Part shown: piece by piece, positions 1-64,000 of the stretch
Layout of the letters: each line of letters opens with the position of its first letter
How positions within the stretch are numbered: position 1 is the stretch's first letter
Assembly (NCBI GenBank): GCA_028699065.1
Contig: JAQVVH010000003.1
Span: 124,001 to 188,000, forward strand
Direction: 5' to 3'
DNA length: 64,000 bases
Source: Gallionella sp.
Lineage (GTDB): Bacteria > Pseudomonadota > Gammaproteobacteria > Burkholderiales > Gallionellaceae
The notes under the pieces: model-generated
Database searches by the model: none
The model's input: only the letters and a program-made list of their open reading frames with translations
What the model was told of the DNA's origin: nothing
Program-made: the position numbers and the translations under genes

Positions 1-306
1 GCCAAGGTCGGCTCAAATGCGGTTGTCGTCAAAGATGTTCCTCCCGGTGCGACGGCTGCCGGGATTCCGGCGCGTATTCTCGATGAAGAGCGCAAGTCGG
101 CCGGTTTCAATCCTTACGGTATTGGCGGTGACCAGAATGACCCGGTCTCCAAGGCATTGCATGGATTGATTGGTCATAGCGTTACGGTCGACCAACGTAT
201 CGAGTTCATTCTGCAGCAGCTGGAAAAGATGGGTGTTCCGGTCGAGGAGGAGCGTGCCACGGCCGACAAATTTGACCCGAATCACCTGAACAATATAGTT
301 GATTAA
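1..306 (+). CDS. cysE: Serine O-acetyltransferase, C-terminal part (truncated by window edge)
   Basis: The reading frame is open from base 1 to a TAA at 304-306 and gives 101 residues. It begins in a left-handed beta-helix (NAVVVKDVPPGATAAGIPAR), the end of the hexapeptide-repeat domain of acetyltransferases, followed by a charged helical tail. CysE makes O-acetylserine from serine and acetyl-CoA for cysteine synthesis. The place directly before iscR, the cysteine-using iron-sulfur operon, is the usual betaproteobacterial order and supports cysE over other hexapeptide transferases. The N-terminal domain lies outside the window. The stop codon overlaps the -35 element proposed for iscR. Confidence 0.88.
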   Translation, partial: AKVGSNAVVVKDVPPGATAAGIPARILDEERKSAGFNPYGIGGDQNDPVSKALHGLIGHSVTVDQRIEFILQQLEKMGVPVEEERATADKFDPNHLNNIVD

Positions 307-327
307 AAAACTCGGCTATTCTACAAT
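299..327 (+). promoter_or_regulatory. Candidate sigma-70 promoter of the isc operon
   Basis: TTGATT (299-304) and TACAAT (322-327) are separated by exactly 17 bp, giving a transcription start near 334 and a leader of about 65 nt before iscR. The -35 box overlaps the cysE stop codon. I could not recognise a convincing IscR operator by eye in the leader, although autorepression is the rule in this family. Confidence 0.6.
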
Positions 328-399
328 TCGTCCACAGCGAATGATCTTGGCAAGACGCGAGATTGTTGGATCCGGGTTCAATACAACAGGAGGCGTTAC

Positions 400-867
400 A
401 TGCGATTGACCACCAAGGGGCGTTTTGCAGTGGCAGCAATGGTTGATCTGGCGATGCGGGGAAACCGTGGGCCGGTGACGCTGGCCGCGATCAGCGAGCG
501 CCAGAATATATCCCTGTCCTATCTTGAGCAGCTTTTTGGCAAGCTGCGTCGCAACAATATTGTGGAAAGCGTGCGCGGGCCGGGTGGTGGCTATTATTTG
601 GCCAGACAGGCTAACAAGATCAATATTGCTGAAATCATTCAGGCCGTAGATGAACCCATGGATGCGACGAATTGCGCGGGACGTGGCGACTGTTTCAGCG
701 GGCAGCCCTGTGTGACCCATGACCTGTGGATGGGGCTCAACGAGAAGATTTTTGATTATCTGGAATCCGTGAATTTGCAGCAGCTCGTGGATGGCTACAA
801 CAAACGCAACAATGGCGCCACCCCCGTGATACTGGAAAAAGTTTCCAGGGTGTCACATTCCGCATAA
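400..867 (+). CDS. iscR: Rrf2-family iron-sulfur cluster regulator IscR
   Basis: 155 residues. The protein has an N-terminal winged helix (residues 1-70) and then Cys92, Cys98, Cys104 and His107, the same positions that hold the [2Fe-2S] cluster in E. coli IscR. Holo-IscR represses the isc operon and apo-IscR activates other targets; here the gene is first in an iscRSUA-hscBA-fdx-iscX operon. The ATG at 400 has a strong AGGAGG ribosome site at 389-394. The C-terminus lacks any extra domain. The iscS start follows after 11 bp. Confidence 0.96.
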
Positions 868-878
868 AGGACGAAAAC

Positions 879-2087
879 GTGAAGTTGCCGATTTATATGG
901 ACTATTCCGCGACCACGCCGGTTGATCCGCGCGTTGCGGAAAAAATGATTCCCTATCTGACCGAAAGATTTGGCAATCCGGCCAGCCGTTCCCACGCGTT
1001 TGGCTGGGAGGCGGACGAGGCGGTTGAGCAGGCGCGTACGGAAGTGGCTGCGCTGGTGAATTGCGACCCGAAGGAGATTGTCTGGACCTCGGGAGCGACC
1101 GAATCGAACAATCTGGCGATCAAGGGCGCGGCCCAGTTTTACCAGGGTAAGGGCAAGCACATCGTTACCATGCGTATCGAACACAAGGCGGTGCTGGATA
1201 CGGCCCGCGAGTTGGAGCGCGTGGGTTTTTCCGCCACGTATCTGGATCCGGAGCCCAGCGGTTTGCTGGATTTGGAGAAATTCAAGGCAGCTTTGCAGCC
1301 CGATACAGTGCTGGTTTCGATCATGCTGGTAAATAACGAAATCGGCGTCATTCAGGATATTGAGGCCATTGGCGAGATTTGCCGCGAGCGCGGTATTTTG
1401 TTCCATGTTGATGCGGCGCAGGCAACCGGAAAAGTCGGGATTGATCTGCAAAAACTCAAGGTGGATCTGATGTCTTTTTCCGCCCACAAGACTTACGGGC
1501 CGAAAGGGGTCGGTGCCTTGTATGTCCGACGCAAGCCGCGCGTCAGGCTGGAAGCGCAAATGCACGGCGGCGGGCATGAGCGCGGTATGCGTTCGGGCAC
1601 GCTGGCGACCCACCAGATCGTGGGTATGGGTGAAGCGTTTCGCATTGCCCGGGAAGAAATGGCAACCGAAAATGCGCGCATTCGGATGTTGCGCGACCGA
1701 TTGCTTGCTGGATTGCAGCGCATGGAAGAGGTGTATATCAACGGGGATATGACTCATCGCATTCCGCACAACTTGAATTTGAGTTTCAATTTTGTCGAAG
1801 GCGAGTCGCTGATTATGGCGATTAAGGATGTTGCGGTATCGAGCGGCTCAGCCTGTACCTCGGCGAGTTTGGAACCCTCCTACGTGTTACGGGCGCTGGG
1901 GCGCAGCGATGAGTTGGCGCACAGCTCCATCCGTTTTAGTATTGGCCGTTTCACGACGGTGGAAGAGGTTGATTACGTGATCGAGTTGCTGCACAACAAG
2001 ATCGGAAGGTTGCGCGAGTTGTCGCCGCTGTGGGAGATGTATCAGGATGGCGTCGATTTGAATACGGTGCAGTGGGCGGCACACTAG
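879..2087 (+). CDS. iscS: Cysteine desulfurase IscS
   Basis: 402 residues (E. coli 404). PLP-dependent enzyme that removes sulfur from cysteine as a persulfide and passes it to IscU and other acceptors. The PLP lysine is Lys204 in [10 protein letters not shown], and the catalytic cysteine is Cys326 in [10 protein letters not shown] on the mobile loop. GTG start at 879; the track gives no earlier in-frame start. Second gene of the isc operon. Confidence 0.97.
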
Positions 2088-2144
2088 AATTTGTGCCTCA
2101 CACGGTTTCTCTGGCGTTGAATCTGGCAATCAAAGGAGCAAAAG

Positions 2145-2561
2145 ATGGCTTACAGTGAGAAAGTTCTGGATCACTACGAAAATCCGCGAAATGTGGGTTC
2201 TTTCAACAAGGACGAGTCAGGTCTGGGAACCGGCATGGTCGGTGCGCCGGCATGTGGCGACGTAATGAAGCTGCAGATCAAGGTGGGCAAGGATGGGGTG
2301 ATTGAAGACGCCAAATTCAAGACCTACGGCTGCGGTTCTGCCATTGCCTCCAGTTCGCTGGTCACCGAGTGGGTGAAAGGCAAAACGCTGGATCAGGCGC
2401 TGACGATCAAGAATACCCAAATTGCCGAAGAGCTGGCTTTGCCGCCGGTCAAAATTCACTGCTCGATTTTGGCCGAGGATGCCATCAAAGCGGCCGTGGC
2501 GGATTACAAAGCCAAGCAGGGCGGCGATCTAGAAACGCCTGCCTGCAAGGGTAGTATTTAG
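2145..2561 (+). CDS. iscU: Iron-sulfur cluster scaffold IscU
   Basis: 138 residues. Scaffold on which [2Fe-2S] clusters are assembled from IscS sulfur. The ligands Cys37, Asp39, Cys63, His105 and Cys106 are present, as is the LPPVK segment (residues 99-103) bound by the HscA chaperone. It is about ten residues longer than the usual 128 because of a C-terminal tail that carries one extra cysteine (Cys133, in ETPACKGSI). A good AAAGGAG site precedes the ATG. Confidence 0.97.
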   Translation: MAYSEKVLDHYENPRNVGSFNKDESGLGTGMVGAPACGDVMKLQIKVGKDGVIEDAKFKTYGCGSAIASSSLVTEWVKGKTLDQALTIKNTQIAEELALPPVKIHCSILAEDAIKAAVADYKAKQGGDLETPACKGSI

Positions 2562-2573
2562 GCGGGAGGCAAC

Positions 2574-2897
2574 ATGACAATTACTCTGACTGAAAAAGCT
2601 GCCAAGCACGTTCTGAATTTCATCGCTAAACGCGGTAAGGGCGTGGGGTTGCGCATCGGGGTTCGCACCAGCGGTTGTTCCGGCATGGCGTACAAGCTGG
2701 AATTCGTCGACGCATTGGGCGGGGACGATCTCGAATTCGACAGCAATGGCGTCAAAGTGCTGGTCGATCCGCAAAGCCTGCCTTACATCGACGGTATGGA
2801 ACTGGATTTCGTGCGGGAAGGATTGAACGAGGGGTTCAAGTTTAATAATCCGAACGTCAAAAACCAGTGCGGTTGCGGGGAAAGCTTTCAGGTTTGA
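2574..2897 (+). CDS. iscA: A-type iron-sulfur carrier IscA
   Basis: 107 residues. A-type carrier that receives clusters or iron and hands them to apo-proteins. The three conserved cysteines are at 35 (TSGCSG), 99 and 101 (CGCG), exactly as in E. coli IscA. It lies 12 bp after iscU, and its TGA overlaps the hscB ATG by one base (TGATG), so the two are probably translationally coupled. Confidence 0.96.
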
Positions 2898-3439
2898 TGC
2901 GCTTCACCGATACCGATCTCCAGAAAGATTATTTTCGGCTGTTTGATCTACCCGCAGTTTTCGCGCTTGATCTTCCCCGGCTGGAGCAGGCTTATCGCAC
3001 CCTGCAATCGCAGGTGCATCCCGACACCGTTGCGCATCTTTCCGGCGTTGAGCAGCGTCTGGCCATGCAATACTCCACCCTCGTTAATGAGGCTTATCAA
3101 ACACTGCGCAATCCTTTGCGCCGCGGGCGTTACCTGTTGAGTTTGCGCGGTGTGGATACGCAGGAAGAAACCAATACCGCCATGCCGTTGGATTTTCTGA
3201 TGACGCAAATGAACTGGCGCGAGGAAATTGCCGCTGCCCGGGCTTCCGCCAGTGCGGATGCACTGGATGCGATTGAACAACGCTGTCGCGAGGAGACCCG
3301 CGTACTGGAAAATCAGCTTGAAATCGCACTGGATAAAACGGCGGATAATTTGTTGGCGGCCGGGCTGGTGCGTAAATTGCGGTTCATGGAAAAGCTGGTG
3401 GAAGAGATCCATGCTGCCTATGATGCAATCGATATTTGA
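2897..3439 (+). CDS. hscB: Co-chaperone HscB (J-type, iron-sulfur biogenesis)
   Basis: 180 residues from the ATG at 2897. A longer frame exists upstream, but it only reads the iscA tail out of frame. The N-terminal J domain has the HPD tripeptide at 41-43, which stimulates the HscA ATPase; the C-terminal helical domain binds IscU. Start overlaps the iscA stop by one base. A 79-bp gap separates it from hscA. Confidence 0.94.
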   Translation: MRFTDTDLQKDYFRLFDLPAVFALDLPRLEQAYRTLQSQVHPDTVAHLSGVEQRLAMQYSTLVNEAYQTLRNPLRRGRYLLSLRGVDTQEETNTAMPLDFLMTQMNWREEIAAARASASADALDAIEQRCREETRVLENQLEIALDKTADNLLAAGLVRKLRFMEKLVEEIHAAYDAIDI

Positions 3440-3518
3440 AAATGCGCTGCCCGCATTCTATTCGGCAGGCGTAGTTATCGCTGCCGATAGTAGCGGTTGA
3501 TCGCGATCAGGAAGAGAT

Positions 3519-5384
3519 ATGGCTTTACTGCAAATTTCCGAACCCGGCATGAGTACGGCTCCGCACCAGCACCGTCTGGCGGTGGGGATTGACCTGGGGA
3601 CGACCAACTCGCTTGTGGCTACGGTGCGCAATGGCATCAGCGTGGCACTTAACGATCAGGACGGGCGGGGGATGCTGCCATCTGTCGTGTGTTATACGGC
3701 TGATGGTTCGGTGTCGGTCGGCGAGGCTGCCCAACACGCGCAGAGTGCGGATCCGATTAACACCATTGTTTCGGTCAAACGTTTTATGGGGCGCGGCCTC
3801 CGGGATATTGGCGACATCAGCCGTTTGCCTTACCGCTTCGTGGACGAAGGTGGCATGGTTCAGCTGCGCACCCGGGCCGGGGTGAAAAGTCCGGTTGAGG
3901 TTTCGGCGGAAATCCTGCGGGTATTGCGTCACCGTGCCGAGGCCGCGCTGGGCGGAGAGCTTGTCGGTGCGGTCATTACGGTGCCCGCCTATTTCGACGA
4001 TGCCCAAAGGCAGGCGACCAAGGATGCCGCCAGACTGGCGGGCATCAATGTGCTACGTTTGCTGAACGAGCCGACGGCCGCGGCAATTGCCTACGGGCTC
4101 GATAATGCCGCCGAGGGGCTGTATGCCGTCTACGATCTTGGCGGCGGAACATTTGATATTTCCCTGCTGCGCCTGTCGCGGGGTGTATTCGAGGTGCTCG
4201 CGGCAAACGGTGATTCGGCACTGGGCGGGGACGATTTCGACCAGCGTGTTTATTGCTGGCTGCTGGAAAAGAACAATCTATCCGCGCTCCCCCCTCGGGA
4301 TACCCGTTTGCTGCTTAGCCAAGCGCGCGTCGCCAAAGAGCAATTGACGGAGCACGATGAAGCGCGGATTACCGCCGTCCTGTCCGGCGGTGAAATTATC
4401 GACAATGTGCTGACACGCCGGGAATTCCAGGACCTGACACAGAATCTGGTGCAGCGCACCTTGCAGCCGATGCGTCGGGCTTTGCGTGATGCGGGTTTGG
4501 ATAAAGCCGACATCAAAGGTGTGGTCATGGTCGGCGGCGCGACCCGCATGCCGCATATACAGCAGGCCGTCGGCGCGTTTTTCGGCCAGACGCCGCTGAA
4601 TAATCTGGATCCGGACAAGGTGGTCGCGCTCGGTGCGGCAATCCAGGCCAATGTGCTGGCGGGCAATCGCGGTGCGGATGAATGGTTGTTGCTGGATGTG
4701 CTGCCGTTGTCGCTTGGGCTCGAAACTATGGGCGGACTCACCGAGAAGATTATTCCGCGCAACACCACGATTCCAACGGCGCGTGCACAGGAATTTACGA
4801 CATTTCGCGACGGGCAGACGGCCATGTCGGTGCATGTGGTACAGGGTGAACGCGAGCTGGTGGAAGATTGCCGTTCCCTCGCGAAATTTGAATTGCGCGG
4901 CATTCCCCCGATGGTCGCCGGCGCGGCGCGGATCCGCGTGACTTTTCAGGTGGATGCCGATGGGTTGCTTAGCGTTGCAGCGCGGGAAATGAGCAGCGGG
5001 GTTGAACAAAGTATTGTGGTTAAGCCGTCGTACGGACTGTTGGACGAGGAAATTACCCGCATGTTGCAGGACTCCGCGCAGCATGCCCAGGATGACATGC
5101 GGGCACGCGCCCTGCGCGAACAACAGACCGAGGCGGCGCAACTGCTTGAGGCTGTGGAGCAAGCCTTGGCGCAGGATGCTGCCTTGCTGCGTGAAGAAGA
5201 GGCCGGGACGATCCGGCAGGGTATGGCCAATCTGCGGGAGGTGATGACGCAGCATGAACCGGTAGCCATTCGTCGTGCGCTGGAAACGTTAAACCGCGCA
5301 ACAACGGAATTTGCGCAGCGCCGTATGGATCAAAGCGTGCAGCATGCTTTGGCCGGTCACAAAATTTCCGAACTGGAGGAATAA
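3519..5384 (+). CDS. hscA: Iron-sulfur biogenesis Hsp70 chaperone HscA
   Basis: 621 residues. Specialised Hsp70 that binds the LPPVK motif of IscU and drives cluster release. The N-terminal ATPase domain shows GIDLGTTNS, the phosphate-2 motif YDLGGGTFD and VGGATRMP; the rest is a substrate-binding beta-domain and helical lid. The opening [12 protein letters not shown] is nearly identical to E. coli HscA, which supports the ATG at 3519 (AGGAAGAGAT upstream). Its TAA overlaps the fdx ATG (TAATG). Confidence 0.97.
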
Positions 5385-5716
5385 TGCCGCAAATTATTGT
5401 CCTACCGCATGAAGAATTATGTCCGGAGGGAGCGCTGTTTCAGGCCGAGCCGGGAACGTCGATTTGCGATGCGCTGCTGGCTCACGATATCGAAATCGAG
5501 CATGCCTGCGAAAAATCCTGTGCCTGCACAACGTGTCATGTGGTCATTCGTCAGGGCTTCAGCAGTTTGGTGTCAGCCGAGGAAATCGAGGAGGATATGC
5601 TCGACAAGGCCTGGGGACTGGAGCCTACTTCCCGTTTGTCCTGTCAGGCCAAAGTTGCGGAGCAGAATCTGGTTGTCGAGATTCCCAAGTACACCATCAA
5701 CATGGTCAAGGAGTGA
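5384..5716 (+). CDS. fdx: Isc-system [2Fe-2S] ferredoxin
   Basis: 110 residues. Adrenodoxin-type ferredoxin supplying electrons for cluster assembly. Ligands are Cys42, Cys48, Cys51 and Cys87, with a further conserved Cys46, the same numbering as E. coli Fdx. Start overlaps the hscA stop by one base; iscX begins 4 bp downstream. Confidence 0.96.
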   Translation: MPQIIVLPHEELCPEGALFQAEPGTSICDALLAHDIEIEHACEKSCACTTCHVVIRQGFSSLVSAEEIEEDMLDKAWGLEPTSRLSCQAKVAEQNLVVEIPKYTINMVKE

Positions 5717-5720
5717 GTCG

Positions 5721-5915
5721 ATGAAATGGGTCGATGTCGGTGAGATTGCGATTGAGCTGAGCGAGCGCCATCCGGCGGTGGATCCCACGAGCGTGCGCTT
5801 TGTCGATTTGCACAATTGGGTGATTGCGCTGCCCGGTTTTGATGACGATCATGCCCGCGGCGGGGAGCGTGTGCTGGAAGCGATTCAGGCCGCGTGGATT
5901 GAGGAGGTCGAATAG
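5721..5915 (+). CDS. iscX: Iron-sulfur assembly adaptor IscX
   Basis: 64 residues beginning MKWVDVGEIAIELSE. Small acidic helical protein (typical length about 66) that binds IscS and iron and tunes desulfurase activity. It has the family pattern of a winged helix with conserved VRFVDLHNWV and a DDDHA acidic patch. Last isc gene; its TAG overlaps the dsbB GTG by one base. Confidence 0.93.
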   Translation: MKWVDVGEIAIELSERHPAVDPTSVRFVDLHNWVIALPGFDDDHARGGERVLEAIQAAWIEEVE

Positions 5916-6412
5916 TGGCAACATTTTCGAGCCGCCTAGCCTATCTGGCAGGTGCTTTTTTCGCTGTCGGTCTTATGGCGTTTGGCCTGTATCTGCAATA
6001 CGTGGAGCATCAGGATCCATGCCCGCTGTGCATGGTGCAGCGGGTGATCTTTATCGGCATCTTGATTGTTTTCGCGCTGGCGGCAGTTCAGCATCCGCAT
6101 CGGCTGGGCCAGCATATTTATGCGCTGCTGATTTCGGCGCTTTCGCTGTTTGGCGTAGCCGTCGCCGCACGGCACATCTGGATACAGAATTTGCCCAAGG
6201 ACCAGGTGCCTGCATGCGGACCAGGGCTGGATTACATGCTGGAAACCATGCCGATGTCTTCCGTGCTGAAAGAGCTGATGCACGGCTCGGGCGAATGCGC
6301 GGAGAAGGGCTGGACATTCCTGACACTGGGCATACCGGAATGGTCCTTGTTCTGCTATTTGGCTTTGGGCAGCTGGGCCATCCTGATCGCGGTAAAGAAA
6401 TTTCCCCGTTAA
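5915..6412 (+). CDS. dsbB: Disulfide bond formation protein DsbB
   Basis: 165 residues with four predicted membrane helices. Inner-membrane quinone reductase that re-oxidises periplasmic DsbA. The CPLC pair is at 36-39 in the first periplasmic loop, and the second pair is Cys101 and Cys128 in the loop between helices 3 and 4. GTG start overlaps the iscX stop by one base, so it is probably translated from the isc mRNA, an unusual partnership of a disulfide enzyme with iron-sulfur assembly. The gene ends 65 bp before lexA. Confidence 0.94.
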   Translation: MATFSSRLAYLAGAFFAVGLMAFGLYLQYVEHQDPCPLCMVQRVIFIGILIVFALAAVQHPHRLGQHIYALLISALSLFGVAVAARHIWIQNLPKDQVPACGPGLDYMLETMPMSSVLKELMHGSGECAEKGWTFLTLGIPEWSLFCYLALGSWAILIAVKKFPR

Positions 6413-6427
6413 GCCCGGGTTGACAAC

Positions 6428-6464
6428 AGAACGATTGTTCTCCAAAATTCGCGAACGTTCGTTC
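6428..6464 (+). promoter_or_regulatory. Two LexA operators upstream of lexA
   Basis: AGAACGATTGTTCT (6428-6441) and GAACGTTCGTTC (6453-6464) both fit GAAC-N4-GTTC, and their centres lie 24 bp apart on the same face of the helix. The first sits just after TTGACA (6420-6425), a perfect -35 hexamer, so a bound repressor would block the lexA promoter. The motif differs from the CTGT-N8-ACAG box of most Beta- and Gammaproteobacteria. It matches the non-canonical box described for Sideroxydans, Gallionella and relatives. Confidence 0.85.
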
Positions 6465-6477
6465 TTGGGGATGTCCC

Positions 6478-7068
6478 ATGGCTGATTTCAGTAGCAAAGA
6501 TTCCGAATACCTTTCGCGCTTGCAGGATTACTACGCCGAGTGGAAGAGCATTCCTTCCTATGCCGCCTTGTGCGAAGTTTTCGGCATTGCGTCGAAATCC
6601 TGGGTGAAGGCCATCCTTAATCGTTTGGCCGAAGCGGGTTTTTTGGAACGCACGCCTGATGGTGTCTGGATCCCGGCACCGCCTTTTTTTGCGCGCCCAT
6701 TGGCGGAGTCCGCTGTACAGGCCGGGATGCCGGTCGCGGTGAGCGCCACGCAGGGCGAGCATTTTGTGATTGACGAGATGCTGATTGAAACTCCTTCGCG
6801 CAGCGTGTTAATTCCCGTTAAGGGTGATTCCATGATTGAGGCGGGGATTCATGACGGGGATGTGGCGGTTGTGGAAAAGCGCCTGACCGCCAATCTTGGC
6901 GATATCGTGGTGGCCATCGTCGACGATGCCTTTACCCTGAAAACTCTGGATAAGGAAGCCGGTAAATTTGTTCTGCGGCCCGCGAATGCCGCTTACCCGG
7001 TTATTCGTCCGGAAGCCTCGCTGGAAATTTTCGGGGTGTTGGTCGGGCTGATTCGCAAGTACCGTTAA
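6478..7068 (+). CDS. lexA: SOS repressor LexA, non-canonical betaproteobacterial type
   Basis: 196 residues. The C-terminal S24 autoprotease half is complete: cleavage site Ala82-Gly83 (QAGMP), nucleophile Ser118 in KGDSMIEAG, and base Lys155 in FTLKTL. The N-terminal 70 residues form a helix-turn-helix region unlike E. coli LexA (SYAALCEVFGIASKSWVKAI). It should repress DNA-damage genes and be inactivated by RecA filaments. The two operators directly upstream indicate autoregulation. A strong bidirectional terminator follows the stop. Confidence 0.9.
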   Translation: MADFSSKDSEYLSRLQDYYAEWKSIPSYAALCEVFGIASKSWVKAILNRLAEAGFLERTPDGVWIPAPPFFARPLAESAVQAGMPVAVSATQGEHFVIDEMLIETPSRSVLIPVKGDSMIEAGIHDGDVAVVEKRLTANLGDIVVAIVDDAFTLKTLDKEAGKFVLRPANAAYPVIRPEASLEIFGVLVGLIRKYR

Positions 7069-7093
7069 AAAAGCCGCCCTTGGGCGGCTTTTT
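7067..7093. terminator. Bidirectional intrinsic terminator between lexA and pstB
   Basis: Inverted repeat GCCGCCC (7073-7079) and GGGCGGC (7082-7088) is flanked by six A on the left and five T on the right. The hairpin therefore has a U-tract in either direction and serves both convergent genes. Confidence 0.9.
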
Positions 7094-7112
7094 GGGTCTG
7101 AGCTGAACCGGC

Positions 7113-7895
7113 TTAACCAAATCGCCCTGTGATGTAGTCTTCCGTTTCCTTTTTGCTCGGATTAGTGAAGATTGTGCTGGTATCGCTGAACTCCACCAGA
7201 TCGCCCAGATACATGTAAGCCGTGTAATCGGAAACGCGCGCAGCCTGTTGCATGTTGTGTGTCACGATGGCGATCGTGAAATCCACTTTCAGTTCGTCGA
7301 TCAGTTTTTCAATGTGCGCCGTGGAGATTGGATCCAGCGCCGAGGTTGGCTCGTCCAGCAGTAGAACTTCCGGTTTGACCGCGATAGCGCGGGCGATGCA
7401 CAGGCGCTGCTGTTGTCCGCCCGACAGGCCGGTGCCGCTTTGCTTCAGCTTGTCCTTGACCTCGCCCCACAAAGCAGCTTTCTTCAGGGCCCACTCGACG
7501 CGCTCGTCCATTTCGCTGCCGCTGAGACTTTCATAGAGCTTCACGCCGAACGCGATGTTGTCGTAAATCGACATTGGGAACGGAGTCGGTTTCTGGAAAA
7601 CCATGCCCACCTTGGCACGCAAACGGTTTAGATCCTGCTTCGGGTCAAGAATGTTGTCGCCATCCAGAATGATTTGCCCGGTAGCCTTTTGTTGCGGATA
7701 AAGCTGGTACATGCGGTTGAAGGTCCGCAGCAATGTTGATTTTCCGCAACCGGACGGGCCGATGAAAGCGGTAACCATCTTTTCGGCGATTTCCATGTTG
7801 ATGTCTTTCAACGCAAGGAAATTGCCGTAGTAAAAATTCAGGTTCCGAACAGTGACCTTGGGATTGACGATGTTCATGGTTGAGTTCATTTGCAT
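7113..7895 (-). CDS. pstB: Phosphate ABC transporter ATP-binding protein PstB
   Basis: 260 residues. Cytoplasmic ATPase of the high-affinity phosphate importer. Walker [10 protein letters not shown] (46-54), signature LSGGQ (157-161) and Walker [12 protein letters not shown] (178-188) are all intact. The AAGG upstream is best spaced for the second ATG (7889, 258 residues), so the first two residues may not be made. Last gene of pstSCAB; phoU is not here but 13 kb away. Confidence 0.96.
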
Positions 7896-7904
7896 GCCTT
7901 GAGG

Positions 7905-8750
7905 TTAGTGATTGGAGGCGCTCTGACGGAACAGAATGCGCGCCAGAATGTTCAGCGTCAGTACGCTGAAGGTAATCAGCAAGGCGCCGGCCCAGGCCAG
8001 GCGCTGCCAGTCTTCGTAAGGACTCATCGCAAACTGGAAGATAACGACCGGCAGGTTGGCCATCGGATTTTCCATATCTGCATTCCAGAATTGATTGTTC
8101 AGCGCGGTGAAAAGCAGGGGCGCGGTTTCGCCGCTGATGCGGGCAATAGCCAGCATTACACCGGTGATGATCCCGGCACGGGCAGCGCGCAGGGTCACGA
8201 AATTAACGGTTTTCCACTGCGGTGCACCCAATGCCGCAGCCGCTTCACGCAGCGTATTCGGAATCAGGCGCAGCATGTTTTCAGTAGTCCGGATCACGAT
8301 GGGAATGACGATGATTGCCAATGCCAATGCACCAGCCCAGCCGGAAAAGTGGCGAATGTGCACCACATAAACTTCATACACAAACAGACCAATGACGATC
8401 GACGGTGCCGAGAGCAGGATATCGTTAATGAAGCGGGTAATCGGTGCCAGCCAGCCGCGCTGGCCGAATTCCGCCAGATAAGTGCCGGCCAGAATGCCGA
8501 TAGGCGTTCCGATCAGCGTGCCGACAATCGTCATCATCAGCGTGCCGACGATGGCATTTAACAAGCCACCATCACTGCCGGGTGGTGGCGTCATCTGGGT
8601 GAATACGGTCGAGGTGAGGGCGGGGAGTCCGTGATTCAGCAGCGTGAACAGAATCCAGCCCAGCCAGAACAGGCCAAAGGCCATGGCCAGTACCGATACG
8701 ATAAGACCGAGTCGGTTGGTAATGCGGCGGCGTGTGTAAATATCGATCAT
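7905..8750 (-). CDS. pstA: Phosphate ABC transporter permease PstA
   Basis: 281 residues with about six membrane helices. One of the two inner-membrane permeases of the Pst importer. The ABC-permease loop is visible around [19 protein letters not shown]. It lies 9 bp after pstC and 9 bp before pstB, in the standard order pstS-C-A-B. Confidence 0.95.
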
Positions 8751-8759
8751 CTTGATTCC

Positions 8760-9722
8760 TCAGGAAGCCTTGCCTTCTTGCTTACTCAACTGGTACAGCA
8801 TGTAACGGGCGATGGAAAGTACAACGAATGTGATGAAGAAGAGGATCAGGCCCAATTCAATCAGTGATGCGGTGTAAAGCTCGCCGTCCGCTTCAGTAAA
8901 TTCATTTGCCAGTGCCGACGCGATACTGTTGCCCGGTTCCAGCAGGGACATGCTGAGTTTGTGCGCGTTACCGATCACGAAGGTGACCGCCATGGTTTCA
9001 CCCAGCGCGCGGCCGAGGCCGAGCATGATCCCGCCAACCACCCCGATTCTGGTGTACGGAAGCACCACCTTGGTGACCACTTCCCAAGTGGTTGCACCCA
9101 CGCCGTAGGCCGACTCCTTAAGCATGGCAGGAACGACTTCAAACACATCGCGCATGACGGAAGCGATGAAGGGAATAACCATAATGGCCAGAATAATGCC
9201 GGCGGTCAGTATGCTGATGCCCATTGGCGGTCCGGAGAAAAATGCACCGATCATGGGGATTGTGCCGAGGTGATCGTTAATCCACGGTTCAATGTGTTCG
9301 GCAAAGAGCGGGGCAAATACGAACAGACCCCACATGCCGTAAATAATGCTTGGAATGCCGGCCAGCAGTTCAATCGCGATGCCCAGCGGGCGGCGCAAGG
9401 CTTGCGGGGAAAGCTCGGTCAGGAATATGGCAATTCCGAAGCTGACAGGAATGGCGATCAACAGCGCAATGCCGGAAGTGACCAGCGTGCCAACGATAGG
9501 CACCAGCGCACCGAAATTCTCGGTGACGGGGTTCCAGCTGTCGTTGATCAGAAAATTGAATCCGAAGGCTTGGATGGCCGGCATGCTGCCAATGACCAGC
9601 GAGCCAATGATGGCTGCAAGCAGGACAAGGACGCCGAAGGCGGACGCGCGGGTCATTCCTCGAAACAGCATGTCCAGCCAGACTTGGCGTTTTAGGCGAG
9701 CTTCTTGTAGAAATCCGGACAT
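8760..9722 (-). CDS. pstC: Phosphate ABC transporter permease PstC
   Basis: 320 residues, hydrophobic, with about six helices. Partner permease to PstA. The permease coupling motif is in [21 protein letters not shown]. The 95-bp gap to pstS holds two hairpins, while the gap to pstA is only 9 bp, so pstS is likely expressed more strongly than pstCAB. Confidence 0.95.
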
Positions 9723-9749
9723 AATTATTCGCTCAATCTTTTAATGGGT

Positions 9750-9805
9750 GGCGGGAGCCATGAGCTCCCGCCGGAAATTCGCAGGTGCACCTGCTGGCGC
9801 ACCTG
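9750..9805 (-). other. Hairpins between pstS and pstC
   Basis: GGCGGGAGC (9750-9758) pairs with GCTCCCGCC (9764-9772) around a 5-base loop. A second element at 9782-9805 contains the perfect 12-bp palindrome CAGGTGCACCTG (9782-9793), whose left arm can alternatively pair with GCACCTG at 9799-9805. Neither is followed by a U-tract on the minus strand, so these look like mRNA-stabilising or processing structures that favour pstS, not full terminators. Confidence 0.6.
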
Positions 9806-9817
9806 TGTTTTACAGCC

Positions 9818-10867
9818 TTACTTCCAGAGTGCGTGGCCCTTGCTGTCCTTGACCTGATCCTTCCAGGATTTACGGATCATGGCAGTGACATTTTCAGGCA
9901 GCGGCACGTAGTCAAGATCGGAAGCCATCTTGTCACCGTTTGCATAAGCCCAGTCGAAGAACTTCAGCACTTCTTTGCCGGATTCTGCCTTATCCTGAGT
10001 TTTGTAAACCAGGATGAAGGTGGCGCCAACGATAGGCCAGCTATCCTTGCCAGGCTGGTTAACCAGAACTTCGGCAAAGCCTTCTTCAGCTTTCCACTTT
10101 GCGCTGGCAGCCGCTGCCTTGAAGCTGATGTCGCTAGGCGAAGTGAAATTGCCATCACGATTCTTCAACTGGGCGTAGGACATCTTGTTCTGCAGTGCGT
10201 AAGCGTATTCAACGTAGCCGATCGCGCCCTTCATGTTCTTGACGTTGGCGGCAACACCTTCGTTGCCCTTGCCACCGGTTCCCACGGGCCATTGCACGGC
10301 CTTGTTGGCACCTACATTGCGACGCCACTCTGTACTGACTTCAGCGAGGTAAGTTGTGAAGATATGGGTTGTACCTGAACCGTCAGCACGGTGCACCACG
10401 GTGATGGTTTGGTTTGGCAGATTCACGCCCTTGTTGTCAGCAGCAATCTTCGGGTCATTCCACTGGGTGATTTTGCCCAGGAAGATGTCAGCCAGCGTTT
10501 CGCTGGTCAGTTTCAGCTGGCCGGCGGCAACGCCTTCCAGATTCAGGACAGGCACAACGCCACCAACCACGGTCGGGAACTGTGTCAGGCCAGCCATGCC
10601 CAGTTCATTGGCATTCAAAGGGGCATCAGTTGCGCCGAAATCTACAGTTTTGGCTTTGATCTGCTTGATGCCGCCGCCAGAACCGATAGATTGGTAGTTC
10701 ATGCCCACGCCTGTTTGGGCTTTGTAGGCTTCAGCCCACTTGGCGTATACGGGGTAGGGGAAAGTCGCACCGGCGCCAGTGATGTCGGTAGCGTGGCTGG
10801 CGGCAGTGAAGGCCATTGCGGATGCCGCGGCAATACCCACGACGATTTGCTTGAGTTTGATATTCAT
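9818..10867 (-). CDS. pstS: Periplasmic phosphate-binding protein PstS
   Basis: 349 residues from the ATG at 10867, which has GGAGA four bases upstream; the frame extends further up without support. A signal peptide (about 25 residues, ending near ASHA) precedes the mature start TDITGAGATFPYPVY. Phosphate-contact loops such as GSGGGIKQI, DFGATDAPL and RADGSGTTHIF are present. Captures phosphate for PstCAB. A Pho-box promoter lies about 75-110 bp upstream. Confidence 0.96.
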   Translation of the reverse strand: MNIKLKQIVVGIAAASAMAFTAASHATDITGAGATFPYPVYAKWAEAYKAQTGVGMNYQSIGSGGGIKQIKAKTVDFGATDAPLNANELGMAGLTQFPTVVGGVVPVLNLEGVAAGQLKLTSETLADIFLGKITQWNDPKIAADNKGVNLPNQTITVVHRADGSGTTHIFTTYLAEVSTEWRRNVGANKAVQWPVGTGGKGNEGVAANVKNMKGAIGYVEYAYALQNKMSYAQLKNRDGNFTSPSDISFKAAAASAKWKAEEGFAEVLVNQPGKDSWPIVGATFILVYKTQDKAESGKEVLKFFDWAYANGDKMASDLDYVPLPENVTAMIRKSWKDQVKDSKGHALWK

Positions 10868-10940
10868 TCTGTCTCCATTAAGTTGGATATGCTGAAGTTT
10901 GGCAATGCCAAATGAACCAAAGGTGCCGTTAAGCAAATGC

Positions 10941-10974
10941 ATAGTAGTTTTCTTATATGACACTATTATGACAT
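10941..10974 (-). promoter_or_regulatory. Pho-box promoter of pstS
   Basis: Read on the minus strand, ATGTCAT-AATA-GTGTCAT (10974-10957) matches the PhoB repeat CTGTCAT-N4-CTGTCAY at 12 of 14 repeat positions. Ten bases further comes the -10-like hexamer TACTAT (10946-10941). This is the usual Pho promoter layout, in which PhoB replaces a -35 element. The box overlaps the stop codon of the olsB-like gene upstream. Confidence 0.85.
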
Positions 10975-11721
10975 TTTCAGGAAATGTTTAGCATATCGGC
11001 TATTCAGGCGCGACATGGGCAGCAGAATGAGCAAATCTGCCGTATTGAACTCCGGATCCCAGGCGGGTTCGCCGCAAATATAAGCGCCCAGGCGCAGATA
11101 CCCTTTAAGCAGCGGAGGAATCGGGGCATCCAGATGCTGGTTTAGGGCGTGCGTGGGCAACGGGCAGCGTGGGAAAACACTGTATTCAATGGGGGCGGCG
11201 TAAATCCGGTGAAGCTTGCGATACAGGCTGGCGGCAACATGCCCACCGTCTGCCATGCTAACGCTGGCACAGCCAATCAGATATTCGTATCCGCCTTGCA
11301 CCATGTACTGCGCAATTCCACTCCAAAGATGGGTGATAGTTGCGCCATCCCGAAAATCCTGATGGACACAGGAACGACCCAATTCAACCATGCGATCGCT
11401 CAGGTGCAGTAATCGGGTCATGTCGAATTCTGTCTGGGAATAGTAGCCACCTATCTCCTGGGCGCGCTGCGGGGGCAGAATCCGGTAGGTGCCAACCACC
11501 CGATTTTCCTGGCTTTCGCGCACCAGCAGATGATCGCAGTAGCGATCAAATATATCCCGGTCCAGCCCCTCGCTGGCGCTGGGCAGGCGAGCACCCATTT
11601 CTTCGGCGAAAACCTTGAAACGCAAGCGTTGCGCTTCCTGAATTTCAGCAGCATCGTGCGCAATGGTTGTCGTAAGCCTGCGTTCGTGTGCGAGGGCTAT
11701 CTGGGAATTGAGTTCAAGCAT
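10966..11721 (-). CDS. olsB: OlsB-like acyl-ACP N-acyltransferase (ornithine lipid synthesis)
   Basis: 251 residues, GNAT fold of the family once called putative hemolysin. Recognisable blocks are RLRFKVFAEEMGAR, a VVGTYRIL strand and RMVELGRSCVHQDFRDG. OlsB enzymes link a 3-hydroxy fatty acid from ACP to ornithine, making lyso-ornithine lipid. The next gene upstream is a PlsC-type O-acyltransferase, as in olsBA pairs, and pstS lies directly downstream. Ornithine lipids replace phospholipids under phosphate limitation in many bacteria. The amino-acid substrate cannot be read from the sequence. Confidence 0.72.
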   Translation of the reverse strand: MLELNSQIALAHERRLTTTIAHDAAEIQEAQRLRFKVFAEEMGARLPSASEGLDRDIFDRYCDHLLVRESQENRVVGTYRILPPQRAQEIGGYYSQTEFDMTRLLHLSDRMVELGRSCVHQDFRDGATITHLWSGIAQYMVQGGYEYLIGCASVSMADGGHVAASLYRKLHRIYAAPIEYSVFPRCPLPTHALNQHLDAPIPPLLKGYLRLGAYICGEPAWDPEFNTADLLILLPMSRLNSRYAKHFLKMS

Positions 11722-11808
11722 TTCTACTCCTTTTCAGTGGACGGTCTCGTCAACTTAAGGGAGGCGTGTTGCGGCGGGATGACGCGAGTATGAATGGAAT
11801 ATGAAATT

Positions 11809-12684
11809 TCAGTCGCGCTGGGGCTGTGCGGCCGGGTCCAGTAAAAGCCCGTATGTCGTATTGGCAGATTCGGGCACATGCTTGCGAGCAGGCGACGGGG
11901 AGGCGCGCTCTACCGCCGGTAGAGGAATCTGCAGTTGGGCCGCAATCGCCTCGCGGGCAGAATGGGCCAGAGACTTACGGTCGGAATAATTACTTGAATT
12001 GAAAGCGATAAACGCAACGAGGGCGGTTTGTTTTCGGCTGCACAATATGGCCCAGAGGGACGCAAGCAGTGTCGTTTCTCCGGTAAAGGGTACGGTGATA
12101 CTGGGTTGAAAGTTTCGATCGAAGTAGCGCAATCCGATCGGATGGACACGAACCCCGGCATCAATAGCCGGCTGTAGCATCGCCGCGTGGAAGGGGGCGA
12201 CATGGCTGCCGTCCGTAGTGGTTCCCTCCGGAAACAGACCGATCGTCGCACCCTGCTTCAGCGCTTGCACCAGTTTTGAGTTGGTGTTCGCAGTTTCGCG
12301 CCGTTGTGTGCGTTCGATAAAATGCGTGCCGGTTTTGCGGCATAACCAGCCGATCACCGGCCAGTCACGAACTTCGGCCTTGGCGACAAACTGGGTCGGA
12401 TGTATCGCGTTAATGACAAAAATGTCCAACCAGGAAACATGATTTGAAACCAGCAGACAACCAGAGCCCGGTTGAATCTCCGGGGTACTCTCGACTATCA
12501 GCTCGATCTCGATAATTTCAAGCAGCTGCCGGCTCCAGTTTGTAAGCATGTTGCGTTGAATCGCCGGTTCGACGATTGGGTAGATCACTGCCTGCAGTGC
12601 ACCAAAAGTCAGGTGAATAATGACGCGGCTCGCCTTGAATAGGGCGAACGTTCGAGCTGGTAGCGTTACGTGTGTGTTATTCAT
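11809..12684 (-). CDS. olsA: PlsC-family O-acyltransferase, probable OlsA
   Basis: 291 residues. A membrane-associated acyltransferase with the catalytic NHVSWLD motif (81-87, the NHX4D box) and FPEGTT (151-156); a hydrophobic segment lies near 20-45. Family members acylate lysophosphatidate or lyso-ornithine lipid. The neighbouring olsB-like gene favours the second role, but plain phosphatidic acid synthesis is possible. Its start overlaps the ackA end by 8 bp. The proline- and charge-rich C-terminal 40 residues are poorly conserved-looking. Confidence 0.7.
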   Translation of the reverse strand: MNNTHVTLPARTFALFKASRVIIHLTFGALQAVIYPIVEPAIQRNMLTNWSRQLLEIIEIELIVESTPEIQPGSGCLLVSNHVSWLDIFVINAIHPTQFVAKAEVRDWPVIGWLCRKTGTHFIERTQRRETANTNSKLVQALKQGATIGLFPEGTTTDGSHVAPFHAAMLQPAIDAGVRVHPIGLRYFDRNFQPSITVPFTGETTLLASLWAILCSRKQTALVAFIAFNSSNYSDRKSLAHSAREAIAAQLQIPLPAVERASPSPARKHVPESANTTYGLLLDPAAQPQRD

Positions 12685-13768
12685 GAGCGTTATTCATGCC
12701 GTCCATTTGTTCCAGTGTCAGGCGGCAAATTTCCCGCTCTTCATCTGCTGGCACAATCAGGACCGGGATGGAATTCGCTGCGCTGATTAACGTCAGATGT
12801 CGCTGGTTGGCGTTGTCATCCAATTTGATCCCCAAAAGTGCCAGCGGGTCGCAAATTGCCGCACGTATGTCGGGGGCGTGTTCGCCAATACCCCCAGTAA
12901 ATACGAGTGCATCGATGCCGCCGGCTATTGCGGCATAAGACCCGATGGTGGCGACGACATGCCGCACAAAATAGCGGACTGCAAATTGGGCGGATGAAGT
13001 TTCGCTATTGAGCAATTCGGACATTTCGGCGCTGACGCCACCAGAGAGAGCCAACAGTCCCATGTGGTAATAAACCATCTCCGAGAGGGAGTTGATGTCG
13101 AAGCGCTTTGCAAGCTCCAGCATGATGCCAGGGTCCAAATCGCCACTGCGCGTCCCCATCGGTATGCCGCCTGCCGGTGTGTAGCCCATCGTGGTTTCAA
13201 CGGATTTGAGCTGATCCAGTAGGCACAAACTAGCGCCGCTGCCCAAGTGGGCGATGACGACTTTACCCAAGGCAGTAGCGCCGATGAGTTCCGGCAATTT
13301 GCGGCTGACATGAGCGTAATTGATGCCATGGAAACCAAAACGGCGATAGCCTAAGGCAGCGGGTATAGGCAGGCGCCAGGCGATTTCCGGTAATGTGGCA
13401 TGGAATGCGGTGTCGAAACAAGCAAACTGGGGCACCCCAAAATTTTCCGCGCCCAAGGCGATGCCCAGGAGATTGGCAGGCAGATGCAAAGGAGCCAGAT
13501 GCGTCAGCGCTTTGAGCCGGCTGATCTCGGTATCGTCCAGATGCCGTGCAGTCGCACTTACCTCTCCGCCATGAACAACGCGGTGGCCGATAGCTTTTGG
13601 GCGTTCATTCCCCAGATCGGCGAGCAGTTTCTCGAAGGCCTCAGCATGGTTGCTCCGAGGTGAATTCCCGATATGTTCGTAGCGGAAATTCTGCCGACTG
13701 CCATCGTCCCTAAACAGGCTGGCTTTAAGGCTGGATGAGCCACAATTGATAGTGAGTATAGTTTTCAA
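12677..13768 (-). CDS. ackA: Acetate kinase
   Basis: 363 residues if translation starts at the TTG at 13768, which overlaps the xfp stop (TTGA). An in-frame ATG at 13834 would add 22 basic residues read from inside xfp. The family begin at (M)[14 protein letters not shown], which favours the [17 protein letters not shown] and HLGSGAS motifs are intact. It converts acetyl phosphate and ADP to acetate and ATP, the natural second step after phosphoketolase. Shorter than the 400-residue E. coli enzyme. Confidence 0.92.
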
Positions 13769-16140
13769 TGCGGCCAAGTCCAGTGATCTACTTCGGGCAG
13801 GTCCACTCCGTGTTCGTAGGCGTAATTGCGGCAATCAATCTGCATATTCAGCATTTTTTCCTTCACGTGCGCGCCCGCTACATGTAAGGCCGGAATGCGG
13901 TCGATTACATCAATAACCAAACTGAACCGGTCAATCTGATTCTGGATGGCCAGTTCCAGCGGCGTGTTGATACTGCCTTTTTCCTTGTAGCCGCGAACGT
14001 GGAAATTTTTGTGGTTGGCGCGCCGGTAAGCCAGCCGGTGAATCAGCCAGGGATAGCCGTGAAAGTTGAACATCACCGGTTTGTCCAGTGTGAACATGCT
14101 GTCGAAATCACGGTCGGTCATGCCGTGCGGATGTTCGCCGGCCGGCGTGAGTTTGTAAAGATCCACAACGTTGATGAAGCGTATTTTTAATTCTGGGAAA
14201 TTCTCCCGCAGCAGCACAACGGCGGCCAATGCTTCTTTGGTCGGAATGTCACCCGCACTGGCCATGACGATATCCGGTTCGTCGCCCTGATCGTTGCTGG
14301 CCCAGTCCCAGATGCCAATTCCCTTGGCGCAATGCTTGGCGGCCGCTTCTTTGTCCAGATACTGGAGATGCTTCTGCTTGTCGCAGACGATGACATTGAT
14401 GCGGTTGGTGCTGCGCAGGCAGTGGTCGGCGATGGCCAGCAGGCAATTTACATCCGGAGGCAGGTATATCCGGGTGACTTCGGGGCTCTTGTTAACGACC
14501 ACATCCAGAAACCCCGGATCCTGATGGGTGAAACCATTGTGATCCTGGCGCCAAACGGTGGAAGTGATCAGCAGGTTCAACGATGACACCGGTGCCCGCC
14601 AGTCCACAGCCTTAGCCATGGCTAGCCATTTGGCATGCTGGTTGAACATCGAGTCGATCACATGCACGAACGCTTCGTAAGTGGAGAAAAATCCGTGGCG
14701 GCCGGTGAGTAGATAACCTTCCAACCAGCCTTCCAGCGTGTGCTCCGAAAGCATTTCCATAACCCGACCATCACGGGAAAGCTCGCTGCCGCCGGCATCT
14801 TCGGGCAGGATTTCAGCCATCCAGGTTTTTTGACTGACGGCGTACACGTCATCCAATTTGTTCGAGGTGTTTTCATCCGGGCCGAATACGCGGAAAGTTT
14901 GCAGATTGTCACGCATGATGTCGCGCAGGAGTTTTCCCAGCGGACGGGTGTTTTCCGCGACCAGCGTTCCGGGTTTACCGCACTCGATCGCGTAATTTCG
15001 CCAGTCCGGCATATGCAGGGCTTTGCGCAGCAGGCCACCATTGGCATGCGGGTTGGCGCTCATGCGTCGGTTACCTTTGGGTGCGAGTGCCTTCAACTCC
15101 TGGCGCAGAGTCCCGTTTGCGTCAAACAGTTCTTCCGGGCGATAACTTTTTAACCAGTTTTCTACCTGCGCGAAATGCACTGGATTGCCCAAGTCGCCGA
15201 TGGGGACCTGGTGCGCGCGCCAGAATCCCTCGACTTTTTTGCCGTCCACTTCTTTGGGGCCGGTCCAGCCCTTGGGAGAGCGCAGGATAATCATGGGCCA
15301 AAGCGGCCGGAATGCCGTGTTGCTTTCGCGGGCCTGTTGTTGAATCTGGCGGATATCCAGAACGCATTTTTCAAGCACTTCGGCCATCTTCGCATGCATG
15401 GTTAGCGGGTCGTTACCCTCGACGAAATGGGGTGTCCAGCCATAACCCTTGAACAGATTTTCGAGCTCTTCGTGGCTGATACGCGACAGAATGGTTGGGT
15501 TATTGATCTTGTAGCCGTTGAGATGCAGGATAGGCAGCACGGCGCCATCGCGCACGGGGTTAAGGAATTTGTTGGAATGCCATGACGTCGCCAGCGGTGC
15601 GGTTTCTGATTCGCCATCGCCCACCATGACAGTAACGATCAAATCCGGATTGTCGTAGGCGGCCCCAAAGGCATGCGAGACTGAATACCCGAGTTCGCCC
15701 CCTTCGTGAATCGAGCCCGGTGTTTCCGGGGTGCAGTGGCTGCCAATCCCTCCAGGAAAGGAGAAGTCCTTGAAGAACTGGCGCATGCCGTGTTCGTCTT
15801 CGGATTTGTTGGGATAAATTTCGCTATACGTGCCTTCGAGATAAACCGGACCCAGAACACCAGGAGCGCCATGTCCAGGACCAGCCAGAAAAATGGCATT
15901 CAGGTCGTATTTGTTGATCAGGCGGTTCATGTGAATGTAGGCGAATGCCAAGCCCGGACTCGCTCCCCAGTGTCCAAGCAGGCGCTGCTTGAGATGTTCC
16001 GGTTTTAATGGCTCTTTCAGCAGTGGGTTGTCACGCAGGTAGATCATGCCCGCAGCCAGAAAATTGGCGGCGCGCCAGTATGCATCTATCTGATCCAGCT
16101 CGTTGGCAGGTAGCTGAGATACGGAGATTGGCTTGTTCAT
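13765..16140 (-). CDS. xfp: Xylulose-5-phosphate/fructose-6-phosphate phosphoketolase
   Basis: 791 residues from the ATG at 16140; a TTG 36 bp upstream is in frame. Thiamine-diphosphate enzyme that splits xylulose-5-P or fructose-6-P with inorganic phosphate into acetyl phosphate plus glyceraldehyde-3-P or erythrose-4-P. Family blocks [31 protein letters not shown] and the ThDP motif [17 protein letters not shown] are present, and the C-terminal domain is complete. First gene of an xfp-ackA operon, divergent from glgP. A Pho-box-like promoter lies upstream. Confidence 0.95.
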
Positions 16141-16222
16141 TTGCGCACTTTCAATAAATTGTGGGGGGTAAATCAAGACTCAACGGGAGTGTCCGGTGCG
16201 TTTTTTTGTATCAGATGATTCA

Positions 16223-16256
16223 AATCTAACCGTTGATGATGAATGCAATGTGACAG
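16223..16256 (-). promoter_or_regulatory. Candidate Pho-box promoter of xfp-ackA
   Basis: On the minus strand CTGTCAC-ATTG-CATTCAT (16256-16239) has one strong and one weaker PhoB half-site. It is followed by ten bases and then TAGATT (16228-16223), the same spacing seen at pstS and phoU. The half-site GTGACAG here also forms an inverted repeat with CTGTCAC at 16279-16285, so another dyad-binding regulator is an alternative. Confidence 0.45.
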
Positions 16257-16339
16257 CAGTCTCGCAGGATTCATCGTCCTGTCACACAGTCGGCATAAGT
16301 TAATGACTTTCCCTGTGGTCATCTGCTAAAGGAATGGAA

Positions 16340-18808
16340 ATGTCAGATATTGCCGAACGAGCCTTGCATACACGTACCGCGCGTTCTGTGGAAGCGCTGC
16401 AGCGTTCTTTCATCGACAACTTATACTACGTGGTGGGAAAGCCCATCGAAGAATCTTCCACCACGGATCAATATCTGGCCTTGGCGCATACCATCCGCGA
16501 CCGATTGCTTGCCCGGCTGATGACTTCAAATCAACAATACCGGCGTGCCGGCAATCGCACGGTGGCCTATCTTTCCGCGGAATTTCTGCTGGGTCCGCAG
16601 CTGGGTAACAATATTTTCAATCTGGATCTTTGGGAAAACACTTGGGCCAATACGCAACAGGCGTTGGACAATCTCGGCCTGAGTCTGGATGCTATTCTGG
16701 AAGCCGAACCCGAGCCGGGTTTGGGTAATGGGGGACTGGGTCGCTTGGCCGCTTGTTATCTCGATTCGATGGCGACATTAGGCGTCTCCTCCATCGGTTA
16801 CGGCATTCGCTATGAATACGGTATTTTTGATCAGCAGATTCAGGACGGCTGGCAGGTTGAAGTGGCTGACAATTGGCTCAGAAACGGCAATCCTTGGGAA
16901 TTCCAGAATCGCTCAAGAAGTTATCCCGTAGGATTTGGCGGACATACACAGACTTATATAAAGGACGGGCGGGAACACAAGCAGTGGATACCAAGCAACA
17001 CGATTATCGGTGTGGCTTATGACACACCAATTTTGGGATACGGCGGACAGCATGCCAATTTGCTGCGACTGTGGAAATCGGAACCCAGCAACACCTTCGA
17101 TTTTCAGGCGTTTAACCACGGTGATTACTACGGCGCGGTCGACGAACTGGTCGCCGCCGAGAATATCAGCAAGGTGCTGTATCCAAACGATGAGCCTGAA
17201 GATGGCAAGCGCCTGCGCCTCAAGCAGCAATATTTCTTTGTCAGTTGCTCACTGCAGGACATGTTGCGCATGGTGGTCGAGGAAGGTGGAGTTGTACACA
17301 ACTTTGCCTCGCGTTTCGTGGCGCAGCTCAATGACACCCATCCTGCCATCGGCATTCCGGAATTGATGCGCTTGCTGGTGGATGCGCATTCACTAAATTG
17401 GGATGAGGCATGGGAAATCACGCGACATACTTTTGCCTATACCAATCACACCTTACTGCCGGAGGCACTGGAAACATGGTCATTGCCACTGTTCCGCGAG
17501 CTGTTACCACGGCACATGGAAATTATTTTTGAGATCAATGCGAGGTTTCTGGATGAGGTGCGTACGGAAGTGATCGATGATGTCGCTAAAATCTCCAGGG
17601 TGTCGATCATTGAAGAGAGCGGTAGCAAGCGCGTGCGCATGGCAAATCTGGCATGCGTGGGCAGTTTTGCGATCAATGGCGTTGCGCGTATGCACAGCGA
17701 ATTGTTGAAATGCACGGTGTTGCGCGACTTTAATGATCTGTGGCCGGAAAAGTTCAGCAACAAGACCAACGGGGTGACGCCGCGACGCTTTATGGCGATG
17801 TCCAACCGGCCGCTCGGAATGTTGCTTGACGAAACGATCAGTGAAGGCTGGCTGCTGAATCCCGATAAACTCAAGGCGCTGGAGCAATTCGCCGATGACT
17901 CGGCGTTTCAGGATAAATGGGCAGCGGCCAAGCGCGCGTCCAAGGTCAGATTTTCCGGCTATTTGCAGGAAACGCTCGGAATTGCGGTTGATCCTGACAG
18001 TCTGTTTGACGTTCAGGCCAAGCGGATCCATGAGTACAAGCGACAGCATCTCAATCTGCTGCACGTTATTTCGATGTATTTGCGCATCAAGCATGATCCT
18101 CATTTCGACGGTCCGCCGCGAACTTTCATTTTTAGCGGAAAAGCTGCACCGGCCTATCGAATGGCCAAGCTGATCATCAAGCTGATCAATGCTGTTGCTG
18201 ATGTCGTCAATCACGATCCGCATACCCGCGATAGATTGAAAGTTGTTTTTGTACCCAACATGAGCGTCAAGCTGGGCCAACGCCTTTATCCCGCCGCCGA
18301 TCTTTCCGAGCAGATTTCAACTGCGGGTATGGAAGCTTCCGGAACCGGGAATATGAAATTTTCGATGAACGGTGCGTTGACTATAGGCACACTTGACGGC
18401 GCCAATGTTGAAATTCGGGATGCCGTGGGCGGGGATAATTTCTTCCTCTTTGGGCGCACGGTGGAGGAGGTGCTTGCACTCAAGGCTCAGGGATACCGCA
18501 GTCGTGATTTCATCGACGCCCAACCGTTGTTGCACGAATCGCTTCAGCTGGTCGCTTCGGGTTTCTTCTCGCACTGGAATGCGGAGTTTTTCTGGTCTTT
18601 CCTCGATAATCTCTGGAACGCGGATCCCTATCTCGTATGCGCAGATTTTGGCGATTATCTGAACTGCCACGAAAATGTCGGCGTGGAATACAAGAATTCT
18701 ACGGCATGGTGCCGAAAATCCATCTTGAACGTCTCCCGCATTGGATATTTTTCTTCAGACCGTTCGGTGCGCGAATACTGTACAGATATCTGGCAAGTGC
18801 CGGTGTAG
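16340..18808 (+). CDS. glgP: Glycogen (alpha-glucan) phosphorylase
   Basis: 822 residues from the ATG at 16340, which is six bases after AAAGGA; the ATG at 16334 is too close to that site. It releases glucose-1-phosphate from glycogen using inorganic phosphate. The PLP-lysine block EASGTGNMKFSMNGALTIGT and the nucleotide-like GNGGLGRLAACYLDS block are present, and the length is typical (about 815). Divergent from xfp, it would feed hexose phosphates to the phosphoketolase route. Confidence 0.95.
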   Translation: MSDIAERALHTRTARSVEALQRSFIDNLYYVVGKPIEESSTTDQYLALAHTIRDRLLARLMTSNQQYRRAGNRTVAYLSAEFLLGPQLGNNIFNLDLWENTWANTQQALDNLGLSLDAILEAEPEPGLGNGGLGRLAACYLDSMATLGVSSIGYGIRYEYGIFDQQIQDGWQVEVADNWLRNGNPWEFQNRSRSYPVGFGGHTQTYIKDGREHKQWIPSNTIIGVAYDTPILGYGGQHANLLRLWKSEPSNTFDFQAFNHGDYYGAVDELVAAENISKVLYPNDEPEDGKRLRLKQQYFFVSCSLQDMLRMVVEEGGVVHNFASRFVAQLNDTHPAIGIPELMRLLVDAHSLNWDEAWEITRHTFAYTNHTLLPEALETWSLPLFRELLPRHMEIIFEINARFLDEVRTEVIDDVAKISRVSIIEESGSKRVRMANLACVGSFAINGVARMHSELLKCTVLRDFNDLWPEKFSNKTNGVTPRRFMAMSNRPLGMLLDETISEGWLLNPDKLKALEQFADDSAFQDKWAAAKRASKVRFSGYLQETLGIAVDPDSLFDVQAKRIHEYKRQHLNLLHVISMYLRIKHDPHFDGPPRTFIFSGKAAPAYRMAKLIIKLINAVADVVNHDPHTRDRLKVVFVPNMSVKLGQRLYPAADLSEQISTAGMEASGTGNMKFSMNGALTIGTLDGANVEIRDAVGGDNFFLFGRTVEEVLALKAQGYRSRDFIDAQPLLHESLQLVASGFFSHWNAEFFWSFLDNLWNADPYLVCADFGDYLNCHENVGVEYKNSTAWCRKSILNVSRIGYFSSDRSVREYCTDIWQVPV

Positions 18809-18818
18809 GGCGGCCGCC

Positions 18819-18845
18819 AAAAAAACAGGCACCGGAGGGTGCCTG
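18819..18845 (-). terminator. Intrinsic terminator after the plcP-like/glycosyltransferase operon
   Basis: CAGGCACC (18826-18833) and GGTGCCTG (18838-18845) form an 8-bp stem with a 4-base loop. Seven A at 18819-18825 become the U-tract on the minus strand, so it acts on the leftward operon. It lies only 18 bp beyond the glgP stop and may also slow glgP transcripts. Confidence 0.8.
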
Positions 18846-18923
18846 AAAGAGGGTGATCACGAAGAAGTGATGGTGCTAGTGTAAGGATGCATTGTTACAG
18901 TACTGTGGCTGTCGGATAACGAA

Positions 18924-20057
18924 TCAGTAATAAGCCTGCGCCAGCCGCTTGGCTATCTTCGTTTCATCCCACTCGCGGGCATGCGCTTTTGCCTCGTCTG
19001 ACAGCTTACGTTGCAAATCGGGGTCGCTGAACAGGCGAATCAGGGCGCGGGAAAAATCCAGAGGGTCATCCAGTGGTGTAATGGCGCCTCGCTCGGCTTC
19101 CAAAATGTCGGTGGTGCCCATGCTGGACAGTGCAATGACGGGCAAACCCATCGCCATCGCCTCGAGAAGTACCAACCCTTGTGTTTCGGTGCGCGAAGCA
19201 AAAACAAAAGCATTAGCCGCCGCATAGCAATGGGGCAGTTCATGGGTGCGATCCAGATAGCCCAGAAATTTGACGTTTTCACCCAGATTGTGTTTTTCGA
19301 CATCCCGTTGCAAATGAGTTCGGGCCGGTCCTTCGCCTGTGACGAGGAGAAGGATGTCCGGAATATGTTTCCGGGCATGGGCGAGGCTCTCAATCAGAAA
19401 GCCGATATTTTTTTCATGGGCGACGCGACCCACGAACAGAGCGATTGGACGTTCCGGATGAATGCCGTATTCCTCGCGAAATCTTTCCCCGTGACCGCTA
19501 TTGAATTGAGACAGGGGAATGCCTGTGGGCAAAATTTCCAGTTGCCGGCTAACGCCGTATTCAGACAGACGCCGGTGAATTGCCCGCGATGGCACGATAA
19601 TTTTGTCCATTTGATTGCACTGTTTTTGCGAAATTCTGCGGGCCAGCAGCTTTAGCCAGCTTGCAGGCAGAAACGGCAGGTAATGCTGAAAGTATTCTTC
19701 GAACAGGGTGTGATAGGTTGATACCAGTGGTAGGCCAACTTTTTTGGCCACTTTGACGGCAGCATAGTGCGCCAGGAAAGGGGTCTGCACATGAATCAGG
19801 TCGGCATGGCGCGCTTCCCGCTCAATAGCCGCCAGTAATGGTTTCCAGCGCATGATCCGATCTTCCGGATCCCGGGGTACGGGCCTGCCGGGAACGCGAA
19901 CAATCCAGTCTTCATCCGCTGTTTTCGGGCCGTAATCCGGCGCAATCAGCCGGACTTCAATACCTTCGGCCAGCAAGGTGCGCCGATAGGTGCTGATGGC
20001 ACTTGAAACGCCATTGATCCTTGGGAAATAAACATCCGAAACCATCAGGACGCGCAT
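18924..20057 (-). CDS. GT4 glycosyltransferase, diacylglycerol glucosyltransferase-like
   Basis: 377 residues. The ATG at 20057 has GGGAGGCGG directly upstream and begins MRVLMVSDVYFPRINGVSS, a GT-B N-terminal strand; the longer frame is spurious. The GT4 donor site shows GRVAHEKNIGFL and the EX7E motif ETQGLVLLE. The acceptor-side TYHTLFEEYFQHYLP resembles diacylglycerol glucosyltransferases. It overlaps the PlcP-like gene by 13 bp, so the two are translated together. Proposed role: glycolipid synthesis from the diacylglycerol that PlcP releases. Sugar and acceptor are not proven. Confidence 0.72.
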   Translation of the reverse strand: MRVLMVSDVYFPRINGVSSAISTYRRTLLAEGIEVRLIAPDYGPKTADEDWIVRVPGRPVPRDPEDRIMRWKPLLAAIEREARHADLIHVQTPFLAHYAAVKVAKKVGLPLVSTYHTLFEEYFQHYLPFLPASWLKLLARRISQKQCNQMDKIIVPSRAIHRRLSEYGVSRQLEILPTGIPLSQFNSGHGERFREEYGIHPERPIALFVGRVAHEKNIGFLIESLAHARKHIPDILLLVTGEGPARTHLQRDVEKHNLGENVKFLGYLDRTHELPHCYAAANAFVFASRTETQGLVLLEAMAMGLPVIALSSMGTTDILEAERGAITPLDDPLDFSRALIRLFSDPDLQRKLSDEAKAHAREWDETKIAKRLAQAYY

Positions 20058-20863
20058 GCCGCCTCCCCGATTTTTGGCGCGTTGCCGGTGGGCATGGATT
20101 TTCCCCATTCGATGAGCTCCAGTTCTCCGCTCATGTGCTCGACAATGGCGGTGCAGCTGTCGACCCAGTCTCCGCAATTGACATAGAGCAGGTTGTCGAT
20201 TTCCCGGATGACGGCCCAGTGAATATGGCCGCAGACGACGCCGTCCAGACCACGGTCACGGGCGGCATGAATGACGGAACGTTCAAAATCAAAGATAAAT
20301 TGCAGGGCCGATTTTATTTTTCGTTTGGCGTAACCGGCCAGGGACCAATAGCCCGGTCGCCGGAAAAAACGCCGCCACCAAGACATAACCGAATTGATTC
20401 TAACCAGAAGGTCGTAACCAATATCGCCCAGAACGGCAACCCAGCGATGATGCCGGGTGACCTGATCAAACTCATCGCCGTGAATCAACAAAAGGCGTTT
20501 TCCGTCTGCAGTAGTGTGGACATACTCATGCACCAGCTGGATGTCGCCGAAGGTGGTGCCGTTGTAATCGCGCAGGGCCTCATCGTGATTTCCCGGAATG
20601 AACACGACTTTTTCGCCATGGCGGGCGCGGCGCAGGATTTTTTGGATGACCGTGTTTTGCGACGGGCTCCATTGAATGCTGCGGCTCATGCTCCAGAAGT
20701 CGATGATGTCGCCAATCAAAAAGAGATTTTCCGATTCGTATTCGCGCAGAAAGCCCAGCAATCGTTCCGCCTGACAGGCGCGCGTACCAAGATGAATGTC
20801 GGAAAGAAAAATAGAGCGAACGCTTCGACTGCTGCCGGTCTCTGCTGTGGTGGCGTTATTCAT
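20045..20863 (-). CDS. plcP: Calcineurin-type phosphoesterase, PlcP-like (or LpxH-like)
   Basis: 272 residues. Metallophosphoesterase with the full metal set: FLSDIHLG, GDIIDFW, PGNHDE, IHGDEFD and CGHIHWA. It looks more like PlcP, the phosphate-starvation phospholipase C of rhizobia and marine bacteria, than like canonical LpxH, judging by IHLGTRACQAE, the GDIGYD segment and YVNCGDWVDSCTA. Annotated relatives are often called UDP-2,3-diacylglucosamine diphosphatase. The overlap with a GT4 lipid glycosyltransferase and phoU as the upstream neighbour both favour PlcP. AGGGGGG precedes the ATG. Confidence 0.7.
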   Translation of the reverse strand: MNNATTAETGSSRSVRSIFLSDIHLGTRACQAERLLGFLREYESENLFLIGDIIDFWSMSRSIQWSPSQNTVIQKILRRARHGEKVVFIPGNHDEALRDYNGTTFGDIQLVHEYVHTTADGKRLLLIHGDEFDQVTRHHRWVAVLGDIGYDLLVRINSVMSWWRRFFRRPGYWSLAGYAKRKIKSALQFIFDFERSVIHAARDRGLDGVVCGHIHWAVIREIDNLLYVNCGDWVDSCTAIVEHMSGELELIEWGKSMPTGNAPKIGEAACAS

Positions 20864-20898
20864 GCGGCCCCCCTTGTTTGCGCACTGCTCGCGAGGGT

Positions 20899-20926
20899 AA
20901 AAAAAAGGGCACCCTGCAGGGTGCCC
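20899..20926 (-). terminator. Intrinsic terminator of phoU
   Basis: A perfect 20-bp palindrome, GGGCACCCTG paired with CAGGGTGCCC (20907-20926), is followed on the minus strand by eight U. It ends the phoU transcript but lies only 36 bp upstream of the plcP-like ATG, so it could also attenuate read-through into that gene. Confidence 0.9.
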
Positions 20927-21002
20927 AAGAGAGGAGGTTGCTTTCGGGAAGCCCTGCCATGCTAATAATTCCTTGTTTCATAAATTTTTCAGTCATGCGA
21001 CG

Positions 21003-21725
21003 TTACTGTGAAATTTTTCTGGCGTTCAGTTCTTGTTCGATCTCGTCCACGCTGATATGTCTGGCATTGCGGCCTTCAACAAGATAAATGATGTATTCGC
21101 CGATGTTTTGGGCGTGGTCTCCCATGCGCTCGACAGATTTGGCAACAAATAATATTTCTATGGCTGCCGAAATCGTGCGCGGGTCTTCCATCATGAGCGC
21201 GACCAGGTAACGCAAAATAGCCCGGAATTCCATGTCAATCTGGACGTCAGTGCGCAGCACATGCGTTATCTGGGAAATATCAATTCGCGCGAAAGCATCA
21301 AGGGAACGTTCCAGCATTTCCAGCGCCAATCGCGCGGCATGGCGAATTTCCGTGTAGCGGGCGGGATGAAAATTTTCCCGTTGCGCCATTTGGCGCGCCA
21401 TTCGGGCGATATTTTTGGCTTCATCGCCGATGCGTTCCAGATCCTTGATCGTTTTGATGATGGTCATGACCATGCGCAAGTCGTTGGCGGTAGGCTGCCG
21501 CCGCGCAATCAGCTCAACACATTTTTCATCGATCTCGACTTCCATGCCGTTCACGCGATGATCATCTGCGATGATTTTTTCTATCAGCGAAATATCCTGG
21601 GTCATCAATGCTTCCATACAGCGCTGAATCTGGTTTGCAACCAACGATCCCATTAGCATGACATTCCTGCGCATCGCTTCCAGTTCGTTGTCATACTGCG
21701 TGAGGGTATGTTTGTTGTGCGCCAT
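21003..21725 (-). CDS. phoU: Phosphate signalling regulator PhoU
   Basis: 240 residues, two PhoU three-helix domains with the paired acidic metal motifs (DEAKNIARMA and DHAQNIGEYI). PhoU links the Pst transporter to PhoR/PhoB and shuts off the Pho regulon when phosphate is plentiful. Unusually it is not the last gene of pstSCAB but stands alone 13 kb away with its own Pho-box promoter and its own terminator. Confidence 0.95.
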   Translation of the reverse strand: MAHNKHTLTQYDNELEAMRRNVMLMGSLVANQIQRCMEALMTQDISLIEKIIADDHRVNGMEVEIDEKCVELIARRQPTANDLRMVMTIIKTIKDLERIGDEAKNIARMARQMAQRENFHPARYTEIRHAARLALEMLERSLDAFARIDISQITHVLRTDVQIDMEFRAILRYLVALMMEDPRTISAAIEILFVAKSVERMGDHAQNIGEYIIYLVEGRNARHISVDEIEQELNARKISQ

Positions 21726-21761
21726 GATTAATCGTCCGGATTTATTTATGGATACTTGGGG

Positions 21762-21795
21762 ATGCTACGCAGCTTGCGTGACGAATTTATGACAG
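21762..21795 (-). promoter_or_regulatory. Pho-box promoter of phoU
   Basis: On the minus strand CTGTCAT-AAAT-TCGTCAC (21795-21778) has one perfect and one 5-of-7 half-site at 11-bp pitch. It is followed by ten bases and then TAGCAT (21767-21762) as -10. Spacing is identical to the pstS element. Confidence 0.82.
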
Positions 21796-21816
21796 TCACC
21801 GAAAGCGTCAACTTGC

Positions 21817-23025
21817 TTAACTTGCGATCGCGGTGGTCTGTGTTTTGGTTTCCGGTATTGGAACGGAATGTGCCAGTTTGAGCAGGATGGATTCGAGCTG
21901 AATGTTGATGTTTTCCCAGCTCAGATGTTCGACCGATGTCCGGGCATTTCTCCGCATGCGTTGAAGCCGGTATTCGTCGGATAGTATGCCTTGGGCCAAT
22001 GCAAGGAAGGCATGCTCATCATTGAACGGTGCGAGTAATCCGTTGATCTCGTGTTTTATATGTTCTCTTGCGGCAGCATAGTCGTAGGCGAGCGTCAGCA
22101 GGCCGCTCGCCATCGCTTCGATGGTGACGTTGCCGTAGGTTTCGGTCGTGCTCGGGTACAGGAAAAGGTCGGCAGAAGCATAATGCCGCGCAAGATCTTC
22201 ACCGCTGCGCATGCCCGCAAAAATGATATGCGGAAATCTTTGTTGCAAGGCTGCGCGCGCCGGGCCGTCTCCGACCATGACAAGCTTGCTGTCCGGTCTG
22301 AGGTGATGAATTTTTTCAAAGGCCTCGACGACCAGCGACAGATTTTTTTCTGCGGCAAGGCGGCTGACCAGTATGGCGACAGGTGTGCCATTCATCGCAC
22401 CCCATTGACGGCGCAGTTCGGTACATCGCTTGTCCGGATGAAAGCGTGCGGCATCGATACCGCGGGAAATCACATGAACATTCTTATACCCGGATTGGCT
22501 CAGAGTTTTTTGTAACGAAACGGTAGGCACCAGCGTGCATTGAGTGCGGTTGTGAAACCGCCGCAGGTAGGATTCGATCGGCTTGTTGAGCCATCCCACG
22601 CCGTAATGCTGGCTGTAATTGTGAAAATTGGTATGGAAATCGCTGCAAACCGGGATGCCGAGCACTTGCGCGGCGGAACATGCAGACCATCCCAACGGGC
22701 CTTCGGTTGCAATATGGACAACATCCGGTCGTTTGTCCCGCCACAACCGAAGCAGTTTTTCTTTTGCAGGCAAACCGAATTTGAGTTCCGGATAGCCAGG
22801 AATTGGAAGGCTAGCCATCAGTGTTTCAGAATAGTGGGCGAAAATTTTCGCTTTATCCTGCCTGCCTTGCGCGGGTCGAACTACGTGGATATCGTGCTGG
22901 CGTTCGAGAAGTCCATCAATCATTCTGCCCAGCGTTATCGCAACGCCATTGATTTCCGGCGGATAAGTTTCCGTGACCAGCGCGATTCTGAGCTGCCGTG
23001 GTTGAATTTTTTCGACCTCATTCAT
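21817..23025 (-). CDS. GT4 glycosyltransferase, MgtA/Agt-like
   Basis: 402 residues from the ATG at 23025 with AAGGGAC just upstream; the 79-codon extension above it has no support. GT-B fold with N-terminal LRIALVTETYPPEINGVA, the block HIATEGPLG, the donor-site VSRLAAEKNL and EX7E in ETYGNVTIE. These features resemble GDP-mannose-dependent alpha-mannosyltransferases and the Agt or SqdX glycolipid synthases. The gene ends just before the phoU promoter and is probably a separate transcript. Its acceptor is unknown; membrane lipid is the contextual guess. Confidence 0.68.
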   Translation of the reverse strand: MNEVEKIQPRQLRIALVTETYPPEINGVAITLGRMIDGLLERQHDIHVVRPAQGRQDKAKIFAHYSETLMASLPIPGYPELKFGLPAKEKLLRLWRDKRPDVVHIATEGPLGWSACSAAQVLGIPVCSDFHTNFHNYSQHYGVGWLNKPIESYLRRFHNRTQCTLVPTVSLQKTLSQSGYKNVHVISRGIDAARFHPDKRCTELRRQWGAMNGTPVAILVSRLAAEKNLSLVVEAFEKIHHLRPDSKLVMVGDGPARAALQQRFPHIIFAGMRSGEDLARHYASADLFLYPSTTETYGNVTIEAMASGLLTLAYDYAAAREHIKHEINGLLAPFNDEHAFLALAQGILSDEYRLQRMRRNARTSVEHLSWENINIQLESILLKLAHSVPIPETKTQTTAIAS

Positions 23026-23165
23026 GTCCCTTATGATGCGTACGACAGATGAAGAATTGATGACAATTTTGCTATGAACAGGTGAGGCGCGCGCGCCAAA
23101 GACGGAAATATTGCCGTAGTAATTGAACTTTATAGTGGCAAGCCAAAAGTACATCACGTTTGGAC

Positions 23166-25016
23166 ATGCCTTTATCAAGCTTTCACATTGAAGAAATTCT
23201 TCTTCCCAGATTGCAGCAGCTGCGTGCCGATGCGCTTGAGCTCGAGCGTGAGTTTGCGCCATTGATCAAATCTGTCGACCATGCGCATCGGGCCAGCGCG
23301 CGCAATCTATTGCATTATCTTGCGCTCAGGCAAAGCGATCTGCGGGATTTGCAAAATAATCTAGCGCAACTCGGATTAAGCCGGCTGGGTCGTGCCGAGG
23401 CGCACACACTGAGCAGTATCGATGCGGTTATCAATGCGCTTAGGGCATTGGCGGATCTGCCGCGGCTGCCGCCCCACGAAAACGAGATTGACTTCAATTC
23501 CGGTGCCAAGCGGCTGGCGGATCACGCTATGGCTTTGTTCGGATCCAGTCCAGATCGTCATGCTGGCCGGATTATGGTCACCATGCCGTCGGAAGCCGCG
23601 CACGATCCGAGCTTGGTGCGGACGCTTTTGCTGGCCGGCATGAATGTGATGCGGATCAATTGCGCGCACGACGGTCCGGATGAGTGGATTGCCATGATTC
23701 GTCACCTGCGCGAGGCTGAGAAGTCGGTAGGACGGCATTGTCGGGTTTATGCCGATCTGGCTGGGCCGAAGCTCCGCACGGGAGAAATTCGGGCCAGCGG
23801 GCGATTAGTCGAATTCAAGGTCAAACGTGATATTTGGGGGCATACGGTCGAGCCGGCAAGAATATTGTTGACGGCGAGCGCCAATTTCGAGCCGCTGCCG
23901 ACTACTGTGGACGCGATTTTGCAGTTGGATACCGATCTGCTCAAAAAAATTCAGGCGGGGGATGTGCTTGAAGTCGATGATGCGCGCGGCTCTATCCGCC
24001 GCCTGACATTGAGTGAGCAAATCGGCGATGGCTGGCTGGGCGAGTGTCTCCGGCACGCATATATCGCAGATGGTGCGGGATGCCGTTTATACCGTGAAAC
24101 CGAGCGGATGGCTGAAGGGAAAGTAGGGCCTTTGCCGGAAGTTTCGCAGCCCATTCTGCTTAATGTGGATGATCTGCTCTGCCTAACTAGGAGTGCCGAG
24201 CCCGGAATGCCCGCGACTTATGACAGTTACGGTAAGCTGCTCCACCCGGCCAGTATCCCGTGCACGCTGTCCGCGGTGTTCGAAACCGCGAAGGCGGGAG
24301 AGCCGGTCTGGTTTGATGACGGCAAAATTGGCGGTGAAATCTACAGTAATGATGGCGACATCATAACCATAAAAATTACGCATGCCGCGCCTCAAGGCAG
24401 TAAGTTGCGTCCGGAAAAAGGCATTAATCTGCCGTTGACCGAATTCGATGTGCCGGCGCTTTCGGTTGCGGACCTGGAAAACCTGCAGTTGCTTGCCCCG
24501 CTGATCGATATAGTGGGTCTTTCATTCGTGCGATCCTCTGCCGATGTGGCCGAATTGCATCGGCATTTGCACGAGATGGGGGTGTCGAATCTGGGGACGA
24601 TATTGAAAATCGAGACGCGTCAGGCCTTTGAAAATCTCCCGATGATTCTGCTTGAAAGTTTACGCCATGCCCCCGTGGGTATCATGGTGGCGCGGGGTGA
24701 TCTGGCTGTGGAAGTGGGTTTTGAGCGTTTGGCCGAAGTGCAGGAAGAAATTCTCTGGCTGTGCGAAGCTGCGCATGTTCCCGTGGTTTGGGCGACTCAG
24801 GTGCTGGACAACATGGCACGGCGCGGATTGCCGTCACGGGCCGAAGTGTCAGATGCCGCCCATGCCGTGCGCGCCGAATGCGTGATGCTCAACAAGGGGC
24901 CGTACATTGTTGAAACCGTAACATTTCTCAGCGGTATTTTGTCCCGCATGAGCGGCCATCAGGCCAAGCAGCGGCCCATGATGCGTCCCTTGTCGGTATC
25001 CCGCTTGCGCCAGTAA
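23166..25016 (+). CDS. Atypical long pyruvate kinase lacking the C-terminal regulatory domain
   Basis: 616 residues from the ATG at 23166; a TTG two codons earlier is also possible. Pyruvate kinase catalytic blocks are recognisable: MNVMRINCAHDG, ADLAGPKLRTGEI, LKIETRQAF, MVARGDLAVE and WATQVLDNMARRGLPSRAEV. Differences from classical enzymes are an extra helical N-terminal region of about 120 residues, an enlarged middle (B-like) domain, Ser changed to Ala in the NFSH-equivalent (NCAH), and an end just after the barrel. It should convert PEP and ADP to pyruvate and ATP, but cation use and allostery must differ. Confidence 0.72.
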   Translation: MPLSSFHIEEILLPRLQQLRADALELEREFAPLIKSVDHAHRASARNLLHYLALRQSDLRDLQNNLAQLGLSRLGRAEAHTLSSIDAVINALRALADLPRLPPHENEIDFNSGAKRLADHAMALFGSSPDRHAGRIMVTMPSEAAHDPSLVRTLLLAGMNVMRINCAHDGPDEWIAMIRHLREAEKSVGRHCRVYADLAGPKLRTGEIRASGRLVEFKVKRDIWGHTVEPARILLTASANFEPLPTTVDAILQLDTDLLKKIQAGDVLEVDDARGSIRRLTLSEQIGDGWLGECLRHAYIADGAGCRLYRETERMAEGKVGPLPEVSQPILLNVDDLLCLTRSAEPGMPATYDSYGKLLHPASIPCTLSAVFETAKAGEPVWFDDGKIGGEIYSNDGDIITIKITHAAPQGSKLRPEKGINLPLTEFDVPALSVADLENLQLLAPLIDIVGLSFVRSSADVAELHRHLHEMGVSNLGTILKIETRQAFENLPMILLESLRHAPVGIMVARGDLAVEVGFERLAEVQEEILWLCEAAHVPVVWATQVLDNMARRGLPSRAEVSDAAHAVRAECVMLNKGPYIVETVTFLSGILSRMSGHQAKQRPMMRPLSVSRLRQ

Positions 25017-25030
25017 CTGATTGGTTTTTC

Positions 25031-25399
25031 TCAGGCCAGCAGTACCAGTAACCAGACAGTGACCACATTAAGCAGGCTCACCAGTACGGCTGCGCTGCCA
25101 ATGTCTTTGGCACGCTTGGCCAGCCGGTGGCTGTCCAGTGAGATGCGATCCACGGTTGCCTCGATGGCGGAATTGATTAACTCCACGATCAGTACGATGA
25201 GCACGCTGGAGATCATCAGCGCCTTGCCAATCAGGCTGGCCGGCAGCCAAAGCGCCAGCGGGATGAGCAGCGCGGCCAGCATAGCTTCCTGGCGAAAAGC
25301 GTCTTCATGTTTGTAGGCGGCCCGGAATCCGGCCAGAGAATAACCGAGCGCATTCCACAAGCGCCGCAGCCCGGTCTTGCCTTTATATGGACTTTCCAA
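25031..25399 (-). CDS. dgkA: Diacylglycerol kinase
   Basis: 122 residues if started at the TTG at 25399, the same length as the E. coli enzyme; the frame continues to a TTG at 25453. Three membrane helices and the family signature ELINSAIEATVDRI (with HRLAKRAKDIGSAAV) are clear. It phosphorylates diacylglycerol to phosphatidate in the inner membrane, the opposite direction to diacylglycerol release by a PlcP enzyme. Convergent with the pyruvate kinase, 14 bp apart. Confidence 0.88.
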   Translation of the reverse strand: MESPYKGKTGLRRLWNALGYSLAGFRAAYKHEDAFRQEAMLAALLIPLALWLPASLIGKALMISSVLIVLIVELINSAIEATVDRISLDSHRLAKRAKDIGSAAVLVSLLNVVTVWLLVLLA

Positions 25400-25541
25400 G
25401 GGAGACTCCCGAATTAACGAGCTCGCATTGTAGGCGGAACTATATGACGGCAATGTTGCAGATATAGATCCTCAGCAGCTTCGCTGCGAACAGTCGCTGC
25501 GCTGTAACAAATTCTTCACACAATTCCATTATCATCGAAAT

Positions 25542-25871
25542 ATGGAAAATAAAATGATCGTCAAAGCGCTCGCTGCGCTCGCCCAAGCGTCGAGGTTGGA
25601 AATTTTTCGTCTTTTGGTGGTTGCCGGGCCAAGCGGGATGACGCCGGGGAGGTTAACCGAGTTGCTGGGTGTGCCGGCCAACACACTTTCATTTCACCTC
25701 AAAGAGTTGATCAATGCGGATCTGGTGAACGTGGAAAGGCAAGGTCGCCATCTTGTTTATCGTGCCCAGTACGATCGCATGAATCAGCTTGTATCTTATT
25801 TAACTGAAAACTGTTGCGCGGGGCAGTCTTGTGAACTGACATCGGACCGTGTGTGCCAATTAACCAACTGA
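25542..25871 (+). CDS. arsR: ArsR-family arsenic-responsive repressor
   Basis: 109 residues, winged helix (helix-turn-helix near 36-62). The usual ELCVCDL metal site in the recognition region is absent (it reads GRLTELLGVP). Instead cysteines cluster at the C-terminus, Cys91, Cys92, Cys97 and Cys105, a placement like the C-terminal As(III) site of Acidithiobacillus ferrooxidans ArsR. First gene of an arsR-arsC-acr3 operon that it should repress until arsenite binds. Confidence 0.9.
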   Translation: MENKMIVKALAALAQASRLEIFRLLVVAGPSGMTPGRLTELLGVPANTLSFHLKELINADLVNVERQGRHLVYRAQYDRMNQLVSYLTENCCAGQSCELTSDRVCQLTN

Positions 25872-25883
25872 CGAGGAAGAATC

Positions 25884-26402
25884 GTGAGCGACATCGAACC
25901 CATCAATGTGCTTTTTTTATGTACCCATAACTCCGCCCGGAGCATTTTGTCAGAAGCGCTGCTGAATGACTTGGGCAAGGGACGCTTCAGGGGATATTCG
26001 GCCGGCAGCAGTCCGCGCGAGAATCAGACGCCCAATCCACTCGCAATCAGGGCACTTGAAAGCGCCGGAATTTCTACTGCGGATCTGAGCAGCAAAAGCT
26101 GGGATGTATTCTCGGGTGAGGGGGCGCCGGAAATGGATTTGATTATCACGGTATGCGACAACGCGGCGGGCGAAGTTTGCCCGGTTTGGGTCGGACATCC
26201 GGCAACGGCGCATTGGGGTTATCCCGATCCGTCCGATACCCGGGGCGATGACGCGCAAAGGTTGGAGGCATTTAAAAAGACCATGATGCAAATTCGCCGG
26301 CGCGTGGAGCTGCTGATAAGTCTTCCCGAGGAAAAATTGCGGCGCAGTGCGCTGGAGGCAAGTGCCCGTCATTTGGCCGTGGTCGACAGGGTTGAAAAGT
26401 GA
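25884..26402 (+). CDS. arsC: Arsenate reductase, low-molecular-weight phosphatase family
   Basis: 172 residues. The CX5R phosphatase-like loop is CTHNSARS near residue 13, with further conserved cysteines in VCDNAAGEVCPVW. It reduces arsenate to arsenite for export. The GTG start follows GAGGAAGAATC. About 30 residues longer than minimal family members because of a basic C-terminal helix. Its TGA overlaps the acr3 GTG. Confidence 0.9.
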   Translation: MSDIEPINVLFLCTHNSARSILSEALLNDLGKGRFRGYSAGSSPRENQTPNPLAIRALESAGISTADLSSKSWDVFSGEGAPEMDLIITVCDNAAGEVCPVWVGHPATAHWGYPDPSDTRGDDAQRLEAFKKTMMQIRRRVELLISLPEEKLRRSALEASARHLAVVDRVEK

Positions 26403-27466
26403 GCGCCCAGTGCGAAGTCGCCGCCAAGAAAATCGGCAAAGCAGATATGAGTTTGTTTGAGCGGTATTTGACGCTCTGGGTATTGCTATGCATTCTCGCC
26501 GGCATTCTGCTGGGGCAATTTCTGCCTGAAGTTTTTCAGGCGGTCGGCCGCATGGAACTTGCTCGGGTCAATCTTCCGGTCGGACTGCTGATCTGGGTGA
26601 TGATTATTCCGATGCTGCTCAAGGTGGACTTCGGTGCGCTGGGGGAGGTCAGGAAGCACGCAAAAGGTATCGGCGTGACCCTGTTTGTGAATTGGCTCGT
26701 CAAGCCTTTCTCGATGGCGTTTCTGGGATGGCTGTTCATTCGCCACTTGTTCGCGCCGCTGCTGCCGGCTGATCAGTTGGACAGCTACATTGCCGGACTG
26801 ATTTTACTGGCAGCGGCACCTTGTACCGCGATGGTTTTTGTTTGGAGCCGACTCACTAATGGTGATCCTTTGTTTACCCTGTCGCAGGTGGCTTTGAACG
26901 ACACGATTATGGTGTTCGCATTCGCCCCGATTGTCGGGTTGCTGTTGGGTGTTGCCTCGATTGCGGTGCCATGGGATACCTTGCTGACATCGGTCGTGCT
27001 TTACATTGTGATTCCGGTGGTCATTGCGCAGTGGTGGAGAAAAGCGCTGTTGGCAAAAGGCCAAGATACATTTGACGCGGCCATGGAAAGGATCGGTCCT
27101 TGGTCAATCTCGGCATTGCTGGCAACCCTCGTCTTGTTATTTGCCTTTCAGGGCGAGGCGATTCTCGGGCAGCCGTTGGTGATTGCATTGCTTGCGGTGC
27201 CTATTCTCATCCAAGTGTTCTTTAACTCGGCACTTGCCTATGGGCTTAATCGCGCCGTGGGCGAAAAGCATAATGTGGCGTGTCCCTCCGCCCTGATTGG
27301 CGCATCCAACTTTTTTGAGCTTGCCGTTGCCGCGGCCATCAGTTTGTTCGGGTTCAACTCGGGAGCGGCTTTGGCAACCGTGGTCGGTGTCCTCATTGAG
27401 GTGCCGGTGATGCTGCTGGTGGTCAAAGTGGTGAATTCGACCAAGGGCTGGTACGAGGCTGCTTGA
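26399..27466 (+). CDS. acr3: Arsenite efflux transporter of the ACR3 family
   Basis: 355 residues with ten predicted membrane helices. Exports arsenite using the proton gradient. Typical ACR3 blocks are NWLVKPFSMA, the conserved cysteine in LLAAAPCTAMVFVWS and the NSALAYGLNR region. The GTG at 26399 overlaps the arsC stop by four bases; an ATG 16 codons further on (MSLFERYL) is a possible alternative start. Last gene of the arsenic operon. Confidence 0.93.
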   Translation: MSAQCEVAAKKIGKADMSLFERYLTLWVLLCILAGILLGQFLPEVFQAVGRMELARVNLPVGLLIWVMIIPMLLKVDFGALGEVRKHAKGIGVTLFVNWLVKPFSMAFLGWLFIRHLFAPLLPADQLDSYIAGLILLAAAPCTAMVFVWSRLTNGDPLFTLSQVALNDTIMVFAFAPIVGLLLGVASIAVPWDTLLTSVVLYIVIPVVIAQWWRKALLAKGQDTFDAAMERIGPWSISALLATLVLLFAFQGEAILGQPLVIALLAVPILIQVFFNSALAYGLNRAVGEKHNVACPSALIGASNFFELAVAAAISLFGFNSGAALATVVGVLIEVPVMLLVVKVVNSTKGWYEAA

Positions 27467-27563
27467 GCGACCGCTGCCGGCGGGCAGTCGGTCGGTTGTC
27501 GTTGACCGCGGACGCCGGGCTCGGATACCATCGCGCAGGTTTAACCCTGCCGGAATTTCCCCT

Positions 27564-28976
27564 GTGTCCCTGATTCGCCGAATATTTTTCCTGTTGTTGC
27601 TTTTCTGCTTGACGCCCTTGGGGCTGGCGGAGGAGCAGCTTGCGTTGAGCGAACCCATCCTTGGTGCGGCGCCCGCAAACTCGTTGCCAACGGCCCGTAA
27701 CGTCAGGATCCAGCTGCTCTCCGGCAGTGATTCCGAGATGGCGGACTTGTGGGTGCGCATCCGCGGCGGGTTTGCGATGCGTGAACTGGATAGCGCGCTG
27801 ATTCGAAAGCATGAGCAGTGGTATGCGAGCCGTCCCGATTATGTCGCCCGCATGACCGAACGCGCCGGGCGCTATCTGTACTTTATTCTTGGCGAAGTTG
27901 AACGTCGGGGCATGCCCAGCGAAATCGCGCTATTGCCGATGATCGAAAGCGCGTTTAATCCGGGCGCTTATTCGGTGAGCCGCGCCTCGGGCATCTGGCA
28001 GTTCATTCCCTCGACGGGCAAAAATTTCGGGATGGCGCAGAACTGGTGGTATGACGGTCGCCGCGATGTCATCAGTGCCACCAATGGCGCGCTCGATTAT
28101 CTGCAAAAATTGCATGGCATGTTCGGTGACTGGGAATTGGCGCTGGCGGCTTACAACTGCGGGGAAGGTGCTGTACAGCGCGCTCAGGCGCGCAACCGGG
28201 CGCGCGGACTGCCGACGAATTACGCCAGTCTGAAACTGCCCGATGAAACCCGCAACTATGTCCCCAAATTGCTGGCAGTCAAAAATATCGTGGCAACGCC
28301 AGCGGCCTACGGTCTGGTTTTGCAGCCTATTAGGAACGAGCCTTATTTCACCGCGGTTGCCACCGCAAAGCATATTGATGTGAAGCTGGCCGCGCAGCTG
28401 GCTGATTTGCCGCTCGATGAATTCATGGCGCTGAATCCCGCGCATAACCGCCCGGTCATTCTCCAGGAAAACAGTGACCTGATTTTGCTTCCGATAGAGA
28501 AAGTGGAGGCTTTTCGTGCCAATCTGGAAGCTTATGACAAGCCGTTGGTGAGCTGGCAGGCTTATCAGCCTCAAAAAGGCGAGAGGCTGGACCGACTGGC
28601 GCCGCGCTTCGGGCTTTCGGTTGAAAGGCTCAAGGAAATTAACGGACTCTCCGGTCGCAGTCGCCTGAGTTCCGGCCAGACTTTACTTGTGCCTATCAAC
28701 GGCGAGCTGGCCGAGAACGAATTTGAGTCGTTTAACATGCACCTGCATCCGGTGAATGCCGAACGGGAGCGTTCCGTTCAACATGTCGTGCGCCGGGGGG
28801 AAACGCTGGGCAGCATTGCGCGGCGCTATGGAATTTCGATAGCCTCGCTTAAGCGTATGAACGGCAATAGCACCCGCATTCGTGTCGGGCAGACGTTGAA
28901 ATTCAGGACGGCCGCAGCAAAAAAAACCCGGAAGTCGCGTTCGGCAAGCGCAAGCAAGCGCGGCAAGCGCACCTGA
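27564..28976 (+). CDS. mltD: Membrane-bound lytic murein transglycosylase D
   Basis: 470 residues. A signal peptide (MSLIRRIFFLLLLFCLTPLG) is followed by an SLT domain with catalytic Glu128 (MIESAFNPGAYS) and SGIWQFIPSTG. Two LysM peptidoglycan-binding repeats lie near 332-378 and 399-446, then a basic Lys/Arg/Ser tail. No clear lipobox, since LFCLTPLG is atypical, so membrane anchoring by lipid is doubtful. It cleaves glycan strands to 1,6-anhydromuropeptides. GTG start; a strong terminator follows. Confidence 0.92.
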   Translation: MSLIRRIFFLLLLFCLTPLGLAEEQLALSEPILGAAPANSLPTARNVRIQLLSGSDSEMADLWVRIRGGFAMRELDSALIRKHEQWYASRPDYVARMTERAGRYLYFILGEVERRGMPSEIALLPMIESAFNPGAYSVSRASGIWQFIPSTGKNFGMAQNWWYDGRRDVISATNGALDYLQKLHGMFGDWELALAAYNCGEGAVQRAQARNRARGLPTNYASLKLPDETRNYVPKLLAVKNIVATPAAYGLVLQPIRNEPYFTAVATAKHIDVKLAAQLADLPLDEFMALNPAHNRPVILQENSDLILLPIEKVEAFRANLEAYDKPLVSWQAYQPQKGERLDRLAPRFGLSVERLKEINGLSGRSRLSSGQTLLVPINGELAENEFESFNMHLHPVNAERERSVQHVVRRGETLGSIARRYGISIASLKRMNGNSTRIRVGQTLKFRTAAAKKTRKSRSASASKRGKRT

Positions 28977-28997
28977 TTTTCCCGGAAACTGCCCAAA

Positions 28998-29028
28998 CAA
29001 AATGGCGCCTCGGCGCCATTTTGTTTTT
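28998..29028. terminator. Intrinsic terminator between mltD and acs
   Basis: A 12-bp stem, CAAAATGGCGCC (28998-29009) with GGCGCCATTTTG (29012-29023), is followed by five T. A-rich sequence on the left arm allows action in both directions for these convergent genes. Confidence 0.88.
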
Positions 29029-29049
29029 GCTGGCTGACTAGCGCGCGAC

Positions 29050-31017
29050 TTAGCGTACAACCTCTTTGAGTTGTTCGAGAATCGCGGGATTTTCAAGTGT
29101 TGAAACGTCCTGGGTAATCTCCTCGCCTTTGGCGATTGCGCGCAACAGGCGCCGCATGATCTTCCCGGAGCGGGTCTTGGGCAGGTTCTCCCCGAAGCGG
29201 ATTTCATCCGGTTTGGCGATCGGGCCAATCTCCTTGCCCACCCAGTTGCGCAAATCCTCCACCAGTTTCTTGGCGGCTTCCGCGTTGTCGGGGCGTGTTC
29301 CTTTGAGTACCACGAAAGCAATGACGGATTCACCCTTGATGTCGTGCGGTTTGCCGACCACGGCTGCCTCGGCAACCAAGGGGTTGGCGACCAGTGCGGA
29401 TTCGATCTCCATGGTGCCGAGACGGTGGCCTGAAACATTCAGCACATCGTCAATACGGCCCATGATCCAGAAATAGCCGTCCTCGTCGCGGTGTGCGGAG
29501 TCACCGGCCAGGTAGGCTCCCTTCATTTCTTCTGGGAAGTAGCTTTTTATGTAACGTTCCGGATCACCCCAGATGGTGCGGATTTGCGAGGGGAAGGGGC
29601 GTTTGATGACCAAAAAACCGCCATGCTGATCGTGGACTTCATCGCCGGCCTCATTGACGATGGTGGCCTGTATTCCGGGCAGTGGCAGTGTGCAGGTGCC
29701 GGGCTTGACCGGCATTGCGCCGGGCAACGGTGCAATCATGTGCGAGCCGGTTTCGGTCTGCCACCAAGTGTCCACGATCGGGCAGCGCGATTGGCCGACC
29801 ACCGTGTAATACCACATCCAGGCCTCCGGATTGATCGGTTCGCCCACGGTGCCGAGCAGGCGCAGGCTGGACAGGTCATATTGTTTGGGCAAATCTCCGC
29901 CCAGTTTGATCAGAGAGCGGATCGCAGTCGGCGCAGTGTAGAACGTTGTGACTTTGTGGTCCTGGATCATTTTCCAAAAACGTCCGGCATCGGGATAAGT
30001 CGGGACGCCCTCGAAAATAACCTGGGTGGCTCCCATGGCCAGCGGGCCGTAAGCAACATAGCTGTGCCCGGTGATCCAGCCCACGTCGGCCGTGCACCAG
30101 AAAATGTCGGAATCCTTATAATCGAATACCCAGCGCATCGAGAGCATGGCGCCGAGCAGATAACCGCCGGAGGAATGTTGCACGCCCTTGGGTTTGCCGG
30201 TTGAGCCGGAGGTGTAAAGAATGAACAGCGGATGTTCTGCGCTGACCCATTCCGGTTCGCAATGCGACGATTGCGCGTTGAACAGGTCGTGCCACCAGAT
30301 GTCGATGTCCTCGTTCCATACTACGTCGGCGCCGGTGCGGCGATAAACGATCACGCTGTGTACCGCATCGCAACCGCCCAGGCCGAGAGCCTCGTCCACT
30401 GCCGGTTTGAGCGGCATGGCCCGGCCGCCACGGAACTGCCCGTCGGAAGTGATGACGGCGACGGCTTGGGCATCGGTGATGCGCTCGTGCAGGCTCTTGG
30501 AAGAGAATCCGCCAAACACGACGGAATGAATCGCGCCGATGCGGGCGCAGGCCTGCATGGCAACGACAGCTTCGATGCTCATCGGCATGTAAATGATGAC
30601 GCGGTCGCCTTTTTTGATTCCGCGCGATTTGAGGCCGTTGGCAAAATGACTGACGCGGCCGTGCAGTTCGCGATAAGTGACATGCGTTACCTTCCCGTCA
30701 TCGGCTTCAAAGATAATGGCAGTTTTGTTCGGCTGGGTCTCAAGGTGACGATCCAGGCAGTTGTACGAAACGTTCAGCTCGCCATCGGAAAACCACTGGT
30801 AGAACGGTGCTTTGCTTTCGTCGAGCACCTGGCTGAACGGTTTGTGCCACAGAATGTTTTCCCGGGCGTGTGCGGCCCAGTAGCCCGGATAGTCCTGCAA
30901 CGAAGCGTCGACCATGGCGCGGTAGGCGGCCATGCCTGAAACATTGGCCTGCGCGACGAATTCGTCCGATGGGTTGAATACGCGGGTTTCGTGCAGCACG
31001 GACTGAATGTTGGACAT
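29050..31017 (-). CDS. acs: Acetyl-CoA synthetase
   Basis: 655 residues from the ATG at 31017 (AGGAGCCCAC upstream). Adenylate-forming enzyme: [15 protein letters not shown] binds ATP, and the regulatory and catalytic lysine is in [14 protein letters not shown] near the C-terminus. It activates acetate with ATP and CoA, releasing AMP and PPi. It would recapture acetate made by phosphoketolase and acetate kinase, and its PPi can be used by the Pfp/HppA/Ppa set. Divergent from pyrG. Confidence 0.96.
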
Positions 31018-31094
31018 GTGGGCTCCTGAGCGTTTTTTTATGAAGGTGAATACTGCGTTTTTTCGCAAGCCTGAAATGTAGTTTTTTTGCGTAG

Positions 31095-32913
<1,819 letters not shown>

Positions 32914-32917
<4 letters not shown>

Positions 32918-33765
32918 AGCTGTGTGGATTTGAAGTCGGCCTCGAGCGGCCGCTGTTCCTGATTGCCGGCCCGTGCGTGATTGAGTCGGAACAAATGGCG
33001 CTCGACACGGCCGGACAGCTGAAAGAAATCTGCAATACGCTGAACTTAAACTTCATCTATAAGTCTTCATACGACAAGGCGAACCGCAGTTCGGGGAAAT
33101 CCTTCCGCGGTTTTGGTCTGGAGGCTGGTCTGAAGATTCTGGAAAAGGTAAAAGCCCAGATTGGCGTACCGGTGCTGACCGATGTGCATGGCGAAGACGA
33201 GATCGCCGACGTGGCCGCAGTGGTGGACGTGCTGCAAACGCCGGCATTTCTGTGCAGGCAGACGGATTTCATCCATGCCGTGGCGAGTGCGGGCAAGCCG
33301 GTCAATATCAAAAAGGGTCAGTTTCTGTCGCCATGGGACATGCAGAATGTGGTGGAAAAGGCGCGTGATGCCAGCGGGATGGATAACATCATGGTGTGCG
33401 AGCGTGGCGCGTCTTTTGGCTACAACAATCTGGTTTCCGATATGCGTTCGCTCGCGGTGATGCGCAACACGGCGTGTCCGGTCGTGTTTGATGCGACCCA
33501 TTCGGTACAGTTGCCGGGCGGGCAGGGAACGGCCTCCGGCGGGCAGCGCGAATTTGTGCCGGTGCTGGCGCGTGCGGCGGTTGCAGCCGGGATTTCCGGG
33601 ATTTTCATGGAGACACATCCAAATCCGTCCAAGGCGCTGTCGGATGGGCCGAACGCCTTTCCACTCGGTCGGTTGAAGGATTTGCTGCACACCCTGCAGG
33701 TGCTGGATGCGACTGTCAAGCAGCAAGGGTTGATTGAAGAAAAAGTTGATTTGAAAAACATTTAA
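32914..33765 (+). CDS. kdsA: 3-deoxy-D-manno-octulosonate 8-phosphate synthase
   Basis: 283 residues. Condenses arabinose-5-P and PEP to KDO-8-P for lipopolysaccharide inner core. Cys21 in [10 protein letters not shown] stands where E. coli has Asn26, which marks the metal-dependent class II enzyme. The KANRSS and THSVQLPGG blocks are present. Translation is probably coupled to the short ORF upstream, since no independent Shine-Dalgarno site is obvious. Confidence 0.95.
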
Positions 33766-35072
<1,307 letters not shown>

Positions 35073-35073
<1 letters not shown>

Positions 35074-35393
35074 TGCGTGCCGTTACACTGATACTGGCTG
35101 CCATTCTGCTGTTGTTGCAGTATCCCCTCTGGTTGGGGAAAGGCAGCTGGTTGAAAGTGTGGGATCTAAATAGACAAGTTGAGCAGCAACAACAAGTGAA
35201 TCAGGTGTCAGCTGCGCGCAACGCGCTGCTGGACGCGGAAATCAGGGATCTGAAGCAGGGTACGGAAGCGGTTGAAGAGCGAGCTCGCAGCGAGCTGGGC
35301 ATGATCAAACGCAATGAGACTTTTTTTCAGTTCACCGAAAATCAAGCTGCAGCGCCTGCCGTAGCGGCACCGCAGTCCGAATCAAAACATTAG
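35073..35393 (+). CDS. ftsB: Cell division protein FtsB
   Basis: 106 residues. One N-terminal membrane helix (about 4-20) is followed by a periplasmic coiled coil (about 30-75) and a short tail with the family block RARSELGMIKRNETFFQF. Part of the FtsQLB divisome complex. Placement straight after enolase is standard in Beta- and Gammaproteobacteria. The end lies 11 bp from the convergent folD. Confidence 0.9.
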
Positions 35394-35404
35394 CGGGAAT
35401 GACC

Positions 35405-36256
35405 TTATCCTGCGGTCCGTTCGGCGGACTGCACGGTGTTGGCGACCAGCATGGTGATGGTCATAGGACCGACGCCACCCGGTACTGGCGTGATCCAGCC
35501 AGCCACATCCTTTGCCGAATCGAAGTCCACGTCACCGCACAATTTGCCGTCCGGCAGGCGGTTGATGCCCACGTCGATTACTGCGGCTCCCGGTTTGATC
35601 ATGTCACCGGTGATCATCTTGGGGCGACCGGTGGCCACCACCAAAATGTCAGCATCGCGTGTGTGTTTGGCCAAATCTACGGTCTTTGAGGTGCAGATGG
35701 TGACGGTGGCATTGTGCTGTAACAGCAACAGTGCCATGGGTTTGCCCACGATGTTGCTGCGCCCGACCACCACGGCATGTTTGCCTTCGATGGAAACACC
35801 GCTCTTTTGCAATAGCACCAGCGAACCGTAGGGCGTACAGGGCGCGAAGCGCATGTTGCCGGTAGCCAGTGCACCGACATTGACCGGATGAAACCCGTCA
35901 ACATCCTTTTCCGGATTAATGGCGTTCAGTATCTTGTCACTGTTGATGTGCTTCGGTACCGGCAGCTGTACCAGAATGCCGTGGATTTTGGGGTCGGCAT
36001 TCAGGTCGGCGATTTTTTCCAGCAGGGCGGCTTCCGGCGTGTCTGCGGGCAAGGCAATGTGTTCCGAATGCAAACCCAATTCCGCGCAGGCCCGAACCTT
36101 GTTGGCGACATAAACCCGGGAAGCCGGATCTTCACCAACGATGATGACGGCCAGTCCCGGCGTGATACCTTTGGCCTTGAGGGCGTCCGCGCGGATTTTC
36201 CATTCCGCGCGTACTTCCTGTGCGATTGCCTTGCCGTCGATGATGCGTGCGGTCAT
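35405..36256 (-). CDS. folD: Methylenetetrahydrofolate dehydrogenase/cyclohydrolase
   Basis: 283 residues from the ATG at 36256 (GGGAGGACAG upstream). Bifunctional enzyme interconverting methylene-, methenyl- and formyl-tetrahydrofolate with NADP. The catalytic lysine is in YVANKVRAC, and [17 protein letters not shown] and [14 protein letters not shown] are the family signatures. 16 bp downstream of ppa and probably cotranscribed. Confidence 0.96.
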
Positions 36257-36272
36257 GCGCTGTCCTCCCGAA

Positions 36273-36821
36273 TCAGAATTCCGGCTTGACGGCGGCATTC
36301 TGGTAATTGGCAACGCCTTCCATAATTTCCTTGCGCGCGCTGTCGATGTCTTCCCAACCGCCGATCTTTACCCACTTGTTGGGCTCGAGGTCCTTGTAGT
36401 GTGCGAAAAAGTGTTCGATCTGTTTCAGCACGATGTCGGGCAGTTCCGTATAGGACTTCAGGCCGCGGTACAGGGTGGAAAGTTTGTCCACCGGGACCGC
36501 CAGCACTTTGGCATCCAAACCGGACTCATCTTCCATTTTCAAAACGGCGAGCGGGCGGCAGCGCACGACGACGCCGGTTTGCAGCGGAATGGGTGTAATC
36601 ACCAGTACATCCACCGGATCACCATCGTCTGACAGCGTATGCGGAATGTAACCGTAGTTGCAGGGGTAATGCATGGCGGTATTCATGAATCGATCCACAA
36701 AAATCGCGCCGGAGTCCTTGTCGACCTCGTACTTGATCGGTTCCCCGTGCATGGGAATTTCGACAATTACGTTGAAATCATCAGGAAGATTGTTGCCGGA
36801 AGGAACCTTGTTCAAGCTCAT
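36273..36821 (-). CDS. ppa: Inorganic pyrophosphatase (family I, soluble)
   Basis: 182 residues. Hydrolyses PPi to phosphate in the cytoplasm. The metal-binding [10 protein letters not shown] signature and [12 protein letters not shown] are present. It lies downstream of a membrane H+-PPase and a PPi-dependent phosphofructokinase, so three PPi-consuming enzymes sit side by side, which must be balanced in some way. Confidence 0.96.
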
Positions 36822-36862
36822 GATAGTCGCCTTTGCGTTGGAAATTTGGAGGTCGGCATTCT

Positions 36863-36902
36863 AACACTGCACGGCAGCTTGCCCAAGTTGCCGTGCAGTG
36901 TT
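36863..36902. repeat. Long inverted repeat between hppA and ppa
   Basis: AACACTGCACGGCA (36863-36876) is perfectly complementary to TGCCGTGCAGTGTT (36889-36902), and CTT/AAG pairs extend the stem inside the loop. It begins 11 bp after the hppA stop on the minus strand. No U-tract follows, so it resembles an mRNA 3'-end stabiliser or attenuator of ppa more than a classical terminator. Confidence 0.75.
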
Positions 36903-36913
36903 GTGAGTCCGTG

Positions 36914-38944
36914 TTAAAGCAGAGGGATGATCATCAGCGCCACGATGTTGATGATCTTGATCAGCGGGTTCACCGCCGGTCCGGCGGTGTCCTTGTAGGG
37001 GTCGCCAACAGTGTCTCCGGTGACTGCCGCCTTGTGTGCCTCGGAGCCTTTGCCGCCGAAGTGACCTTCCTCGATATATTTCTTGGCGTTGTCCCATGCG
37101 CCGCCGCCTGTCGTCATCGAGATAGCGACGAAAATGCCGGTGATGATGGTGCCCACGAGGACGCCGCCCAGCGCTTTGGGGCCGAGCGTGAGCCCAACCA
37201 CAATGGGCACCGCAACGGGCAGCAGCGACGGAATAATCATCTCGCGAATGGCGGACTTGGTCAGAATGTCGACGCAGGTGCCGTATTCGGGTTTTCCGGA
37301 GCCATCCATGATGCCCTTGATTTCGCGGAACTGGCGCCGCACTTCGATCACGACACTGCCGGCGGCGCGGCCCACAGCTTCCATGCCCATGGCGCCGAAC
37401 AGATAGGGCACCATGCCGCCGATGAAGAGACCGATGATGACGGTATGGTCGGACAGGTCGAACAGGGTCGCTGTACCGAGATGCGATTCCAGCGCATGGG
37501 TGTAGTCGGCAAACAATACCAGTGCGGCAAGGCCGGCAGAACCGATGGCATAGCCTTTGGTGACAGCCTTGGTGGTATTACCGACGGCATCCAGCGGATC
37601 GGTGATATTGCGGATTTCCTCGGGAAGGCCGGCCATTTCTGCGATGCCGCCTGCATTGTCGGTAATCGGACCATAAGCGTCGAGGGCGACGATGATGCCG
37701 GTCATCGACAGCATCGAGGTTGCGGCGATGGCGATCCCATAGAGCCCGGCCATTTCATAGGCGACATAAATACTGGCGCAAACCGCGAGTACCGGTGCTG
37801 CTGTCGCCTTCATCGATACGCCGAGGCCGGCGATGATGTTGGTGCCGTGGCCCGTTGTGGAGGCCTGCGCGATATGCTGTACAGGGCTGTATTCGGTGGC
37901 GGTGTAATACTCCGTAATCACGACCATCGCGGCGGTGAGCACCAGTCCGACGACGGCTGCGCCGTACAAGGCTGCGACGCTGTAGGTGCCGTTGTCGGCC
38001 ATTAGCCAGCTTGTGATCGGATAAAACGCCACGAGTGCAAGTGCACCGGACACGGCTAGGCCGCGGTAAAGCGCGTTCATGATTTTTCCGCCTTCGCGCG
38101 CCTTGACGAAATACGTGCCGACGATGGACGCGATGATCGAGAATCCGCCGAGTGCCAGCGGATAAATAACTGCGTTACTGCCGGCGTTGGCCAGCACCAA
38201 TCCGCCCAGCAGCATCGTCGCGATGATGGTGACGGCATAGGTTTCAAACAGGTCGGCGGCCATGCCGGCGCAATCGCCGACGTTGTCTCCGACGTTGTCG
38301 GCGATCACGGCCGGATTGCGCGGATCGTCTTCCGGAATACCTGCTTCCACTTTGCCCACGAGATCAGCGCCGACGTCCGCACCCTTGGTGAAGATGCCGC
38401 CGCCCAGACGGGCGAATATGGAAATCAGCGAACCGCCGAATCCCAGTCCAATCAATGGCTCGATGATTTCTGCGGCGGACGCGCCGGGAGCTGCTGTTGC
38501 AGCGAGGTAGGCGTAATAGCCAGACACACCAAGCAGGCCGAGCCCGACTACCAGCATCCCGGTGATTGCGCCACCCTTGAAGGCTACATTCAGCGCGGCA
38601 TTCAAGCCGTTATGCGCGGCCTGTGCAGTGCGCACATTGGCACGCACCGAAACGTTCATGCCGATGTAACCGGCTGCACCGGAAAGCAGGGCGCCGATCA
38701 GAAAACCGATTGCGGTCTTGACTGAAAGCAGCGCGGCAATGAGTCCGAAAAGCACCAGACCCACCAGCGCAATCGTGCGGTACTGTCGGTTCAGGTAAGC
38801 CGTCGCACCTTCCTGCACAGCGCTGGCGATGCGTCGCATGGCATCGTTTCCGGCATCCAGCGCAAGAATCCAGCGGATGGACAAGGCACCGTAGATGATG
38901 GCGATACCGGAACAAACCAGGGCAAAAATCAATCCGTCTGACAT
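36914..38944 (-). CDS. hppA: Membrane proton-pumping pyrophosphatase (K+-independent type)
   Basis: 676 residues with about 16 membrane helices. Couples PPi hydrolysis to proton export, or makes PPi from the gradient. The catalytic loop [18 protein letters not shown] and the Asp-rich [17 protein letters not shown] are present. The lysine in [10 protein letters not shown] occupies the site that is alanine in K+-dependent enzymes, which predicts K+ independence. GAGGAGAAC precedes the ATG. It lies between pfp and ppa on the same strand. Confidence 0.95.
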
Positions 38945-38969
38945 GATGTTCTCCTCTTCTTAAAACAGT

Positions 38970-38993
38970 GAAGCCGACACTGGGGTCGGCTTC
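38970..38993 (-). terminator. Hairpin between pfp and hppA
   Basis: GAAGCCGAC (38970-38978) pairs with GTCGGCTTC (38985-38993) around six bases. On the minus strand the stem is followed by ACTG and then TTTT, a weak U-tract. It may end part of the pfp transcripts or attenuate hppA, since the hppA start is only 26 bp further. Confidence 0.55.
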
Positions 38994-38997
38994 CGGG

Positions 38998-40257
38998 TCA
39001 CACTTTGAAAGCGGGCAACTTCTTGGCGACCGCCACGTTTTTCAGCTGCACGAATTGCGGCAGCCCGTTTTTGTAGGGCGGGTAATCCTCACCTTTGATC
39101 AGCGGTGCCAAATACGTGCGGCACTTTTCGGTGATGCCGAAACCGTCACGGGTGATGAAGCTACGCGGCATGAATTTTTCGACGTTGGCCACTTTGGCAA
39201 GCGGGGCGACGCCGATCTTCCAGCGATAGGGTTTATCCGCGGTACGGACAACTGCCGGCATGACCGCATTCTCGCCTTTCAGTGCCAGTTCGACGGCCGC
39301 TTGTCCCAGTGCATAAGCCTGCTCGACATCGGTTTTTGAGGCGATGTGGCGGGCGGCACGTTGCAGGTAGTCAGCGACGGCCCAGTGATATTTGTAGCCC
39401 AGCGCATCCTTGACCATGTTGGCAATGACTGGTGCCGCGCCACCCAGTTGTGCGTGCCCGAAGGCATCGCGCGCACCCTGATCCGACAGGAATTTTCCGT
39501 CCTCGCCTTTCACGCCCTCGGAAACAACCACCGAGCAATAGCCGTGTTTCTTCACCATGGCATCCACCTTGGCGAGAAATTTCTTCTGGTTGAACGGGAT
39601 TTCCGGGAAGAGGATGACGATGGGCAGATCGCAATCCTCATCGGAAGCTAGTCCGCCCGCAGCGGCGATCCAGCCGGCGTGGCGCCCCATTACTTCCAGC
39701 ACGAAGACTTTGGTCGAGGTTTTGGACATGGAATCCACATCGAAGCTGGCTTCGCGCGTGGAGACGGCGACGTATTTGGCGACCGAGCCGAAACCCGGAC
39801 AGCAGTCGGTGATGGGCAGATCGTTGTCCACAGTTTTGGGAACATGGATCGCCTGTACCGGGTAGCCCATTTTTTCCGATAACTGGGAAATTTTGTAGCA
39901 GGTGTCGGCTGAGTCTCCGCCACCGTTGTAGAAGAAATAACCAATGTTGTGCGCCTTGAATACTTCAATCAGGCGTTCGTACTCGGCGCGGTTTTCTTCC
40001 AGCCCCTTGAGTTTGTAGCGGCATGAACCGAAAGCACCCGCCGGGGTGTGGCGCAACGCCGCGATGGATTTGGCGGAATCCTTCGACGTATCGATAAGGT
40101 CCTCGGTCAGCGCGCCGATGATGCCGTTGCGTCCTGCATAGACTTTGCCGATCTTGTCCTTGTGTTTGCGCGCGGTCTCAATAACGCCGCAAGCCGATGC
40201 GTTGATGACTGCGGTGACGCCGCCGGACTGCGCATAAAACGCATTTTTCTTTGCCAT
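38998..40257 (-). CDS. pfp: PPi-dependent 6-phosphofructokinase
   Basis: 419 residues. Reversibly phosphorylates fructose-6-P with PPi in place of ATP. The phosphate-donor loop reads NGGGDSADT, with Asp where ATP enzymes have Gly104, and PKTVDND has Lys where they have Gly124; both mark PPi specificity. The substrate block EVMGRHAGWIAAAGGL is present. It heads the pfp-hppA-ppa series. No ATP-type pfkA is visible in this window. Confidence 0.95.
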   Translation of the reverse strand: MAKKNAFYAQSGGVTAVINASACGVIETARKHKDKIGKVYAGRNGIIGALTEDLIDTSKDSAKSIAALRHTPAGAFGSCRYKLKGLEENRAEYERLIEVFKAHNIGYFFYNGGGDSADTCYKISQLSEKMGYPVQAIHVPKTVDNDLPITDCCPGFGSVAKYVAVSTREASFDVDSMSKTSTKVFVLEVMGRHAGWIAAAGGLASDEDCDLPIVILFPEIPFNQKKFLAKVDAMVKKHGYCSVVVSEGVKGEDGKFLSDQGARDAFGHAQLGGAAPVIANMVKDALGYKYHWAVADYLQRAARHIASKTDVEQAYALGQAAVELALKGENAVMPAVVRTADKPYRWKIGVAPLAKVANVEKFMPRSFITRDGFGITEKCRTYLAPLIKGEDYPPYKNGLPQFVQLKNVAVAKKLPAFKV

Positions 40258-40335
40258 TTGAATCTCCGTTTATTTGAATGCGAATAAATTTATACAGGGC
40301 TCATCTTACGCCTTTTGGGGTTGGCTAACTTGGTG

Positions 40336-40734
40336 TCAGAGTGCCTCAACACCGGCTTGCGCGATCTGCCCATCCTGAAACGAGCGGACGCCGCTGATGC
40401 CCAGACCGCCAATGACGATCCCCTCGCGCACCAGCGGCACCCCGCCTTCTGCCGGGATTACGCCGGGCAGGGCGAGGTGAATCAGGCGCCCGCTCAATAC
40501 GGCATCTTCCGACGCCTTGGTCGGACGCTGAAAAGCAACGGCCGCGTGGGCTTTGGTAATGGCTGTTTCGACCGTGCCGAACTGGGTGTCGTGGCTGCGC
40601 TGCAAATACAGCAGGTGGCCGCCGTCATCGACGATTGCGACGGTGACTTTCCAATCGTTGCGTCCGGCTTCGGCTTCGGCCGCAGCCGCAACGCGTCGGG
40701 CGTCGGCCAGTGTCAAAAGCGGTTTACGGGTCAT
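40336..40734 (-). CDS. GlcG/HbpS-family (DUF336) protein
   Basis: 132 residues with the family pattern: LTLADARRVAAAAEAEA, VAIVDDGGHLLYLQR, a KAHAAVAF helix and GGVPLVREGIVIGGLGISG. These small proteins bind haem or act beside glycolate and diol metabolism enzymes, but the role here is unknown. It begins 3 bp after the adk stop, so it is part of the adk transcript. No export signal is visible. Confidence 0.8.
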   Translation of the reverse strand: MTRKPLLTLADARRVAAAAEAEAGRNDWKVTVAIVDDGGHLLYLQRSHDTQFGTVETAITKAHAAVAFQRPTKASEDAVLSGRLIHLALPGVIPAEGGVPLVREGIVIGGLGISGVRSFQDGQIAQAGVEAL

Positions 40735-40737
40735 GAT

Positions 40738-42175
<1,438 letters not shown>

Positions 42176-42176
<1 letters not shown>

Positions 42177-42361
42177 CAGAGGGCTTCTATTTCGTCGCTT
42201 GTCAGTTTTCGGGCTTCGTCGGCGAGCATCACGGGGATGTCGTCCTCAATCCTGAAGGCAAGACGGTCTGCTTTGCAGACCAATTCTTTTTCCGCTTTGC
42301 GGTAAAGCAGCGGTGATTTGCACAGGGGGCAAACCAGAAGGTCGAGTAATTTAGCGTCCAT
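42176..42361 (-). CDS. ycaR: Trm112/YcaR-family small zinc-finger-like protein
   Basis: 61 residues from the ATG at 42361 ([18 protein letters not shown]). Family members are activators of methyltransferases or accompany lpxK and kdsB, as here. The CPLC pair and a third cysteine in LVCKADRL remain of the zinc site. Overlaps the lpxK end by 11 bp and kdsB by one. Confidence 0.9.
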
Positions 42362-43334
42362 GGGGCGAGATCTTTCGCATGAGGTCATCAATCAGGGCCG
42401 GGTCAACCTGGGCATCTACACGTAGCACCCAATAACGTTCATCGGCAAACGCGTCGCATTTTACCGCATCTTTTTCGGTCAGGAGCAGTGCGTCGCATTC
42501 CGCAAAACTCAGATCTTCCGCGCGGAAGGGGTGATGGTCCGGAAAGGGGTGCGTGATGCATGTGATTCCGAGTGCGGCCAGATGGTCAAAGAATCGTTGC
42601 GGGTGGCCGATGCCGGCGATGGCATGGCATTTCAGGGCGCTGAAATTTTCCGCCTTTCGAATCTGTTCCGGATTGCGCAGATTCTGAAAAACACTGCCGT
42701 TCAGCGTCATGGTGTACTCACGGGCGGAAGCTTTTCCGCCGTTGCAGACGAGGGCACTTACGGAATTCAGGCGCGACAGTGGTTCGCGCAGCGGGCCGGC
42801 GGGGAGCATCCAGCCATTGCCGAAGCGGCGGGTTCCATCCACGACGGCAATCTCGAAGTCGCGCGCCAGCCGATAGTGTTGCAGGCCGTCGTCGCAAACG
42901 ATGACATCGCATTCGGGATGAGCTGCCAGTGCGGCCTGTGCTGCGGCCGCGCGGTGCTTGCCGATCCAGACGGGACACAAATTGCGTTGCGCCATCAGCC
43001 GGGGCTCGTCGCCGACTTCCATTGCGCTGTCGAGGGAATCAACCGCGCGAGGGGTGAGCGCACTCCCCGCGTGCCCACGGCTCACGATCAGCGGATGCCG
43101 GCCCCGTTCGATCAATTGCCGTGCAAGGGCAAGGGTTAGCGGTGTTTTTCCGGTGCCGCCGACGGTGATGTTGCCCACCACAATCACTGGTACGCCGATA
43201 TGGGTTTGTTGCAGCATTCCGCAGCGGTAGGCGCTGCGCCGGAAGAAAACGAGGGCGCGAAATGCCAGGCTGAGAGGATAGAGCAGAAGATGCAGCGGGC
43301 TGCGGCGATACCAATACTGCTCGATTGAAGCCAT
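42351..43334 (-). CDS. lpxK: Tetraacyldisaccharide 4'-kinase
   Basis: 327 residues from the ATG at 43334; the frame extends upstream only as a shadow of exbD. One N-terminal membrane helix is followed by Walker [19 protein letters not shown]. It phosphorylates lipid A disaccharide at the 4' position on the inner membrane. The start lies 4 bp after the exbD stop. Confidence 0.94.
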
Positions 43335-43338
43335 TCGT

Positions 43339-43761
43339 CTAGTCGGGCGAGTTCTGGGTGGTGAAGGTGATACGGCCAAACCCGGCAAGACGGGCCGCTT
43401 CCATAATGTTAATGACTGCCTGGTGTGGCGTTTTCGCATCCGCGTTGATTACGATGGTCGGATCCGTTTGTTCGCCGGCAGCCTGTTTGAGGGAGGTGGC
43501 GAGCGCATCGACCCCACTGAAGTTGAGACTGCGAGTGTCAATGGCGTAATGTTCAGCCGCATCTACCGAGATGTTGATCGGTTTGGCAACAGGCGCGGTA
43601 TTTTCGCCTCCGGCCTGAGGCAGATTGATTTGCAGTTCGGAAAGTTTGGCGTAGCTGGTGGTGACCATCAGAAAAATCAGGATCACCAGCAGGACGTCGA
43701 TCATCGGGATCAGATTGATTTCCGGTTCCTCACGAGTCCGCCCGCGCTGGAAATTCATCAT
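43339..43761 (-). CDS. exbD: ExbD/TolR-type biopolymer transport protein
   Basis: 140 residues. One membrane helix (about 18-40) with the conserved aspartate in LIPMIDVLLVILIFLM and a periplasmic domain. With ExbB it uses the proton gradient to energise outer-membrane transport. Position before lpxK is a common betaproteobacterial arrangement. Four-base overlap with exbB. Confidence 0.9.
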   Translation of the reverse strand: MMNFQRGRTREEPEINLIPMIDVLLVILIFLMVTTSYAKLSELQINLPQAGGENTAPVAKPINISVDAAEHYAIDTRSLNFSGVDALATSLKQAAGEQTDPTIVINADAKTPHQAVINIMEAARLAGFGRITFTTQNSPD

Positions 43762-44366
43762 TTCACCCGAGTGCCGTGCACAATTTCGACCAGTTTGATG
43801 GCTTGCTGCTCCATTTCTATGGTCAGACTGTCTACTTGGGCGCGGAAGTGGCGATAGGCAATCATGCTGGGGATCGCGACGATCAGGCCAAACGCCGTGT
43901 TGTAGAGCGCGACGGAAATGCCGTGAGCAAGAATAGCCGGGCTGTTGCCCGCGGTCGTCTGCGCGCCGAAGATTTCGATCATGCCGACGACCGTGCCAAA
44001 CAAGCCGAGCAGCGGGCTGATGGCGGCGATCGTGCCCAGCGTGGTCAGAAAGCGTTCGAGTTCATGGGTCGTGGCGCGTCCGGCTTCCTCGATGGACTCC
44101 TTCATGACTTCGGGTGGGCTTTTGATGTTGCGCAGCCCCGCCGCGAAAATTCTCCCCAGCGGGGATTCTGCAGACCATTGCACCAGTTTGGTTTCGCTCA
44201 GCCCATGTTGGGTCATGTCCTGCACAATCTGGTCGAGCAGCCCGGGCGGGGCGATGCGACGGGTGCGCAACATGATAGCGCGTTCCATAATAAGACCGGT
44301 CGCAATGACCGAGGCGATAATCAGAAACCAGATAGGCCAGCCGGCCGCTTCCACGATTGCAAACAC
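43758..44366 (-). CDS. exbB: ExbB/TolQ/MotA-type proton channel protein
   Basis: 202 residues from the GTG at 44366 (GGGGAGT upstream). Three membrane helices with the family core TLGTIAAISPLLGLFGTVVGMIEIF and a final helix ALYNTAFGLIVAIPSMIAY. Partner of exbD. First gene of the exbB-exbD-lpxK-ycaR-kdsB-adk run. Confidence 0.9.
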   Translation of the reverse strand: MFAIVEAAGWPIWFLIIASVIATGLIMERAIMLRTRRIAPPGLLDQIVQDMTQHGLSETKLVQWSAESPLGRIFAAGLRNIKSPPEVMKESIEEAGRATTHELERFLTTLGTIAAISPLLGLFGTVVGMIEIFGAQTTAGNSPAILAHGISVALYNTAFGLIVAIPSMIAYRHFRAQVDSLTIEMEQQAIKLVEIVHGTRVK

Positions 44367-44713
44367 GCGGTACTCCCCTGTTATGCTTAAATGTGCAGGG
44401 CGCAACTGTAACGTTTCATTCCCAGTTGGGCAATATTTCTGAGGAATTGCTTTAGCTCTAGCGGGCTAAATGCACAATCAGAAAGAGTATTTCCGTTTCG
44501 CCCACAAAACCTGTGGATAACTTTGTGGACGGATTTGCTGAAGGGCGGTTTAATCGCCCGAGGAATAAAGGTTTTTGTTACGTTGCCTATTTTTTAAACT
44601 CATTAATTATCTATTAAAAACAATTGCTTGCGATAAGTTGCTGTTTTTTTTCAAGGTGATGCTGCCACAATTCCCGTGCTTATTGGGATTGTGGGTTATT
44701 CGGGAATGTCAAG
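44367..44713. other. AT-rich intergenic region with a perfect DnaA box
   Basis: This 347-bp gap between divergent exbB and xseA has no gene. TGTGGATAA at 44512-44520 is an exact DnaA box (TTATCCACA on the other strand), framed by the inverted repeat CCACAAA (44502-44508) and TTTGTGG (44522-44528). A very AT-rich stretch follows from about 44580 to 44655. An imperfect inverted repeat at 44665-44694 lies just before the xseA start. Both divergent promoters must be here, but I cannot place them firmly. Confidence 0.6.
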
Positions 44714-46087
44714 ATGTCGGACGAGGTTTTTTTTACTGTACGTAACCGGATTTTGTCGGTCAGCGAACTCGTTATTTCAATCAAGCGCTTAGTCGAGTCT
44801 GAGATTCCGCTGGTGTGGATTCAGGGTGAAGTCAGTAATCTGGTCAAGGCGACTTCCGGGCATTGGTATTTTTCGCTCAAAGACGCTTCTGCTCAAATGC
44901 GTTGTGTCATGTTCCGCCAGCATAACCAGCGTATTTCCGGGGGGGTGAGTAACGGGCAGGCCGTCGAGTTGCTGGGAACCGTGACGCTATATGAGGCGCG
45001 CGGGGATGTGCAGTTCAATGTGGCGCAGCTGCGGCCGGCCGGTGCGGGCGATTTGTTTGAACGTTTTACGCGGCTCAAGCAACAGCTTGAAGGTGAAGGC
45101 CTGTTTGACGCCGCGCGCAAGCGAGCGTTACCGGTGTATCCGGAATGCATCGGTATTGTGACTTCGCCACAGGCGGCGGCTTTGCGCGACGTGCTGACCA
45201 CTTTGCGCCAGCGTTGGCCCGGCGTGTCGGCCATACTTTATCCCGCGGCCGTTCAGGGAGCGGGGAGTGCTGTCCAGTTGGCCAAGGCGATCGAGCTGGC
45301 CAACCGTCGTGCCGATTGTGAGGTGCTGATTTTGTGCCGGGGCGGCGGCAGTCTCGAGGACTTGTGGTCTTTTAACGAGGAGGTGCTGGCCCGGGCGATC
45401 GCTGCAAGCGAAATTCCGGTGGTGAGTGGCGTGGGGCACGAAGCGGACTTCACAATTGCCGATTTTGTGGCGGATGAGCGTGCGGCCACACCGACGGCGG
45501 CCGCCCAGCGCGTTGTGCCGGATCGTCGCGAATTGCTGCATCGTGTTGCGGGGCTGGGCCGGCGCCTGCGGCAGTTGCAGCAAAATTATTTTGCGCAGCG
45601 CCTGCAGACACTGGATTTTTTTGATCGTCGCCTGCTCCATCCCAGTGCTTTGCTTAATCGCGAAGCCGAACGCTTGCAACATTCGCGGCAGCGGCTCGCG
45701 CGCGGTCTGGTTCATGTGCAGCGGCAACAGGATTGGCGCTGGCAATTGCTCAAGCAGCGTTTCGGGGCCGGTTGCCGGCAACTCGAACAGATGGAATCGG
45801 CTCATGCGCGTTGGGGGCAGCGGCTGGTTGAGGCGATGGAGAGTGTGCAGAGCCGTTATTTTCTGCCACTCGAATCGGCAGCGCAGCGTCTGGATTTGCT
45901 CGATCCGCGCCGTGTCTTGGCGCGCGGTTACAGTCTGGTTCGTGATGCAGACGGTCATGTCGTTGTCGATGCAGCGACCGTGAGGCACGGCGACCGTATG
46001 GCTATTACGCTGTCGCGCGGGCAGCTCGAAGTGATCGTTGGCCAGGTACAAGTCGCCTCATCCGAAACGTCTCCGCCGCCGGATTGA
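44714..46087 (+). CDS. xseA: Exodeoxyribonuclease VII large subunit
   Basis: 457 residues. Catalytic subunit of the single-strand exonuclease used in mismatch repair and cleanup. The N-terminal OB fold shows WIQGEVSNLVKATSGHWYFSLKD. The catalytic domain has GIVTSPQAAALRDV, ILCRGGGSLEDLWSFNEE and GVGHEADFTIADFVAD. A long coiled-coil region and ARGYSLVRD end follow. The small subunit gene is not in the window. Confidence 0.95.
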   Translation: MSDEVFFTVRNRILSVSELVISIKRLVESEIPLVWIQGEVSNLVKATSGHWYFSLKDASAQMRCVMFRQHNQRISGGVSNGQAVELLGTVTLYEARGDVQFNVAQLRPAGAGDLFERFTRLKQQLEGEGLFDAARKRALPVYPECIGIVTSPQAAALRDVLTTLRQRWPGVSAILYPAAVQGAGSAVQLAKAIELANRRADCEVLILCRGGGSLEDLWSFNEEVLARAIAASEIPVVSGVGHEADFTIADFVADERAATPTAAAQRVVPDRRELLHRVAGLGRRLRQLQQNYFAQRLQTLDFFDRRLLHPSALLNREAERLQHSRQRLARGLVHVQRQQDWRWQLLKQRFGAGCRQLEQMESAHARWGQRLVEAMESVQSRYFLPLESAAQRLDLLDPRRVLARGYSLVRDADGHVVVDAATVRHGDRMAITLSRGQLEVIVGQVQVASSETSPPPD

Positions 46088-46138
46088 CAGCCGTTGCGGT
46101 ATCATCCGACCCTCCAATTTACTTAGCCATTTTTTCAG

Positions 46139-48082
46139 ATGTCCGTCACGCCCTATCTTGATTTGCCGCCTTTGTTGAGTGCCGCCGGGCTTGTTCGCTT
46201 GCCGGGTTCCAAGAGTATTTCCAACCGCATTCTGTTGCTCTCGGCCCTCGCCGAAGGTACGACGGAAATTCGCGATGTGTTGCTCTCGGATGATACTGAA
46301 CGCATGTTTGATGCGCTCCGTATTCTGGGACTGAAGGTAGAGCAGCCGGAATCGCGTACCTTCCGTGTTGCCGGTTGCGGTGGTGACCTTCCTGTGCGGC
46401 AGGCGGAACTGTTCCTCGGTAACGCGGGAACGGCTTTCCGTCCCCTGACGGCAGCGCTGGCGCTGGCCGGCGGGGATTACCGTTTGACGGGGGTGGCGCG
46501 CATGCATGAACGGCCCATTGGAGATCTTGTTGATGCGCTGCGTATTTTGGGTGCGAACGTCAAGTATCTTGGCAACGAAGGATTCCCGCCGCTGCAAATT
46601 GCCATGCCGACACCGACCGCTGCTGGCCGAGTCAATGTCAGGGGGGATGTTTCCAGTCAATTCCTCACGGCATTACTGATGGCGGCCCCCTTGCTGAATC
46701 GCGATGTGGCGATTGAAGTGACGGGCGAGTTGATTTCCAAGCCTTATATTGAAATTACGCTGGCGATGATGGCGCGCTTTGGTGTTCAGGTGCGGCGTGA
46801 GGGCTGGCGCAGCTTTCATATTTCTGCCGGCAGCCGTTATGTGTCGCCCGGAACGATTTATGTCGAGGGGGATGCTTCGTCTGCGTCCTATTTTCTGGCG
46901 GCGGGGGCCATCGGCGGGGGGGCGGTACGGATTGAAGGCGTCGGCAGCGACAGCATTCAGGGCGATATTCGTTTTGCCGAAGCACTGGAAAAAATGGGGG
47001 CACGGATAGTGCGCGGTCCCAACTGGATGGAGGCTGCCGCACCCGCAAGCGGGAAGTTGCAGGCAATCGATCTGGATTGCAACCATATTCCGGACGCGGC
47101 CATGACACTGGCGGTTGCCGCGCTGTTTGCGGAAGGCACAACGGTGCTGCGCAATATCGCCAGCTGGCGCGTCAAGGAGACCGACCGGATTGCGGCCATG
47201 GCAACCGAGCTGCGCAAGGTCGGTGCCGGGGTGGAGGAGGGCGCGGATTTTATTCGGGTTACGCCGCCGGAGCAGATCCGTCACGCCGCCATCGATACTT
47301 ATGATGATCACCGCATGGCTATGTGTTTTTCGCTCGCGGCATTTGGCGCCGGGGGCCTGCGAATCAACGAGCCCGATTGTGTGGCCAAAACCTTCCCGGA
47401 ATATTTCGAACGTTTCCGCGAGATTACCCATGCGGTGCCTGTGATTGCCATTGATGGTCCCTCCGCATCCGGTAAAGGCACGGTGGCGCAAAAGGTGGCC
47501 GGGACGCTGGGATTTCATTTCCTCGATAGCGGGGCTTTGTACCGTTTGCTCGGTCTTGCCGCGCAGCAGCGCAATATCCCGCTGGACGCGGAAGCGGATT
47601 TGGCCGAATTGGCGCGCCAGCTCGACATTCGCTTTGAGGGTGAAGCGATATGGCTGGACGCGGTGTGTGTTGGTGACGAGTTGCGCAGTGAGGTGGCGGG
47701 TGCAGCTGCCTCGGCCGTTGCAGCCCTGCCGCAGGTGCGCGCGGCGCTAATGGATCGGCAGCGTGCATTTCGGCGGGCGCCGGGGCTGGTGGCGGATGGT
47801 CGCGACATGGCTTCTGTGGTCTTTCCGGATGCGGCCACCAAGATTTTTCTGACGGCCTCGGCGGAGGCTCGCGCGGAGCGCCGCTACAAGCAGTTGAAGG
47901 GAAAGGGAATGAGTGCTAATATCGCCGCCCTTTTGCAGGATATACAGGCGCGCGACGAGCGGGATACCCGCCGTAGCACGGCCCCCCTGCAGCAGGCCCC
48001 GGATGCCAGTCTGCTGGATACGACAAACGTGTCGATCGATCAGGCTGTCCAGTTTGTGCTGGATCGCTACCGTTTGCAGTAA
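46139..48082 (+). CDS. aroA-cmk: Fused EPSP synthase and cytidylate kinase
   Basis: 647 residues in one uninterrupted frame. Residues 1-428 are AroA ([40 protein letters not shown]) for the shikimate pathway step that joins PEP and shikimate-3-P. After a linker of about six residues, 432-647 are Cmk, with P-loop GPSASGKGT (440-448), LDSGALYR and [11 protein letters not shown]. The two are normally adjacent genes before rpsA; here the aroA stop is lost. No clear Shine-Dalgarno precedes the ATG. Confidence 0.94.
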
Positions 48083-48162
48083 GTCAGGCCCCGTCGGGTT
48101 CTCCGCCCACGGGTTTATTAACTCACCCCCGTTTTGCGGGATGCACTGAAAGAAAATCGAAA

Positions 48163-49866
48163 ATGACCGCTGTTGCCGAAATGGAAAGTTTTGCCGCCCT
48201 GTTTGAAGAAAGCCTGACCCGCAAGGAAATGCGCGCGGGCGAACTGATCACCGCACAGGTTGTGCGCGTGGATCACAACATGGTGGTTGTAAATGCCGGA
48301 TTGAAGTCCGAGAGCCTGATCCCGGTCGAGGAGTTCCTCGACGACAAGGGTGCGCTGGAAGTGAATGTGGGCGACTTTGTGACCGTCGCCATTGAATCGC
48401 TGGAAAACGGCTATGGCGAGACAAAGTTGTCGCGCGAAAAAGCCAAACGCCTGGCTGCATGGCACGATTTGGAAGCTGCCATGGAAGAGGGCAAGATCGT
48501 TGAGGGCTTTGTCAGTGGCAAGGTTAAGGGTGGTCTGACCGCGATGGTCAACGGCATCCGCGCATTCCTGCCGGGTTCGCTGGTGGATATTCGTCCGGTC
48601 AAGGATACGACACCGTACGAAAACAAGACGATGGAGCTGAAGGTTATCAAGCTCGATCGCAAGCGCAACAACGTGGTGGTTTCCCGTCGTGCCGTTCTGG
48701 AAGAGACGATGGGTGCCGACCGTGAAGCCATACTCGAAAACCTCAAAGAAGGTGCTGTGGTCAAGGGCGTGGTCAAGAACATCACCGATTACGGCGCCTT
48801 TGTGGATCTGGGTGGTATTGATGGTTTGCTGCACATTACCGACCTGGCTTGGCGCCGCGTCAAACATCCGTCCGAAGTGCTGGCGGTGGGTGATGAAGTT
48901 GAAGCCAAGGTGCTCAAGTTTGATCAGGAAAAGAACCGCGTTTCACTGGGCATCAAACAAATGGGCGAAGATCCTTGGGATGGTCTCGCTCGCCGTTACC
49001 CGCAGAGCACCCGTTTGTTCGGCAAGGTAACCAATCTGACCGACTACGGCGCGTTTGTTGAAATCGAACAGGGCATTGAGGGTCTGGTTCACGTGTCTGA
49101 AATGGACTGGACCAACAAGAACGTTCACCCGTCCAAGGTTGTTAGCTTGGGCGACGAGGTTGAAGTGATGATTCTGGAGATCGACGAGCAGCGTCGCCGG
49201 ATTTCCCTGGGTATGAAGCAGTGTATGGCTAACCCATGGGACGATTTTGCCAGCAACCACAAAAAGGGTGACAAGGTACGAGGCGCGATCAAGTCGATCA
49301 CTGATTTCGGCGTATTCATTGGCCTCGACGGCGGTATTGATGGCTTGGTTCACCTGTCTGACCTGTCCTGGAATCAGCCGGGCGAGGAGATGGTGCGCAA
49401 CTACAAGAAGGGTGACGAAATCGAGGCGCTGGTGTTGGCTATTGATGTTGAGCGTGAGCGTATTTCTCTGGGCATCAAACAGATGGAAGGCGATCCGTTT
49501 GGCGGTTTTGTCTCCGGCCATGAGAAGGGCGCTGTAGTTACCGGTACCGTCAAGTCGTTGGATGCCAAGGGTGCCGTGATCGCACTGGATGGTGATGCGG
49601 AAGGTTATCTCAAGGCTTCGGAAGTTTCTGCCGAGCGTGTTGAGGACATTCGCAATCATCTGAAGGAGGGCGACAGCGTGACTGCGTTGATCGTAAATGT
49701 GGATCGCAAAAACCGCGGCATCAACCTGTCGATCAAGGCGCTGGCACGGGCTGAAGAGTCGGCTGCAATGCAGAAGTTCTCGGCTGAAAGCACCGGCAAT
49801 GCAGGTACGACCAATCTGGGCGCATTGCTGAAAGCCAAGATGAACAGCGGCAAAACTGACGCCTAA
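48163..49866 (+). CDS. rpsA: 30S ribosomal protein S1
   Basis: 567 residues with six S1 RNA-binding repeats; repeats 3-6 show the clear [18 protein letters not shown] type pattern, while the first two are the degenerate ribosome-binding ones. It brings mRNA to the 30S subunit. Position after cmk and before ihfB is the standard order. AAAGAAAATCG upstream is a weak ribosome site, as often seen for autoregulated rpsA. Confidence 0.97.
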
Positions 49867-49880
49867 TCGAGGGGGGTACG

Positions 49881-50171
49881 ATGACACGTTCCGACCTGAT
49901 TGCGCGTCTGGCGGAGCTGCATCCGCAGCTGCTCACCAAGGATGCCGAGCTGTCAGTCAAGGTGATTCTGGATACGCTTTCCGCGACACTGGCTCGTGGC
50001 GAGCGCGTTGAGATTCGCGGCTTTGGCAGTTTTGCCCTGAACTATCGTCCACCTCGTCAGGGGCGTAACCCCAAGACGGGTGAAAAGGTCAAGGTTCCGG
50101 CCAAATACGTCCCTCACTTTAAGGCGGGCAAGGAATTGCGCGAACGGGTTAGTCTGGAAGAGAATTCCTGA
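49881..50171 (+). CDS. ihfB: Integration host factor subunit beta
   Basis: 96 residues of the HU/IHF DNA-bending family. [25 protein letters not shown] is the DNA arm, with the proline that intercalates in the minor groove. Follows rpsA by 14 bp, the classical location of the beta subunit, with GAGGGGGGT as ribosome site. A terminator follows. Confidence 0.95.
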
Positions 50172-50187
50172 TTCCCCGGGACTTCGG

Positions 50188-50225
50188 AATGGCGGCATAT
50201 CGTAAGGTATCGCCGCCATTTTTTT
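50188..50225 (+). terminator. Intrinsic terminator of rpsA-ihfB
   Basis: AATGGCGG (50188-50195) pairs with CCGCCATT (50213-50220), and the stem continues partly through ATATC/GGTAT. It is followed by a run of T to 50225. It separates the highly expressed ribosomal genes from lapA. Confidence 0.88.
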
Positions 50226-50270
50226 ATCTTTCGTGCTATCGTCATGTCCACTGCTTCGGAATAAAACAGG

Positions 50271-50579
50271 ATGCGTTATTTCAACTGGGTGCTGCGTGCG
50301 CTGCTCTTCATTTTATTGCTAGGTTTTGCGCTGAAAAATGATCAGCCGGCGACCTTGCGTTACTTCTTTGGCTACGAATGGACATCCTCCCTCGTCGTTG
50401 TCGTGCTGATTTTCTTTGCTATCGGTGCGCTTCTGGGGGTGATGGCTATGTTGCCAAACGTGTTGCAACAGCGGCGTGAAATTGCGCGACTGAAACGCGA
50501 TTTGCATCTGGCCAATGTCGCGGGATCCGCGCCGGGCGCAAAAGAAAAAGTGAACGACGGGGCGGCAGATGGAATTTGA
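50271..50579 (+). CDS. lapA: LapA-family inner membrane protein
   Basis: 102 residues, two membrane helices (about 7-22 and 40-62) and a cytoplasmic coiled-coil tail (LQQRREIARLKRDLHLAN). Partner of LapB in control of LPS synthesis and LpxC turnover. Overlaps the lapB start by 11 bp. Confidence 0.88.
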   Translation: MRYFNWVLRALLFILLLGFALKNDQPATLRYFFGYEWTSSLVVVVLIFFAIGALLGVMAMLPNVLQQRREIARLKRDLHLANVAGSAPGAKEKVNDGAADGI

Positions 50580-51744
50580 ACCTTGGATGCTGCTTATTTT
50601 TCCCCTGTTTTTCGGGATGGGCTGGCTGGCCGCGCGCATCGATATCAAAGATCTGTTGTCGGAGAGTCACGCCCTGCCGCAATCCTATTTCAAGGGGTTG
50701 AACTTTTTACTGAACGAGCAGCAGGACAAGGCCATCGAAGCATTCATCGAGGTGGTGAAGGTTGATCCGCAAACCGTTGAATTGCACTTTGCCCTTGGTA
50801 GCCTGTTTCGCCGCCGCGGCGAAGTGGATCGCGCACTGCGCATGCACCACAATTTGGTTGACCGTGCCGATCTCGACAACGCGCGGCGCCAGCAGGCCGT
50901 CTTTGAACTGGCGCAGGATTATCTCAAGGCGGGTATTTTGGACCGTGCCGAATCCTTGTTCCGCGAGTTGCAGAAGTCGGCGTATGCAAAGCCATCGCTG
51001 GAGTTTTTGCTGGAGCTGTTCCAGAAGGAGCGCGACTGGCTTAAAGCCATCGATGCCGCGCGGCAGTTGGCGGCAGTTTCCGGTGAGTCGTACGCCAAAC
51101 TGATTGCCCTGTTTTATTGTGAGCTGGCACAGGAAGCTTTGACAGGCGGCGATCAGGACGCTACGCGTGAATACCTCAAGCAGGCGCTGGCAACGTGCCC
51201 GGATTGTGTTCGAGCCAGCATCATGCTGGGCGACTTGACGCTTTCCGGTGGCGACAGAGAGGGCGCGATTGCGTGCTGGAAGTCGATAGAAACTCAGGAT
51301 GCACGTTATTTGCCACTGGTGACAGAGCGTCTGCTGCAAGCTTTTGTCGACGTTGGGCGTGAGCCAGAAGGCATTGCGCTGTTGCGCGGTTATCTGGATA
51401 AATACCACTCCGTAGACATGATGAATGTCCTGTTTGCGGCAGTGTCGCGCAGCGAAGGCGCGGCTGCTGCCTATCAACTGGTGCGAGGTGCTCTGCAGAA
51501 AAATCCCTCCTTGATCGGGCTCGACAAGTTGCTGGAAGCTCGGTTGCTGGAAGTCCCCGAGGATCGTCGCGCCGATGTGGAAATGGTGCGTAATCTGTTG
51601 CAGCAGCGCACGCGCAATCTGGCGATGTACCATTGCAGCCGGTGCGGATTCAAGGCTCGCCAGTTCTACTGGCATTGCCCAGCTTGTCAGTCGTGGGACA
51701 GTTACTTGCCCAGACGTACGGAAGAAACGGAAATGCAATCATGA
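50569..51744 (+). CDS. lapB: LPS assembly protein LapB
   Basis: 391 residues. An N-terminal membrane anchor (about 5-21) is followed by TPR repeats through about residue 340 and a C-terminal rubredoxin-like metal site with two CXXC pairs ([19 protein letters not shown]). It recruits FtsH to degrade LpxC and couples phospholipid and LPS synthesis. TGA overlaps the pyrF ATG. Confidence 0.93.
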
Positions 51745-52442
51745 ACGATCCCCAAATCATTGTCGCGCTAGACTATCCGGATGCGGCTTCCGCGCTCGCG
51801 CTGGCCGGGCGCCTGTCTCCCGATGCCTGCCGTCTAAAGGTGGGCAAGGAATTGTTTACTGCTGCCGGGCCGGCGCTGATCGAGCAATTGATGCATCGCG
51901 ATTTTGAGGTTTTCCTTGATCTGAAATTTCACGACATTCCCAACACCACCGCGCAAGCCTGCAAGGTCGCAGCTAATATGGGCGTGTGGATGGTGAATGT
52001 GCACGCATTCGGCGGACGAAAGATGATGGAAGCCGCACGCGAAGCTTTGGCGCATGTCAGTCGGCGTCCCCGACTGATTGCTGTGACCGTGCTGACCAGC
52101 ATGGGGCCGGCAGATCTGGCCGGTATTGGCATACGCGAGACGCCGGCTGAAATGGTGTTGCGTCTCGCCGCACTGGCGCAGGAAAGCGGATTGGACGGCG
52201 TGGTGTGTTCCGCGCAGGAAGCCGGAGTGTTGCGGCAGCAGTGCGGTCCGGATTTTTGTCTGGTGACGCCGGGAATTCGGCCGGCAACTGCGGCAGCCGA
52301 TGATCAGGCCCGTATCATGACGCCGCGCGCCGCCCTGGAGGCAGGGTCCAGTTATCTGGTGATCGGGCGTCCTATCACGCAGGCTGCCGATCCCTTGCGC
52401 GCGCTGCAGGATATCAATCTTGAATTGGGAGTTGCACGATGA
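51741..52442 (+). CDS. pyrF: Orotidine 5'-phosphate decarboxylase
   Basis: 233 residues from the ATG at 51741, which overlaps the lapB stop (ATGA). Makes UMP in pyrimidine synthesis. The catalytic Asp-Lys-Asp block is [13 protein letters not shown], and VTPGIRP closes the barrel. Coupled on both sides by four-base overlaps to lapB and rfaE1. Confidence 0.96.
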
Positions 52443-53371
52443 CATCGCTGCCGGATTTTTCCCGCGCCCGTGTTCTAGTCGTTGGCGATGTCATGCTGGA
52501 TCGTTACTGGTTCGGTGATGTGGAGCGTATTTCGCCGGAAGCGCCGGTGCCTGTCCTCAAGGTCTCGAGAACCGAGGAGCGTCCGGGCGGTGCTGCGAAC
52601 GTGGCACGCAACATCGCGGCACTGGGTGCCCAGGCGACCTTGTTGTCTGTCGTCGGCGACGATGAGGCCGGTCGTTGTTTGGGAAACTTGCTCGACAGTC
52701 AGCCCGGTGTGAACGCTTTGCTGCATTGCGATCCGCAGATCGCGACCACGGTGAAACTACGGGCCGTTGCCCGCCAGCAGCAACTGTTGCGCATCGATTT
52801 TGAAACGGCACCCGGGCATGAAGTATTGCAGGCCAAGCTGGCGGATTTTCGTGCACGTTTGCCGGAGGCCGATGTTGTCTTGCTGTCCGATTACGGCAAG
52901 GGTGGGCTGACACATATTTCCGAAATGATTCGACTGGCACGCAGCGCGGGCAAGCCGGTGCTGGTCGATCCGAAAGGTGACGATTACGCGCGTTATCGGG
53001 GAGCGACTTTGCTGACGCCCAATCGCAGCGAATTCCGTCAGGTCGCCGGCGGCTGGCAGGATGAAGCCTCGTTAACCGCCAAGGCGCAGGCCCTGCGTGA
53101 AAGTCTGGGATTGGAAGCCTTGCTGGTGACGCGCAGTGAGGATGGAATGACGCTGTTCAGAGCGGCGGGCGTGTCGCACGAGCCGGCGCAGGCCCGAGAG
53201 GTTTTTGATGTCAGCGGCGCGGGCGATACCGTGATTGCGACACTCGCGGTGATGCTGGCGAGTGGTGCGGCGATGGATGCCGCCGTACGGTTGGCTAATC
53301 GTGCTGGGGGAATTGTAGTCGGCAAACTGGGGACCGCCGTGGTTACTCGCGGGGAACTGGAGGGAGAATGA
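52439..53371 (+). CDS. rfaE1: D-glycero-beta-D-manno-heptose-7-phosphate kinase
   Basis: 310 residues, kinase domain only (in E. coli it is fused to the adenylyltransferase as HldE). Ribokinase-family motifs [11 protein letters not shown] and [15 protein letters not shown]. It feeds ADP-heptose synthesis for LPS core. The adenylyltransferase half must be encoded elsewhere. Four-base overlap with pyrF and hldD. Confidence 0.93.
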
Positions 53372-54369
53372 GTATGTATTACATCGTAACCGGCGCGGCC
53401 GGCTTTATCGGCGCCAATCTCGTCAAGGCGCTCAACGAACGCGGCGAGACCAACATCATCGCGGTGGATAATCTTGCACGCGCCGACAAATTCCGCAATC
53501 TGGTGGATTGCGAGATTGCCGATTACATTGCCAAGCAGGATTTCCTACAAAAACTGCAGAGCGGTTTCTTTGATGGCTTGGTTGCCGGGGTGCTACACCA
53601 GGGGGCGTGTTCGGACACCATGGAAAGCGATGGCCGCTACATGATGGACAATAACTATCAGTATTCGCTCGAACTGCTGAATTATTGCCAGGATGAGGAG
53701 ATTCCGTTTTTGTATGCCTCATCCGCGTCGGTGTATGGCAGCGGTCCGGTGTTCAGCGAGCAGCGTGAGCATGAATCGCCACTGAATGTATATGCCTATT
53801 CAAAATTCCTGTTCGACCAGATTGTGCGCCGGCGCTGGGAAAGGCGCACCGGGCAGATCGTCGGTCTGCGCTATTTCAATGTGTACGGTCCGCGCGAGCA
53901 ACACAAGGGCCGGATGGCTTCGGTCGCATTCCATTTTTTCAACCAGTATCGCGCCGAGGGCCGGGTCAGATTGTTTGAAGGTTGCGACGGCTATGGCAAT
54001 GGCGGACAACTCCGCGATTTTGTGTCGATCGAGGATGTGGTCAGGGTCAACATGCATTTCCTGGATCACCCCGATCAATCCGGCATTTTCAATCTCGGTA
54101 CCGGCCAGGCGCAAAGTTTCAACGATGTTGCCGTGGCCACGGTCAACACGCTGCGCCAATCCGAGGGTAAACCCGCACTGAGTCTGGCCGAGTTGCAGCA
54201 GCAGGGGCTGATTGAATACATCCCGTTCCCGGATGCCTTGCGTGGCAAGTATCAAAGCTATACCCAGGCCGACATTGCGCAGCTGAGGGAAATCGGTTAT
54301 CCCGAGCCCTTCCTGACGGTGGAGCAGGGTGTTGCGCGCTATGTGGCGCATCTGCTCAAGGCGAGTTGA
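53368..54369 (+). CDS. hldD: ADP-L-glycero-D-manno-heptose 6-epimerase
   Basis: 333 residues. Short-chain dehydrogenase fold with NADP-binding [12 protein letters not shown] and the catalytic Tyr-Lys pair in [12 protein letters not shown]. Produces the ADP-heptose used in LPS inner core. Together with rfaE1 it forms a heptose operon. The stop lies one base before the cysM ATG. Confidence 0.95.
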
Positions 54370-54370
54370 G

Positions 54371-55261
54371 ATGGCTTACCGGTCTTTGGAAGATTTTGTT
54401 GGCAATACACCACTGGTGCAGCTCAAGCGGATTCCGGGAAATACGTCCAACGTGATTCTGGCCAAGCTGGAAGGTAATAATCCTGCGGGCTCGGTCAAGG
54501 ATAGGCCTGCATTGTCGATGATTCGGCGTGCCGAGGCGCGCGGCGATATTCGTCCCGGCGATACGCTGATTGAGGCGACCAGTGGCAACACAGGCATCGC
54601 GTTAGCAATGGCGGCTGCGATTCGCGGCTACAAAATGGTTTTGGTGATGCCCGAAAACCAGACGCTGGAACGCATTCAGACCATGCGTGCCTATGGCGCC
54701 GAACTGGTGCTGACAGCGAAGGAGGGCAGTATGGAGCTGGCGCGCGATACGGCGGAGCGTTTGTGTGCCGAAGGTCGTGGCAGCATCCTCGACCAGTTTT
54801 CCAATCCGGATAATCCGCTGGCACACTACGAAGGAACCGCGCGGGAAATCTGGCGTGACACGCAGGGAAAAATGACACACTTCGTCAGCAGCATGGGCAC
54901 GACTGGCACCATCATGGGCTGTTCGCGCTATTTCAAGGAACAGGATCCCGCCGTGCAGATTATCGGCGTGCAGCCGCAGGAGGGGGCGCAGATTCCCGGT
55001 ATTCGTAAATGGCCGGAAGCCTATCTGCCCGCAATTTACGATGGCCGGAATATCGACCGGCTTGAATATGTCGGGCAGACCGAGGCGGAAGAAATGACCC
55101 GGCGGCTGGCGCGCGAGGAGGGAATTTTTTGCGGGATTTCATCCGGTGGTGCGATGGAGATTGCGCTGCGTATCTCCTCCCAAGTTGAAAATGCAGTCAT
55201 CGTCAGTATCGTTTGCGACCGCGGCGACCGTTATCTTTCCACCGGCGTGTTTCCTGCCTGA
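54371..55261 (+). CDS. cysM: Cysteine synthase B
   Basis: 296 residues from the ATG at 54371 (MAYRSLEDFVGNTPLV). PLP lysine Lys43 in NPAGSVKDRPAL and the phosphate loop ATSGNTGIAL. Makes cysteine from O-acetylserine, the product of the cysE at the left edge, and can use thiosulfate. The 3' end overlaps the convergent amidase gene by 31 bp. Confidence 0.94.
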   Translation: MAYRSLEDFVGNTPLVQLKRIPGNTSNVILAKLEGNNPAGSVKDRPALSMIRRAEARGDIRPGDTLIEATSGNTGIALAMAAAIRGYKMVLVMPENQTLERIQTMRAYGAELVLTAKEGSMELARDTAERLCAEGRGSILDQFSNPDNPLAHYEGTAREIWRDTQGKMTHFVSSMGTTGTIMGCSRYFKEQDPAVQIIGVQPQEGAQIPGIRKWPEAYLPAIYDGRNIDRLEYVGQTEAEEMTRRLAREEGIFCGISSGGAMEIALRISSQVENAVIVSIVCDRGDRYLSTGVFPA

Positions 55262-56535
55262 GCAATTTTCTGGCGTGATACCGAAGGATTCTGTGCGAGA
55301 TAGCGCTGAACGCCGGCGATGATGGCGTCCGCGAGTTTGAGTTGGTAATCCTCGTCGTTGAGTCGACGTTCTTCTTCCGGATTGCTAATGAACGCGGTTT
55401 CCACAAGAATCGAGGGAATGTCCGGCGCTTTTAGCACAGCAAATCCGGCCTGCTCGACTTCGCCGCGATGGAGATCATTGATATCTCCCAATTCATTGAG
55501 CACCAGCTTGGCAAGCTTCATGCTGTCATTGATCGTGGCTGTTTGCGATAAATCGAGCAGGGTGCGCGCGAGATATGGGTCTTTTACCGCGATGTTGACG
55601 CCGCCGATCAGATCGGCTTCGTTTTCTTTCTTTGCCAGCCAGCGTGCGGCCGTGCTGGTTGCCCCGTGTTCCGATAAAGCAAAGACCGATGAACCGCGGG
55701 CATTGGGTTTGATGAACGCGTCTGCATGAATGGAAACAAACAAATCCGCTTTCAGTTTTCTGGCTTTGACCACACGCTGACCGAGCGGAATGAAATAATC
55801 GCCGTCCCGGATAAGAACGCCACGCAGTGCGGGAATGTCGTCCATTCGCTGTTTGATTTTACGGGCGACCGCGAGCGTGACATTTTTTTCGCGTGAGCCC
55901 TTGCGGCCGATTGCGCCTGGATCTTCCCCGCCATGACCGGCATCGATAGCGACAATCAGCGTGCGGGCACGCAGTTCAGGTGTCGTAGCCGTTGGTACAG
56001 ATTCGCCTGCGGCCGGTGTTTTTGTGGTGGGACTAGAGGTTTCTGCGGCGGCGTGCTCCCGGTCTGTTGGACTTTCGGCTTGCACCGGATGCGGTTTTTC
56101 CAGCAGAGCCATAAGCGGATCCGCTGTCTGTGTAGGAAAAACATCCAGAACCAGACGGTGCTTGTAATCGCCAACCGGGCGCAATTCGAAGAGTTGCGGT
56201 TGTACTGCCTGCTTGAGATCCAGTACCAGCCTAACGATGCCCGGTTTAAACCGTCCCACCCGTATGCTGCTGATATAAGGATCATCGGTGGCGACCAGTG
56301 TCGCTATGTTATTTAGCGTTTCATCGATGTCCACATTTTCCAGATCAATCACCAGGCGTTCCGGGTTCTTGATCGAGAACATGTGATGGGAAATGGGTTT
56401 CGCTGATTCCAGCGTGAGGCGCGTGTAGTCCTGTGCCGGCCACAGGCGGACGGAACGGAGACGTTCATCCGCTGCGGCACCTGCCGTCCAGAGAAGTGCA
56501 AACAGTGTGAATAGCGTCAGAACTGCTTTAGACAT
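55231..56535 (-). CDS. amiC: N-acetylmuramoyl-L-alanine amidase with AMIN domain
   Basis: 434 residues from the ATG at 56535. A signal peptide (ending near GAAADE) is followed by an AMIN domain (about 25-135) for septal targeting, a Pro/Thr-rich linker and a zinc amidase_3 domain with AIDAGHGGEDPG, SIHADAF and LVETAFISNPEEE. It splits daughter cells by cleaving peptides from glycan. It overlaps tsaE by 19 bp and cysM tail-to-tail by 31 bp. Confidence 0.92.
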   Translation of the reverse strand: MSKAVLTLFTLFALLWTAGAAADERLRSVRLWPAQDYTRLTLESAKPISHHMFSIKNPERLVIDLENVDIDETLNNIATLVATDDPYISSIRVGRFKPGIVRLVLDLKQAVQPQLFELRPVGDYKHRLVLDVFPTQTADPLMALLEKPHPVQAESPTDREHAAAETSSPTTKTPAAGESVPTATTPELRARTLIVAIDAGHGGEDPGAIGRKGSREKNVTLAVARKIKQRMDDIPALRGVLIRDGDYFIPLGQRVVKARKLKADLFVSIHADAFIKPNARGSSVFALSEHGATSTAARWLAKKENEADLIGGVNIAVKDPYLARTLLDLSQTATINDSMKLAKLVLNELGDINDLHRGEVEQAGFAVLKAPDIPSILVETAFISNPEEERRLNDEDYQLKLADAIIAGVQRYLAQNPSVSRQKIAQAGNTPVER

Positions 56536-56996
56536 TGGTCGCCTGTTTCCGTGTTGGATTGGAGTGTTGCACTTCGTCCTGTTCCACCGATGGCCAGATG
56601 AATATTGATGTCCGCCGCCGGCAGTAATCCGGCCGCTTTTTCCGGCCACTCGATCAACAAAACACGGGCGCCGTCGAATTCGTCACGGAACCCGGCAGAC
56701 TCCCATTCATCTTCGCCGGTCAGCCGGTACAGATCGAAGTGGCGCAAGTCTAACTCGTCGACCCGATAGGGCTCAAGCAAAGTGTAAGTCGGACTTTTGA
56801 CTTTGCCCAGATAGCCCAGCGCGGCGAGCAGGCCGCGGACCAGCGTGGTTTTTCCGGCACCGAGATCACCGTAGAGATAGATCACCAGCCCCGGGCGCAC
56901 GCATCCGGCCAGTCGCGCGCCCAGTGCCAGGGTCGCCGTCTCGTCGGCGAGTTCAAGTTGGATTCGGCTATGATGCGTACTATGCAAATCGGGCAT
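56517..56996 (-). CDS. tsaE: tRNA threonylcarbamoyladenosine biosynthesis ATPase TsaE
   Basis: 159 residues if started at the ATG at 56996. A TTG at 56987 is an alternative; conserved sequence begins at about residue 11. Walker A GDLGAGKTTLVRG (43-55), SPTYTLLEPY and HFDLYRL are family hallmarks. It works with TsaB, TsaC and TsaD on t6A in tRNA. Its 5' end overlaps that of divergent queG. The much longer in-frame ORF upstream is antisense to queG and not real. Confidence 0.92.
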   Translation of the reverse strand: MPDLHSTHHSRIQLELADETATLALGARLAGCVRPGLVIYLYGDLGAGKTTLVRGLLAALGYLGKVKSPTYTLLEPYRVDELDLRHFDLYRLTGEDEWESAGFRDEFDGARVLLIEWPEKAAGLLPAADINIHLAIGGTGRSATLQSNTETGDQCLKQF

Positions 56997-58055
56997 CCTT
57001 ACGAAACAGATTTCAGCGCGCTGGCCGGACGTATCCGGCAGTGGGCGCAGGAGTTGGGTTTTCAGTCTGTCGGCATCACTGATACCGGCCTGTCCGAAGC
57101 TGAACCCCGTTTGCGCGACTGGCTCGCGCGGGGGATGAACGGCGCGATGGATTATATGGCAAATAATGCGGATAAACGCGCGCATCCGGAAGCGCTGGTG
57201 CCGGGTGTGCTCCGGGTGATTTCGCTGCGGATGGATTATTTGCCGCCCGGTGTCGCGGATAGTTGGCAAGTGCTGGCGGACGGCGAGCGGGCTTTTGTCT
57301 CGCGTTACGCGCTGGGGCGCGATTACCACAAGCTGATGCGCCAACGTTTGGCCGTGTTTGCCGGCAGGATACGCAATGAGATTGCGGATTTCGAGGGGCG
57401 TGTTTTTACTGACAGCGCGCCGGTGATGGAAGTCGAGTTGGCGCGCAAGGCGGGTCTGGGTTGGCGCGGCAAGCATACCCTGCTGCTGTCGCGTGAATCC
57501 GGCTCCTGGTTTTTTCTGGGTGAGATATTTGTCAATTTGCCGTTGCCTGTCGATCCGCCTGCAGCGGCACATTGTGGTAACTGCACCCGCTGCATTGAAA
57601 TCTGCCCAACGCAAGCCATCGTGGCGCCTTACCGGCTGGATGCACGGCGCTGCATTTCCTATTTGACGATTGAACTCAAAGGCAGCATTCCGCTGGAACT
57701 GCGTTCTTTAATAGGCAACCGGGTTTATGGTTGTGACGATTGCCAGCTGGTATGTCCATGGAACAGCTTTGCACATGCGACAGCGGAAAATGATTTTTAT
57801 CCGCGTCACGGACTGGATGATGTCACCTTGCTGGAATTGTTCGCTTGGGATGAGGCAACATTCCAAGCGCGAATGGCGGGAAGTGCGATTTACCGTATTG
57901 GTTACGAACAATGGCAGCGCAATCTGGCGGTGGCACTGGGCAATGCGCCCAAGCGTGGTGAGATCATCGCTGCTTTACAGCAGCGACGCGACTCGGCTTC
58001 CGCGCTGGTAAGCGAGCATGTGGACTGGGCGCTAAGCCGGCAACTCAATAAATAA
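56982..58055 (+). CDS. queG: Epoxyqueuosine reductase
   Basis: 357 residues from the ATG at 56982; ATGs at 56970 and 56973 are also in frame and none has a good ribosome site. Last step of queuosine synthesis, a cobalamin and iron-sulfur enzyme. The two [4Fe-4S] sites are CGNCTRCIEICP and CDDCQLVCPWN, and ITDTGLSEAEPRL near the N-terminus is characteristic. The 3' end overlaps the convergent methyltransferase by 11 bp. Confidence 0.94.
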   Translation: MQIGHPYETDFSALAGRIRQWAQELGFQSVGITDTGLSEAEPRLRDWLARGMNGAMDYMANNADKRAHPEALVPGVLRVISLRMDYLPPGVADSWQVLADGERAFVSRYALGRDYHKLMRQRLAVFAGRIRNEIADFEGRVFTDSAPVMEVELARKAGLGWRGKHTLLLSRESGSWFFLGEIFVNLPLPVDPPAAAHCGNCTRCIEICPTQAIVAPYRLDARRCISYLTIELKGSIPLELRSLIGNRVYGCDDCQLVCPWNSFAHATAENDFYPRHGLDDVTLLELFAWDEATFQARMAGSAIYRIGYEQWQRNLAVALGNAPKRGEIIAALQQRRDSASALVSEHVDWALSRQLNK

Positions 58056-58878
58056 ACCGGCCGTGTAACGCTTCGAGATTGAGTTCGTGCAGGATGGCTT
58101 CCGCGCGTTCGCGGGCATTTTTTCGCGGGGTGTTTTGACGCCGAGCGATGATGAGCTCGTTCTTCATCGAATGTTCCCAACCCACCAGCTCTGTTACGGT
58201 GACACTGTAACCATGCGATTCCAGCAGCAGGCAGCGCAGAGTGTTGGTGATCAGGCTGCCAAATTCGCGGGTATGAATGGGATGTCGCCAGAGCTCGGAG
58301 AGCGGAGTCAGTCCGAAGGACTGGTTCTTGTTGCGGTTCAGCGCGGCGGCAACTTCCGCCTGACAGCAGGGAACGAGGACGACAAACGGGGCCTCTTTCT
58401 GCAGGGCGAAGCGGATGGCGTCATCTGTCGCCGTGTTGCAGGCGTGCAGCGCAGTGACGATGTCGATTCGTGTCGCCAGCTCCGGGGTATTCCCGGCTTG
58501 ATCGGCGGCGATATCGAGGAATGTCATGCGTTGAAAATTGAGTGCGCGCGCAAGCTCACGAGTTTTGTCGACCAGCTCACCGCGTGTTTCGATACCATAA
58601 ATGTAGCCACTATCGCGGGATTTGAAAAACAGGTCGTACAGAATGAAACCAAGATAGGATTTTCCTGCGCCATGATCTACCAGCACGGGCTCGCGCCCAT
58701 CGGCCGCGATTTCTGTCAGCAATGGTTCGATGAAGTGATACAGGTGATAGACCTGCTTGAGTTTTCGGCGACTGTCCTGGTTCAACTTGCCATCGCGCGT
58801 GAGGATGTGCAGCGCCTTTAGCAGCTCAATGGATTGGCCGGGGCGGATGATATCCGGCAATGCCGACACTGCTTTCAT
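58045..58878 (-). CDS. Class I SAM-dependent methyltransferase (Methyltransf_32-like)
   Basis: 277 residues. The SAM-binding strand VLVDHGAGKSYLGFIL and post-motif blocks IVTALHACNTATDDA and VVLVPCCQAEV fit the family that includes eukaryotic GSTCD and METTL25. The substrate is unknown. An N-terminal helical region (about 1-60) precedes the catalytic fold. Four-base overlap (ATGA) with the efflux outer-membrane gene upstream, so it is translated with the metal-efflux operon, but a functional link is not evident. Confidence 0.75.
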   Translation of the reverse strand: MKAVSALPDIIRPGQSIELLKALHILTRDGKLNQDSRRKLKQVYHLYHFIEPLLTEIAADGREPVLVDHGAGKSYLGFILYDLFFKSRDSGYIYGIETRGELVDKTRELARALNFQRMTFLDIAADQAGNTPELATRIDIVTALHACNTATDDAIRFALQKEAPFVVLVPCCQAEVAAALNRNKNQSFGLTPLSELWRHPIHTREFGSLITNTLRCLLLESHGYSVTVTELVGWEHSMKNELIIARRQNTPRKNARERAEAILHELNLEALHGRFIY

Positions 58879-60122
58879 TGATGCTCATCCTCGTGTGTAT
58901 CCTGCCAAATCTCGTGTGCATCCAGCTGCAGGCGATAGTGCGCTTCATTGGCATCAAGCCGGGCGAGTCGTTCGGCGAGTTGTGCATCCATGGCCAGACG
59001 ACCGGCATTCAGTGTGTCGGTCAGGCCAAGCTCGCCAAGCTGGTAGGCCTTGCGTGAAAGCGCCGCATTCTGAACGGCTATCTGGGCAGCCTCTCTGGCT
59101 TGTGACCAGCGCTGAAAACTGCTGTTGGCTCGTAGCCAGGCGGACTCGATGTCGCTCTCCAAGCGGCGTTGTACGAACGCGGCGCGTTCATGCGCCGCCT
59201 CGGCTTGGTGGGTGGCAGCTATCGCTGTCGCGCCCCGCTGGCCGAATGAAAACGGAAGGCTCACGTACACGCCGGTCACCTTTTCATTCCCCCCCATTTC
59301 GTTTGCGTGGCGGATACCCAGCGTGGGGTCGGCCAGACGGTCGGCCCGACTACGACTGGCAATCAATGCCTGCGTACGGGCCTGTTCCTGTGCCATCTCC
59401 AGTTCATGATTGTCTGCGAGAATTCGTTGTCGCCATTCTGTAGCGGAGCCGACGACGACTTTTGGGGTGGCGGTTTCCGGTAGGGATTGTGTATCGATTT
59501 GCGGGAAGTTTGCCTTGAATGTACCTACAATCAATTGTTCATTAAGTTGCTGCTGCGTAAGCAGCATTGCCGCTTGCGCGGCGACGGCTTCGGCCTGATG
59601 GAGTTCCATTTTGGGGGCATCGCCGGCGCGATAGCGTTTTTCGACGATGTCGCGTTGCTGTTGCAAAATTTGATATTGCTGAGCCCAAATCTCGCTTTGC
59701 GCATGAGCACGCAGCAGATCAAACCAGAGTTGCAAAAGATTTCGGCTTGCTTCATGCCGGGCATCGTCCATCCCCGCACGCGCTGCCGCAACGCTGGCGA
59801 CACCGATATCACGGTCGATCCCCATTTTATGGGGCAGGCGGAACGGGCGTTCCAGCGAGACATCCCATTCTTTCAGTTGCTGTCCGGTGGCGGAGATTCG
59901 CCGCTGTGCGCTGCCGGCGCGCAGGTTGAATTCGTGGCTGCCGCTGTCACGAATTTCCTGATTGGCCAATTCGACATTCAAATTACTGGCAGCTTCGAGT
60001 ACGCGCAGATTGTGTGCAAGGGCCTGTTCAACCTGGTGCGGCGGCGGGAGACCAGACATTTCGTCAGCACTGGCACTTTGGAGCAGAAACAATAAACCAA
60101 GCGGGAGTAAACGTTTCATCAT
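58875..60122 (-). CDS. TolC-family outer membrane efflux protein (CzcC-like)
   Basis: 415 residues from the ATG at 60122; a second ATG follows at once. The signal peptide MMKRLLPLGLLFLLQSASA is followed by two outer-membrane-efflux repeats rich in coiled-coil helix (for example DIVEKRYRAGDAPKMELHQAEA and RKAYQLGELGLTDTLNAGR). It forms the outer-membrane duct of the RND system. TGA of the small DUF3240 gene overlaps its start. The upstream frame to 60416 is a shadow. Confidence 0.88.
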   Translation of the reverse strand: MMKRLLPLGLLFLLQSASADEMSGLPPPHQVEQALAHNLRVLEAASNLNVELANQEIRDSGSHEFNLRAGSAQRRISATGQQLKEWDVSLERPFRLPHKMGIDRDIGVASVAAARAGMDDARHEASRNLLQLWFDLLRAHAQSEIWAQQYQILQQQRDIVEKRYRAGDAPKMELHQAEAVAAQAAMLLTQQQLNEQLIVGTFKANFPQIDTQSLPETATPKVVVGSATEWRQRILADNHELEMAQEQARTQALIASRSRADRLADPTLGIRHANEMGGNEKVTGVYVSLPFSFGQRGATAIAATHQAEAAHERAAFVQRRLESDIESAWLRANSSFQRWSQAREAAQIAVQNAALSRKAYQLGELGLTDTLNAGRLAMDAQLAERLARLDANEAHYRLQLDAHEIWQDTHEDEHQ

Positions 60123-60430
60123 TCCAGCCTCCCGAATTCCAGTACAGGCGTGATCCAGTAGGCAACTTCGCGATTGTGCTCTTCTTCCCTGAGGTGACTG
60201 ATCAACGCATGGGCATCTTCCAGATTCATTACGCAGAGAAATTTTCTGCGATGAGAGCGACCGCGAACTTGCTCCAGCACCGTGGGCAGATGCTCTTTCT
60301 GGCTGGCGCCTTCGGTTTCGGTCAGTGTGAAGCCGCGTACCCATTCCGGGTGTTCCAGCAGGTGATCCACAATGCGCTCTTCGAGCGATTTGTGACATAC
60401 GAGCGTAAGGCAGCAATTCATGTCTTTCAT
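60119..60430 (-). CDS. DUF3240-family small protein in the metal efflux operon
   Basis: 103 residues with conserved MNCCLTLVCHKSLEERIVDHLLEHP and the GFTLTETEGASQ segment, a ferredoxin-like or PII-like small fold. Family members occur beside CusA/CzcA pumps; function is not established. A cysteine pair and histidines near the N-terminus (CC, CH) could bind metal. It is sandwiched by overlaps with the pump gene and the outer-membrane gene, so it is made with them. Confidence 0.78.
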   Translation of the reverse strand: MKDMNCCLTLVCHKSLEERIVDHLLEHPEWVRGFTLTETEGASQKEHLPTVLEQVRGRSHRRKFLCVMNLEDAHALISHLREEEHNREVAYWITPVLEFGRLE

Positions 60431-63400
60431 GATTTTGTCTTCAGGTTTTCAATGCCGAAGCGGCGATAGAGAATGGGCAGCATGATCAGGGTTAGTGCCG
60501 TAGAGCTGATAAGCCCGCCGGTGACCACGATGGCCAGCGGCTTCTGGATTTCAGATCCCGGGCCGGTGGCAAACAACACTGGAAGCAGGCCGAATGCTGT
60601 GATGCTCGCAGTCATGAGCACGGGACGCAAGCGGCGTTTTGCACCTTCGAATACAACTTGTGTCATGGGCAAGCCCTGAGCGTGCAACTGATTGAAATAG
60701 GACACCATGACGACCCCGTTCAGTACGGCGATTCCAAGCAGGGCGATAAAGCCCACCGACGCGGGGACCGACATGTATTCACCGCTTAGCCAGAGGGCGA
60801 CGACGCCGCCGATGAGCGCAAAAGGAACATTGGTTAATACCAGTACGGCCTGGCGCACAGAGCCGAATGTGGCAAACAGCAATATGAAAATCATACCCAG
60901 TGCAACGGGCACGACAACCGCGAGCCGGGCGGCCGCGCGTTGCTGGTTTTCGAATTGGCCGCCCCATTTCAGGTGGTAGCCCTCCGGCAGCTTGATTTTT
61001 GCGGCGACGGCGAGCTTGGCCTCATCGACGAAACCAACCAGGTCACGCCCTCGAACGTTGCTCTGAACAACGACCATGCGCTGACCGTTCTCGCGGTCGA
61101 CCTTGACCGGCCCATCCATACGTTCGAGGCGCGCCACGGCCGTCAGCGGAATACCTTCGCCGCCCGGCACCGGAAGTGTGAGTGCGGAAAATAGCGCGGG
61201 AGATTGCCGGATGTCGGCTTCGCCACGCAGGATGAGTGGCGTGCGCCGACCATTTTCGATCACAGTGCCGAGTTGCTGGCCTTCGATCTGGCTGCGTAGC
61301 GCGTTGCCAATATCATCCACGTTGAGCCCGAGTCGTCCGGCTGCCAGACGGTCGATGATGACCCGGTAATATTGCAGGCCACTATTCTTGACGGTGAAGA
61401 CGTCTTCACTACCCGGGACGTTTTCCAGCACGCCAACCATTTTTTCGGACAATATGTTCAGTTGCGCCATGTCCGTGCCGAAAATCTTGATGGCGATATC
61501 GCCTCTGGAACCGGTCAGCATTTCCGAAACGCGCATTGCGATGGGTTGTGTGAAGCTATATTCGATGCCTGGGAATTCGTCCATGACTTTGCGGATTGCA
61601 TCGATCACGAACTCCTTGTTCTTTTCGCGCCATTCGGTCTGCGGGCGCAGGACCAGAAAGTTGTCGGTTTCGTTCAGTCCCATGGGATCAAGGCCAAGTT
61701 CGTCGGCCCCGGCCCGTGAAACCATGCCGCGAACTTCCGGAACATTGGCCAGAATGGCCGCCTGAATGCGCTGGTCCAGGTCGGCCGTTTGGTCTAGGCT
61801 GACCGAGGGAAGCTTTGAAACCTGCATGATGATGTCGCCTTCATCCATTTCCGGCATGAAGGTTTTTCCGAGCATGGCGTAGATTCCGGCGGCTACCAGC
61901 AACATTAGTACCGCGGCGCGAATAACGCGTCGTTCGTGTTTGAGCGCGCGTTCCAGCAGCGGCATGTAAATATCCATGGCTTTGCGTACCAGCCACGGCT
62001 CCTGATGATCCGCATGTTTGAGCAGGAACGAAGCGAGCATCGGTACGACGCTCAGGGAGATGATCAGGGATGCGGCAAGTGCAAATACGATGGTCAATGC
62101 AACCGGGGTGAATAGCTTGCCTTCCAGTCCCTGCAGGGTGAGTAACGGCAGAAAAACAATCACGATAATGGCGACGCCGGCGGCAACCGGAGTGATCACT
62201 TCCTTGACCGCACGATAGATGACATGCAGGTGCGGAATGTGTTCACGTCGGTTAGCGAGGTGATTGATGATGTTTTCCACCACGACCACGGCCGCATCGA
62301 CCAGCATGCCGATGGCGATAGCGAGGCCGCCCAGCGACATCAGATTGGCGGACATGTCGAATTGCCGCATGAGGATAAAAGTGCAGAGCACCGCCAGTGG
62401 CAGACTGAGCGCAACGACCAGGGCTGCGCGCACATTGCCCAGAAATAAAATCAGCAGCACGATGACTAGGATGATGGCTTCACCCAGCGCTTTGGAAACC
62501 GTTCCAACGGCGCGCTCGACCAAGCTGCCGCGATCATAAAATACCTGAGTCGTCACCCCTTTGGGGAGCGTAGGGGCAAGCTCGTCCAGTTTGGCGCGGA
62601 CGCTGTTAACAACTTGCCGTGCATTCGCGCCCCTTAAGCCGAGTACCAGACCCTCCACGGCTTCACCTTTGCCGTCCTTGGTGACGACGCCATAACGGGT
62701 CAGGCTGCCGATACGTACTTGCGCCACATCGCTGACGCGAATCGGGGTGCCTTGCGTACTGCTGACAACCACATTGCGTAAATCCTGCAGATCCCGGAGG
62801 CTGCCTTCGGCGCGAACCAGCAAGGTTTCGTCACCTTCGTTGACGCGTCCGGCGCCGTCGTTGCGATTGTTAGCCTGAATTGCTGTTTGAAGTGCAGTAA
62901 AGGTCAGGCCATGTGCGGCCAGCGCATTGTGATCCGGTACGACTTCGAAGGTGCGTGCCAGACCGCCCAGGGCGTTGACATCGGCCACGCCAGGCAAGGT
63001 GCGCAGGGCCGGGCGTATGGTCCAGTCCAATATGGTGCGCCTCTGTTCCAGCGAAATATCCTTGCCTTCCACCGTGAACATAAACATCTCACCCAGCGGC
63101 GTGGTAATGGGTGCGAGGCCGCCTGAGGCATCCGGTGGCAGATCCCGCATGGCGTTATTCAGGCGTTCGGCGACTTGCTGGCGAGCCCAATAAATGTCGG
63201 TGCCTTCGTTAAAGTCGATCGTGATGTCGGCGATGGCGTATTTGGAAATCGAACGGAGTATCCGCTGGTTCGGAATGCCCAGCATTTCCAGTTCGATCGG
63301 GGCAACGATGCGCGTTTCCACCTCTTCCGGCGTCATGCCGGGCGCCTTCATGATGATTTTGACTTGTGTGGTCGAAACGTCAGGAAATGCGTCAATTGGC

Positions 63401-63501
63401 AGTTCGCGGAATGCGCCAATCCCGGCACCAATCAGAAGCAGAGTGAGTGCGCCTGCCAGTAGACGCTGGGTTAGCGCGAATTCAACCAGTTTGGAGAACA
63501 T
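60427..63501 (-). CDS. Heavy-metal RND efflux pump (CzcA/CusA family)
   Basis: 1024 residues, 12 membrane helices with two large periplasmic loops. Helix 4 reads AIGMLVDAAVVVVEN (396-410): Asp402 and Glu409 match the proton relay of CzcA, but the first Asp of its DFG motif is Ala396, as in Cu/Ag and Ni types. The LGLDPMGLNETDN loop in turn looks CzcA-like. The metal is therefore unresolved (Co/Zn/Cd, Ni or Cu/Ag). ATG begins right after the stop of the fusion-protein gene. Confidence 0.9.
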   Translation of the reverse strand: MFSKLVEFALTQRLLAGALTLLLIGAGIGAFRELPIDAFPDVSTTQVKIIMKAPGMTPEEVETRIVAPIELEMLGIPNQRILRSISKYAIADITIDFNEGTDIYWARQQVAERLNNAMRDLPPDASGGLAPITTPLGEMFMFTVEGKDISLEQRRTILDWTIRPALRTLPGVADVNALGGLARTFEVVPDHNALAAHGLTFTALQTAIQANNRNDGAGRVNEGDETLLVRAEGSLRDLQDLRNVVVSSTQGTPIRVSDVAQVRIGSLTRYGVVTKDGKGEAVEGLVLGLRGANARQVVNSVRAKLDELAPTLPKGVTTQVFYDRGSLVERAVGTVSKALGEAIILVIVLLILFLGNVRAALVVALSLPLAVLCTFILMRQFDMSANLMSLGGLAIAIGMLVDAAVVVVENIINHLANRREHIPHLHVIYRAVKEVITPVAAGVAIIVIVFLPLLTLQGLEGKLFTPVALTIVFALAASLIISLSVVPMLASFLLKHADHQEPWLVRKAMDIYMPLLERALKHERRVIRAAVLMLLVAAGIYAMLGKTFMPEMDEGDIIMQVSKLPSVSLDQTADLDQRIQAAILANVPEVRGMVSRAGADELGLDPMGLNETDNFLVLRPQTEWREKNKEFVIDAIRKVMDEFPGIEYSFTQPIAMRVSEMLTGSRGDIAIKIFGTDMAQLNILSEKMVGVLENVPGSEDVFTVKNSGLQYYRVIIDRLAAGRLGLNVDDIGNALRSQIEGQQLGTVIENGRRTPLILRGEADIRQSPALFSALTLPVPGGEGIPLTAVARLERMDGPVKVDRENGQRMVVVQSNVRGRDLVGFVDEAKLAVAAKIKLPEGYHLKWGGQFENQQRAAARLAVVVPVALGMIFILLFATFGSVRQAVLVLTNVPFALIGGVVALWLSGEYMSVPASVGFIALLGIAVLNGVVMVSYFNQLHAQGLPMTQVVFEGAKRRLRPVLMTASITAFGLLPVLFATGPGSEIQKPLAIVVTGGLISSTALTLIMLPILYRRFGIENLKTKS

Positions 63502-64000
63502 TTACTCGCCTCCGCCGATGCCCATGGAAATGGACTTTAGCGCCGAGACGCCTTGTACTGCGATTTTCTCGTCTCCCTTCAACGGCCCGTCAATGATGCT
63601 GTTTTGAGGGCCCTCGCTCAGAATTTTGACGGTCTGCGCCCGGAAACCGGTCGGTATGCTGATGTAAATCGTGGGTTGACCTGCGATGCGCGCAATGGCT
63701 TGGTTGGGTATTTGCCATTGGCGAAGATTACCCGCCGGTATTTTGATAGAGGCTTCGACGAATTGGCCGACATTGAGATTTTCAACACCCTTATCCAGTG
63801 TGGCTCGAACTAGTACGCTTTGACTGTTGTTGCTCAGGCTGCGACCCACGGCGGTAACCTTGCCGCTTGCGGCGTAACCCGGAATTTCCAGTGGGTTGCC
63901 TACCTTGATGTTGCGGGCCAAGGTTGCCGGAGCCTGTATTTCCAAGCTGAGGGGAGATAATTTGGCGATCTTAAACATCGAGATTGCGGAATCCACCCAT
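63502..64000 (-). CDS. Membrane fusion protein of the RND pump, C-terminal part (truncated)
   Basis: At least 165 C-terminal residues, open to the window edge. They show the beta-barrel and membrane-proximal domains of a periplasmic adaptor (LSLEIQAPATLARNIKVGNPLEIPG, VLVRATLDKGVENLNVGQFVEASI, IPNQAIARIAG). It bridges the inner-membrane pump and the outer-membrane duct. No C-terminal metal-binding extension is seen. Its TAA directly abuts the pump ATG. Confidence 0.88.
   Translation of the reverse strand, partial: WVDSAISMFKIAKLSPLSLEIQAPATLARNIKVGNPLEIPGYAASGKVTAVGRSLSNNSQSVLVRATLDKGVENLNVGQFVEASIKIPAGNLRQWQIPNQAIARIAGQPTIYISIPTGFRAQTVKILSEGPQNSIIDGPLKGDEKIAVQGVSALKSISMGIGGGE

Follow-up and report, generated by a model that had tools for sequence, protein, structure and literature searches.

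A PlcP-type phosphoesterase, two GT4 glycosyltransferases and pst genes in a probable phosphate-starvation island of a Gallionella genome

The closest described system is the lipid renovation pathway of Pseudomonas aeruginosa, formed by PlcP, Agt1, and Agt2, which we take to be PA3219, PA3218, and PA0842. The locus studied here, located in a window of 64,000 nucleotides of Gallionella sp. (the whole stretch of DNA that was analyzed), has in common with this pathway the PlcP family, a glycosyltransferase of the Agt2 clade, Pho boxes, and an overlapping plcP-glycosyltransferase gene pair. However, the glycosyltransferase overlapping plcP in the window is GT1 and not Agt1, GT2 and the diacylglycerol kinase DgkA are encoded in the same cluster, and genes for an OlsB/OlsA-like pair and pst genes lie nearby. 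In marine heterotrophs and type II methanotrophs (PMC4796936, PMC9239053), PlcP is likewise found with a GT4 lipid glycosyltransferase under phosphate control, whereas the window has a glycosyltransferase of another clade and the hosts are betaproteobacterial. Loci with PlcP and a true Agt (L125 to L130 and L133 to L135) show the same gene order and enzyme family, but their PlcP is only 48 to 54% identical to the window PlcP; of 12 such more distant PlcP loci, 9 have Agt adjoining plcP, and all 12 lack GT1 and GT2 over a range of about 3.7 kb. No betaproteobacterial plcP-glycosyltransferase module was found in the titles or abstract openings of the open-access papers listed by our searches. 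PMC9239053 mentions Methylotenera plcP transcripts. We consider it probable (about 85%) that the locus is a phosphate-starvation island, in which phospholipids would be swapped under PhoB control for glycolipids and perhaps also ornithine lipids.

Locus layout and identity of the phosphoesterase

The original prediction described a block of a plcP-like gene, two GT4 genes, and phoU, with plcP and GT1 overlapping by 13 bp, and our reading agrees with it, since all four open reading frames lie on the minus strand where it had placed them and belong to the expected families (Table 1). Its placement of phoU directly upstream of plcP holds as far as adjacency is concerned, but the two genes are separated by 139 bp containing a terminator-like hairpin. 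The same window also contains dgkA, the OlsB/OlsA-like pair, and pstSCAB, which the block as first described does not include. dgkA is the sole PF01219 match of the whole genome, and OlsB and OlsA are the best-matching models of the two acyltransferases, each with a score under its cut-off.

Table 1. Features of the locus (window positions)
Feature	Position	Strand	Details
pstB	7113..7895	-	TIGR00972 395.5 bits, cut-off 343.2
pstA	7905..8750	-	NF008430 443.2 bits, cut-off 439
pstC	8760..9722	-	TIGR02138 315.4 bits, cut-off 196.45
pstS	9818..10963	-	NF008171 445.1 bits, cut-off 339; real start probably further inside the ORF
Candidate Pho box ATGTCATAATAGTGTCAT	10957..10974	-	in front of pstS; Pho-box scan
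OlsB-like N-acyltransferase	10966..11721	-	best NCBIfam model OlsB, 182.4 bits, under cut-off 320
OlsA-like O-acyltransferase	11809..12684	-	best NCBIfam model OlsA, 127.8 bits, under cut-off 300
Terminator-like hairpin	18826..18845	-	3' of GT1
GT1, GT4-family glycosyltransferase	18924..20057	-	377 aa; Glycos_transf_1 + Glyco_transf_4
plcP-type metallophosphoesterase	20045..20863	-	272 aa; Metallophos family
Terminator-like hairpin, then 8 T	20907..20926	-	between phoU and plcP
phoU	21003..21725	-	240 aa; TIGR02135 225.7 bits, cut-off 130.25
Candidate Pho box CTGTCATAAATTCGTCAC	21778..21795	-	upstream of phoU; 3 mismatches to CTGTCATN4CTGTCAT, 2 to the degenerate form
GT2, Agt2-type GT4	21817..23025	-	402 aa from that ATG; open frame extends to 23262; Glycos_transf_1 + Glyco_transf_4
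dgkA, diacylglycerol kinase	25031..25453	-	PF01219 119.6 bits

The window phosphoesterase is 46.5% identical to the PlcP of S. meliloti and 48.4% identical to that of P. aeruginosa, which is the level at which these references resemble each other (46.6%). We take the former to be SMc00171 from its acyl-homoserine-lactone synthase and LuxR-type neighbors, and the latter to be PA3219 from a neighboring cyclase gene. LpxH is also a member of the calcineurin-like family with distant sequence similarity, and the gene could alternatively encode an LpxH-type lipid A enzyme, the glycosyltransferases then building lipopolysaccharide or polysaccharide. The database label "UDP-2,3-diacylglucosamine diphosphatase", which 24 of 32 homologues from the plasmid collection carry (no gene is listed at the site in the remaining 8), would favor such an enzyme, as would a weak match to the LpxH model TIGR01854 (40.1 bits). 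This score is however far under the cut-off of 190.35, and a TIGR01854 search of the genome detected a separate true lpxH elsewhere, at 255.9 bits; we relied on this model and on a protein query since a Metallophos_2 genome search gave no match at the window's own plcP. All 117 aligned PlcP rows contain GNHD and none GNRD, the latter being present in the genome's own LpxH (for which the longest frame at the TIGR01854 locus holding GNRD was used) and in the solved LpxH 5k8k, which serves as the independent witness of the motif. The calcineurin-type metal-binding motifs GHxH and D-x-H were found in 117 and 116 of the 117 rows, respectively.

In a quick tree with 27 of the 80 related loci described below (L146, whose row read only 62 aa, was left out), the window protein groups with PlcP and LpxH falls far outside, one LpxH row being on a long branch. 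A phmmer search of the PDB with PlcP returned one match below E 0.01, an LpxH (1.3e-7), and seven weaker ones. Taken with the Agt2-clade position of GT2 and the PhoB boxes and DgkA conserved in relatives, the separate lpxH, the GNHD motif, and the tree led us to reject the LpxH identity, and we regard the lipid A reading as extremely improbable. Judged by its sequence, the protein is a PlcP-family phosphoesterase and not LpxH, as originally predicted; the tree that the prediction had put forward as a test against itself, the presence of another true lpxH, and the LpxH-type misannotation that it foresaw all came out on its side, and the database label is corrected here. By analogy with characterized relatives, PlcP is a proposed phospholipase C that would free diacylglycerol from phospholipids.

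The glycosyltransferases GT1 and GT2

GT2 and the P. aeruginosa glycosyltransferase encoded beside plcR, which is presumably PA0842/Agt2 given this neighbor, form one clade with support 99/99 and are 48.1% identical over 378 aa. Glucuronosyl-diacylglycerol synthase activity of P. aeruginosa Agt2 is proven (PMC8528852), and on this model GT2 is a proposed glucuronosyl-diacylglycerol synthase of the Agt2 type. UDP-glucuronate could be supplied by the two genome members of TIGR03026, a general sugar-nucleotide dehydrogenase family, that score over the cut-off.

GT1 forms its own clade (support 97/91) outside both the Agt1 clade, which is separate with support 100/100, and the Agt2 clade, and is 30.7% identical to Agt1. 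It was rejected as an ordinary Agt because of this separate clade, so that of the two lipid-type GT4 enzymes originally predicted GT2 is Agt-like and GT1 is a distinct, defined new glycosyltransferase clade. The best two NCBIfam models of GT1 are membrane-lipid glycosyltransferases, far under their cut-offs (157.6 versus 400), and such models came out on top for none of the five other GT4 proteins of the same genome, one of which (L094) was without a family at the limit used. The tree set GT1 against the Agt1 and Agt2 clades, and the comparison with alMGS was made through the NCBIfam model only. The AF2 model of GT1 (pLDDT 89.8) has GT-B relatives, and Foldseek comparison of GT1 and GT2 with the PDB returned generic GT-B relatives only (MshA, BshA, PimB', and sucrose-phosphate synthase). 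We propose, more guardedly, that GT1 may be a diacylglycerol glycosyltransferase of this separate clade.

Its place outside both Agt clades would also suit an enzyme with another acceptor, which would add a second sugar to the GT2 product or act on another lipid and give a diglycosyl lipid, while PlcP, GT2, and DgkA remodel lipids; sequential GT4 lipid glycosyltransferases in a PhoB regulon are known from Caulobacter (PMC6445935). Against this, in the fetched stretches of the 18 nearest-genome regions GT1 is present in 12, together with PlcP and without GT2 in 10, and both glycosyltransferases in 2, so that GT1 is not obviously dependent on GT2, although GT2 could sit elsewhere in those genomes. 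We hold the alternative acceptor to be rather unlikely and retain diacylglycerol as the candidate acceptor of GT1.

Conservation of the gene set and PhoB boxes

When 341 relatives were ranked by PlcP similarity, the best 80 were taken as the related loci; they are mostly from MAGs, with near-duplicates included (L007 and L008 belong to one MAG) and some cut by contig ends. Within these best 80, GT1 is found in 72, GT2 in 60, DgkA in 41, and any of PhoU, PstA, and PstB in 27. In 61 of them the next gene on the strand of plcP, at most 150 bp away, is GT1, and the plcP-GT1 association is thus not due to chance. PlcP was seen in 16 of 37 genomes of the same genus, some of which are incomplete. Of the best 80 loci, 11 have PhoU anywhere within the fetched stretch, and at none of these 11 is it the immediate neighbor of plcP; the physical tie to phoU that had been predicted therefore stands locally, in the window, and not more widely. 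A conserved phoU-plcP operon was rejected because the adjacency is not kept in relatives and a hairpin lies between the genes here. Beyond the window, it is PhoB boxes and pst genes, not phoU, to which the module is tied.

The letters M and Y of the degenerate Pho box used in the scans are our assumption. A PhoB box is located 60 to 95 nt before the plcP SDIHLG codon in 62 of the best 80 loci, versus 0 to 3 in seven control bands, this 36-nt band having been picked once these loci had already been inspected; the peaks at 67, 78, and 89 nt follow 11 bp steps. GT2 upstream regions have boxes in 6/53 and 8/53 cases in the 66- to 137-nt bands and in 0 to 2 further upstream, while the scan of 79 GT1 upstream regions gave no strong peak (at most 6/79 per band), as expected for an operon-internal gene. 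Among the 18 nearest-genome regions, only 3 reach 11/14 within the 60- to 95-nt band, and a box lies within 300 nt of plcP in 13, versus 2 for the in-gene control.

In the window, this band before plcP is empty, the best match being 10/14 at 189 nt, and the only box near the gene is the one before phoU, with the hairpin in between. Across the genome the pattern occurs barely more often than its reversed control (22 versus 18), and the strict consensus, taken from PMC8528852, matches 7 sites in the window at 3 mismatches versus 4.44 expected, so that a single site proves nothing. These observations on the box, the hairpin, and the genome-wide count would agree with a constitutive diacylglycerol-recycling or glycolipid system to which the pst genes are incidental neighbors, but the fixed band in the best 80 relatives and the GT2 boxes speak against it, and we consider it quite unlikely. 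For the phosphate-starvation island, the genome's own PhoB scores 357.9 bits (cut-off 296.2) phoB has a one-mismatch box upstream, and in the window candidate boxes precede pstS and phoU; that the plcP of this genome is itself induced at low phosphate is proposed more tentatively. In RNA folding, the phoU-plcP gap as a whole is no more stable than shuffles (z 0.07) despite a clear local hairpin, and terminator-like sites taken together show no enrichment (9 versus 8.6).

Proposed lipid exchange and its setting

The reading of the locus as a membrane-remodelling module, advanced in the original prediction, is supported by PlcP homology, the Agt2 clade, the conserved gene set, and the position of the PhoB box in relatives. 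When phosphate is short, PhoB would turn the module on, and PlcP would cut the phosphate-bearing headgroup off phospholipids to leave diacylglycerol, on which GT2 would put glucuronic acid and GT1 possibly another hexose, most likely glucose, phospholipid thereby being exchanged for glycolipid. Surplus diacylglycerol might be turned back into phosphatidic acid by DgkA, and ornithine lipids, which are phosphate-free, may come in addition from the linked OlsB/OlsA-like pair; the PlcP and Agt2-type reactions are modeled on characterized relatives, and we put forward the donor and product of GT1, the role of DgkA, and the ornithine lipids with more reserve. Very probably, the gene set strips phosphate from membrane lipids and uses sugars instead. 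It represents a variant, widespread among betaproteobacteria, of a pathway known in other bacteria, plus one new enzyme type, GT1. We see about even odds for the broader proposal that GT1 defines, besides Agt1 and Agt2, a third phosphate-starvation clade of lipid glycosyltransferases and takes the place of Agt1 next to plcP across much of the Betaproteobacteria, and that with the Agt2-type GT2 and DgkA it would constitute a two-way phospholipid/glycolipid switch, here joined to ornithine lipids in one pst-linked island.

Fe(III) oxyhydroxides, the habitat of Gallionella-type iron oxidizers, are strong phosphate sorbents (PMC10734482), and the sparing of membrane phosphate would therefore directly suit the mineral that these bacteria make. 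The module predicts glucuronosyl- and hexosyl-diacylglycerol lipids in fresh- and wastewater betaproteobacteria, which bears on the interpretation of polar lipid biomarkers; record titles include Dechloromonas, Azonexus, Accumulibacter, Thiobacillus, and Gallionella.

Identity of the phosphoesterase and layout of its block

Judged by its sequence, the phosphoesterase of the window is PlcP. The combination named beforehand as contrary to this reading, a true LpxH in a genome with no other lpxH, is not what we found, since the LpxH model gives this protein 40.1 bits against a cut-off of 190.35, and a separate, true lpxH (255.9 bits) lies on contig C5 of the same genome. PlcP references were drawn from plasmid-collection records of Sinorhizobium meliloti (L085) and Pseudomonas aeruginosa (L086). 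The gene in L085 presumably corresponds to SMc00171, since it is flanked by an acyl-homoserine-lactone synthase gene and one of LuxR type, and the neighbors in L086, a glycosyltransferase and a cyclase gene, presumably correspond to PA3219 to PA3217. The window protein is 46.5% identical to the L085 protein and 48.4% to that of L086, the two references being 46.6% identical to each other and scoring 44.5 and 38.9 bits on the LpxH model, similarly to the window protein. PMC8528852 gives 46% between PA3219 and S. meliloti PlcP. The motif GNHD occurs in all 117 PlcP-family rows and GNRD in none of them (0/117); GNRD is found in the solved LpxH 5k8k and in the genome's own LpxH row, which was chosen by this motif. 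The only LpxH row in the 65-row tree is placed far outside the PlcP rows.

The four genes of the block lie where the original prediction placed them, all on the minus strand, including the 13-bp overlap between the plcP-like gene and GT1, one of two GT4-family glycosyltransferase genes. phoU and plcP are separated by 139 bp, in which the hairpin GGGCACCCTGCAGGGTGCCC (8 pairs, 7/8 G-C) is followed by eight T; terminator-like sites as a class were not enriched in the scan (9 versus 8.6 in shuffles).

Features of the block and of the surrounding island (window positions)
Feature	Coordinates	Strand	Remark
GT2	23025-21817	(-)	first in transcription order
phoU	21725-21003	(-)	second in transcription order
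plcP-like	20863-20045	(-)	third in transcription order
GT1	20057-18924	(-)	fourth in transcription order
dgkA	25453-25031	(-)	same strand as block; outside the region first predicted; genome's only PF01219 match
OlsA-like + OlsB-like acyltransferases	12684-10966	(-)	outside the region first predicted; OlsA/OlsB models on top but under cut-offs
pstSCAB	10963-7113	(-)	same strand; outside the region first predicted
Candidate Pho box	21778-21795		before phoU
Candidate Pho box	10957-10974		before pstS

Two genes at 12677-16256 lead into the OlsA/OlsB-like pair, one resembling phosphoketolase (by eye) and one of the acetate kinase family; the phosphoketolase-like gene has a weak Pho-box-like site in front of it (16239-16256, 3 mismatches). 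Inside the island, 23160-25016 (+) encodes a large protein that resembles pyruvate kinase (NF011314, 760.6 bits), and an apparent arsenic set (ArsR-, arsenate reductase-, and ACR3-like, by eye) adjoins it at 25542-27466.

The two glycosyltransferases and the proposed lipid pathway

Both GT4 enzymes had been predicted to be of lipid type. Among 18950 NCBIfam models, the top two for GT1 and GT2 alike are membrane-lipid glycosyltransferases, alpha-monoglucosyl-diacylglycerol (DAG) synthase and N-acetylglucosaminyl-phosphatidylglycerol synthase, with scores (157.6 and 134.2 bits for GT1, 123 and 147.2 bits for GT2) far under the cut-offs of 400 and 480; P. aeruginosa Agt1 reaches only 50.7 and 59.9 bits. 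These models are on top in none of the five other GT4 matches of the genome, one of which had no match at the limit used. GT2 is 48.1% identical over 378 aa to the P. aeruginosa glycosyltransferase adjoining plcR, which we take to be PA0842, that is, Agt2. According to PMC8528852, Agt2 forms glucuronosyl-DAG from UDP-glucuronate and DAG, and the product of Agt1 is monoglucosyl-DAG. In a tree of 47 glycosyltransferase rows, with the genome's other GT4s as an outgroup that has long branches and is not one group, GT2 and Agt2 form one clade (99/99), Agt1 a clade apart (100/100), and GT1 a third (97/91). Of the two window enzymes, only GT2 belongs to the Agt2 clade. AlphaFold2 models of GT1 and GT2 are confident (pLDDT, 89.8 each) and match GT-B enzymes; the Foldseek matches do not discriminate the acceptor of either.

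By analogy with characterized relatives, PlcP would release DAG from phospholipid and GT2, like Agt2, would convert it to glucuronosyl-DAG. GT1 may form hexosyl-DAG, DgkA may send excess DAG back to phosphatidate, and the OlsB/OlsA-like pair may supply ornithine lipids, with all steps of the module putatively governed by PhoB.

In several type Ia methanotrophs, a different DAG glycosyltransferase stands beside plcP, as reported in PMC9239053, so partner switching as such is already known. No description of a betaproteobacterial plcP set was found among the open-access titles and abstract beginnings listed (5 to 25 per search), nor the term PlcP in the accessible part of PMC10667739. The PlcP module is well supported, often mislabeled as the original prediction expected, and ordinary in kind; new in it are GT1 and the proximity of DgkA, of ornithine-lipid-like genes, and of pst genes.

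Conservation of the gene set

Genes were scored by blastx against named references in the best 80 of 341 related loci (genome contigs). GT1 was present in 72/80, GT2 in 60/80, and both in 58/80, followed by DgkA (41/80), at least one of PhoU, PstA, and PstB (27/80), PAP2 (14/80), the OlsB-like gene (12/80), and true Agt (1/80). In 61/80, GT1 is the next same-strand gene within 150 bp of plcP. Since arrangements differ, e.g., GT1-DgkA-GT2-PlcP in locus L044 and GT2-PlcP-DgkA-GT1 in locus L013, the set is conserved and its order is not. The predicted tie to phoU is seen in the window, where it adjoins plcP, but PhoU, found in 11 of these 80 loci, is plcP's direct neighbor in none. Eighteen further regions from the nearest genomes contained GT1 in 12, GT2 in 3, DgkA in 2, the OlsB-like gene in 5, and any pst or phoU gene in 7, with GT1 directly 3' of plcP in 9.

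PlcP was found in 16 of 37 genomes of the genus, some of them incomplete. A further 12 loci from the same order carry a PlcP that is only 48 to 54% identical to that of the window, and true Agt adjoins it in 9 of them (about 3.7 kb examined each). On the PlcP tree, one change explains partner type (47 of 65 rows labeled; deep nodes unresolved), although L088, a gammaproteobacterial row, has a GT1-type partner.

The closest GT1 (100/100) comes from L006, on a contig titled Mariprofundales bacterium (a zetaproteobacterium), whose PlcP is a near sister of the window's (support, 94); either lateral transfer or a misbinned contig may account for this likeness. One of the related genomes contains an additional plcP copy (G050:C7:19935-20672, L146) with two internal stops. 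The pyruvate-kinase-like gene recurs near plcP in 6 of the best 80 of 341 loci and in 4/18 nearest-genome loci, and an ACR3-like gene in 4 of those 80 (L005, L010, L014, and L021).

Candidate PhoB control

The genome encodes PhoB (357.9 bits; cut-off, 296.2), and a one-mismatch box lies 48 nt 5' of the phoB match on contig C5. Against such control, boxes genome-wide numbered 22 versus 18 for the reversed pattern, and the window, with three mismatches permitted, held 7 versus 4.44 expected. Within 340 nt 5' of plcP in the 80 loci, the mean best box score was 10.76/14 versus 8.91/14 in dinucleotide shuffles, and 26/80 scored at least 12/14, clustered at few distances. Next, bands of sequence were scored by half-sites (CTGTMAY twice, 4 apart). 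At least 11/14 was reached in 62 of the best 80 of 341 loci within 60 to 95 nt 5' of the SDIHLG codon, a band picked after a first look at the same 80 loci, and in 3, 1, 1, 2, 0, and 1 of 80 and 1/79 in seven equal-width bands further upstream. Such sites are concentrated at 67, 78, and 89 nt (33/80, 17/80, and 16/80), i.e., in 11-bp steps, and the PhoB repeat length is 11 bp. Mean score is also higher at 56 and 43 nt, with 2 and 0 sites of at least 11.

Upstream of GT2, sites of at least 11 occur in 6/53 at 66 to 101 nt, 8/53 at 102 to 137 nt, and 0 to 2 further upstream. Two weak candidates (10/14) precede GT2 in the window, and one of them stands at 95 nt, the place of the box in loci L054, L067, L071, and L083. 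Also counting against PhoB control, the window plcP has no box at the fixed band position. Only 3/18 nearest-genome regions reach 11/14 in that band; within 300 nt, 13/18 do, versus 2/18 in-gene controls. In this genome, plcP might be transcribed from the phoU box, with the hairpin read through, or from an unseen promoter.

In loci L028, L034, L036, and L038, a -10-like TATCGT, seen by eye after the PhoB repeats, ends 6 nt 5' of the plcP ATG, so these plcP mRNAs may be leaderless. TATCTT occupies the same place in L041.
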